From NCBI GenBank assembly GCA_027315455.1, contig DAHUXZ010000002.1, positions 1 through 35,535 on the forward strand: a DNA stretch of 35,535 nt, in the 5' to 3' direction. The notes below the pieces were generated by a model. It did no database searches. It was not told the DNA's origin and saw only the letters and a list, made by a program, of their open reading frames with translations. Source of the stretch: Thermoplasmata archaeon. Lineage in GTDB: Archaea; Thermoplasmatota; Thermoplasmata; Lutacidiplasmatales; UBA184. Below, piece by piece: positions 1 to 35,535 of this stretch (position 1 is the stretch's first letter; each line of letters starts with the position of its first letter). A program made the position numbers and the translations under genes.

Positions 1-2
1 CG

Positions 3-92
3 TGGCCGGTCCTCGCGGCGCTCAAGCAGTTCTTCCAGCTCGAGGCGTTCGGCACGATGCGCCCGGGGGGGCCGCCGGAGATCTTCGTCTAG
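3..92 (+). CDS. C-terminal end of an unidentified protein (5' truncated)
   Basis: An open frame enters from the left edge and stops at TAG 90-92. The visible 29 residues start WPVLAALKQFF and end in PPEIFV, with a plausible amphipathic helix followed by a Gly/Pro-rich tail. The other two forward frames give Arg/Ser-rich or Pro/Arg-rich low-complexity translations typical of shadow frames here, so this frame is the best candidate. Fourteen bases separate its stop from the stop of the convergent membrane-protein gene. The family cannot be recognised from so little sequence. Confidence 0.5.
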   Translation, partial: WPVLAALKQFFQLEAFGTMRPGGPPEIFV

Positions 93-106
93 CCCGACCG
101 CGCCGC

Positions 107-2575
107 CTAGGCGGCCGTGGGGAGGAGCAGGATCGTCCAGTCGTTGTTCGTCCAGTACAGCGAAGCGCCGTACTCGCCCTCGAGGTAGGCCAGGATGTTC
201 GGGATCAGGGCGGCGAACGGACCCCGCGCCCCGGTACCCTCGGAGAGGAAGAAGCTCGCCGAGAGCTGCTGCCAGGTCGCCGGAGCGTTGAGGTACGGCG
301 GCAGGACCGTGACGAAGTTCTCCGAGAGCGGCATCGTGAGCCCGAGCGCGAAGCCGAGGGCGGCCGAACCGCCCGCGACCGTCGAGTTGGCCGCGAGGAC
401 GGCCATCGCCGGCCGCGTGGAGTTGTTGGCAACGTGGCCGAGATAGCTCAGCGCCCCGGCCGGCGTCACCCGGCCTTCGGTCAGCCCGAGACCGCCCTTC
501 ACCCGGGGACTGAACCAGCTGAAGGTCCCGGGGCCGGTCACGTTCACTTCGGCCCCCCCGCTCTTGGGGGGGCTCTGGAGGCGCGCGGAGACGCTCTCGA
601 TCGCCGCCGAGGTGACCGCCTCGGCCGTGAAGTTGAGCGCGAGGGAGCGGGTCCCCGGGATGGCGGTGACGTTCTCCACGAGGCGGACCCCCCGGGACTC
701 GAAGACGAGGGTCAGGGTCGAGCCGCCCGGAGCGGGCGGGATCACCGTCGGGGCGAGGGAGCGGTTGCTCTGGTAGAACGTCACCACCGAGCCATCGGCG
801 AGGGTGACCGTGAGCGACTGGGGGACGACCTGCATCACGGGGACGAAGAAGCCGAAGTAGGACAGCTGGATCGTCGGGGTGCCGCTCAGGAAGGCCGAGT
901 CGTTGCCGCTCACCGTGGCGGCGGCGTAGCTGTTGGTCACGGCCCAGCGGGCCGACAGGGCGAACGAGACCTCCTCCTCGATGACGATGTGCGGCTCGTT
1001 GAGCGCGTAGCCCGGTTGGAACGGCGCGATGACGTCGCGCTGGGTGAGGGACCGTCCCCAGCTCGTGACGTGGGAGATCGTCAGCACCGTGCCGGGGATG
1101 TTGGACCCCCCGAGCGCCCCCATCGCCGCGAGCATGCTGTCGTTGTGGGCGACCTTCGTGCCGCCGACCTCGTAGTGGGCGGTCACCGGGTTCGTCTGGA
1201 CGTCGAAGAAGTAGCCGAGGCCCAGCAACGCCACGGCGACGACGGCCAGCGGAACGACGGTCCGCGCCCTCGAAGAGGTCCGAAGGTGCCGCCAGACGAG
1301 GGAGCGGGGCCGCGGGGCGGTTCCCGGACGGTCGGGAGCCGCCGGGATCGCGGCGACGTACTCGAGGACCGCCTCGATCGCGACGGCCCCGGTGAGGAAG
1401 ACGGGGAAGACCAGGATCTCGCCGAAGCGGACGTACGGGGTGATGATCTCCCGCCACCACAGGACCGCCGCGGTCGCGGTGATCGAGATGGTCCACACCC
1501 CGAGGGCGGCGGCCGGGAGGGTCAGCCACTGGGGGCGCAGGAACCGGGCGGCGACGAAGGCGAGCGGTACGAGGACGCTCACGAGGACGAGGAGCTCGAA
1601 GCTCGTCGGCGAGTCGAACCGATACGTGGGGTCGAACGGACCGTAGATCTTGATCCAGATCGACCCGAGGGTGGTGGAGATCTGGGAGAAGTACGCTCCG
1701 GTCCCGGCGATGTTGTTCTGGTGGAGCCCGAGGTGCGGGACCACCTCGTACCAGAACAGGCCGACCCCCGCGACCAGCGCGACGGACAGCCGTCCGGTCC
1801 AGGTGGTGATGAGCTCCTTCGGCAACTGACCCATCATCAAGAGGACGAGCCCGAGGAAGACGAGGAACGCGGGGACCTCGGCGAACATCGCCGGGTGCGT
1901 GAGGAGCGCCGCGGAGCCGGAGAGCGCCATGGCGACGAGGTGGTAGCGCCGGTGCGACCGGACGTAGCGCAGCGCGAAGGCGATCGTCAGGTTGAGGAAG
2001 ACCCAGGAGAACAGGAACTGGTACGCCCCGGAGAAGTACAGGCTGATGATCGCCGGGTCCGCGAGGATGAACGTCGTCGCCGCGAGCGCCGTGATCGGCC
2101 GCTGGACGAGCGCGCGGGCGGCGTAGTAGGTCGTCCCGCCGAGGAGGATCGAGTTCGACACGACGAAAAGGAGCGCTCCCCCGAGCGGCCCATGGGCCAG
2201 CAGGATCTCCCAGCCGAGGAACGGGCCGAGGAGCGGCGGGCTCGCGGAGTTCGCGTACCAGCTCGCGTAGGGCAGCCCGACGGCATGGGCTGCGCCGGCC
2301 GTCCACTCCCCGGGGTCGCCGCCGGGCGGGACGGGAGCCTGGAGCATGTAGTAGAGGAAGAACAGCCCGAACCCGAGGCCGATCAGGAACCCTGCGAGGG
2401 TGGCCCAGCCCTCGTACCGCGTCGGGCCCGAGGGGAGCCCCGAGGGGTGGCGCCGGTCCACGGGGATCGGGGTGAGCGGGCTCGGCACCGCGCGGTAGCC
2501 GGCGACGAGGCGCGCCCAGAGCCGGCGGAGCCGGACGGAGAGTCCCCCTCGAGGGGCCGGTGGATCGCCGTCCAT
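107..2575 (-). CDS. Large multi-spanning membrane protein, GT-C glycosyltransferase-like
   Basis: About 822 residues from ATG 2575; the frame is open further upstream to 2797, but that part is Arg/Pro-rich and non-family-like. A first hydrophobic helix (about residues 60-80) is followed by a loop with GGDPGEWTA, then roughly ten more hydrophobic helices up to about residue 470. The C-terminal third is non-membrane, beta-rich and holds several N-x-S/T sequons, so it is probably extracellular. An acidic motif in the first outer loop after TM1 plus a soluble C-terminal domain is the layout of GT-C (GT39/PMT-like) enzymes that use lipid-linked sugars. That assignment is by architecture only; a non-enzymatic membrane protein is possible. 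It is convergent with the fragment at the left edge and divergent from the glycoside hydrolase at 2823. Confidence 0.75.
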   Translation of the reverse strand: MDGDPPAPRGGLSVRLRRLWARLVAGYRAVPSPLTPIPVDRRHPSGLPSGPTRYEGWATLAGFLIGLGFGLFFLYYMLQAPVPPGGDPGEWTAGAAHAVGLPYASWYANSASPPLLGPFLGWEILLAHGPLGGALLFVVSNSILLGGTTYYAARALVQRPITALAATTFILADPAIISLYFSGAYQFLFSWVFLNLTIAFALRYVRSHRRYHLVAMALSGSAALLTHPAMFAEVPAFLVFLGLVLLMMGQLPKELITTWTGRLSVALVAGVGLFWYEVVPHLGLHQNNIAGTGAYFSQISTTLGSIWIKIYGPFDPTYRFDSPTSFELLVLVSVLVPLAFVAARFLRPQWLTLPAAALGVWTISITATAAVLWWREIITPYVRFGEILVFPVFLTGAVAIEAVLEYVAAIPAAPDRPGTAPRPRSLVWRHLRTSSRARTVVPLAVVAVALLGLGYFFDVQTNPVTAHYEVGGTKVAHNDSMLAAMGALGGSNIPGTVLTISHVTSWGRSLTQRDVIAPFQPGYALNEPHIVIEEEVSFALSARWAVTNSYAAATVSGNDSAFLSGTPTIQLSYFGFFVPVMQVVPQSLTVTLADGSVVTFYQSNRSLAPTVIPPAPGGSTLTLVFESRGVRLVENVTAIPGTRSLALNFTAEAVTSAAIESVSARLQSPPKSGGAEVNVTGPGTFSWFSPRVKGGLGLTEGRVTPAGALSYLGHVANNSTRPAMAVLAANSTVAGGSAALGFALGLTMPLSENFVTVLPPYLNAPATWQQLSASFFLSEGTGARGPFAALIPNILAYLEGEYGASLYWTNNDWTILLLPTAA

Positions 2576-2713
2576 CGTCACGGCACCGAGCCCGACCTGC
2601 GGGCCGACGGCGCGGGCGCGTGGCTCGGGAACAGGGGACGGCGGCGTCGGAGCCCTGCGGGCATCGTATCGGGTCCGACCTCCCCCGGAGCGGGCGTTTT
2701 CATCCGGGCCCCC

Positions 2714-2719
2714 TATATG
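2714..2719. promoter_or_regulatory. TATA-like element in the 2576-2822 divergent gap
   Basis: TATATG sits in an otherwise very G+C-rich 247-base gap between the divergent membrane-protein gene and the first glycoside hydrolase. It is 107 bases from the plus-strand start and about 140 from the minus-strand start, so it fits neither as a leaderless promoter. It could serve the minus-strand gene with a leader of about 110 bases. The direction is uncertain. Confidence 0.3.
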
Positions 2720-2792
2720 TACTCTTCGGCCCGCCTCTCTCGGGGAGCGCCCGTGCCGGCACGCGGGATCCCGGTTCGACTCCGGGTCGACC

Positions 2793-2800
2793 TTCATAGG
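2793..2800 (+). promoter_or_regulatory. TATA-like box for the glycoside hydrolase at 2823
   Basis: TTCATAGG is centred about 26 bases upstream of ATG 2823, the spacing expected for an archaeal TATA box of a leaderless transcript. Related CATAAG or CTTATG elements precede other genes in this window (esterase, APS kinase, VapBC). Confidence 0.45.
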
Positions 2801-2822
2801 GGGGGCCGAGCTCGCGCCGGCG

Positions 2823-4238
2823 ATGTGGCGACGATTCCAGGGGTTCGTTCGGCGGGCCCCCCGCTGGACCCTCGCCGTGCTCGCGGTCGGGGTGGCCGTC
2901 GCGGTCGTTGTGGCCGGGCTCCTCGCGCTCCCTGCGTCGCCACCGGCCGGTCCTCTCCCGACGGTCCCCGTCAGCCTGCGCGTCGGGCCGTCCGTCGGGA
3001 CCGTGGGTCCGGGGTTCTTCGCGGTGAGCGCCCAGTCGGACTACCTCGCCGATGCGGTCACCCAGTCCCTCGTGGAGCACACCCCCCTCACGGTCTTCCG
3101 CTGGGGGCCCCAGGGGGAGTACGTCAACCTGACCGCCGGGGTGCAGTACACGGACGACGGGGTGCCCGGCCCGATCGGGCCGGACAACATCAGCTCCTTC
3201 ATCGAGTTCTGCCGGGCGATCCACTGCCGGGCCTCCCTCGCGGTACCCGGGGAGATCAACGACACGACGATCGCCGTCGAGACCGTGAGCTACATCGAGA
3301 ACACTCTCGGGTTCCACCCGGCGTACTGGTCGGTCGGTAACGAGCCGCAAACGTGGTCGCACTTCAACGAGCCGTGGGTGGACTGGCGGACGACCGACGC
3401 CTCCCACGTCTCCCCGATGCAGTACGCCCTCGAGGTCCAGCGCTATGTCGCCGCGATCCGCACCGTCGACCCGAACGCCCAGTTCGTCGGGATCCAGTCC
3501 GCGGGGGGCGACGCCGTGGAGGCGTCGCAGTGGATCGCACCGGTCGTCGAGGTCAACGGACCGAACCTCACGGCCGTCGCGTACCACCCCTACCCCGGCG
3601 GCAGCGGCGCGAGCGGAGCCTCCCTCGCCGACTTCTTCTCGTCGCTGACGCGGTCGACGGCGTTCCCCCTCGGCTATCCCGAGGCCCAGCGGACCATCGC
3701 CGCCGCCTGCGGCTGCGCGGTCCCGCTCATCGCCGGGGAGTTCAACAGTGCCCTCGGCGGGGGGTACGCGCCGTACATGGCCGGGTACCCGAACGTCCCG
3801 TACATCGGGGCGGGACTTCTCCTCGCGATGGAGGAGGGCGTGCCCCAGGTGACCTACTTCACCCTCTCGACCCCGGGGCCCGGCTTCGGGCTCCTCGAGG
3901 GGACGACCCCCCGGCCGACGTACTACCTCTACTCCGTCTTCCTGGAGAACCTGACCCAGGGCTCGGTCCTCCCCGCGACCCTCCCGGGCGCCCCGGCGCA
4001 GGTCTACGCCCTCGAGACGGTGAACGGGTCGCGCACCTCGCTCTTCGTCGTCAACGCGAACCCGTCGGTCAACGTCGAGCTCAACCTCACCGGTAGCGGC
4101 TTCCCGCTCGCCGGGGGCGGGACCGTCTACTCCTGGGACCCTTCGGGCGCCTTCCCGACGGTCGCCACCGTCTCGGGCGGCCTGCCCATCGTCTACCGCC
4201 TCCCGGCGGAAGGGGTTCTCCTCGTCGACGTCGGCTGA
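2823..4238 (+). CDS. Secreted clan GH-A-like glycoside hydrolase (paralogue 1)
   Basis: 471 residues. A basic N-terminus and hydrophobic helix (about 15-38) form a signal peptide or membrane anchor. The catalytic part resembles a clan-A (beta/alpha)8 glycosidase: FRWGP near 92-96, GNEP with putative acid/base Glu174, YHPYP near 254-258, and AGEFNSA with putative nucleophile Glu306. A C-terminal beta domain ends in EGVLLVDVG, as in GH39/GH51/GH79-type enzymes. It is strongly similar along its whole length to the gene at 19617-21227 and more distantly to its convergent neighbour at 4249-5682. It probably cleaves an extracellular polysaccharide or trims a surface glycan; the substrate cannot be read from sequence. 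Start ATG 2823 is supported by a TATA-like box 26 bases upstream. Only 10 bases separate its stop from the neighbour's. Confidence 0.85.
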   Translation: MWRRFQGFVRRAPRWTLAVLAVGVAVAVVVAGLLALPASPPAGPLPTVPVSLRVGPSVGTVGPGFFAVSAQSDYLADAVTQSLVEHTPLTVFRWGPQGEYVNLTAGVQYTDDGVPGPIGPDNISSFIEFCRAIHCRASLAVPGEINDTTIAVETVSYIENTLGFHPAYWSVGNEPQTWSHFNEPWVDWRTTDASHVSPMQYALEVQRYVAAIRTVDPNAQFVGIQSAGGDAVEASQWIAPVVEVNGPNLTAVAYHPYPGGSGASGASLADFFSSLTRSTAFPLGYPEAQRTIAAACGCAVPLIAGEFNSALGGGYAPYMAGYPNVPYIGAGLLLAMEEGVPQVTYFTLSTPGPGFGLLEGTTPRPTYYLYSVFLENLTQGSVLPATLPGAPAQVYALETVNGSRTSLFVVNANPSVNVELNLTGSGFPLAGGGTVYSWDPSGAFPTVATVSGGLPIVYRLPAEGVLLVDVG

Positions 4239-4248
4239 ACGGGGCCGA

Positions 4249-5682
4249 TCACACCGTCAGAAGCAGGATCCCCTGGGCCGACACGGTGTACGAGGACGGT
4301 AGGCTCGAGGTCGACCCCGTGGTCGGAGTGGCGGACGTCGGGGTCCACTGCCAGTAGCTTCCGGCGCCCCCCGTTGCGAACACCGTCGACGGGATCGAGA
4401 GCGAGAGCGCGGTCGCCGTATTGGTGTTCACGAGCAGGAGCGAGCGGTGGGTGCCGTTCGTCGTGAGCAGCGCCCAGAGGCCCATCGTCGCCGGGGCCTT
4501 CACCATGATCGACGTGTCCGCCCCCATCGTGAGGTTGTCGAGGATCCGCTGGAAGGCCAGTCCCTCGTACGTCGGCCGGTCGGTAGAGAGGTCGAACAGC
4601 GAGTTCGAGTTGAAGACCGTGAACTGCGAGACGTTCACTCCGATCGCCTCGATGACCGACCCGACGATGAACGGGGCGCCCGCGTAGGTTGCGGAGAGCG
4701 GGCTGAAGGCGTAGAACGGGCCCGCCTGGTACTCCCCGAGCTCGACCGGCAGCGAGCGGCAGGTGCGGCAGCCGCTCGCCACGTTCCCCCGGAACTGCGC
4801 CACCGTGTGGGTCAGGTTGGCCGTCGACGCGAGCAGCCCGTAGAACTTCGACAGGGTCGTCGTCGACCCGGTCTGGGTCGGGTAGCTGTGGTAGGCCATC
4901 GCGGAGAGGTAGGCTCCGTCCACCCGGGCCGTGTCCGTCACGAGCGCGGAGTTGCAGGCGCAGGCCGCCTCGATCCCGAGGAACCTGTCGCCCGGGAAGA
5001 CCGCGTGGACCGCGGCGATGTAGTTGTGCACCATCGTCGCGTAGTCCAGGCCCGTCGGGGCCCGTTTGTCCGCCGTCGACCAGGTCGACACGTTCTTCCC
5101 GTAATGGGTCCAGGCGTTCGGCTCGTTGCCGAACTCCCAGTACGTCGGGACGAAATGGAGGACGTTGTGGTACCACTCGGCGGTGTGCACCGCGGCCGGG
5201 GTGTTGTTCTCCTCGCCGGGGAGGTAGCCGAGCCAGGAGCAGTGCGGGGTCTGGGAGTAGCACCAGCTGCGGAACCAGGTAAGGTCCCAGAGCTGGCCGT
5301 GGACCGCGACGTAGGTCCCGTTGCCCGACGGGGGCGGCACGTAGTTCGTGCTGATGGTGGGGTCGTAGGCCGCACCGACGCCGCCGAAGCGGATCCAGCG
5401 GAACGGCGTCGAGTTGAGGTAGGCGCCGAGGGCGACCAGCGACTTCACGGGGGTCGCGTCATCGGTCAGGACGACCGCGAAGAACGGGCTGCCCCCGTGG
5501 CTGCCCTCGGCGCTCCCCAACTTGAGGGTCGCGGCGACGGACGAGGACGCCCCCGTCGCTCCCGGGCCCGTCCCCGGCGCCGCAGCGCCGGTGAGGCCCG
5601 GGGCGAGGACGACCCCGATGGGCACGGCGACGATCAGACAAACGGCTACGCTCATCCATACTCGGCCTGGTACCTTCGCCAT
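4249..5682 (-). CDS. Secreted clan GH-A-like glycoside hydrolase (paralogue 2, divergent)
   Basis: 477 residues from ATG 5682. That start is chosen because a G-rich Shine-Dalgarno-like run lies just upstream and the next residues form a signal peptide (about 8-35). Putative catalytic residues are Glu187 in FGNEPNAW and Glu317 in ELGEYQAG, with YHSYP near 264-268. The C-terminal beta domain ends in AQGILLLTV. Cys pairs (141/148, 241/243, 305/308) may form disulfides, fitting an extracellular location. It shares the layout of the two other glycosidases here but is clearly more diverged, with an N-terminal insertion around 105-160, so it may have a different substrate. The esterase upstream is co-oriented but 278 bases away, and this gene has its own TATA box. 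Confidence 0.83.
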   Translation of the reverse strand: MAKVPGRVWMSVAVCLIVAVPIGVVLAPGLTGAAAPGTGPGATGASSSVAATLKLGSAEGSHGGSPFFAVVLTDDATPVKSLVALGAYLNSTPFRWIRFGGVGAAYDPTISTNYVPPPSGNGTYVAVHGQLWDLTWFRSWCYSQTPHCSWLGYLPGEENNTPAAVHTAEWYHNVLHFVPTYWEFGNEPNAWTHYGKNVSTWSTADKRAPTGLDYATMVHNYIAAVHAVFPGDRFLGIEAACACNSALVTDTARVDGAYLSAMAYHSYPTQTGSTTTLSKFYGLLASTANLTHTVAQFRGNVASGCRTCRSLPVELGEYQAGPFYAFSPLSATYAGAPFIVGSVIEAIGVNVSQFTVFNSNSLFDLSTDRPTYEGLAFQRILDNLTMGADTSIMVKAPATMGLWALLTTNGTHRSLLLVNTNTATALSLSIPSTVFATGGAGSYWQWTPTSATPTTGSTSSLPSSYTVSAQGILLLTV

Positions 5683-5745
5683 TACACCCCCCCTCGGGGG
5701 TGGTGGACGGCCGCGTCCACCGCGGAATCCCCATACATGCGCTGC

Positions 5746-5754
5746 GTATAAATG
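5746..5754 (-). promoter_or_regulatory. TATA box for the glycoside hydrolase at 4249-5682
   Basis: Read on the minus strand this is CATTTATAC, a good archaeal TATA box in a G+C-rich gap. It lies about 68 bases upstream of ATG 5682, giving a leader of about 40 bases that ends in a G-rich ribosome-binding site. This supports 5682 over the longer open frame reaching 5793, which would start upstream of the promoter. Confidence 0.55.
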
Positions 5755-5909
5755 CGTGTGTTGACGTCTCCGCTCGTCGTGCCGCAGCGACACCGGAACG
5801 ACAACTCACGCGCCGATCCGCCGACCCGGAAGCGCGGCGATGAGCGGACTCGGGACGCGCGCCGGCCCATCGGCCGTCGGGGGCCGTAGAGGCGTCGGGC
5901 CGGGGGGAA

Positions 5910-5930
5910 GATCGCCCGCGGCGGGCGATC
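5910..5930 (-). terminator. GC-rich hairpin after the esterase gene
   Basis: GATCGCCCG and CGGGCGATC form a perfect 9-bp inverted repeat with a 3-base loop, about 30 bases past the esterase stop on the minus strand. No T-tract follows, so intrinsic termination is uncertain. Nothing else was seen in the remainder of the 5683-5960 gap beyond this hairpin and the TATA box. Confidence 0.35.
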
Positions 5931-5960
5931 CCGCTCCGGACGCGAACGCTCTGGGTCGGA

Positions 5961-7004
5961 CTACGGGGGAGGGTACGGGGTGCCACCCGGCGACGCCCAA
6001 ACGAGGCCGTCGCCGACCCGACCGGAGAAGTAGGCGAACATGTCCGGGCCGTTCATGATGTTCAGGTTGTGCGGCCCGCGGGGAACGTAGACGAACCGCC
6101 AATGATAGAGGGCCGGATCCGCCGCGCTGAGGTTGGTCAGTGGGGTCGTGCAGTTCGGCGGCTCGGCGAGCGAGGGGACAAAGGTGCAGGTCGAAGTGAG
6201 GACGGTATCGTTCGCGTTCTGCCAGGCGGTGAAGTTCGGGTTGTTCGGGCAGCGGTTGTCATTGCCGCCCTGGACGATGTAGAACGGGATGCCGCTGAAG
6301 TTCTGCGGGAAGAAGCGCGCCGGGCTCATGTAGTAGGCGAGGCCGGTCGCGAAGGTCGACTGTCCGGGAAGATACCCGCCCGTGACCGACTGGATCTCGG
6401 CGAGTTCGGGGGTCAGTCCGATCTGTATCCGCCACTCGATCGCCTCGTAGGCGTCGGTGCAGGAGTTGATCGCGCCGATCCCCGCGACGGGGAGCACGTG
6501 GTTGAGCCCGAGCGACAGGCTCCCGACCGAGCCCATGCTCGTCCCGAAGACGTAGAGCTTCCCCACATGGCGGAGGGATTCCTCGTGGTGGACCGCGTCC
6601 ACCACGTCCTGCTGCTGCGGCCCGGAGTATGGGGAGTTCACGTAGAAGCCATCGTTCGTGCGCGTGTTGATCGAGATGAGCAGGAAGCCATCGGCCTGCG
6701 CGGCCTGGATGATCCCCGGCCCCCCGCTGTTGGTCAGGAGCTCATTGCCGGCCTGGGCGAGGCCGTGCAGGAAGACCGCGAGCGGATACGTGGCGTTCGG
6801 GTCGTAGCCGGTCGGAAGCCACTCGTAGTAGCTCAGCGGGGTCTGGTCGACCGAGGAGGTGTAGGGGATCACCTGTCCCCCGTAGGTGTTGCCCGTCCCC
6901 CCGGGGCCCGTGCGGAACGGGTGAAGGACGTAGAGGCCCGCGCCGACGACCACGAGGGCGGCCACGATCGCTCCGACGATGACCCACGCCCGAGACAGCT
7001 CCAC
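5961..7004 (-). CDS. Membrane-anchored or secreted alpha/beta-hydrolase esterase
   Basis: 347 residues, GTG start at 7004. A hydrophobic helix at about 7-28 anchors or exports the protein. The domain has the alpha/beta-hydrolase layout of feruloyl-esterase/PHB-depolymerase-like (CE1-type) enzymes: PLAVFLHG near 74-81 (oxyanion strand), nucleophile Ser156 in GTSMG, a candidate acid in GGNDNRC, and His in RGPHNLN near the C-terminus. Several Cys and N-x-S/T sequons fit an extracellular location. Next to glycoside hydrolases it could remove acyl esters from polysaccharides, but a lipase or peptidase-like role is not excluded. A CTTATG-type TATA element lies 42 bases upstream. Confidence 0.8.
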   Translation of the reverse strand: MELSRAWVIVGAIVAALVVVGAGLYVLHPFRTGPGGTGNTYGGQVIPYTSSVDQTPLSYYEWLPTGYDPNATYPLAVFLHGLAQAGNELLTNSGGPGIIQAAQADGFLLISINTRTNDGFYVNSPYSGPQQQDVVDAVHHEESLRHVGKLYVFGTSMGSVGSLSLGLNHVLPVAGIGAINSCTDAYEAIEWRIQIGLTPELAEIQSVTGGYLPGQSTFATGLAYYMSPARFFPQNFSGIPFYIVQGGNDNRCPNNPNFTAWQNANDTVLTSTCTFVPSLAEPPNCTTPLTNLSAADPALYHWRFVYVPRGPHNLNIMNGPDMFAYFSGRVGDGLVWASPGGTPYPPP

Positions 7005-7041
7005 CGCGCCGACAGCCCTCCGTCGCCGACCTACGCGCAGC

Positions 7042-7050
7042 CTTTCATAA
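7042..7050 (-). promoter_or_regulatory. TATA-like box for the esterase
   Basis: The minus strand reads TTATGAAAG about 42 bases upstream of GTG 7004, predicting a leader of about 15 bases. It lies between the esterase start and the stop of the sulfatase-fold gene at 7086, so the esterase is probably transcribed separately. Confidence 0.45.
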
Positions 7051-7085
7051 GCCGAACTGGGCCAGCGGGGGCAGCCTCGTTGGGC

Positions 7086-8639
7086 CTAGATATAGCCCCA
7101 GGAGCGGAGCCGCTCCTCGACGTCATCGCTGCGCTCGGCGGCGGTGCCGCTTCCGAGCGCCGCGGCGACCCGGCGCGCCTCCGCCGCGAGCGGAGCGAGC
7201 GACGGGTCATCTGCGGACCAGATGTCGTGGGCCTCCTCCGGGTCCCGGCGGATGTCGAAAGCGGCGAGGGTCCCGTCGGTGATGTTGAAGACCACCTTGA
7301 GGTCGCCCTGGTAGGCGGCGGACCATACCCGGTCCACCCAGCGCTGGCGTTCCTCGGAGAGCTGTCGGCGCTCCTGGTCGAGGGCGAGGCCGTCGGCCAT
7401 CGCCGGGAGCGGATGGGGGCGGGGTGAGCGGTCGAGCGTCGAGAGGGGCACGCCCGAGAACCCTCCCACGTCCGCCGCCCCGGCGGCGGCCATCACCGTG
7501 GGCGCGATATCGACGAGGCTCGCCCATCCCACCGCCGTGCGGCCGCCGCCGCGGCCCCCGGGCGGCCGGACCCACAGCGGGATGCGCAGCAGCGGCTCAT
7601 CGGCCCGGTGCATGTGGAACATCGTTCCGTGCTCTCCGAACGCCTGGCCGTGGTCGCTCGTCAGGATGAGATAGGTGTCGTCCCAACGCCGGGTCCGGCG
7701 CAGGACGTCGATCAGGGCCCCCAGTCGCCGGTCCACGACCTTGAAGCTCGCCCGGTAGAGCCGACGGATGAGGTCGAGCTCGGGTGCCGTCGGGGCCCAG
7801 CGGCCGGAGATGACCGAGGGGCGGTCCTGGGGGGTCCGCACGAACTCGAGGTAGTCGCGCAGGGACCGGATCACCTCGGGGTCGGCGAAGTACGGCTCGT
7901 GGGCGTCGAGGAGGTTCACGAAGGTGAAGATGGGCTCGTCCTCCGGCACGTTACGGAGCCACCCCTCGAGCGTCGGCTCGATCCACCCCGCGACCGGCGC
8001 GTAGGAGGGATCCCGGGGGAACAGGAGCCGCTGGAGGAACCGGTTCGCCCCGTCGACGAGGAACGGGTGGCGATAGACGACATCCGCCGACCGATGCAGC
8101 AGCCCCACGAGCGAACTGTCGTGGATCTGCTGAAAGACGGAGGGGGCGGGCCGCCGCTCCTCGCCAAGCCCCTTCGGTCGGTGGGAGGAGGGGGTCATCC
8201 GCACGTACGGCTCCCACCACTCGGACCAGGCCGCCGCGTCGAACCCTGCCGTCAGCCCGAACGTCGGACTGAGCAGCGGGTTCGCCGAGAGGAGGAGGGA
8301 CCGATACCCGTACGGCCGGAGCAGGGTCGGGAGCCGGGGGGCGCTCTCGTCCAGCTGGAGTCGCCCCTTGGCGTGCGCACGGTGCTCCCAGGGGTAGCGC
8401 CCCGTGAACAGGCTGGCATGGGCCGGGATCGTCCACGGCGCGACGCTGGCGGCCCGCTCGAAGACGATCGACTCCCGCCGCAGCGCCTCGATGGTCGGGA
8501 GGCCGACCACGCCCTGGGCGCCCCCGGGGAAATCGGAGGCCCGTACGCAGTCCATCACGACGACGAGGAAGTTCGGTCGGCCCCCGTGCTCTGGCCCCGG
8601 CGCCCCCTCCGAGCCGACCGGGGCGGGGGGAACGGTCAC
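7086..8639 (-). CDS. Sulfatase-fold (alkaline phosphatase superfamily) hydrolase 1
   Basis: 517 residues from GTG 8639, preceded by a GGAGGGGG ribosome-binding site; the open frame continues to 9038, but only as Arg-rich non-family sequence. PF00884-type features are: metal Asp30 in VVMDCVRASD, the core PWTIPAHASLFTG, and the C-terminal metal motif SDHGQAFGEHG. Aligned to the sulfatase signature (C/S-x-P-S-R), the nucleophile position is Thr70, so the formylglycine used by true sulfatases cannot form. A Thr nucleophile suits phosphatase, phosphodiesterase or phosphotransferase chemistry. No signal peptide is visible, so it is probably cytoplasmic. Its C-terminus (VEERLRSWGYI) nearly matches that of the divergent paralogue at 8848. 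The setting suggests a role in surface-glycan decoration. Confidence 0.85.
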   Translation of the reverse strand: MTVPPAPVGSEGAPGPEHGGRPNFLVVVMDCVRASDFPGGAQGVVGLPTIEALRRESIVFERAASVAPWTIPAHASLFTGRYPWEHRAHAKGRLQLDESAPRLPTLLRPYGYRSLLLSANPLLSPTFGLTAGFDAAAWSEWWEPYVRMTPSSHRPKGLGEERRPAPSVFQQIHDSSLVGLLHRSADVVYRHPFLVDGANRFLQRLLFPRDPSYAPVAGWIEPTLEGWLRNVPEDEPIFTFVNLLDAHEPYFADPEVIRSLRDYLEFVRTPQDRPSVISGRWAPTAPELDLIRRLYRASFKVVDRRLGALIDVLRRTRRWDDTYLILTSDHGQAFGEHGTMFHMHRADEPLLRIPLWVRPPGGRGGGRTAVGWASLVDIAPTVMAAAGAADVGGFSGVPLSTLDRSPRPHPLPAMADGLALDQERRQLSEERQRWVDRVWSAAYQGDLKVVFNITDGTLAAFDIRRDPEEAHDIWSADDPSLAPLAAEARRVAAALGSGTAAERSDDVEERLRSWGYI

Positions 8640-8806
8640 GGGAGCCCCCCTCCGGACGCGTCGCGGCTGGGGGTCCGGTCGGCCATGGCGCGCGCGGGAA
8701 CCGCGGGGCTCGTAAAGCTTGCGCGCGCGTCTCGCTGCGCCGGGGCCGCCGACCCGGAGCCCGCCGGCGCACCGGAGCCCCCTCGCGGGGACGCTCGGCG
8801 GAAAGG

Positions 8807-8815
8807 CTAATATCC
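8807..8815 (+). promoter_or_regulatory. TATA box for sulfatase-fold gene 2
   Basis: CTAATATCC lies about 37 bases upstream of ATG 8848, giving a leader of roughly 10 bases. It sits in the 208-base gap between two divergent paralogues. A weaker CTTTACGAG element near 8711-8720 on the minus strand could serve the other gene. Confidence 0.5.
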
Positions 8816-8847
8816 ACTGACCGGGAGCCTTCGATGGGTAGCCCCCC

Positions 8848-10269
8848 ATGCCTCGCAACCTCATCGTCATCGTGGGGGATACCCTGCGCCACCCTCGGTT
8901 CGTGCCGACGTTCGACGGCCGACCGGCGATGCCGTTCCTCGAGGGCGTGGCGCGCCGGGCCGTGACGCTGCGACGGCTCATCTCGAGCTCCTCGTGGACG
9001 TGCCCGTCGCACGCGAGCCTGCTCACCGGGGTCGACACCTGGGAGACCCACTTCTACCTCTCCGCGACGCACCACTCGATGCCGAAGGTCACCTCGCTCG
9101 CGGAGAAGTGGCGGGCGGCGGGGGGTCAGTCCGTCGCCTTCTCGGGGAACTTCCTGGTCGCCCCCGAGATCGGCACCGCGCCGGGCTACGACGCCTACAA
9201 TCCCGGCCTCCTCGCGAAGACCGCCGGCGTCGTCCAGCAGGCGCTGACGACGATCGGCTACGAGCGGCTCCTTCACCGGGTCGAGCGCCGGCTCCGGACC
9301 CACCCCCGTCCCTCCGTCGGGGCCCGAGCCGCGGCGAACGCGGTCGAGTTCCTCGGGACCGGGATGTACTCCGCCATCAACCAGATGCGTCGGGGCGCCG
9401 CCATCAATGCGGCGATGCGTCGGGCCCTGCGGGGCCGGCGCGACAACCGCCCGGTCCACCTGTTCGTCAACTTTGCCGAGCCCCACGAGCCCTACCTCCT
9501 TCGGCAGCGGGGGGAGAACGGAGCGATCGGGGTCGGCCACCTGCCGAGCATCAATCTCGCGCGCCACATCGACTACCTCGCCCCGGCCGACCTCGGGGAC
9601 CGGTTCCGCCGGGCCTACGTCGCCTCGGTACGGGAGCTCGACCGCCAGCTGGAGACGGCGTTCGGCACGTTCGAGCGGGCGGGGCTGCTGCGCGATGCCG
9701 TCGTCCTCTTCGTCGCCGACCACGGTCAGAGCCTGGGCGAGCACGGATTCTACGGCCACGGCCACTACCTCTACGACGAGCTCATCGAGGTCCCGGGCTT
9801 CCTCCTCGAGTACCGTGGGGGGCAGCCCGTCGAGAACCCCTCCCCGTCGACCGACTGGATCGACCTGCGTCACGTGCACGACCTTCTCGCGTCCGCGGGC
9901 CCCGACGGGAGTCCCCTCACCATCGAGGGGACCCTCGCCGAGAGCCTGGAACGGAAGGGACCGGCGGGGAGCTACTGGGAAGGGCCCCTCCCCCGCTCCC
10001 CCCGCGGATTCCTCTACCAGCCCGCCCGCTCGGAGATCTACCGTCTCCTCAGGGTCCGGCGGAAGGACGGGGTGGCGCTCGTCACGGACGGGGGGAGCGA
10101 GATCGCTCCCCGCATCCTTCCCGAGGAGACCGGCGCGCCGACGGACCCGGCGCTCGCCGAGATCGCGATCGCCCGCCTCGGGAGGGCCCAGGCGGCCCCC
10201 GACGCCGGGCCGTCGACGACCCTGGCGGAGGACGTTGACGAGCGGCTCAAGAGCTGGGGCTACGACTAG
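8848..10269 (+). CDS. Sulfatase-fold (alkaline phosphatase superfamily) hydrolase 2
   Basis: 473 residues, ATG 8848. Metal-binding Asp11 in VGDTLRHP, the core SSWTCPSHASLLTG, and ADHGQSLGEHG near residues 291-301 place it in the sulfatase/phosphodiesterase fold. A Cys is present at 52, but in register with C/S-x-P-S-R the nucleophile is Thr51 and the conserved Arg is His55, so formylglycine-dependent sulfatase activity is unlikely. There is no signal peptide. It is divergent from paralogue 1, and both end in V-D/E-E-R-L-K/R-S-W-G-Y. It is followed 176 bases later by the DegT aminotransferase gene, which has its own TATA box. Head-group or phosphate-ester chemistry on glycans is the likely role; the substrate is unknown. 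Confidence 0.85.
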   Translation: MPRNLIVIVGDTLRHPRFVPTFDGRPAMPFLEGVARRAVTLRRLISSSSWTCPSHASLLTGVDTWETHFYLSATHHSMPKVTSLAEKWRAAGGQSVAFSGNFLVAPEIGTAPGYDAYNPGLLAKTAGVVQQALTTIGYERLLHRVERRLRTHPRPSVGARAAANAVEFLGTGMYSAINQMRRGAAINAAMRRALRGRRDNRPVHLFVNFAEPHEPYLLRQRGENGAIGVGHLPSINLARHIDYLAPADLGDRFRRAYVASVRELDRQLETAFGTFERAGLLRDAVVLFVADHGQSLGEHGFYGHGHYLYDELIEVPGFLLEYRGGQPVENPSPSTDWIDLRHVHDLLASAGPDGSPLTIEGTLAESLERKGPAGSYWEGPLPRSPRGFLYQPARSEIYRLLRVRRKDGVALVTDGGSEIAPRILPEETGAPTDPALAEIAIARLGRAQAAPDAGPSTTLAEDVDERLKSWGYD

Positions 10270-10310
10270 GGCTCCCGACCCGTTCCGGTCTTTGAGACTT
10301 CACTGCAAAG

Positions 10311-10318
10311 TAATATAA
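10311..10318 (+). promoter_or_regulatory. TATA-like box upstream of the aminotransferase-epimerase pair
   Basis: TAATATAA is the only AT-rich stretch in the 10270-10445 gap. It lies about 130 bases before ATG 10446, implying a leader of about 100 bases. A GGAGG ribosome-binding site about 10 bases before the ATG fits a leadered transcript. Confidence 0.45.
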
Positions 10319-10445
10319 CGGGGGTCTCGTCCCCCCGCCCCGTCCGGGGGTCGCACGCCCTCGCGCCGGCCGATCGGCCCCCTGGGGCCGCGGGCGGTCG
10401 CGGGGGGGTCGCCCGAAGACGGGTCGAGAGCGGAGGCAAGCAACG

Positions 10446-11561
10446 ATGGCGGCGGAGCGGAAGGTCTTCTGGTCGGTCCCGGACATCGGCGCGGACGAGA
10501 AGAAGGCGGTCTTGGAGACGCTCGAGACCGGCTGGCTCGGGATGGGTCCGAAGACCAAGCAGTTCGAGAAGGACCTGTCGGCGTACACCGGTGCGAAGCA
10601 CTCGATCGTCGTCAACAACGGCACCTCGGCCCTCCTCACGGCCCTCATGACCCTGGGCGTGAAGCCGGGGGACGAGATCCTGATCCCGACGTACACGTTC
10701 GTCGCGACCGCGTCGAGCGCGATCGCCCTCGGGGCGGTACCGGTGCTCGTGGACTGCGATCCGGCCACGTTCAACGTGGGCCCGAAGGAGATCGAGGCCG
10801 CGCTCGCGAAGCACCCGCACGTCAAGGGGCTCATCTTCGTCGACGTCGCGGGGCTGCCCGCCGACATCGACGCGATCCGCGCCGTCGCGGCGCGCCACCG
10901 CCTCTGGCTCCTCGAGGACGCCGCCGAGGCGTTCGCGGGGGTCTACCGGAAGACGAAGATCGGCAACTTCGACCATTTGACGATCTTCTCCTTCCACATC
11001 GCAAAGCAGGTGACGACCGTCGAAGGCGGGGCGATCCAGACGAACCGCGACGACGTCGTCGAGCGCCTGCGCCTCGTCCGCAGCCACGGGGAGGGCAAGG
11101 AGAAGTACGTCCACGTCGAGCTCGGGCTCAACTTCCGGCCGACGGACCTGCAGAGCGCGATCGGGATCGCGCAGCTCGCGAAGGCCGACCACTACATCGC
11201 GCTGCGCGACCGCATCGCCCGGCGCTACATGGACCGGCTCTCCAGCCACCTGACGTTCCAGGCCGTCCCCGACTACGCGACCCGTCCGACCTGGATGATC
11301 CTCATGGTCCTCGCGAAGGACCGGACCGAGCGCGACCGCCTCAACACGCACCTCAACTCCCACGGCGTCGACACCCGCATCCCGTGGCCCCCGATCCACC
11401 GGCAGCCGTACTTCACCGCGCGCTTCCCCCCCGTGGCGTGCCCCGTCGCCGACGCGACGTTCGACCGGGCCCTCTCGCTGCCGATCGGCAACGCCCTGAC
11501 CATGGACGACGCGGACTACGTCATCGACACGGTGCGCGCGTTCTACGGCATGAAGGGGTAG
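10446..11561 (+). CDS. DegT/DnrJ/EryC1/StrS-family sugar aminotransferase
   Basis: 371 residues, the usual length for this PLP-dependent family that aminates keto-sugar nucleotides. Visible signatures are NNGTSAL (57-63), PTYTFVATASS (81-91), Asp158 in LLEDAAEAF that would contact the PLP pyridine nitrogen, and the Schiff-base Lys187 in FSFHIAKQVTTVEGG. LNFRPTDLQSAIG is also family-typical. It acts in the cytoplasm on a UDP-, GDP- or dTDP-linked keto sugar and probably supplies an amino sugar for the glycan built by the neighbouring glycosyltransferases. Four bases separate it from the epimerase gene, so the two are one operon. Sugar specificity cannot be told from sequence. Confidence 0.93.
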   Translation: MAAERKVFWSVPDIGADEKKAVLETLETGWLGMGPKTKQFEKDLSAYTGAKHSIVVNNGTSALLTALMTLGVKPGDEILIPTYTFVATASSAIALGAVPVLVDCDPATFNVGPKEIEAALAKHPHVKGLIFVDVAGLPADIDAIRAVAARHRLWLLEDAAEAFAGVYRKTKIGNFDHLTIFSFHIAKQVTTVEGGAIQTNRDDVVERLRLVRSHGEGKEKYVHVELGLNFRPTDLQSAIGIAQLAKADHYIALRDRIARRYMDRLSSHLTFQAVPDYATRPTWMILMVLAKDRTERDRLNTHLNSHGVDTRIPWPPIHRQPYFTARFPPVACPVADATFDRALSLPIGNALTMDDADYVIDTVRAFYGMKG

Positions 11562-11565
11562 GCGG

Positions 11566-12504
11566 ATGGCGGGCCTCCTCGCCGGTCGCACGGTCCTGGT
11601 CACCGGGGCCGCCGGGTTCCTCGGCACGACGCTTCACCCCCGCCTCGTCGCCGAGGGCGCGCGCGTCATCGCGGTCGACAACCTCTCCTTCGCCCGGCCG
11701 GACCGCGCGGGGGGCCCCGAGATCCGCCCCGTCGACATCCGGGACCCGAAGGCCGTCGAGGCGCTCTACACCGAGACGCGGCCGGACCTCGTCCTCCACC
11801 TCGCCGCCGTCGCCAATCCGCGGACGTGCAAGCAGGACTTCCCCCTCGCCTTCGAGGTGAACGTCGGCGGGACCCAGAACCTATTGCGCCACGCGCCGCC
11901 CGCCGCCCGGTTCTTCTTCATGTCGAGCGCCGCCGTCTACGGCGAGCCGCTCTACCTTCCGCTGGACGAGGCCCACCCGCGCCGGGGCAAGGACCCCTAC
12001 ACGGTCACGAAGATCATCGGCGAGGACCTCTGCCAGAACTACGTCGAGAACTACCAGCGCAGCGTCGTCGTCGCGCGCAACTTCAACACCTTCGGCGCGG
12101 GCCAGACCGGTGACTACATCGTCCCGCAGCTGATCCGGCAGGCCCTGACCGAGCACCGGATCGAGCTGTGGGACCCGCGGACCGTCCGCGATCTCACCTA
12201 CGTCGACAACACCGTGGACGCCATCGTCCGGCTCGCGGCGAGCGACCGGACCGGGGTGTTCAACATCGGGAGCGGCCGAGGGGTGAGCGTCGGGGACCTC
12301 GCGCAGCTCGTCTCGCGCAAGCTCGGGGACGTTCCGATCGTCGACCTGAAGAAGCGCGCCCTCGGAAGCCCCCTGCTCATCTCGAGCAACCAGCGGCTTA
12401 GGGACCTCGGTTGGAGCGAGACCGTCGGATTCGAGGAGGGCGTCGACCGGACGATCGCCTGGATGCGCGGCCTGCTCGCGGCCTCTCCGGCCCCCGCTCA
12501 CTGA
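11566..12504 (+). CDS. NAD-dependent sugar-nucleotide epimerase/dehydratase (extended SDR)
   Basis: 312 residues. The Rossmann motif GAAGFLG (14-20) binds NAD(P), Asp38 in VDNL fits NAD preference, MSSAAVYG (119-126) supplies the Ser, and YTVTK gives catalytic Tyr145 and Lys149. ARNFNTFGAGQ and RDLTYVDN are typical of GalE/RfbB/GMD-like enzymes. It probably epimerises or dehydrates a nucleotide sugar, feeding or following the aminotransferase four bases upstream. Its last base abuts the stop of the convergent GNAT gene with no gap, so the two operons meet end to end. Exact substrate unknown. Confidence 0.93.
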   Translation: MAGLLAGRTVLVTGAAGFLGTTLHPRLVAEGARVIAVDNLSFARPDRAGGPEIRPVDIRDPKAVEALYTETRPDLVLHLAAVANPRTCKQDFPLAFEVNVGGTQNLLRHAPPAARFFFMSSAAVYGEPLYLPLDEAHPRRGKDPYTVTKIIGEDLCQNYVENYQRSVVVARNFNTFGAGQTGDYIVPQLIRQALTEHRIELWDPRTVRDLTYVDNTVDAIVRLAASDRTGVFNIGSGRGVSVGDLAQLVSRKLGDVPIVDLKKRALGSPLLISSNQRLRDLGWSETVGFEEGVDRTIAWMRGLLAASPAPAH

Positions 12505-13215
12505 CTACGGACGGGCGGCGTCCGCGGGGGGCTCCGGGCCCCAGCCGAGCGTGCGCAGGTGCGCGTCGATCGACGCGATGCGCGCGGCCCCGGGCCGTTC
12601 CCGTGCCATCCCGGTCTCGAAGTGCGCGATCATCTCGTCCAGGTTGCCGATGGAGATCAGGTTGACCGTGCCCGGCGGGGTATGGCGGTCCGGGCTCGTC
12701 TCGCTGAGCGGATAACCGAACTTCTCGACGACCCCGGCCGAGGCGGAGTTGCCCCGGAGGACGTAGCCCCCGCCCCGCCGCAGGCCGAGACCCCGGGCAC
12801 AGCGCACCTGCGTCACGGCGAGGAGGCTGCCGATCCCCTGGCCACGCCGCCCCTCGCTGACGAGGTAGCCGAACTTCGCCCAGGCGGCCTGGCCCGGCTC
12901 GACCACGAAGCGGACGGTGCCGTAGCCGATCGGCCGGTCGTCATCCGGGCCCGTCACCACGACGACATAGGCCGCCCGGGAGGGGAGGTGGCGCAGCCAG
13001 AACCGCACGTACGGGGTCGTGCCGACCATCCAGAGGAAGATCGGGACGAGCCGGACGGGGTCGAACGGGAACGGGTGGTAGAACGACCGGGCCTGGGGCG
13101 ATTGCCCGCGGTAGATCTGGACGAGGGCGCGCACGTCGCGCAGTCGCGCCCGTCGCAGGCGGATCCGCGGGGTCTCGGGCACGCCGGCCGGGGGGACCAC
13201 CAAGGCGGCCGTCAT
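12505..13215 (-). CDS. GNAT-family N-acetyltransferase
   Basis: 236 residues from ATG 13215, whose ATGA overlaps the stop of the upstream GT4 gene by 4 bases, indicating translational coupling. The frame is open further upstream but only inside the GT4 gene. The acetyl-CoA loop is RRGQGIGS (123-130), preceded by the beta4 strand AKFGYLVS; GYGTVRFVV forms the preceding strand. It is the last gene of a minus-strand operon for glycan assembly, so acetylation of an amino sugar is a reasonable guess, perhaps on the product of the nearby DegT aminotransferase. A protein or small-molecule acceptor cannot be excluded. Confidence 0.85.
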   Translation of the reverse strand: MTAALVVPPAGVPETPRIRLRRARLRDVRALVQIYRGQSPQARSFYHPFPFDPVRLVPIFLWMVGTTPYVRFWLRHLPSRAAYVVVVTGPDDDRPIGYGTVRFVVEPGQAAWAKFGYLVSEGRRGQGIGSLLAVTQVRCARGLGLRRGGGYVLRGNSASAGVVEKFGYPLSETSPDRHTPPGTVNLISIGNLDEMIAHFETGMARERPGAARIASIDAHLRTLGWGPEPPADAARP

Positions 13216-14372
13216 CGCGCCCCCCCGCCGCCGAGGGCCGTGAACAGCGCGAGGTAGTCGCGGGCGGTGTCGTCCCAGGTGCGCACCGGCGCCGGGCCGC
13301 TCGGTCGCGGAGCGCCGAGCAGCCGACGGATCGCCGCGGCGAGCGCCCGCGCGTCGTGCGGCGGCACGAGGAGGCCCCGCGCCCCGTCGTTCGGGATCGT
13401 CTCCTCGGTCCCGGGGAGGGTCGTGCCGATGACCGGGGTCGCGCACGCCATCGCCTCCATCAGGGTGATGGGCGTCGACTCGAGGAGGCTCAGCGAGGGC
13501 GAGACGACGACCTCGGCCTCGCGGTAGAGGCGGCCGAGCGCGTCATCGGGGACGAATCCGAGGAAGTGGGCGGCGGACCCCAGGCCGAGGGTGGCGGCCT
13601 TCGCGGTGAGCGGGGCGAGGAGCGGGCCCTTGCCCGCGATGAACAGCTCCACGTTCTCCCCGGACCGGCGCAGGTCGGCGACCGCGTCGAGGAGGTAGGG
13701 AACCCCCTTGTACCCGACGAGCCGGCCGATGAAGACCACCCGGCGCGCCGCCGGGTCGGTCGGCACCAGGAGCGGCGGTGAGCCGCCCGGCACCGTGAGA
13801 CGGCCCGGGTCGATCCCCTGGTAGATGACCCGGACCTTCGGAAGGACCCGGGAGAGGACCGGAGACGCCCGCGCGTAGCCCCGGCTGTTCGAGACGACCA
13901 CGTCGCAGTTCGCGAGCGCCGGTCGACCCGAGATGGTGCGATACGCCGACGTGACGAGCCGCCCCCAGGGGGAGCTTCCGAACTCGGCGTCCATGTGGTA
14001 GGTGAGGACCGTGGGCACCCCGGCGCGCCGCGCCCACCGCATGGCGCGCCGCTCAACGAACGGGAACGGCATGTGCAGCTGGACGACGCGGGCCGATTCG
14101 ATGGCGGACCGCAGCGTCCTCCAGGCCGCCGAGCCCGAGACCAGGGGCCGCTCGAAGACCTCCCGCGCGGAGATCGAGGTGAGCTCGGCCGACCCGATGC
14201 TCAGCGGGTCCTTTCCCTCGGCGCGGACGACGGTCGTCACCACGTGGACGCTCTCGGTCCGGGCGTAGCGCTGGACCAGCTGGTAGGCGTACTCCTCGGT
14301 GCCGCCCCGGTAGGCCGGAGGCATGGGGGCGATCACGACGATCGGTCCCGATCGGGGCCGGGCGGTGGCCAT
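13212..14372 (-). CDS. GT4-family glycosyltransferase (GT-B fold)
   Basis: 386 residues. The N-terminal half has the donor-site loop PPAYRGGTEEYAYQL (18-32) and the C-terminal half has VVFIGRLVGYKGV plus SLLESTPITLMEAMACATPVIGT, the E-x7-E type signature of GT4 retaining transferases. It has no membrane helices and acts at the inner membrane face, adding a sugar from a nucleotide donor to a growing lipid-linked glycan. A GGAGG ribosome-binding site lies about 8 bases upstream of ATG 14372, inside the end of the flippase gene, and there is a 3-base gap between them. Acceptor and sugar are unknown. Confidence 0.93.
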   Translation of the reverse strand: MATARPRSGPIVVIAPMPPAYRGGTEEYAYQLVQRYARTESVHVVTTVVRAEGKDPLSIGSAELTSISAREVFERPLVSGSAAWRTLRSAIESARVVQLHMPFPFVERRAMRWARRAGVPTVLTYHMDAEFGSSPWGRLVTSAYRTISGRPALANCDVVVSNSRGYARASPVLSRVLPKVRVIYQGIDPGRLTVPGGSPPLLVPTDPAARRVVFIGRLVGYKGVPYLLDAVADLRRSGENVELFIAGKGPLLAPLTAKAATLGLGSAAHFLGFVPDDALGRLYREAEVVVSPSLSLLESTPITLMEAMACATPVIGTTLPGTEETIPNDGARGLLVPPHDARALAAAIRRLLGAPRPSGPAPVRTWDDTARDYLALFTALGGGGAR

Positions 14373-14375
14373 CGT

Positions 14376-15995
14376 TCAGCCTCCGGTCGGCAGCGGGACG
14401 TTGACCGCGGGGGGGATCGTCCGGCTCTCGAGGAACTGCCGCAGCCGGGGCAGGCGGATGTTTAGCCGGTGCTCGACGGCGCCGACGACGACGAGGTCAC
14501 CGGGGTCGATGGTCCGGGTCAGGATGATCGACCCGAGGAAGACCCCGACGGCGAGGAGGAACAAGAGGGGAAGGTAGATCGGGTGGGGGTGCGGGACGAC
14601 GAAGAGGAAGACGGGGACGAGGATCGCGAGGGAGACGGCCAGCGGCTTGAGGTAGTGGCTGCGGAACGGCGTCACCTGGTAGGCCGTCGTCAGGCGCGCG
14701 AGGCAGAGCGCCGGGTAGAGGACCCGTGCGACGGACCACGCGATGGCGGCCCCCATCAGCCCGTAGAGCGGGATGATGGTGAACGACAGCCCGATGTTGA
14801 CGATGCTCGAGGCCAGCGTGAAGCCCATGATGAGCCGCGCCTCGCCCATCCCCCCGAGCGCGGGCGGAGCCGGCCCGAGCAGGACGGCGACAAAGCTCGA
14901 GATCGTCAGGACCTGGAGCGCCGGGGCGCCGACCACGTAGGCGGCGCCGAAGGTGAAGCGGAGCGACTCGCTCGCGTCGAAGAAGAAGACGAAGAACATG
15001 GGCAGCGCGATCGCGAGCAGCCAGCGCGAACTCGTCACGTAGCTGCGCCGAAGGGTCCCGAAGTCCCGCTGGCGCCGAAGCCGGGCCGCTACCGGCAGGA
15101 AGATGTACGTGATCGTCCCCGCGCTCACGAGGAAGAGGCGGGCCAGGGTCATCGCGGTGGAGTACTGGGCGACCGTGGTGGCCGGCTTGAACAGCCCGAG
15201 GATGATGGTATCGCCGTAGCTCGTCACGTAGGCGAGCGCGGCGACCCCGAACAGGGTGATCGCGAGCTCGAAGAACGGCACGCGGGCCGAGGCGTCGCCG
15301 TCGAACGCGCGCGTGGCCGCCGTCGCAAGGGCCGGCTTGAGGCGCAGCGCCGTGTACACCCCGAGCGCCGCGAGCGACACGACCCACGAGAGCACGTAGC
15401 CGAGGAGGGCGCCCTCGAACCCCCAGTGGAAGAACAGGAACAGCGAGGCGAAGACGAGGAACAGCGCCGGGTTGAGGATCTGGTTGAAGATCGCGTTCGG
15501 CCCGACGCGCTCGAGGCCCTGGAAGAACCCCGCCAGCACCTGGCTGACCATCGTCGCCGCGACGGTCACGCTGAACAGCTCGAGGATCGGGGCCAGCTCC
15601 GGCTTGTGGAACACCCCGGCGATCTGGGAGGCGAAGAAGTAGACGACGATCGCGGCGATGACCGCCGCCGAAAAGGTGACCGTCGACGCCGTCCGCACGA
15701 CCTTCCACCGGTCGGCCATCGTCGTCTCGAAGGCGAGCGAGCGGGCCACGGCGGTCGGGACGCCGAACGAGGAGAGGAGGGCGAGGAACGAGGTCAGGGC
15801 GAGGCCGAGGGAGAAGTCCCCCCACTGCTCGACCGTGATCGAGTGGATGACGAGGACCCGGGTCAGGAACTGGAAGACCAAGAGGCAGAGGGTCGCGACG
15901 AGCATGATCGAAGCGGACCGTCCGACGGAGCGGATGGTGCGCCCGAGCGCTTCATCGGGAGCGGTGGCCGACGACTGAGGCAGGGATGCGTCCAT
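14376..15995 (-). CDS. Polysaccharide flippase (Wzx/MATE-like MOP superfamily)
   Basis: 539 residues with about 12-14 hydrophobic helices spread over the length and short basic loops; the N-terminus up to about residue 30 is cytoplasmic. The first helices (SIMLVATLCLLVFQFLTRVL), the WGDFSLGLAL segment and the paired-helix pattern are typical of the RfbX/Wzx polysaccharide-exporter family. It would flip a lipid-linked oligosaccharide across the membrane. It lies between a GT2 gene (13 bases upstream) and a GT4 gene (3 bases downstream), the normal setting for Wzx-type flippases. Family assignment is firm; the glycan is unknown. Confidence 0.92.
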   Translation of the reverse strand: MDASLPQSSATAPDEALGRTIRSVGRSASIMLVATLCLLVFQFLTRVLVIHSITVEQWGDFSLGLALTSFLALLSSFGVPTAVARSLAFETTMADRWKVVRTASTVTFSAAVIAAIVVYFFASQIAGVFHKPELAPILELFSVTVAATMVSQVLAGFFQGLERVGPNAIFNQILNPALFLVFASLFLFFHWGFEGALLGYVLSWVVSLAALGVYTALRLKPALATAATRAFDGDASARVPFFELAITLFGVAALAYVTSYGDTIILGLFKPATTVAQYSTAMTLARLFLVSAGTITYIFLPVAARLRRQRDFGTLRRSYVTSSRWLLAIALPMFFVFFFDASESLRFTFGAAYVVGAPALQVLTISSFVAVLLGPAPPALGGMGEARLIMGFTLASSIVNIGLSFTIIPLYGLMGAAIAWSVARVLYPALCLARLTTAYQVTPFRSHYLKPLAVSLAILVPVFLFVVPHPHPIYLPLLFLLAVGVFLGSIILTRTIDPGDLVVVGAVEHRLNIRLPRLRQFLESRTIPPAVNVPLPTGG

Positions 15996-16008
15996 GGCCC
16001 CCGTGCGC

Positions 16009-17457
16009 TCAGTGGAGGCGCGTACCTACATGAGCCGGCAGGTCGTCAACCGCTTCCGGACCGTCCGGCTCTCCCGGTTCCGCGCCCGCGCCGTCCGGCA
16101 GGAGCGCGGGGCCGGCGCGCACGGCGGGGCCGCCCGACCAGACGGTGGTCACGGTCCCGGCCGAGTTCGCCCGGATGAAGGCGAGCTCCTTGCCGTCGCG
16201 GGAGGAGAGCACGTTGGCGACGAGGATCTGGACCGAGCGCAGCGGCGCCGGTCGCCCCGAGTCCAGCTCGAGCCGGTAGCCGCCGGAGATCCCGCTGGGG
16301 CGGTCGAGCGGGGCGACGCCGGTGGCCGAGCTCCACCCGGCGGGGAACGGGCCCCCGCCGAGATTGACGACCCGCGCGGTGCGGGGCAGCCGGACGACGG
16401 CGGAGGGGCGCTCGGGCCCGGCCCCGGCCACCAGGGGAGGCAGCACCGCGACCGCGCGCCCGCCCATCCCCGGCGTTTCCAGCGGCACCTGCTCGATCGA
16501 CGCCTTCCCTTCGCGGAGCTGGAGGACGACGTTGGCTCCCGGTCGGATGAGCCGGAAGCGCCGCACGAGCGTCTCGGCGTCGCGTCGGCGGGAGCCGTCC
16601 GCGACCACGAGGAGCTCACGCGTCTCGTCCATCAGGAAGAGGGAGAGCAGGCTGCGAACGACCGAGCCGGTCCGCCGCGGGAGGGTGCCCACGCTCGGAC
16701 GGCGCCCGAAGCGCAGGACGGTGAGGAGGATGCGAACGCCATCGCGCGCCGCCTGGAGCTTCGCCACGCCGACGCGCTCGCGGTAGGGGATCGGGATCTG
16801 GGTGATCTGCATCCCCGCCCGGAACGCCTTCGCGAACAGCTCGGCCTCGATCTCGAACCCGTTCGTCTCGAGGGCCAGCCGCTGGGCCATCTCGACGTGC
16901 ACGCCCCAGAAGCCGCTGCAGACGTCGAGGAACGGGAGACCGGCGAACTGGTTCGCCGCGTAGTTGAGCGCGCTGTTGCCGACCCGGTGGACGAGGTCCC
17001 GGGCCGCGCTCGTGGGCTTGAACACCGGCTGCCGGACCCCGACCACGAGGTCGCTGCCGGAGTCGAGGAGGCTCATGAGGGCCGGCACGAGCGACGTGGG
17101 GTAGGTGCAGTCCGCGTCCATGACGACCGCGAACCGGACCCCGCGGGACCTCAGCCAGGCGAGCGCCTCACGGATCGCCGCCCCCTTCCCCCGGGAGCGC
17201 TGGTGGAAGATCGGCACACCGGCACTCTTCGCCACCTCGACCGTCCCATCCGTCGAGCCGCCGTCGACGACCAGGAGGCGATAGGTCCAGCCCTCGGCCC
17301 GCATCGCGGCCGTCGGCATCTCCTTGAGCGTGCGGGCCAGGCCTTCGCGCTCGTTCAGGGTCGGGAGGACCACCGCGAATTCGACGCCTTCAAACGCCTC
17401 CGAGTCCTCCAGGGAGACGTGGCGCGAAGCGGATGCGGGGGACGTGGGATGTTCCAT
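16009..17457 (-). CDS. GT2-family glycosyltransferase with an unassigned C-terminal domain
   Basis: 482 residues. The first 250 are a GT-A domain like dolichyl-phosphate sugar synthases: VVLPTLNEREG (29-39), LLVVDGGSTDGT (61-72), RGKGAAIREAL, and the metal motif MDADCTYP (113-120, Asp114 and Asp116). It probably transfers a sugar from a nucleotide donor to dolichyl or polyprenyl phosphate. Residues about 250-310 carry helices, and about 310-482 form a beta-rich domain not typical of GT2, with no recognised motif and a Pro/Gly/Asp-rich tail. It is the first gene of the operon running to 12505, with a TATATA box about 59 bases upstream. Confidence 0.9.
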   Translation of the reverse strand: MEHPTSPASASRHVSLEDSEAFEGVEFAVVLPTLNEREGLARTLKEMPTAAMRAEGWTYRLLVVDGGSTDGTVEVAKSAGVPIFHQRSRGKGAAIREALAWLRSRGVRFAVVMDADCTYPTSLVPALMSLLDSGSDLVVGVRQPVFKPTSAARDLVHRVGNSALNYAANQFAGLPFLDVCSGFWGVHVEMAQRLALETNGFEIEAELFAKAFRAGMQITQIPIPYRERVGVAKLQAARDGVRILLTVLRFGRRPSVGTLPRRTGSVVRSLLSLFLMDETRELLVVADGSRRRDAETLVRRFRLIRPGANVVLQLREGKASIEQVPLETPGMGGRAVAVLPPLVAGAGPERPSAVVRLPRTARVVNLGGGPFPAGWSSATGVAPLDRPSGISGGYRLELDSGRPAPLRSVQILVANVLSSRDGKELAFIRANSAGTVTTVWSGGPAVRAGPALLPDGAGAEPGEPDGPEAVDDLPAHVGTRLH

Positions 17458-17512
17458 GGTTCGTTTCGGGGCCGCACCGAGGCGGCCCTTCGGAGCGAGT
17501 CAAGTTCCGGGG

Positions 17513-17518
17513 TATATA
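17513..17518 (-). promoter_or_regulatory. TATA box of the GT2-flippase-GT4-GNAT operon
   Basis: TATATA is centred about 59 bases upstream of ATG 17457, predicting a leader of about 30 bases. It is the best TATA box in the 226-base gap between the minus-strand operon and the divergent PKD gene. Confidence 0.5.
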
Positions 17519-17532
17519 TCCCACATGTATTT

Positions 17533-17581
17533 TGTCTCACTTCCCCGGACCGCGAGCCACATCCCGGGGGTGAGTGAGACA
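17533..17581. repeat. Long interrupted inverted repeat in the GT2/PKD divergent promoter region
   Basis: TGTCTCACT (17533-17541) and its exact complement AGTGAGACA (17573-17581) are separated by 31 bases. Inside, CCCCGG and CCGGGG extend the symmetry. It lies upstream of the operon TATA box and upstream of the PKD gene, so it could be a pair of regulator half-sites or an RNA/DNA hairpin. Confidence 0.5.
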
Positions 17582-17683
17582 CGCTACGCTCCGTCACGCA
17601 GCGCCGCGGCGGACCGGGGAAGGGCTCTTAACCGACCTCCGCGCTGGCGCGCGGGCGTGACGCGTCGCCGGGCTGGCTCCAGG

Positions 17684-18931
17684 ATGGCGGGGAGATACGT
17701 CCTCCTCCTCGTGGCGGCCGTCGTCGCGCTACCCGCCGTGGCGGTCCCGGCCCCGTTCTTCGCCGCCCCGAGCGGCGGAGCGCCCCCCCCGCTCTGCGGG
17801 CTCGGATCGGCCTGTGCCGGGACCCTCGCCGTCCATCGCGAGCCCCCGGCGCCCCAGGCGGTGCTCACCGTCGCCCTGACGGCCGTCCCCCTCGCCGGTC
17901 CCCCGGTGCTCCTCGTGACCTTCTCCGCGCATGCCCGCGGGGGCAACCTCTCCGGGCCGTACAGCTTCACCTGGTCGTTCGGCGATGGGTCCCCGCCGGT
18001 CACCGACACGGTCGTGTCGACCCCCCCCGTGACGAACGACACGGTCTCCCACGGCTACTCTCAGGTCGGGAACTACACGGTCGCCGTGACGGTCGACGAC
18101 AATGGGGCAACGGCCGTTACCTCCGTCGTGATCCGGGTCACGAACCAGCTGCTCGTGAGCGTGGTCGCCGCCCCCGCGGTGATCACGCTCGGCGAGACGT
18201 CCATCCTGACGGTGAACGCCTCGGGAGGAGCGAGCCCCTACACCTACTCCTGGAGCGGGGTGCCCCCCGGATGCCTCGCGCGGGCAGGCACCCTGACCTG
18301 CAGTCCCCAGCTGCCGGGCAACTACTCGATCGTCGCCCAGGTGGTCGACAGCATCGGGGAGACCGCCACCGCGACGTTCCACCTCCTCGTCAACCCTCCC
18401 ATCACCGTCACGGCGCGAGCGCTCGCCCGGTACGTCTGCAACGCCGGGGCCGGGACGGCGACGTTCAACCTGAGCGGCGGCGCCGCGGGAGGGACCCCGC
18501 CGTACTCGTACTACTGGGACCCGGGCGACGGGTCCCCCCGGGTGACCGGTCCGCTGGTCTCGCACACCTATCCCCTGGGCGGGACCTACAACGCCACCCT
18601 GACGGTCTACGACTCGACCGGGGCCAACGCCACGGGGGTCGCCCACCTCACGACCAATCTTCCGGGCTGCAGCGTGACCTCCACGGAGCCGTTCTTCGGC
18701 CCCCCGCAGTACCTCATTGTCGGGATCAGCGCCGTGGGCGTGGCCGTCGCGGCCCTGCTCTACTGGGACTGGCGACGCCGACCGAGGGCCGTCGACGCGC
18801 CGCCGCCCGGCGCCTCCCCGGAACCCTTCCCCCCCAGCGGGACGGCGAGCGAAGGCCCGGCCCTCTCTCCGCCCCCGTCGCCCTCCCCGGAGGCCGCGAC
18901 CGACCCCGGCAGACCGAGATCGCCGCCGTAG
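17684..18931 (+). CDS. PKD/Ig-like repeat surface protein with C-terminal membrane anchor
   Basis: 415 residues from ATG 17684, chosen because a signal peptide (about 4-27) starts there; the upstream open frame is not protein-like. Three beta-sandwich repeats follow. The first (about 55-150) has WSFGDGSPP and the PKD ending GNYTVAVTV; the second is Ig-like (about 152-235); the third (about 240-332) has YYWDPGDGSP with GGTYNATLTVYD. A hydrophobic helix (about 343-363) precedes a basic stop-transfer and a Pro-rich tail predicted to be cytoplasmic. Numerous N-x-S/T sequons predict N-glycosylation. It is probably an adhesive or structural cell-surface protein. It has no enzymatic motif. Confidence 0.85.
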   Translation: MAGRYVLLLVAAVVALPAVAVPAPFFAAPSGGAPPPLCGLGSACAGTLAVHREPPAPQAVLTVALTAVPLAGPPVLLVTFSAHARGGNLSGPYSFTWSFGDGSPPVTDTVVSTPPVTNDTVSHGYSQVGNYTVAVTVDDNGATAVTSVVIRVTNQLLVSVVAAPAVITLGETSILTVNASGGASPYTYSWSGVPPGCLARAGTLTCSPQLPGNYSIVAQVVDSIGETATATFHLLVNPPITVTARALARYVCNAGAGTATFNLSGGAAGGTPPYSYYWDPGDGSPRVTGPLVSHTYPLGGTYNATLTVYDSTGANATGVAHLTTNLPGCSVTSTEPFFGPPQYLIVGISAVGVAVAALLYWDWRRRPRAVDAPPPGASPEPFPPSGTASEGPALSPPPSPSPEAATDPGRPRSPP

Positions 18932-18976
18932 GGTCGTCTCGTCTACGGGCGTCCGACACGACACGACCGAAACGGC

Positions 18977-18982
18977 CATAAG
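18977..18982 (+). promoter_or_regulatory. TATA-like box for the APS kinase
   Basis: CATAAG is about 36 bases upstream of ATG 19016, giving a leader of about 10 bases. It resembles the CTTATG/TTCATAGG boxes seen before other genes here. Confidence 0.4.
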
Positions 18983-19015
18983 CCCGTCCCGGTGCGTCGG
19001 CCCGAAGGGACCCCG

Positions 19016-19582
19016 ATGTCGCACCACGGCTTCTGCATCTGGCTGACCGGACTGCCGAGCGCGGGAAAGACCACCATCGCCAAGGCGCTCGTTCCGCAGC
19101 TCAGGGCCCGCGGGTGGAACGTGGAGCTACTGGACGGGGACGAGGTCCGCAAGGGTCTCAGCGCCGACCTCGGCTTCGACCGGAAGGCCCGTGAGATCCA
19201 TGCCTCCCGGGTGACGTACGTCGCGAAGGTGCTCGTCCGCAACGGGGTCGTCCCCGTCGTGGCGCTCATCTCCCCCTATGCGAGCTCGCGCGCGAGGGCC
19301 CGGACCGAGATCGGCTCGTTCGTCGAGGTCCATGTCACGACCCCGATCGAGGTGTGCGAGGAGCGGGACGTCAAGGGGCTCTACAAGAAGGCCCGCGCCG
19401 GGGAGATCAAGGAGATGACGGGGGTCGACGACCCGTACGAGGTCCCGGAACACCCGGACCTGACGATCGACACGATCCACTTCACCCCCGAGCAGTCGGC
19501 CTCGGCGATCCTCGACCATCTCGAGCGAACGGGACGCATCTCCGTCGGGCCGGCGCTCGCGGCGCCGGCGCGCGCCCACTGA
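19016..19582 (+). CDS. cysC: Adenylylsulfate (APS) kinase
   Basis: 188 residues, typical for a stand-alone CysC. The P-loop is GLPSAGKTT (12-20); LLDGDEVRKGLSADLGF and the following IHASRV segment bind APS, and ISPYASSRARAR matches the family's second substrate loop. It phosphorylates APS at the 3' position with ATP to give PAPS, in the cytoplasm. No ATP sulfurylase or sulfotransferase is visible in the window. In a glycan-synthesis region PAPS would most naturally feed sulfation of a surface polysaccharide or glycoprotein; assimilation is the alternative. ATG 19016 is preferred to an upstream in-frame start at 18992 because family homology begins there. Confidence 0.92.
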   Translation: MSHHGFCIWLTGLPSAGKTTIAKALVPQLRARGWNVELLDGDEVRKGLSADLGFDRKAREIHASRVTYVAKVLVRNGVVPVVALISPYASSRARARTEIGSFVEVHVTTPIEVCEERDVKGLYKKARAGEIKEMTGVDDPYEVPEHPDLTIDTIHFTPEQSASAILDHLERTGRISVGPALAAPARAH

Positions 19583-19616
19583 GCCCCCGCGCGCCGCCTC
19601 GGGCGGCCCGGGGGGA

Positions 19617-21227
19617 TCAGGCGGAGTCGATCAGCAGGACGCCCTGGGGCTGGACGAGCCACTGGGCCGGAAGCATCCCGGGGGCGAACTCCGTGACCGT
19701 CGGGAGGTTCGTCGAGGGGTCCCAGTACCACACCGTCGTGTTGCCGGTGTCGGGGAACGTCGAGGCGTTCAGGACGACGGAGACCTCGCTGAAGGGGTTC
19801 GCGTCGGCGACGAGGAGCGAGGCGCGCGAGCCGTTCGTCGTCTCGACCGCGTAGGCCTGGCCCGGCGATCCGGTGATCGATACGTTGTGGACGCTCCCCA
19901 GCGTCAGGTTCTCGAAGAAGGTCGAGTAGAGGTAGTAGATCGGGTTCGGGGTCGCCCCCGCGACCAGGGTCGGCCACAGGGTGAAGTAGGTCACCATCGG
20001 GACCTGGTCGCGGAGGGCGAGGGTGAGCCCCGCCGCGATGTAGGGGACCTCGGGATAGCTCCCGACATAGCTCGAGAACGTGCCTCCGATGGCGCTGTTG
20101 TACTCGCCGACCCAGAGCGGGATGCGGCAGCGGCAGGCGGTGTCGATCGCCGACTGGGCGGCCGCGAAGCCGTTGGGGAAGAGGCCCGGGTTGGCCAGCG
20201 TCGCGAAGAAGTCCGTGAGGCTCCCCGAGGTGGTGCCGTAGCCGCCCGGGTACGGGTGGTAGGCCACGGCCGAGATGTTCGGCCCGTCGACCTCCGCGAC
20301 CGGCGCGATCCAGGTCGTCGCCTCCCAGAGGGTCCCTCCGGCCGACTGGATGCCGATGAACCGGGCGCTCGGGTCGTAGGCGCGCATCGCCTTGATGTAG
20401 GTCTGGACCTCGCGGGCGTACTCAAGCGGGGTCACGGTAAAGTTGTCGGTGGTCCGCCAGCTCGTCCAGGGCTTGCCCCAGTGGACCCAGTTCTGGGGCT
20501 CGTTGCCGATCGACCAGTAGTCGGGGTGGAATCCGAGCGTCCCCTCGATGTACCGCATGGTCGTGACGGCGAGCCGGGGGTCGTTGATCTCCCCCGGCAC
20601 GCTGATCATCGCGTGGCCGTGCACCTTCTGCACGAACGAGATGAACGCGGAGATGTTGTCCGGTCCCACGGGCGAGCCCTGCCCGGAGTCGTCGTAGACG
20701 ATGCCCGTGCTGACGTTGGTGTACTCCCCTTCGGGTCCCCACCGGAAGTAGGTGAACGGGGTGTTCTGGATGAGCCCGACGGTGGTCGGGGACTCGAGGT
20801 AGATCGATTGGGAACTGAGGGCGAAGAACATCGGGGTGAGGTTCCCCTTGGCCGGAGCGATGCGCAGCGTCGAGTTGAGCGGGGCGGAGCCGTTGCCCGA
20901 GGAGTTGCCGGTCGAGTTGCCCGTGCCGCCCGAGCCTCCCCCGGAGGAGTTCCCCGACGAATTGCCCCCCGACCCGCCGCCGGTGCCGTTGCCCGCGGCC
21001 CCACCGGTCGAGTTGCTGGTGGCGTTCGCGGTGGAGTTGGAGCCCCCGCTCCCCGGAGGGACATCGGCATGGTGGGGGAGACCCGGGGCCGTGGTCCCCG
21101 CGTTCGGGCCGGTCGGACCGATCGAGGGCACGAACTCTGTGACCAGCACCGCGGCGCTGCAGAGGAGGAGGACGATCCCTCCAATCGCCAGGTCATCCGC
21201 GATGCGCTCCGAGAACGGGCGACGCAT
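19617..21227 (-). CDS. Secreted clan GH-A-like glycoside hydrolase with sequon-rich linker (paralogue 3)
   Basis: 536 residues from ATG 21227. A hydrophobic helix (about 12-34) anchors or exports it. Residues about 58-118 are a Gly/Ser/Asn/Thr linker packed with N-x-S/T sequons, probably heavily glycosylated and holding the enzyme away from the membrane. The catalytic domain has FRWGPEGEY (161-169), GNEPQNW with putative acid/base Glu243, YHPYPGG, and VGEYNSAIGG with putative nucleophile Glu375; the C-terminal beta domain ends in QGVLLIDSA. It closely resembles paralogue 1 at 2823 throughout, except for the linker. The start is supported by a TATA box with leaderless-like spacing; the open frame to 21653 is discarded because it passes through that promoter. 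Confidence 0.87.
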   Translation of the reverse strand: MRRPFSERIADDLAIGGIVLLLCSAAVLVTEFVPSIGPTGPNAGTTAPGLPHHADVPPGSGGSNSTANATSNSTGGAAGNGTGGGSGGNSSGNSSGGGSGGTGNSTGNSSGNGSAPLNSTLRIAPAKGNLTPMFFALSSQSIYLESPTTVGLIQNTPFTYFRWGPEGEYTNVSTGIVYDDSGQGSPVGPDNISAFISFVQKVHGHAMISVPGEINDPRLAVTTMRYIEGTLGFHPDYWSIGNEPQNWVHWGKPWTSWRTTDNFTVTPLEYAREVQTYIKAMRAYDPSARFIGIQSAGGTLWEATTWIAPVAEVDGPNISAVAYHPYPGGYGTTSGSLTDFFATLANPGLFPNGFAAAQSAIDTACRCRIPLWVGEYNSAIGGTFSSYVGSYPEVPYIAAGLTLALRDQVPMVTYFTLWPTLVAGATPNPIYYLYSTFFENLTLGSVHNVSITGSPGQAYAVETTNGSRASLLVADANPFSEVSVVLNASTFPDTGNTTVWYWDPSTNLPTVTEFAPGMLPAQWLVQPQGVLLIDSA

Positions 21228-21255
21228 CAGTGACGAGCATTGATGCGCGTAGGTG

Positions 21256-21265
21256 TGTATTATAG
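21256..21265 (-). promoter_or_regulatory. TATA box for glycoside hydrolase paralogue 3
   Basis: The minus strand reads CTATAATACA, centred about 33 bases upstream of ATG 21227, leaving a leader of only a few bases. It is one of the best TATA boxes in the window and fixes the start of the gene. Confidence 0.6.
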
Positions 21266-21381
21266 CTGTGGGGCGGACGGAACGGGGGCACCGTCGCGGC
21301 CTCTCATTCGAGGGGCGTCCGCGACGCGAGGAAACTAATAGGCGGGCGGCCCTGCCGCCCTCTCGGGACGGAGCAGCGCGC

Positions 21382-21807
21382 ATGGCCCCACCCGTTTCGG
21401 ACATCGAGATCCTCGGCTTCGACCACGTGGACCTTCGGGTCCGCAACCGGGCCAAGGCCCGCCGCTTCTTCGTCGAGCAGCTCGGCCTGGACGTCGTCGG
21501 CGAAGGCGACGACCACACCTTCCTCCTCTTCGGCGACCAGGTCCTCGGCCTGCGGGATGCGGCCAAGGGCGCCCGCGCGGACGGGGTCGACCATCTGGCC
21601 CTGCGGGTCGGCTCCTGGACCGGGCTGCGTAACCGCGTCCGGCGCGCCCGCATCGAGGTGACGGGCGAGAAGGAGCGGGACGATTCGCGCTCGCTCTACC
21701 TCAAGGGACCCGAGGGGCTGAAGGTCGAGCTCGTCTGGAGGCCCGACCCGCACCGGCATCCGGCGCACCCGACCCCGGGGCCGGCGGCCCGCGACCGGAT
21801 CCGGTAG
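21382..21807 (+). CDS. VOC-family (glyoxalase/dioxygenase superfamily) protein
   Basis: 141 residues from ATG 21382; the upstream extension is not protein-like and includes a TATA-like AAACTAATAGG (about 21332-21342). Two beta-alpha-beta-beta-beta halves are visible: FDHVDLRVRN...ARRFFVEQLGLDVV and VDHLALRVGSW...GLKVELVWRP. Potential metal ligands are the His in FDHVD, the His in VDHLA and the Glu in KVELVW. This small superfamily covers glyoxalase I, methylmalonyl-CoA epimerase, extradiol dioxygenases and resistance proteins; the motifs do not settle which. It is convergent with the aminotransferase gene, 28 bases away. Confidence 0.82.
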   Translation: MAPPVSDIEILGFDHVDLRVRNRAKARRFFVEQLGLDVVGEGDDHTFLLFGDQVLGLRDAAKGARADGVDHLALRVGSWTGLRNRVRRARIEVTGEKERDDSRSLYLKGPEGLKVELVWRPDPHRHPAHPTPGPAARDRIR

Positions 21808-21835
21808 ACGGCGCGGCCCCGTCCGGGTCGAGCCC

Positions 21836-22804
21836 CTACGAGGTCGCGGCCCGACGCGCCGGTCGGGGAACGGCCCGCGCCGGCGGGGTGACCGGGGTCA
21901 GCCAGCTCGCGTACCTCGGCTCCTCGCCGCGGACGGTCCGATAGAAGACGTCCATGATGTCCCGCGTGATCGGTCCCGGCGTGCCGTTCCCGAGGACGTA
22001 GTGGCTCACCTCGCGCACGGGAGCGACCTCGGCGTAGGTCCCCGAGAAGAACGCCTCGTCGGCCGAGAGGAGCTCGTTGACGGAGAGGAGCTTCTCGACG
22101 ACCGGGTAGCCGAGGTCCTTCGCGATCTGCAGGACCGAGGCGCGCGTGACCCCGATGAGGATGTCCGACTCGGGGCCGGGCGTGTAGATCGTCCCGCCCC
22201 GCACGAGGAAGACGTTCTCGCCGGTTCCCTCCGCCACGAACCCGTTCTGGTCGAGGAGGATCGCCTCGTCGTAGCCGTCCTCGGCCGCATCGATCCCGGC
22301 GAGGTAGCTGTTGAGGTAGTTGCCGTCCGCCTTCGCGTAGGAGGGGATCGCATCGGAGTGCGGCTTGCGAAACGGCGAGATCTTCGCCCGGACGCCGGAC
22401 TCGGACTGCTCCCCCAGGTACTTCTTCGCCGGGATCGCGGCCACGGCGAGAGAGACCCGGCCCTTCTGGTTCTTCACCCCGAGCGCGGGCTCGCCGCGGT
22501 AGATGATCGGCCGGATGTACGACGGAGTGATCTCGTTCGCCCGCTGGGTGTCGATGATCGCGCGGGCGATCTCCTCGGCGGAGTAGGGCAGCGGCATCCG
22601 GTAGAAGCGCGCCGACGCCACGAGACGGGCGACGTGCTCGGGAAGTCGGAAGATCGCCGGGCCGGCGGGGGTCGGGTAGGCGCGGATCCCCTCGAAGACG
22701 CCGACCCCGTAGTGGAGGGTATGTCCGAGGACGTGGACCTTCGCGTCCGCGGAATCCACGAGCTTTCCGTCCATCCAGATCTTCTTGGTCGCCGCTGCCA
22801 TCAT
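21836..22804 (-). CDS. ilvE: Branched-chain amino acid aminotransferase
   Basis: 322 residues from ATG 22804 (an ATG also follows at 22801); the open frame to 22900 crosses the promoter. It is a fold-type IV PLP enzyme: IWMDGKLVDSADAKVHVLGHTLHYG at the N-terminus, FEGIRAY, Schiff-base Lys158 in YAKADGNYLNSY, EAILLDQNGFVAEGTGENVF and FFSGTYAEVAPV. It interconverts leucine, isoleucine and valine with their 2-oxo acids using 2-oxoglutarate. The C-terminal 25 residues are Pro/Ala/Arg-rich and probably disordered. A TATTATC element on the minus strand (22865-22871) is about 64 bases upstream. D-amino-acid transaminase is the only serious alternative; the EGIRAY and GTGENVF segments favour IlvE. 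Confidence 0.92.
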   Translation of the reverse strand: MMAAATKKIWMDGKLVDSADAKVHVLGHTLHYGVGVFEGIRAYPTPAGPAIFRLPEHVARLVASARFYRMPLPYSAEEIARAIIDTQRANEITPSYIRPIIYRGEPALGVKNQKGRVSLAVAAIPAKKYLGEQSESGVRAKISPFRKPHSDAIPSYAKADGNYLNSYLAGIDAAEDGYDEAILLDQNGFVAEGTGENVFLVRGGTIYTPGPESDILIGVTRASVLQIAKDLGYPVVEKLLSVNELLSADEAFFSGTYAEVAPVREVSHYVLGNGTPGPITRDIMDVFYRTVRGEEPRYASWLTPVTPPARAVPRPARRAATS

Positions 22805-22864
22805 GATCGTGGAACCCCGCACGTCGGCCCGTCGGCCTTCGTTGCGGACCGATGGGGGCCGGAA

Positions 22865-22871
22865 GATAATA
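22865..22871 (-). promoter_or_regulatory. TATA box for the branched-chain aminotransferase
   Basis: The minus strand reads TATTATC inside CTATTATCTTCC, about 64 bases before ATG 22804, giving a leader near 40 bases. The rest of the 22805-23103 gap shows only a weak TATTTG (22981-22986) that could serve the plus-strand regulator. Confidence 0.5.
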
Positions 22872-23103
22872 GCCGTTTCCGGTCGTGGACGACCGTCCAC
22901 GTGCGGGGCTTTCGGGGTGGAGAGGACTGGCCGCTGGCTCAGCCCCGGCCCCCGGTGCCCCCCCGGCGTCCACCGCGGGGTATTTGCGTGCCGGGGGGTA
23001 TCCCCAAGGCGAGGCTTCTGCTGTGGTCACCCGCGCGGCGCGTCGGCGGTCCCGGACCCCGCGCCGGCGGAGCGGCCGGGGCGGGCGGCACCGGACCGCC
23101 GAC

Positions 23104-23799
23104 GTGCGGCTCGTGGAGGTCGAGGTCCCCATCGAGACCGGCGGTCACTGGACCCACGACGTCACGACCCGCTGGAACGTCGGCATGCGCTTCCGGGTCT
23201 GTCGGCCGCTTACGGGCCCCTCCGATCGGATGCTCCAGGTCGTCGAGCTCACCGGGGCGCCCGGCGACCTCGGCCTGATCGAGCGCTTCCTGAGGCACCA
23301 CGACGGGGTCGATGCGCTGACCGTCCTCGCCCAGTCCCCGTCCCGGAGGTACCTGCGGGTCGTCGGCCCGATGCCGGAGGCCTGCCGTCGCGTCTTCGAC
23401 TCCGGTGCGCTGTGCGCCTCCTGCCGTTTCCTCGCGACCGAGACGGGGTCCGACGGGCGCTGGTCGCTGGTGGTGCCCCAGTCCCCCCGCCTGATCCGGG
23501 CGCTCGCCCGACCCGAAGCGCCGGGCAACCGGAGGTCGGACGGTCTCCTCCGGATGCGTCGGTTCGTCCCGCCGCGGACCCTCACTCCCCGTCAGGCGGC
23601 GACGATCGAGGCCGCGTTCCGACTCGGCTTCTACGACTTCCCGCGGCGGACGAACCTGCAGGAGATCGCGCGGATCCTTCACGTCAGCCGCGCGACCGCC
23701 CTCGAGCATCTTCGGCGGGCGGAAGCGAAGATGCTCGGTGCGGAGCTCTCCGCGGGGTCGCGGCGCTCCACCCTGCCGCTCGTTCCGGCCCGCGGCTGA
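23104..23799 (+). CDS. HTH-10 (bacterio-opsin-activator type) archaeal transcription regulator
   Basis: 231 residues if GTG 23104 is the start; GTG 23023 in frame would add 27 mostly Arg residues, and the frame is open to 22885. The N-terminal part (VRLVEVEVPIETGGHW...) is the ligand or partner domain seen in Bat-like regulators. The C-terminus (LTPRQAATIEAAFRLGFYDFPRRTNLQEIARILHVSRATALEHLRRAEAKML) is a classic HTH-10 DNA-binding domain, found almost only in archaea. Cys at about 102, 133, 144 and 147 could sense metal or redox state. It lies 1.5 kb upstream of the benzoyl-CoA operon, separated by two genes, so it is a candidate but unproven regulator of it. Confidence 0.88.
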   Translation: MRLVEVEVPIETGGHWTHDVTTRWNVGMRFRVCRPLTGPSDRMLQVVELTGAPGDLGLIERFLRHHDGVDALTVLAQSPSRRYLRVVGPMPEACRRVFDSGALCASCRFLATETGSDGRWSLVVPQSPRLIRALARPEAPGNRRSDGLLRMRRFVPPRTLTPRQAATIEAAFRLGFYDFPRRTNLQEIARILHVSRATALEHLRRAEAKMLGAELSAGSRRSTLPLVPARG

Positions 23800-23827
23800 G
23801 CGCCCGCCCGCGCAGCCACTGAGTCGC

Positions 23828-24601
23828 TCAGGAGCGGCGTCGCCGCGCGAAACGCTCCCCGTCCCGGTTCGGGCCCTGGCCGCGGAGGGGGTCGGCCAGA
23901 TCCTGCTCGAGGCGCAGGGCGTCCGACAATGGAAGATCGAGACCACGCCGGACGGCCTCGCGGGCCCGGCGGACCGCCTCGGCCGGAAGCTCGGCGATCC
24001 GCTGGGCCATCGCGATGGCCTCCGCCTCGAGCCGACGGCGAGGGACGACCCGGTTCACGAGCCCGATGGCATGCGCCCGCGCCGCATCGATCGTTCCCGC
24101 CGTCAGGATCATCTCGAGGGCGAGGCCCGGCGGGATCGTGCGGGGCAGACGCTGGGTTCCTCCCTGGCCGGGAATGATCCCCCAGCGGACCTCGGGAAGG
24201 CCGAGCACGGCATCCGGGCTCGCGATGCGGATGTCGCAGGCGAGCGCCAGCTCGAGCCCCGCCCCGAGACAGTAGCCGTGGATCGCCGCGATCACCGGCT
24301 TTCCCACGTCGAAGTTCCGGGTCAGGCCCCCGAGCCCCGGAGACCGCTGCCAGCGCTCCCGCCGCCCACCCGGCCGGTCCTCTTGGTAGAACTCCTCGAG
24401 CCGCTTGAGGTCGATCCCCGCCGAGAACGCCTTCGGGCCGGCCCCGCGCAGGACCGCGGCGTGTAGCCGGCCGTCGTCCCGGTAGCGCTCCCAGGCGAGG
24501 AGCAGGTCGCGGTCGGTCTCGGGGTCGATGGCGTTGAGGGCAGCGGGGCGGTTCAGGGTGATGACAGCGACGGCGCCCTCGGTTCGGAAGTCGATTGGCA
24601 C
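23828..24601 (-). CDS. Enoyl-CoA hydratase/isomerase (crotonase family)
   Basis: 257 residues from GTG 24601; an alternative GTG at 24679 adds 26 residues with no family character and would leave only 29 bases to the divergent hemerythrin gene. The fold signatures are VAVITLNRPAALNAI (11-25), KAFSAGIDLKRL (oxyanion hole), GYCLGAGLELALACD with Glu117, and LPEVRWGIIPGQGGTQRLPR with Glu137. Both catalytic Glu of true hydratases are present, so it should hydrate 2-enoyl-CoA thioesters, as in beta-oxidation. Near the benzoyl-CoA operon it could act on pimelyl-CoA-level intermediates, though this is inference. The tail is Arg-rich. Confidence 0.88.
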   Translation of the reverse strand: MPIDFRTEGAVAVITLNRPAALNAIDPETDRDLLLAWERYRDDGRLHAAVLRGAGPKAFSAGIDLKRLEEFYQEDRPGGRRERWQRSPGLGGLTRNFDVGKPVIAAIHGYCLGAGLELALACDIRIASPDAVLGLPEVRWGIIPGQGGTQRLPRTIPPGLALEMILTAGTIDAARAHAIGLVNRVVPRRRLEAEAIAMAQRIAELPAEAVRRAREAVRRGLDLPLSDALRLEQDLADPLRGQGPNRDGERFARRRRS

Positions 24602-24708
24602 GCGGTCCCCAGCGCGACGGGGTTCAAGGCCATTTCCGACGCGCCGGGCGTACGTGATGAGGGAGCCGGACTTCGGCACCCGGTCCTCAGGATCGGTACC
24701 GGAGCCCG

Positions 24709-25221
24709 ATGCTACCGCGCGACCCCCTATCCGAGCTCGTGGAAGATCACCGTCGGTTCCTCGTCCGCCTCTCCGAGTTTCACGGGGAGGTCCGGCGGCT
24801 CGACGGGGCGGCGGCCGGCGCGCCGGCCCGTGTCGGTGCCGTACGGTCGTTCGCTCATTTCCTCGCCCGGGACGTCGACGCCATCCACGGCCGGAAGGAG
24901 GAGGCCGGTCTCTTCCCGGCCCTCGAGCCGTACCTCCCGGCCGAGGGCGGGCCGGTCGGGCTCTTCATCGCCGAGCACGAGGAGCTACGGACGCACGAGC
25001 GCGAGCTCACCCGGTCGGCCGACCGGTTGGAGCGCGACCCCGAGGCGGTGGAGACGGTGCGAGCCCTCGGGGCGACCGAGGGGGCGGTCCGGGGTCTGCT
25101 GACGGACCACATCGCCAGGGAGGACACGGTCCTGTTCCCGATGGCCCGCGAGCTTCTCTCGGAGCGGGACCTGGCCGCCATCGCCGAGGTCTTCGCGGCG
25201 ATCGAGCGGGAGACCGGCTGA
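24709..25221 (+). CDS. Hemerythrin-like HHE-domain protein
   Basis: 170 residues in an all-helical layout. The di-iron ligand pattern is visible: His14 in VEDHRRF, His60 with Glu64/65 in IHGRKEEAGLFP, His90 in IAEHEELR, and the last helix HIAREDTVLFP with His and Glu. HHE proteins bind O2, NO or iron, or help repair iron-sulfur clusters. Lying 114 bases upstream of an operon for an oxygen-sensitive iron-sulfur reductase and in the same orientation, it could sense or scavenge oxygen, which is inference. The start ATG 24709 shares the divergent gap with the enoyl-CoA hydratase. Confidence 0.87.
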   Translation: MLPRDPLSELVEDHRRFLVRLSEFHGEVRRLDGAAAGAPARVGAVRSFAHFLARDVDAIHGRKEEAGLFPALEPYLPAEGGPVGLFIAEHEELRTHERELTRSADRLERDPEAVETVRALGATEGAVRGLLTDHIAREDTVLFPMARELLSERDLAAIAEVFAAIERETG

Positions 25222-25274
25222 TCCCTCCGTCGAGCCGTCGATGCGCCGTGGCTCGCCTCGGTGCGCGGGCAGGC

Positions 25275-25290
25275 CCCTAACCGGTTAGGG
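25275..25290. promoter_or_regulatory. 16-bp perfect palindrome upstream of the benzoyl-CoA operon (putative operator)
   Basis: CCCTAACCGGTTAGGG is perfectly self-complementary and ends 45 bases before the start of the first operon gene. A TATA-like TCTACTTAGG (25311-25320) follows it, so the palindrome sits just upstream of the expected transcription-factor-B site, where an activator or repressor dimer could bind. Confidence 0.55.
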
Positions 25291-25310
25291 CGAACGCGCT
25301 TCCCGAGTAC

Positions 25311-25320
25311 TCTACTTAGG
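25311..25320 (+). promoter_or_regulatory. Probable TATA region of the benzoyl-CoA operon
   Basis: TCTACTTAGG is the AT-richest stretch upstream of ATG 25336 and is centred about 20 bases before it. A weak GTGAGG ribosome-binding-like stretch lies at about 25325-25330. The box is degenerate and the exact transcription start is uncertain. Confidence 0.35.
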
Positions 25321-25335
25321 ACTCGTGAGGCCGAC

Positions 25336-26487
25336 ATGCGTTCCCGTATCCGAGTCGCCGCCGCCCCCGCCCCCGTGCCCACCGAGACCGAGGACAACCT
25401 AGCGGCCGCGCCGGCCGAAGCCCTCGGCCTGAAGGACGTGCGCTACGAGAGGTCCGAGGGCATCGCCCGCATCACCATCGACCGGCCCCGGGCCTACAAC
25501 GCCTACTCGACCGCCACGCTCAAGGAGATCACCCGCGCGATGGAGGACGCCTCCCGCGACGACGAGGTGGGAGTGGTCATCCTGACGGGCGGGGGTACCC
25601 GCGCCTTCTGCACCGGCGGCGACGTCAAGGAGTACGCCGACCGCTTTCTGAAGCGACCGCACGACTATTGGAAGTACATGGCGGTCTTCCGTGGGACCGT
25701 CGAGTCGATCCTCCGCTGTGGAAAGCCGGTCATCGCGCGGCTCAACGGCATCGCCGTGGGTGGAGGGAACGAGCTGCACCTCGCCTGCGACCTCTCCGTC
25801 GCTGCCTCGCACATCTACATCGGCCAGGTCGGGGTCGGCGTCGGGTCCGTCGCGGCCGGCGGGGCGACCCAGTGGCTGCCGATCACCATCGGGGACCGTC
25901 GGGCCCGGTCCATGCTGTTCCTCAACGAGCGGATCTCCCCGGCCCAGGCGCTCGACTGGGGGCTGGTCTCCGCGACGGCCCCGTCCGTCGTGAAGGACGG
26001 GGAGTTCCTCGCCGCCCCGACGGCCGAGGAGGTCGCGTGGGCGCAGAAGGAGGAGCGAGGCTATCGCATCGACCTCAAGCGGCTCGACGAGACCGTCGAC
26101 ACGCTCGCCCGGCGGCTCCTCGGGATGTTCCCGGAGTGCCTGCGGTACACGAAGGCCCAGACGAACATCTGGAAGGAATGGGCCTGGAACCAGAGCGTCG
26201 GCCACGCGCAGGAGTGGCTCGCCCTCCACTTCGCGACCGTCGAACCGTACGAGGGCATGAACGCGTTCGTCGACAAGCGGCCGGCCCGGGTCGCCGAGCT
26301 CCGCGCGCGCCTCGCGGGTCGGGACGATTCGGACTTCCTGCATGGCCCGCCGCTCGCCTCGTGCGGGGTCTGCGGGGAGGCGGGCCTTCCGACCAAGTTC
26401 CGCTACTGTGGCCGGTGCGGGGCGCTGCTGAACGAGGGGCGGGCCCCGCCGTCGGCGGCTCCCGGGGGGAAGGCCCGCGGCGCATGA
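25336..26487 (+). CDS. oah: 6-oxocyclohex-1-ene-1-carbonyl-CoA hydrolase (ring opening), with C-terminal zinc ribbon
   Basis: 383 residues from ATG 25336. It is a crotonase of the Oah/BamA/BzdY type, which hydrates 6-oxocyclohexene-carbonyl-CoA and opens the ring to 3-hydroxypimelyl-CoA. Family signatures are RAFCTGGDVKEYADRFL (89-105) with DYWKYMAVF, GGGNELHLACD (142-152), VGVGSVAAGGATQWLPITIGDRRA (about 167-190), which replaces the second catalytic Glu of hydratases, and MFPECLRYTK (264-273). Residues 343-361 add a zinc ribbon (Cys343, 346, 358, 361), not part of the classical enzyme. It is the first gene of the operon and overlaps the reductase subunit gene by 4 bases. The remaining Glu146 and the length match the family; confidence in the function is high. 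Confidence 0.9.
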   Translation: MRSRIRVAAAPAPVPTETEDNLAAAPAEALGLKDVRYERSEGIARITIDRPRAYNAYSTATLKEITRAMEDASRDDEVGVVILTGGGTRAFCTGGDVKEYADRFLKRPHDYWKYMAVFRGTVESILRCGKPVIARLNGIAVGGGNELHLACDLSVAASHIYIGQVGVGVGSVAAGGATQWLPITIGDRRARSMLFLNERISPAQALDWGLVSATAPSVVKDGEFLAAPTAEEVAWAQKEERGYRIDLKRLDETVDTLARRLLGMFPECLRYTKAQTNIWKEWAWNQSVGHAQEWLALHFATVEPYEGMNAFVDKRPARVAELRARLAGRDDSDFLHGPPLASCGVCGEAGLPTKFRYCGRCGALLNEGRAPPSAAPGGKARGA

Positions 26488-27758
26488 GCGGACCCACGAC
26501 CCCCGAGTTCCTCGCCCGGGCCCGCGACGAGCAGCGGGATATGGTCGAGCAGTACTACCGCGACCTCGCTTCCGCCGGCGGCCCGAAGCGGCCGGTCGCC
26601 TACATGCTGGTCGGCGGAAACCTGACCGAGATCGTCCGTGCCTTCGGCTACGAGGTCGTCTTCCCGGAGATCGTCGCCCTCAACTGCGCCATCAAGCACG
26701 TCTCGCTCCCCAACATCCTGAACGCCGAGAGCCAGGGCTACGGCCTCGACGTCTGCGGTTACGTCAAGAACGACCTCGGGCTCCAGGAGATGGGCGGGGA
26801 GACCCCGTTCGGGAAGATCCCCAAGCCCGACCTCCTGGTCTGCAGCTTCTCCGGCTGCTATGTCTACGTCAAGTGGTGGGAGGCGCTCGCGGAGCGCTAC
26901 GGCGTCCCGCTCTTCGTCTTCGACGTGCCGTACATGCGCGACCGGGCCCCGCAGGCCGAGGACCTCGCCTACGTGGTGACGCAGCTCGAGGAGTTCATCG
27001 CCTTCCTGGAGAAGACGACGGGACGCTCGTTCGACCGGGCCGAGCTCACCCGGGTCCTTGCCCAATCCCGCCGCGCCGAGGAGGGCTGGGTCCGCTACCT
27101 GCGCTCGGGGACTCACCGCCCCTCACCGATCGAGGCGTACTTCGAGGCCGTCTTCTACATGTTCCCGATCAACGTACTGCGCGGGACGGCCACGGCGGCC
27201 GACTTCTACGAAACGGTCAACGCCGAGGTGGACGAGCGCATCCGTTTGGGCATGTACCCCGTCCCCGAGGAGAAGTACCGGGTCGTCGTCGAGGGGGTCC
27301 CGCCGTATCCCAGCTACCGTACCTTCTGGGATTTCTTCCGCAACTGGGGGGCCGTCTCGGTCGCCGCGACGTATCCGAAGGTCGGCGGGCTGTTCGACCG
27401 GGGGTTCCTGCACGACCCCGCCCGTCCCCTCGAGAGCATCGCCGAGTACTCCCTCGGCGCCTACGTGAACCAGTCCTGGCCGCTCCGGCGGGAGCTGATC
27501 GCGGACTACGTGCGGGAGTACAGCGCCGACGCGGTCGTCATCCACGGGATCAAGTCCTGCCGCTCGTTCACGGCGGGGCAGGGCGATCTCCGCGACTGGC
27601 TGATCCACGAGAAGGGGGTCCCCACCCTCTACCTCGAGTCCGACCACGAGGACCCGCGCTACTTCGCCCCGGCGCAGATCAAGAACCGCATGGACGCGTT
27701 CTTCGAATCGCTCGAGCAGCGCGGGGCCACGGCGTCCGCCGCGGGGGTGGCTCCGTGA
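26484..27758 (+). CDS. bzdO: Benzoyl-CoA reductase, BzdO/BcrB-like iron-sulfur subunit
   Basis: 424 residues of the 2-hydroxyacyl-CoA dehydratase/benzoyl-CoA reductase (HgdB/BcrB-BcrC) family. Candidate [4Fe-4S] ligands are Cys68 (ALNCAIKH), Cys91 (LDVCGYVKN), Cys120 and Cys125 (VCSFSGC); Cys359 (IKSCRSF) is also family-typical. With its partner (29362-30597) it forms the substrate-binding module that puts two electrons into the aromatic ring. NLTEIVRAFGYEVVFPEIVALN at 46-67 and NILNAESQGYGLDVCGYVKNDLG match the benzoyl-CoA branch. ATGA overlaps with both flanking genes indicate coupled translation. A 2-hydroxyacyl-CoA dehydratase role is the alternative, disfavoured by the two ATPase genes and the Dch/Had/Oah neighbours. 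Confidence 0.88.
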   Translation: MSGPTTPEFLARARDEQRDMVEQYYRDLASAGGPKRPVAYMLVGGNLTEIVRAFGYEVVFPEIVALNCAIKHVSLPNILNAESQGYGLDVCGYVKNDLGLQEMGGETPFGKIPKPDLLVCSFSGCYVYVKWWEALAERYGVPLFVFDVPYMRDRAPQAEDLAYVVTQLEEFIAFLEKTTGRSFDRAELTRVLAQSRRAEEGWVRYLRSGTHRPSPIEAYFEAVFYMFPINVLRGTATAADFYETVNAEVDERIRLGMYPVPEEKYRVVVEGVPPYPSYRTFWDFFRNWGAVSVAATYPKVGGLFDRGFLHDPARPLESIAEYSLGAYVNQSWPLRRELIADYVREYSADAVVIHGIKSCRSFTAGQGDLRDWLIHEKGVPTLYLESDHEDPRYFAPAQIKNRMDAFFESLEQRGATASAAGVAP

Positions 27759-28543
27759 CGATCGTGGCCGGGATCGACATCGGGTCAACGACGGCGAAGT
27801 GCGTCCTCCTGGACGGCACGTCCGTCGTGGGGCGGTCGCTCCACCCTGTCGGCGTCGAGCTCGTCAAGGACGCCGAGCAGGCGCTCGAGAAGGCGCTCGA
27901 GGCGGCTCACCTCACGCGGGAGGAGGTCGCCTTCGTCACCGGCACCGGCTACGGCCGCTTCAAGGTGAGCTTCGGCCAGCTCGTGGTCACCGAGATCGGT
28001 TGCCACGCCAAGGGGGCCCATTTTCTCTTCCCGGAGACCCGCCTGGTCCTCGACATCGGCGGCCAGGACACGAAGGCGATCCGGATCAACGGCAAGGGCG
28101 AGGTCGTCGACTTCGCGATGAACGACAAGTGCGCGGCAGGGACGGGCCGCTTCCTGGACGTCTGCGCCGGGGCGTTGGGCTTCGATGTGGCCGAGCTCGG
28201 CCCGGCGGCGCTCCAGGCCCGTCACCCGGTCAAGGTGACGAGCACCTGCACGGTCTTCGCCGAGTCCGAGGTGACCTCCTACCTCTCGCGCGGCAAGGAG
28301 CCGCGCGACATCGTGGCGGGGCTGCACGAAAGCATCGTCAGCCGGTCCATGTCCCTCCTCCAGCGGGTCGGGATCGAGCCGCAGCTCACGTTCACGGGCG
28401 GCGTCTCGCGCAACGAGGGGATGGTCCGCACCCTCGTCCGCCGGACGCAACTGCCGGTCAACGTGAGCCCTCTCTCGCAGTACATCGGCGCGATCGGGGC
28501 GGCGCTCTTCGGGACGGAGCGGGTCGCCGGGAGGTCCGCATGA
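27755..28543 (+). CDS. bzdP: Benzoyl-CoA reductase, BzdP-like ATPase/activator subunit
   Basis: 262 residues, GTG start at 27755 inside the previous stop (GTGA overlap). It is a BadF/BadG/BcrA/BcrD (ASKHA) ATPase: phosphate-1 loop GIDIGSTTAKCV (6-17), phosphate-2 loop LDIGGQDTKAI (99-109), and GGVSRNEGMV near the C-terminus for adenosine. Cys126 (KCAAGTGRF) and Cys165 (STCTVFAES) are in the positions that hold the bridging [4Fe-4S] cluster in the dimer. It hydrolyses ATP to drive low-potential electron transfer to the reductase module. At 262 residues it is close to the ~290-residue Bzd-type subunits and lacks the long extension of Thauera BcrA. It is cytoplasmic and expected to be very oxygen-sensitive. 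Confidence 0.9.
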   Translation: MTIVAGIDIGSTTAKCVLLDGTSVVGRSLHPVGVELVKDAEQALEKALEAAHLTREEVAFVTGTGYGRFKVSFGQLVVTEIGCHAKGAHFLFPETRLVLDIGGQDTKAIRINGKGEVVDFAMNDKCAAGTGRFLDVCAGALGFDVAELGPAALQARHPVKVTSTCTVFAESEVTSYLSRGKEPRDIVAGLHESIVSRSMSLLQRVGIEPQLTFTGGVSRNEGMVRTLVRRTQLPVNVSPLSQYIGAIGAALFGTERVAGRSA

Positions 28544-29358
28544 TCACCTGCGGGCTCGACCTCGGTTCCGGGATCACGAAGGGGGTGCTCCTCGAGGACG
28601 GGCACCGGGTCCTTGCGATGACGAACGCCCCGACCCGCGGCGCGCCGACGGAGACCGGCCGGCGGGTCCTCGAGTCGCTGGTCGAGGAGGCGAACCTCCT
28701 CCCCGGTGACGTCCAGTACCTGTGCACCACCGGCTTCGCGCGCTACGCCTATCCGGAACGCGACCTCCAGGTGAGCGACCTCACGGCGTCGGCACGGGGC
28801 GCGGTCTTCCTCTTCCCCGGGACGCGCCACATCGTGGACATCGGCAGCCAGTCCTCCCGGGCGATCTCGACGTCGGACACGGGCCGGGTCCTGCGCTTCA
28901 AGATGAACGAAAAATGCGCGGCCGGCGCGGGACGGTTCATCGACCGGTGCTCGAAATACCTTCAGGTGCCACAGCCCGAGCTCTCCGCGAAGGCGCTCCA
29001 GGCCGAGCGCCCCAAGATGGTCTCGAGCGTCTGCGCGGTGCTCGCCGAGACGGAGATCATCAACAACGTCGCCGAGGGGGTCCCGCTTCCCGACATCCTG
29101 ATGGGGGTCTTCCTCTCGCTCGCGAACCGCACCCACGCGCTGATGCGCTACGTGGGCGTCGTCCCCGAGGTCACGCTGGTCGGCGGCCTCGTCCATAGCG
29201 GGGCGATGGTCCGTGCGCTCGAGGAGACCGCGAAGACCCACATCAACGTCGACCCCCGCGCGCACTACGCCGCGGCGCTCGGCAGCGCGATCCTCGGCCA
29301 CGCCCGCCGGCAGCGCCTCGCTGCACCAACGACCACGGCCGCCTCCGCCGCGGGGTGA
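28540..29358 (+). CDS. bzdQ: Benzoyl-CoA reductase, BzdQ-like ATPase/activator subunit
   Basis: 272 residues, the second BadF/BadG-type ATPase, overlapping the first by an ATGA. Motifs are GLDLGSGITKGV (5-16), VDIGSQSSRAI (99-109), KCAAGAGRFID (125-135), SVCAVLAETEIINNVAEG (163-180) and GGLVHSG near the C-terminus. Cluster ligands Cys126 and Cys165 have the same numbers as in the first ATPase, but the sequences differ clearly, especially in the phosphate-2 loop (Gln/Ser-Ser in place of Gln-Asp-Thr), so the two form a heterodimer rather than a recent duplication. Two different ATPase genes next to two different iron-sulfur subunit genes is the hallmark of class I benzoyl-CoA reductase; 2-hydroxyacyl-CoA dehydratases use one homodimeric activator. 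Confidence 0.9.
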   Translation: MITCGLDLGSGITKGVLLEDGHRVLAMTNAPTRGAPTETGRRVLESLVEEANLLPGDVQYLCTTGFARYAYPERDLQVSDLTASARGAVFLFPGTRHIVDIGSQSSRAISTSDTGRVLRFKMNEKCAAGAGRFIDRCSKYLQVPQPELSAKALQAERPKMVSSVCAVLAETEIINNVAEGVPLPDILMGVFLSLANRTHALMRYVGVVPEVTLVGGLVHSGAMVRALEETAKTHINVDPRAHYAAALGSAILGHARRQRLAAPTTTAASAAG

Positions 29359-29361
29359 GCC

Positions 29362-30597
29362 ATGGCGACCCCACTTCCGATGTACCCGCCCACCGACGAA
29401 ACGTCCGCGCCGCGTCTCGAGCTGGCGGAGGATCTGCGGGAGTTCCGCGACGCGGCCAACCTCGAAGCGGTCGTCAAGCTCGCCCGCGAGGTCGTCGAGG
29501 ACCCGAGCTACCCGACGGTCCGCGCCTGGGCGCTCCATGGCGGGAAGGCCGTCGGCTGCTTTCCCGTGTACACCCCCCAGGAGCTGATCCACTCCTTCGG
29601 GCTGCTGCCCGTGTCGCTGCACGGGGGCGGGGAGCACCTCGAGATCAGCCACGCCGATGCGGCGCTGGGGTCGTTCCTCTGCTCGATCAGCAAGTCGACC
29701 CTCGAGCTCGCGCTGACCCGGCAGCTCGCGCCGTTCCAGGGCTTTGTCTTCCCCTACATCTGTGATGTCAGCCGAAACCTCGAGGGCCTGTTCCCCCGCC
29801 TCCTGCCCGGCCCCGAGACCCACATGCTCCACCTTCCCCAGAACTTCCACACGCGGGCGGCCGTGCCGTTCCTGACCGCGGAGTACCGCCGCCTCGTGGT
29901 GAAGCTCGAGCGCCTGAGCGGACGCCCCTACGACCCGGACGCCCTCGCCGCATCGATGCGCCTGTTCAACACCCATCGGGCGCGCATCGCCGAGCTGAAC
30001 GCGCTCAAGCGCACCTCGCCCGCGAAGGTCTCGCTGATCGAGTCGTATCTCCTGCGTCGTCTCGGCGGCCTCCTCCCCCGGGAGCTCCACCTGCAGCTGC
30101 TCGACCGCTTTCTTCCGGAGCTCGAACGCCGCCCGGCTCGGCCGAAGGACGCCGTCCGGGTCTTGCTGGTCGGCTCCTTCTGCGAGCAGCCGACCCTCGA
30201 CCTGGTCGACCTGCTCGAGCAGGTCGGTTGCTACGCGGTCGACGACGAGTTCCTGCAGATCCACCGCTGGCACGGCCCGATCGAGCCGGGGGACGACCCG
30301 CTCGCGAGCCTCGCCGCGGCGTACGTGAACGCCCCGATCGATATCGGGGTGCGCGCGACGCCGACCACCAAGGGGGAGGCGATCCTCGAGCGCGTGCGGG
30401 TCGCCGATGCCCAGGCGGTGCTGTTCCTGACCGCGAAGTTCTGTGAGCCGGCCCTCGAGGACGTCGTCCTCTACCGGCGCGCGCTCGATGCCCAGAAGAT
30501 CCCGTATCTCCACCTCGAGTACGAGGAGCGTTCGACCGCCTACGAGCAGTCCCGGCTCCAGCTCGAGACGTTCGTCGAGTCGATCCTGTTCAACTGA
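29362..30597 (+). CDS. bzdN: Benzoyl-CoA reductase, BzdN/BcrC-like iron-sulfur subunit
   Basis: 411 residues of the HgdA/B-BcrB/C family. Candidate cluster ligands are Cys66 (VGCFPVYTPQEL), Cys107 (FLCSISKS) and Cys134 (PYICDVSRN); GSFCEQPTLDLVDLLEQVGCY and TAKFCEPALED follow in the C-terminal domain. The motif order G-C-F-P-V-Y-x-P-x-E-L then Y-I-C-D is typical of BcrC/BzdN, whereas its partner (26484-27758) lacks it. Together they bind benzoyl-CoA. The gene starts 3 bases after the second ATPase. No 2[4Fe-4S] ferredoxin gene (bzdM type) is visible nearby, so electrons must come from a ferredoxin encoded elsewhere. Subunit naming is by motif resemblance, not alignment. Confidence 0.87.
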   Translation: MATPLPMYPPTDETSAPRLELAEDLREFRDAANLEAVVKLAREVVEDPSYPTVRAWALHGGKAVGCFPVYTPQELIHSFGLLPVSLHGGGEHLEISHADAALGSFLCSISKSTLELALTRQLAPFQGFVFPYICDVSRNLEGLFPRLLPGPETHMLHLPQNFHTRAAVPFLTAEYRRLVVKLERLSGRPYDPDALAASMRLFNTHRARIAELNALKRTSPAKVSLIESYLLRRLGGLLPRELHLQLLDRFLPELERRPARPKDAVRVLLVGSFCEQPTLDLVDLLEQVGCYAVDDEFLQIHRWHGPIEPGDDPLASLAAAYVNAPIDIGVRATPTTKGEAILERVRVADAQAVLFLTAKFCEPALEDVVLYRRALDAQKIPYLHLEYEERSTAYEQSRLQLETFVESILFN

Positions 30598-30606
30598 GGA
30601 CCTGCC

Positions 30607-31377
30607 ATGACGAACCCTCCCCCCATCACCCTCGCGCACGCGGACGGGGTCGTCACGGTGCGGTGGGACCGGCCTCCGGTCCACGTCTTTGATCGGCCCC
30701 TGATGGAGGAACTGACCGCGGTCCTCCGTTCGCCCGAGGTTCGTCAGGCGCACGTCGTCCGCCTGGAAGGGGCGCACCACCGCTGGAGCGCCGGCCTCGA
30801 CGTGAAGGACCATCGGGCGGGGTCGTTGCCGCCCATGCTGCGCGCGTTCCGGTCCCTGCTCGAAGCCCTCTGGGAGGTCCCGGCCCCGACGGTGGCCCTG
30901 GTCGAGGGACCGTGCCTCGGAGGAGGGCTTGAGCTCCTCGGTGCGTGCGACCTCGCCTACGCCGCGTCGAGCGCCACCTTCGGCCAGCCCGAGGTTCGCC
31001 TCGGCGTCCTCCCTCCCTTCGCGATCGCCCAGGCGCCCGCCGAGATCGGGCTCAAGTCGGCGGCGGAGCTGCTTCTCTTGGGCGAGACCATGCCCGCCGC
31101 CCGTGCCGCCGAGCTCGGCCTGGTGAACCGCGTCCTTCCCGACGAGGCGGTCGCCGGCGAGGTCGAGCGCGCCGTCGCGACGCTTCGCCGCTCCCGTCGG
31201 GAGACGCTGGTTCTGCTGAAGCGGAGCCTGCACGAGGTGGTCGCGTTCCCCGACCGTGCCCTGGCCCGTGCGGAAGCGGTCTACGTCCAAGAGCTCATGG
31301 CGCTCCCCCGCGCCGAGGAGGGCCTCGACGCGTTCCTCGAAAAGCGTCCGCCGCGCTGGCCGGAGAGCCCCGCATGA
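30607..31377 (+). CDS. dch: Cyclohexa-1,5-diene-1-carbonyl-CoA hydratase
   Basis: 256 residues, the usual length of DchA/BzdW-type hydratases. This crotonase-fold enzyme adds water to the diene product of the reductase to give 6-hydroxycyclohex-1-ene-1-carbonyl-CoA. RWSAGLDVKDHRAG (59-72) supplies the oxyanion hole, with the V-x-D-H signature of Dch. GPCLGGGLELLGACD carries Glu109 and FGQPEVRLGVLPPFA carries Glu129, so both catalytic Glu are present. A GAGGA ribosome-binding site precedes ATG 30607 after a 9-base gap. The gene overlaps the dehydrogenase gene by an ATGA. A generic enoyl-CoA hydratase is the alternative; the context argues strongly for Dch. Confidence 0.87.
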   Translation: MTNPPPITLAHADGVVTVRWDRPPVHVFDRPLMEELTAVLRSPEVRQAHVVRLEGAHHRWSAGLDVKDHRAGSLPPMLRAFRSLLEALWEVPAPTVALVEGPCLGGGLELLGACDLAYAASSATFGQPEVRLGVLPPFAIAQAPAEIGLKSAAELLLLGETMPAARAAELGLVNRVLPDEAVAGEVERAVATLRRSRRETLVLLKRSLHEVVAFPDRALARAEAVYVQELMALPRAEEGLDAFLEKRPPRWPESPA

Positions 31378-32411
31378 CCGGCCCCACCATGCGTGCGGCC
31401 GTCCTCTCCGCACCCGGTGCCCCCCTCCGTATCGAGCAGGTCCCCCGGCCGGTGCCGGGAGCCGACGAGGCCCTCGTTCGGGTGCGCGCCTGCGGGTTCT
31501 GCCACACGGACCTTCACTATCTCGACCACGGGGTGCCGACCGCGAAGGCTCCCCCCCTCATCCTCGGTCACGAGATCTCCGGCACCGTGGAGGTGCTCGG
31601 AAGCGCCGCGACGGCGCCGGCGATCGGCACCACCGTCCTCGTCCCCGCGGTGCTGCCCTGCGGCACCTGCAGCCTCTGTCGGACCGGCCGGGAGAACATC
31701 TGCCAGCGCAGCCGCATGGTCGGAAACCACGTGGACGGCGGGTTCGCGGAGTACGTGGCCATCCCGGCCCGGGACCTGATCCCCCTCCCCCCCGAGATCG
31801 ACCCGGTCCTCGGATGCGTGATCGCCGACGCGCTCACCACCCCGTACCACGCCGTCGTGCAGCGGGCCGAGGTCCGTGCGGGCGAGCGGGTCGTGGTCAT
31901 CGGCTGCGGCGGGGTCGGCATCAACGTCGTGCAGTTCGCGGCCGCGTCGGGAGCCGATGTGACCGCGGTCGACCTCAACGACGCGAAGCTCGAGCTGGCC
32001 CGGCGCCTGGGCGCCTCGGCGACGGTGAACCCGTCCAAGGTCGCCGACGTGCCCCGCGAGCTCAAGTCCCGCTGGGGCGACCACGCGGACGCCGTCTTCG
32101 AGGTCGTGGGCTCCCCCGCGACCATCGCCCTCGCGTTTTCGGCCCTGAGACGGGGGGGCCGCCTCTGCCTGGTCGGCTACTCCCGGACGCCCGCAGAGCT
32201 CCCCGCGCACCGGGTCATGTTCCTGGAGCAGACCGTCCTTGGTTCCCTGGGATGCCGGCCGGCCGACTACCCACGGGTCGTCAACCTCGTGCGGCAAGGC
32301 CGCATCGACCTCGCATCGATCGTCACCTCCCGTCTCCCGCTCGAGCGGATCGGGGAGGCCGCCGACCTTCTCCGTCGTGGGGAGGGACTGCGCTCGGTCA
32401 TCGTGCCCTGA
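31374..32411 (+). CDS. had: 6-hydroxycyclohex-1-ene-1-carbonyl-CoA dehydrogenase (Zn-dependent MDR)
   Basis: 345 residues of the zinc alcohol dehydrogenase family. Catalytic-zinc ligands are Cys43 (GFCHTDLH) and His66 (LGHE), and structural-zinc ligands are Cys96, 99, 102 and 110 in PCGTCSLCRTGRENIC. The Rossmann motif is GCGGVGINV near 177-185. VLVPAVLPCGTC together with RMVGNHVDGGFAEYVAIPARDL is the pattern of Had/BzdX. It oxidises 6-hydroxycyclohexene-carbonyl-CoA with NAD to the 6-oxo compound that Oah opens. It is the last gene of the operon, overlapping dch by 4 bases, with a strong hairpin 15 bases after its stop. Without the context it would be called only an alcohol dehydrogenase. 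Confidence 0.88.
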   Translation: MTGPTMRAAVLSAPGAPLRIEQVPRPVPGADEALVRVRACGFCHTDLHYLDHGVPTAKAPPLILGHEISGTVEVLGSAATAPAIGTTVLVPAVLPCGTCSLCRTGRENICQRSRMVGNHVDGGFAEYVAIPARDLIPLPPEIDPVLGCVIADALTTPYHAVVQRAEVRAGERVVVIGCGGVGINVVQFAAASGADVTAVDLNDAKLELARRLGASATVNPSKVADVPRELKSRWGDHADAVFEVVGSPATIALAFSALRRGGRLCLVGYSRTPAELPAHRVMFLEQTVLGSLGCRPADYPRVVNLVRQGRIDLASIVTSRLPLERIGEAADLLRRGEGLRSVIVP

Positions 32412-32425
32412 CCGGGCCCCGTGCC

Positions 32426-32443
32426 GGATCCGGGTCCGGATCC
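32426..32443 (+). terminator. Hairpin after the benzoyl-CoA operon
   Basis: GGATCCGG and CCGGATCC form a perfect 8-bp stem with a 2-base spacer, starting 15 bases after the had stop codon. No T-run follows directly, so it may be a terminator, an RNA-stabilising 3' end or a palindromic site. Its placement at the operon end favours one of the first two. Confidence 0.45.
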
Positions 32444-32464
32444 CAGCATCTCATCTCCACATAG

Positions 32465-32478
32465 ACATATGCATATGT
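32465..32478. repeat. 14-bp AT-rich palindrome, copy 1 (upstream of the acetyltransferase)
   Basis: ACATATGCATATGT is perfectly self-complementary and is flanked by CCACATA at 32457-32463 and TATGTGG at 32474-32480. It stands out in a G+C-rich genome and closely resembles the palindromes at the VapBC start and near the VapC stop. It lies in the 253-base gap before the acetyltransferase. Confidence 0.55.
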
Positions 32479-32554
32479 GGGCTAACCGGGGTCGCGGTCG
32501 ATCCGCTCGCCCGCGCCTTCTCTACGGGGGTCAGCAGTGCGTGCCAGCAGCATC

Positions 32555-32603
32555 TGCGTTACCCTGCCACCATAGTTCCGTAAGTAGGGGCCTCAGTAAC
32601 GCA
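32555..32603. repeat. Interrupted inverted repeat upstream of the acetyltransferase
   Basis: TGCGTTAC (32555-32562) and its exact complement GTAACGCA (32596-32603) are separated by 33 bases. It lies 62-110 bases before ATG 32665, in the promoter region of the acetyltransferase. A related GTTACGCA occurs at 33413-33420. The full 47-49 base unit is too short for a tRNA. Confidence 0.4.
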
Positions 32604-32664
32604 TACGGCAAGACTGCGGCCCGGCCCGCTTGGGCTTCTTCCGCCCCCGGCATTCCCGTCGCCC

Positions 32665-33309
32665 ATGCCGAAGGTCCGCCTCTCCCTCCAGGGCCTCCCC
32701 CTTCCCCTGCTGACGCCCCGTCTGCGCCTCGAGCCGCCCACCGAGCGCCGCGCCGGCACGATCGGCCCGCTCATCGGTGATGCCCGCGTCGCCCGCTGGC
32801 TCCTCAACGTCCCTCACCCCTACCGTCCGGCGGACGGTGTCGCGTTCGCTCGCCGCTCCCGTCTGCAGCGGCGACGGGGGGAGGCGCTGGCCTTCTTCAT
32901 CGTCTCCAGGGAAACCGGCGAGCTCATGGGAGGCATCGGGCTTCACAACGTCCGGGCCCTTCACCGGCGGGCGGAGCTCGGTTACTGGATCGGGGCCCCC
33001 TACTGGCACCAGGGCTACGCCTACGAGGCGGCGCAGGCAGTCCTCGCCCTGTCGTTCGACCGGCTCCGCCTCCACCGCCTCGAGGGGCGCGTCTATCCCG
33101 AGAACCGACGCTCGGCCGCGCTACTGCGGAAGCTCGGCTTTCGTAGAGAGGGGCGGCTCCGGGAGTCCATCTGGCACTGGGGGCGGTGGGAGGACGATGT
33201 CTGCTACGGGATCACTGAGGAGGCCTACCGGGCGCTTCCCAAGGGGCGTCGGCGGGTAGGTCGGGTCCGCCCAAGGGGGGCGCCGGGGGCCAAAAAGCCG
33301 TTCGTATAA
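32665..33309 (+). CDS. RimJ/RimL-type GNAT acetyltransferase
   Basis: 214 residues. The start of the fold (LTPRLRLEPPTER) and the run ELGYWIGAPYWHQGYAYEAAQAVL, with acetyl-CoA loop WHQGYA, then RVYPENRRSAALLRKLGFRREG are the standard signature of the RimJ/RimL group that acetylates protein N-termini or amino groups of small molecules. The last 25 residues are basic and Gly/Pro-rich. It stands alone, 253 bases after the benzoyl-CoA operon and separated from it by a hairpin. Its TAA stop lies inside an inverted repeat. Palindromes like those at the VapBC promoter occur upstream. The acceptor is unknown. Confidence 0.88.
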   Translation: MPKVRLSLQGLPLPLLTPRLRLEPPTERRAGTIGPLIGDARVARWLLNVPHPYRPADGVAFARRSRLQRRRGEALAFFIVSRETGELMGGIGLHNVRALHRRAELGYWIGAPYWHQGYAYEAAQAVLALSFDRLRLHRLEGRVYPENRRSAALLRKLGFRREGRLRESIWHWGRWEDDVCYGITEEAYRALPKGRRRVGRVRPRGAPGAKKPFV

Positions 33310-33321
33310 CTCATGTTATAC
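33304..33321. repeat. Inverted repeat overlapping the acetyltransferase stop
   Basis: GTATAAC (33304-33310) and GTTATAC (33315-33321) form a perfect 7-bp stem with a TCAT loop, covering the TAA stop of the acetyltransferase. It is AT-rich, unlike GC-rich termination hairpins elsewhere here. It could be a terminator or an operator. Confidence 0.4.
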
Positions 33322-33378
33322 AACTTCTCGAGGGAGAAGGCGTTCCCGGCAGCCCCACGATCGTCCGTCAAATACAGC

Positions 33379-33425
33379 CCAGATGTCAGACATGAATTAC
33401 TGATGCACGTAGGTTACGCATCTGG
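33379..33425. repeat. Interrupted inverted repeat in the 33310-33597 gap
   Basis: CCAGATG (33379-33385) and CATCTGG (33419-33425) are separated by 33 bases, enclosing a small TGTCAGACA inverted repeat and a GTTACGCA. The 288-base gap is lower in G+C than the rest and contains no convincing gene. Confidence 0.3.
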
Positions 33426-33556
33426 CATGACTGATTCACCATGTTTGGAAACGAGCCCTCAGATCGGGGGGACCCGCCTCTTGGACCGCCCCGGCTCCGG
33501 AAGCGGCCCGGAACGCCCTTTCCGCGAGCCCCCCCGGGCGCCCCACCCCAAGATGA

Positions 33557-33566
33557 TGCATATGCA
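33557..33566. repeat. 10-bp AT-rich palindrome, copy 2 (3' of VapC)
   Basis: TGCATATGCA is perfectly self-complementary and identical to the core of the VapBC start-site palindrome. It lies about 30 bases past the VapC stop, so here it cannot be the VapBC promoter. Confidence 0.45.
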
Positions 33567-33597
33567 GTGCTGAGAATCGCACGACACGCAACTTACG

Positions 33598-34008
33598 TTA
33601 CTTATGGCTGCGTTTGACGTACTGCCTCACCTTGAGCCGAGCTGGGGCCGACGGAACGACCGTGATCGAGTCCGAGACCCACTCCCGTACGCCGGCCACC
33701 TCTGCGGCCCCGAGGACGAGGTAATCCGCGGTCGACCCTGCGCGCGGATGGGACGAGGCGAGAACGGCCGCGACATGCGCCGCCCGCTCGTCGATCGGGA
33801 GCACCGTGAGCTTGTGGCGGAGCCGATCCAGGGCCGCCAGCCGGCGCTCCCGACCGTGACGGCGTTCCGCCCGCGCGATCGCCTCGAGCTCGAAGAGGTT
33901 GATCTCCGTGGTGCAGAGCTCCTCGTCGCCGCTCTCCTCGAGGAGACGCCGGGCCGCGGGATGCCCGTGGAGAAGGTCGAGGAGGACCGGGGTGTCGAGC
34001 CCCCTCAT
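33598..34008 (-). CDS. vapC: VapC-like PIN-domain toxin
   Basis: 136 residues from ATG 34008, which overlaps the antitoxin stop by an ATGA. The PIN nuclease acidic residues are visible: Asp5 in GLDTPVLLDLL, Glu40 in INLFELEAIARAE and Asp95 in GSTADYLVLGAAEV. VapC enzymes are Mg-dependent RNases that cut tRNA or rRNA and are held inactive by their antitoxin. The basic tail (RLKVRQYVKRSHK) may contact RNA. It forms a coupled pair with the antitoxin gene just upstream; the longer open frame to 34230 overlaps the antitoxin and is rejected. Target RNA unknown. Confidence 0.87.
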   Translation of the reverse strand: MRGLDTPVLLDLLHGHPAARRLLEESGDEELCTTEINLFELEAIARAERRHGRERRLAALDRLRHKLTVLPIDERAAHVAAVLASSHPRAGSTADYLVLGAAEVAGVREWVSDSITVVPSAPARLKVRQYVKRSHK

Positions 34009-34220
34009 CGCCGGCCCCCGACCGGTCCCCGTCGCATCCGACGGAGCGCCTGGGTCTCCCCCGGCAGGGGCCGGGCCCCCCACGCGCCGACCACATCCTC
34101 GAGCGGCCCCCGCTGCGACAGGAGCCGCAGGAACAGCCGGGTGAAGCTCTCGTTGGGGCGCTTTTCCCGCCGAAGGGCATCGTAGACGTCCTTGCGGACC
34201 GCCACGTTCCGGGAAGACAT
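34005..34220 (-). CDS. vapB: VapB-like antitoxin (DUF217 type)
   Basis: 71 residues from ATG 34220. The N-terminal part SRNVAVRKDVYDALRREKRPNESFTRLFLRLL is the ribbon-helix-helix-like DNA-binding segment typical of archaeal DUF217 antitoxins. The C-terminal part (PLEDVVGAWGARPLPG) would wrap the PIN toxin. Members usually repress their own operon; a 12-bp palindrome straddles this gene's start codon. The start is supported by a TATA-like box 26 bases upstream, which makes the transcript leaderless. It is followed by VapC with a 4-base overlap. Confidence 0.85.
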   Translation of the reverse strand: MSSRNVAVRKDVYDALRREKRPNESFTRLFLRLLSQRGPLEDVVGAWGARPLPGETQALRRMRRGPVGGRR

Positions 34221-34230
34221 GCATATGCAT
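34219..34230. promoter_or_regulatory. 12-bp palindrome at the VapBC start (putative autoregulatory operator), copy 3
   Basis: ATGCATATGCAT is perfectly self-complementary and overlaps the antitoxin start codon and the presumed transcription start. A second palindrome, ACATATGT (34233-34240), fills most of the space up to the TATA box. Antitoxin binding here would block transcription. Confidence 0.55.
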
Positions 34231-34240
34231 CTACATATGT

Positions 34241-34250
34241 GGACATAAGC
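34241..34250 (-). promoter_or_regulatory. TATA-like box of VapBC
   Basis: The minus strand reads GCTTATGTCC, centred about 26 bases before ATG 34220. The spacing fits a leaderless archaeal transcript, and the element resembles other CTTATG boxes in the window. Confidence 0.5.
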
Positions 34251-34324
34251 CTGCCGGACGCCCGGCACGGCTGGAAGTGGGTCCGTCCCCCAAGTGTTTG
34301 AGGGAGGACGAACTGAGGACGGAC

Positions 34325-34834
34325 ATGGAGGCCAACGAGGGCTCCTCCCCCGCGGTGGGGGCGGTGTCCGCCATCGAGACCGAGGCGGCGGTCCGCCTGC
34401 GGGCCTCCCTCGCCGAACGCACCCGCGTCCGGGCCGAGTTCCTCCTGGGCTACGTCGATCTCGCCATCCGTGGGACGCTCGAGTACGAGCGTTTCGATCG
34501 GGTCTACCTCGGCCCGTGGTGGGATCTCCCCACGGGCAGTCCCGAACTGCGCGGGTGGAAGCGCGCGGTCCTCCGCCGCGTCCTCGCGGCCGGGGCGGAA
34601 CACTGGGGCCACCTCTTCCTGGTGGTCAACGACTCGCTCACGGCGCGCCCTCTGACCTGGTCGGAGGATCGGACGCTCGCCGGCGCCGAGCGTGAACCCC
34701 CCTCCTCGCTCCAGCTGAGGGCCGCGGCTCCCGAGATCCGAATGTACTACCGGCCCACGGGGGAAGCGCACGCCGAGGCCCTCGCGTCGTTCGCCCGTGA
34801 GATCGGAGAGCGGTTCCGCCGCCAGATGGATTGA
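34325..34834 (+). CDS. Conserved-looking hypothetical protein
   Basis: 169 residues from ATG 34325; the frame is open to 34277 without family-like sequence. I do not recognise it. It begins with an acidic, helical N-terminus (EAAVRLRASLAERTRVRAEFLLGYVDLAIRG), then WWDLPTGSPELRGWKRAVLRRVL, a hydrophobic strand HLFLVVNDSL, and a helical, Ala/Glu-rich C-terminus. There is no signal peptide, no membrane helix and only Trp-rich patches (WWD, GW, HWGHL). It is divergent from VapBC and followed 43 bases later by the interrupted DCC gene. The opposite-strand open frame (33602-34852) is Arg/Gly-rich shadow sequence. Function unknown. Confidence 0.65.
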   Translation: MEANEGSSPAVGAVSAIETEAAVRLRASLAERTRVRAEFLLGYVDLAIRGTLEYERFDRVYLGPWWDLPTGSPELRGWKRAVLRRVLAAGAEHWGHLFLVVNDSLTARPLTWSEDRTLAGAEREPPSSLQLRAAAPEIRMYYRPTGEAHAEALASFAREIGERFRRQMD

Positions 34835-34877
34835 GCGCGGGGGTCCGAACACGAGAAGAGGGGCCCCGTACGGGGAC

Positions 34878-35345
34878 GTGGCGAACGCGGTCGGGGTTAC
34901 GCGGTTCTACGACGCCGGGTGCGGACCGTGTGCCTTCTTCGTCCGGCTGGGCCGTGGGCTCGCCCGGAAGCCGGTCCGCATCCTGGCGCTCGATTCGCCC
35001 GTCTGAGAGCCCTACCTCTCCGTCTTCCCCACGGAACGGCGTTTCGGGTCGTTCCATCTCTACGCCCAAGGGCGGCCAACGAGCAGGATCGACGCCCTTC
35101 CCGACTGGGTGGGCGGGTTCGCGGGAGAGGCGGGACGACGGGCGCTCGGGACCGCCGGCCCCTTCAGAGGCTGCCTCGAACGCATCCATCTCCTCCTTTG
35201 CAACGAGCGGCGTCACAGCGGCTGCGTGCCGGCCTCGTGCGGAGCGGATCAGCGGGTGAGCCGCGGTGCCGCCATCGTCTGGAATGGGGGTGAGAGCTCA
35301 TACACGGCGCACCCGTGGGGTCGCCCGGAGCGCGGTATCCGATGA
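34878..35345 (+). pseudogene. DCC-family (DUF393) thiol-disulfide oxidoreductase-like gene interrupted by an in-frame TGA
   Basis: From GTG 34878 the frame reads FYDAGCGPCAFFVRLG, the DCC-family YDxxCxxC motif, then VRILALDSPV and TGA at 35004-35006. Past that codon the same frame continues without another stop for 112 codons (EPYLSVFPTERRFGSFHLYAQGRPTSRIDALPDWVGG...). ERRFGSFHLYAQGR is the expected next conserved block of the family, so the two halves are one gene. The true end, TGA 35343-35345, overlaps the methyltransferase start by an ATGA, so the intact form would be translationally coupled. A base substitution, an assembly error or, less likely, recoding explains this. No frameshift is involved. 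Confidence 0.7.
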
Positions 35346-35535
35346 TCTCCCCACAGAAGGTGGCCCGATGGATCGACGGGTGGGACGCCATGCAGTCGAG
35401 CTACATCCCCACCCGAGAGGCCCGCTTTTCGGCCATGGCCTCCTTGTTGGCCGCGCGCGTCCCCTCCTCCTTTCGCTTCCTCGACCTGGGGTGCGGACCC
35501 GGCTCGCTGTCCGCCCGGCTGCTGGCCCGCTTCCC
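35342..35535 (+). CDS. Class I SAM-dependent methyltransferase, N-terminal part (runs off the window)
   Basis: 64 complete codons are visible from ATG 35342. The sequence MISPQKVARWIDGWDAMQ leads into RFLDLGCGPGSLSARLLARF, the glycine-rich SAM-binding loop (motif I) of class I methyltransferases. The substrate cannot be inferred. Its ATG overlaps the stop of the DCC-like gene by 4 bases, suggesting a former or present two-gene operon. Confidence 0.85.
   Translation, partial: MISPQKVARWIDGWDAMQSSYIPTREARFSAMASLLAARVPSSFRFLDLGCGPGSLSARLLARF

What the first reader, a model, noticed from the sequence alone, without database searches (positions are those of the whole stretch)
25336..32411. Complete upper benzoyl-CoA degradation operon in an archaeon
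Seven co-directional genes with overlaps or gaps of 9 bases or less encode, by visible motifs, ring-opening hydrolase (Oah), four class I benzoyl-CoA reductase subunits, dienoyl-CoA hydratase (Dch) and hydroxyenoyl-CoA dehydrogenase (Had). This covers benzoyl-CoA to 3-hydroxypimelyl-CoA with no step missing. Class I reductase pathways are best known from bacteria such as Thauera, Azoarcus and Rhodopseudomonas; Ferroglobus placidus is a known archaeal benzoate degrader. An operon of this kind in a Thermoplasmatota-like genome would extend anaerobic aromatic degradation to a further archaeal lineage. The archaeal assignment and the pathway calls rest on motif recognition only.
Basis: partly seen in the sequence, partly recalled or inferred. 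Interest (0 to 1): 0.9.

Follow-up and report, generated by a model that had tools for sequence, protein, structure and literature searches.

The report
Archaeal anaerobic benzoyl-CoA degradation operon
Seven linked genes in a Thermoplasmata archaeon appear to encode an anaerobic pathway that breaks open aromatic rings, of a divergent type whose ring-opening enzyme carries an added zinc-ribbon-like tail that the canonical enzyme lacks.

Summary
In detail: seven same-strand genes, 25336-32411, junctions of 9 bases or less, encode Oah-, BcrB-, BcrA-, BcrD-, BcrC-, Dch- and Had-like proteins. Gene order recurs in relatives and the genes are under purifying selection.

No protein passes an equivalog cut-off. 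The reductase forms a separate clade. The Oah has a C-terminal zinc-ribbon motif and groups with, but outside, canonical Oah. Around 93 distinct BCR-type loci, zinc-ribbon Oah (53) and canonical Oah (9) were never found together, and each kept its own Had type (36 and 5, no mixed pair). My searches of the held papers found no description of this form.

Class I bcr genes were already reported in Thermoplasmata MAGs, so the phylum claim is not new. No dedicated benzoate-CoA ligase was found; Dch is the weakest call; substrate and activity are inferred. The genome has two COX1 genes beside this presumably oxygen-sensitive pathway.

Verdict: real operon, new variant of a known kind.

The parts
25336..26487 (+). 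Oah-like ring-opening hydrolase (383 aa), zinc-ribbon type
   Evidence: TIGR03200 200.8 bits over profile 39-225 of 360, best of 71 models, cut-off 464; groups with canonical Oah apart from MenB, 98/93; model mean pLDDT 88
26362..26418 (+). C-terminal zinc-ribbon motif of the Oah, cysteines 343, 346, 358, 361 (zinc binding inferred)
   Evidence: all four Cys invariant in the 34 sequences of A4; motif absent from the nine distinct canonical Oah; pLDDT 92 and 90 for residue blocks 341-350 and 351-360
26484..27758 (+). class I BCR catalytic subunit BcrB-like (424 aa), active-site [4Fe-4S]
   Evidence: benz_CoA_red_B 341 bits vs HadB 165; best PDB match MbdO; C91, C125, C359, E62 invariant in 13 sequences
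27755..28543 (+). ATP-dependent activase subunit BcrA-like (262 aa, GTG start)
   Evidence: PF01869 231 bits; best PDB match MbdQ, 9.4e-83
28540..29358 (+). ATP-dependent activase subunit BcrD-like (272 aa)
   Evidence: PF01869 151 bits; best PDB match MbdP, 9.7e-56
29362..30597 (+). class I BCR catalytic subunit BcrC-like (411 aa)
   Evidence: benz_CoA_red_C 266 bits vs HadC 160; best PDB match MbdN; C107, C134, C274, C361 invariant in 13 sequences
30607..31377 (+). Dch-like dienoyl-CoA hydratase, crotonase family (256 aa); weakest call
   Evidence: PF00378 141 bits; dienoyl_CoA_hyt 116 vs EchA19 119 bits; position in the operon
31374..32411 (+). Had-like Zn-type alcohol dehydrogenase (345 aa)
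   Evidence: dearomat_had 279 bits, best of 26 models, cut-off 339; [quoted passage not shown]
24709..25221 (+). hemerythrin-domain protein just upstream on the same strand; possible oxygen binder or sensor (function inferred)
   Evidence: PF01814; at this place in 6 of 18 relatives with over 2.5 kb upstream
23828..24679 (-). divergent enoyl-CoA hydratase, candidate beta-oxidation enzyme
   Evidence: PF00378 193 bits; divergent upstream in 14 of 18 relatives
22885..23799 (+). HTH_10 regulator, candidate regulator of the locus
   Evidence: PF04967; upstream in 7 of 18 relatives, one of them distant and in the other orientation

Best explanation
An operon for the upper anaerobic benzoyl-CoA pathway with a class I, ATP-dependent reductase. 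BcrA and BcrD form the ATP-driven electron activator with a shared [4Fe-4S] cluster. BcrB binds the CoA thioester at an active-site [4Fe-4S] cluster, and BcrC relays electrons through a cluster held by C107, C134, C361 and probably C274. The ring is reduced to a 1,5-dienoyl-CoA, Dch adds water, Had oxidises the alcohol, and the zinc-ribbon Oah hydrates and opens the ring to 3-hydroxypimelyl-CoA or a substituted analogue, which goes to beta-oxidation. Shown here: gene content, order, conservation, family placement, cluster cysteines, two Oah types that were never found together. Inferred: activity, benzoyl-CoA as substrate, reaction order, zinc binding, ferredoxin supply by 2-oxoacid:ferredoxin oxidoreductases.
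For: BCR models score about 2.1 times (B) and 1.7 times (C) the dehydratase models. Best PDB matches are the four subunits of 3-methylbenzoyl-CoA reductase MbdONQP and a Had structure. BzdO ligands C95, C128, C380 (PMC11971306, passages) align with C91, C125, C359. BcrC has the FCE cysteine C274 shared with MbdN and absent from HadC. The two PF01869 genes of the operon are the only matches in the genome. Order and context recur; relatives of Oah and Had lie within flank of BCR genes in bacteria of several phyla. Genome-wide: 2-oxoacid:ferredoxin oxidoreductases, acyl-CoA dehydrogenases, 3-hydroxyacyl-CoA dehydrogenases, thiolases.
Against: No protein passes an equivalog cut-off. Dch is not distinguishable from enoyl-CoA hydratases by model. 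The BzdO catalytic His131 corresponds to Tyr128 here (Phe in MbdO by the alignment), so the BZD mechanism does not transfer residue by residue. No benzoate-CoA ligase over cut-off among 3 AMP-binding proteins, and the candidate tested (C8) is a family core gene also present in same-genus genomes without the zinc-ribbon Oah. No ferredoxin motif in the window. Two COX1 genes suggest an oxygen-respiring organism, while class I BCRs are oxygen-sensitive (recalled). The trees hold one dehydratase row each, on a long branch, so they do not themselves test dehydratase membership.
Confidence: 0.78

Rival explanations
1. The same reductive ring-opening chemistry acts on another ring CoA thioester (methyl- or hydroxy-substituted benzoyl-CoA, or a ring acid from amino-acid or terpenoid breakdown), not on benzoyl-CoA.
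For: All four reductase subunits have a 3-methylbenzoyl-CoA reductase chain as best PDB match, but that is the only class I enzyme with all four subunits among the hits. Variant Oah and Had go together. No benzoate-CoA ligase over cut-off.
Against: By model score BcrB is nearer to benz_CoA_red_B (341) than two MBR-type relatives are (197, 202). No substituent-specific gene was recognised among the window genes scanned.
Confidence: 0.25
2. A 2-hydroxyacyl-CoA dehydratase operon for amino-acid fermentation, with crotonases and an alcohol dehydrogenase beside it.
For: Same superfamily; HadB and HadC models match at 165 and 160 bits.
Against: BCR models score 341 and 266; two distinct activase subunits pair with MbdQ and MbdP; BcrC keeps the FCE cysteine that HadC lacks; Oah and Had models are the best for the neighbours; relatives stand next to BCR genes in other phyla.
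Confidence: 0.04
3. A decayed or recently acquired, non-functional cluster.
For: Patchy presence: zinc-ribbon Oah in 21 of 41 genomes of the family.
Against: All seven frames are open; dN/dS 0.19-0.45 for the genes compared; cluster cysteines kept.
Confidence: 0.03

Closest known systems
3-methylbenzoyl-CoA reductase MbdONQP (PDB 9g87, 9gai; so named)
   Same: Best PDB match for all four subunits; two different activase subunits; BcrC cysteine set including the FCE cysteine
   Different: The window proteins form a clade outside the MbdN/MbdO clade; BcrB has Tyr where MbdO has Phe next to the active site
Thauera/Rhodopseudomonas-type BcrABCD with Oah, Dch, Had (NCBIfam TIGR02259-02263, TIGR03189, 03200, 03201; organism names recalled)
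   Same: Same set of steps; these are the best or best pathway-specific models for six of seven genes
   Different: All scores below the equivalog cut-offs; Oah has a zinc-ribbon motif and its C-terminal half does not match the model; no Thauera sequence could be put in the trees
BZD-type reductase BzdNOPQ (Aromatoleum sp. CIB, PMC11971306)
   Same: Class I architecture; active-site [4Fe-4S] cysteines; three of six BzdN cysteines
   Different: The three other BzdN [8Fe-9S] cysteines (36, 263, 293) align with non-Cys residues; catalytic His131 is Tyr128; in the BcrC tree BzdN groups with other archaea of the phylum (L056-L060), not with the window
Class I bcr genes reported in Thermoplasmata MAGs (PMC6472368) and 'Ca. 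Yaplasmales' (PMC9239135)
   Same: Same phylum; bcr genes, and in the 2019 paper also oah, dch and had in the reported set
   Different: The passages seen mention no operon structure, subtype or zinc ribbon; whether they hold the canonical or the zinc-ribbon form is not known here

Membership tests
class I benzoyl-CoA reductase | two catalytic subunits of the HGD-D/BCR family with active-site [4Fe-4S] cysteines | tested here: met
class I benzoyl-CoA reductase | two different ATP-binding activase subunits with cluster cysteines | tested here: met
   P0003 best PDB match MbdQ, P0004 best MbdP; cysteines in NDKCAAG and STCTVFAE of P0003, NEKCAAG and SVCAVLAE of P0004
class I benzoyl-CoA reductase | ATP-dependent reduction of benzoyl-CoA to dienoyl-CoA | not testable with these tools
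   needs biochemistry
Thauera-type Bcr equivalogs (TIGR02259-02263) | score over curated equivalog cut-off | tested here: not met
   A 217/578, B 341/487, C 266/421, D 162/313 bits; filed as class I BCR, not as these equivalogs
BZD type | BzdN [8Fe-9S] cysteine set and BzdO His131 | tested here: not met
   three of six BzdN cysteines (C36, C263, C293) and His131 not kept
2-hydroxyacyl-CoA dehydratase | HadB/HadC-type subunits with a single-gene activase | tested here: not met
   lower scores than BCR models and two activase genes in the genome
[quoted passage not shown]
   200.8 bits over 187 of 360 positions, cut-off 464; of three canonical relatives L056 (580) and L140 (522) pass, L044 (442) does not
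Oah lineage in the wide sense | common clade with canonical Oah, apart from MenB and enoyl-CoA hydratases | tested here: met
   98/93 support, with a long-branch warning; C268, K280, W284, W294 shared by both Oah types in A3 and not by E. coli MenB in the alignment
Had (TIGR03201) | score over cut-off | tested here: not met
   278.6 vs 338.65, but the best of 26 models and best PDB match
Dch (TIGR03189) | best-scoring, specific model | tested here: inconclusive
   116.4 vs EchA19 118.8 and PRK08139 117.4 bits
complete benzoate degradation | benzoate-CoA ligase | tested here: not met
   3 AMP-binding proteins found in the 94%-complete genome, none over the TIGR02262 cut-off

The most novel reading that the evidence does not exclude
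The zinc-ribbon Oah and its partner Had are an undescribed second form of the ring-opening half of the benzoyl-CoA pathway, found in Thermoplasmata and, by record titles, in at least seven bacterial phyla, which replaces the canonical pair and differs in substrate or in physical coupling to the reductase; in these archaea it serves a class I reductase of a new deep clade, in a genome equipped for oxygen respiration.
Probability: 0.35. Interest if true: 0.68.

Novelty: new variant of a known kind. Interest (0 to 1): 0.5.

Why it matters
Class I benzoyl-CoA reductases make one of the hardest biological reductions and gate anaerobic breakdown of aromatic carbon. A separate archaeal clade of the enzyme, together with an apparently unrecognised zinc-ribbon form of the ring-opening hydrolase shared with bacteria of several phyla, means that annotation by equivalog models (such as the TIGR03200 cut-off) misses part of this pathway. 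It also gives a small, testable gene set with which to ask how an archaeon that carries terminal oxidases uses an oxygen-sensitive enzyme, perhaps with a co-located hemerythrin.

Tried and rejected
2-hydroxyacyl-CoA dehydratase reading: rejected on model scores, activase pair and cysteines. BZD reading: rejected on scores and cysteines. Dedicated benzoate-CoA ligase: the C8 ligase was tested as candidate, but a match is present in 40 of 41 genomes of the family at E<=1e-30 (in at least four, G040, G287, G398, G400, only a distant AMP-binding homologue), including same-genus genomes that lack the zinc-ribbon Oah, so it is not tied to the operon. Plasmid collection for characterised references: only distant hits (BcrC query 24-28% identity; Oah query all under 60%). 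Thauera/Rhodopseudomonas Bcr sequences for the trees could not be obtained, so the window clade is placed against MBR, BZD (BcrC tree only) and HAD references. Rfam scan of the window at gathering thresholds: nothing. Foldseek with the Oah model: the 50 listed matches are crotonase-family folds, MenB among them. The order-level name is not settled: GC about 70% and 1.98 Mb resemble 'Lutacidiplasmatales' (PMC9287336: about 69%, 2.1 Mb), but no named genome was matched.
Full report
OBSERVATION. The seven genes are present at the stated place and strand, with junctions of -4, -4, -4, +3, +9 and -4 bases. The window is bases 1-35535 of a 118 kb contig in a 1.98 Mb, 87-contig genome, 94% complete. 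Relatives with BcrC at 60-75% identity are titled Thermoplasmata archaeon in a species-representative genome collection (one, L062, only 'bacterium').

FAMILY PLACEMENT. NCBIfam: BcrB benz_CoA_red_B 341 bits against HadB 165 and bzdO 113; BcrC benz_CoA_red_C 266 against HadC 160 and bzdN 70; Had dearomat_had 279; Oah dearomat_oah 201. BcrA and BcrD score best with the general activase model, then benz_CoA_red_A (218) and benz_CoA_red_D (162). Dch is unresolved (116 against EchA19 119 and PRK08139 117). No protein reaches an equivalog cut-off. [quoted passage not shown]

RESIDUES. In the BzdNO structure paper (PMC11971306; outline, abstract and passages seen) BzdO holds its cluster with Cys95, 128, 380, with Glu65 and His131 beside it; BzdN holds an [8Fe-9S] cluster with Cys36, 73, 100, 263, 293, 327. 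The window BcrB keeps C91, C125, C359 (aligned) and E62 (its match to Glu65 is inferred from spacing), all invariant in 13 sequences; His131 falls on Tyr128, and MbdO has Phe there. The window BcrC keeps the equivalents of Cys73, 100 and 327 (C107, C134, C361) but not of 36, 263, 293; it has C274 in an FCE motif shared with MbdN and absent from HadC. So it resembles the BCR/MBR form; a double cubane of the BZD kind is not supported.

CONSERVATION. In 20 of 27 window-like archaeal loci all seven genes occur in the same order; the other 7 lack a Dch hit and/or reach a contig end. dN/dS is 0.19-0.45 per gene against four relatives (Dch not found in one). Zinc-ribbon Oah occurs in 21 of 41 sampled genomes of the family (15 of 27 of high quality). 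In a phylum sample a BcrC-model match at E<=1e-20 occurs in 46 of 389 genomes, none over the cut-off; by the trees these include other reductase types.

TWO FORMS OF THE RING-OPENING STEP. The window Oah ends in CxxC-x11-CxxC; the four cysteines are invariant in 34 aligned sequences and the two residue blocks that hold most of it have mean pLDDT 92 and 90. The nine distinct canonical Oah in the survey lack it. Of three canonical ones scanned, L140 and L056 pass the Oah cut-off (522 and 580 bits) and L044 scores 442, whereas three bacterial zinc-ribbon proteins score 191-223. Of 93 distinct loci (108 before removal of duplicates) Oah is zinc-ribbon type in 53 by best query (motif seen in 52; L091 is cut by the contig end), canonical in 9, not found within the flank in 31, and the two were never found in one locus at 140 bits or more (0 of 108). 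Where a Had is also found, zinc-ribbon Oah goes with the window-type Had in 36 and canonical Oah with the canonical Had in 5, with no mixed pair; 21 loci with an Oah had no Had within the flank, and 6 had a Had without an Oah. Reductases with a BcrB hit of 350 bits or more to the window were seen with zinc-ribbon Oah only (35 of 41; 6 had none found); MBR-like ones (150-350 bits) occur with either form (13 and 8; 19 none); the remaining 12 loci have a weaker, partial or missing BcrB hit. The loci came from searches with a window-like BcrC or the BcrC model, so the proportions are biased; the lack of mixing is the informative part. In a maximum-likelihood tree without ribbon columns, zinc-ribbon plus canonical Oah form one group (98/93) apart from MenB; canonical Oah is a clade (100/100) on a long branch; 15 Thermoplasmatota sequences form a clade (100/99) inside a group with 13 bacterial ones (95/80). 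The divergent L048 zinc-ribbon protein falls outside (93/83), so the zinc-ribbon type is not one clade in this tree, though a single origin is not ruled out; the program warns of long branches at the MenB and hydratase ends. Nesting fits transfer from bacteria but does not prove direction.

REDUCTASE TREES. BcrB and BcrC (quick method, SH-aLRT only) both put the window in a mainly Thermoplasmatota clade (28 rows, 100/99 in BcrB; 29 rows, 98 in BcrC), apart from the MBR clade that holds MbdO and MbdN (41 rows, 100/100; 45 rows, 100). In the BcrC tree other archaea of the phylum group with BzdN (6 rows, 100). The single dehydratase row is a long branch and the two BcrC outgroup rows did not form one side, so the roots are unsure. 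Thauera-type BcrABCD could not be included.

GENOME CONTEXT. Divergent enoyl-CoA hydratase upstream in 14 of 18 relatives with over 2.5 kb upstream, hemerythrin in 6, HTH_10 regulator in 7 (25 loci tabulated, 7 with too little upstream); the window has all three. Own-genome searches: 3 AMP-binding proteins, none over the benzoate-CoA ligase cut-off; 6 acyl-CoA dehydrogenase matches; 6 3HCDH_N matches, of which two lie in one frame and two are weak (one of these is the window Had), leaving about three genes; 3 POR_N proteins, of which two pass a general 2-oxoacid oxidoreductase model and one is PorA-like below its cut-off; 8 thiolase matches, one below the cut-off; 2 COX1. How benzoyl-CoA would be made, and how an oxygen-sensitive enzyme coexists with terminal oxidases, is open; facultative life or microoxic niches with hemerythrin protection is speculation.

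PRIOR ART. PMC6472368 (passages): class I bcr genes in 12 MAGs of bacteria and of archaea (Thermoplasmata, Bathyarchaeota), with oah, dch and had also identified. PMC9239135 (passages): bcrABCD in 'Ca. Yaplasmales', there called the first report for Thermoplasmatota. PMC8163825 (passages): all four enzymes in Hermodarchaeota. PMC9287336 (passages) on Lutacidiplasmatales, a possible home of this genome, has no occurrence of aromatic, benzo or bcr as word beginnings in the main text. Searches for Lutacidiplasma with benzoyl-CoA and for the hydrolase name with zinc ribbon found no paper in the held library; other wording or papers not held could carry it.

VERDICT.

Noticed in passing
L036 (G101), L047 (G287), L048 (G040): A second, divergent BCR cluster in the same archaeal family (BcrB 43-45% identical to the window); in L048 it comes with a divergent zinc-ribbon Oah (35%). 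Genome G101 holds both cluster types (L036, L037).
   Followed up: partly
L056, L057, L058, L059, L060: BcrC proteins that group with BzdN in other Thermoplasmatota families; L056 also has a canonical Oah over the curated cut-off (580 bits) within the flank.
   Followed up: partly
L044, L050, L053, L054, L137: MBR-type reductase clusters in archaeal genomes (L044, L050, L053, L054 of the same phylum; L137 titled Euryarchaeota archaeon); all but L053 have canonical Oah and canonical Had within the flank.
   Followed up: partly
7086-17457: Surface-glycan region: two sulfatase-domain proteins, DegT aminotransferase, sugar epimerase, two glycosyltransferases, a polysaccharide-synthesis flippase-type protein.
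   Followed up: no
107-2797, 4249-5793, 5961-7004, 19617-21653 (all -) and 2823-4238 (+): Long frames with coding-like GC at third positions but no Pfam match at 1e-5.
   Followed up: no
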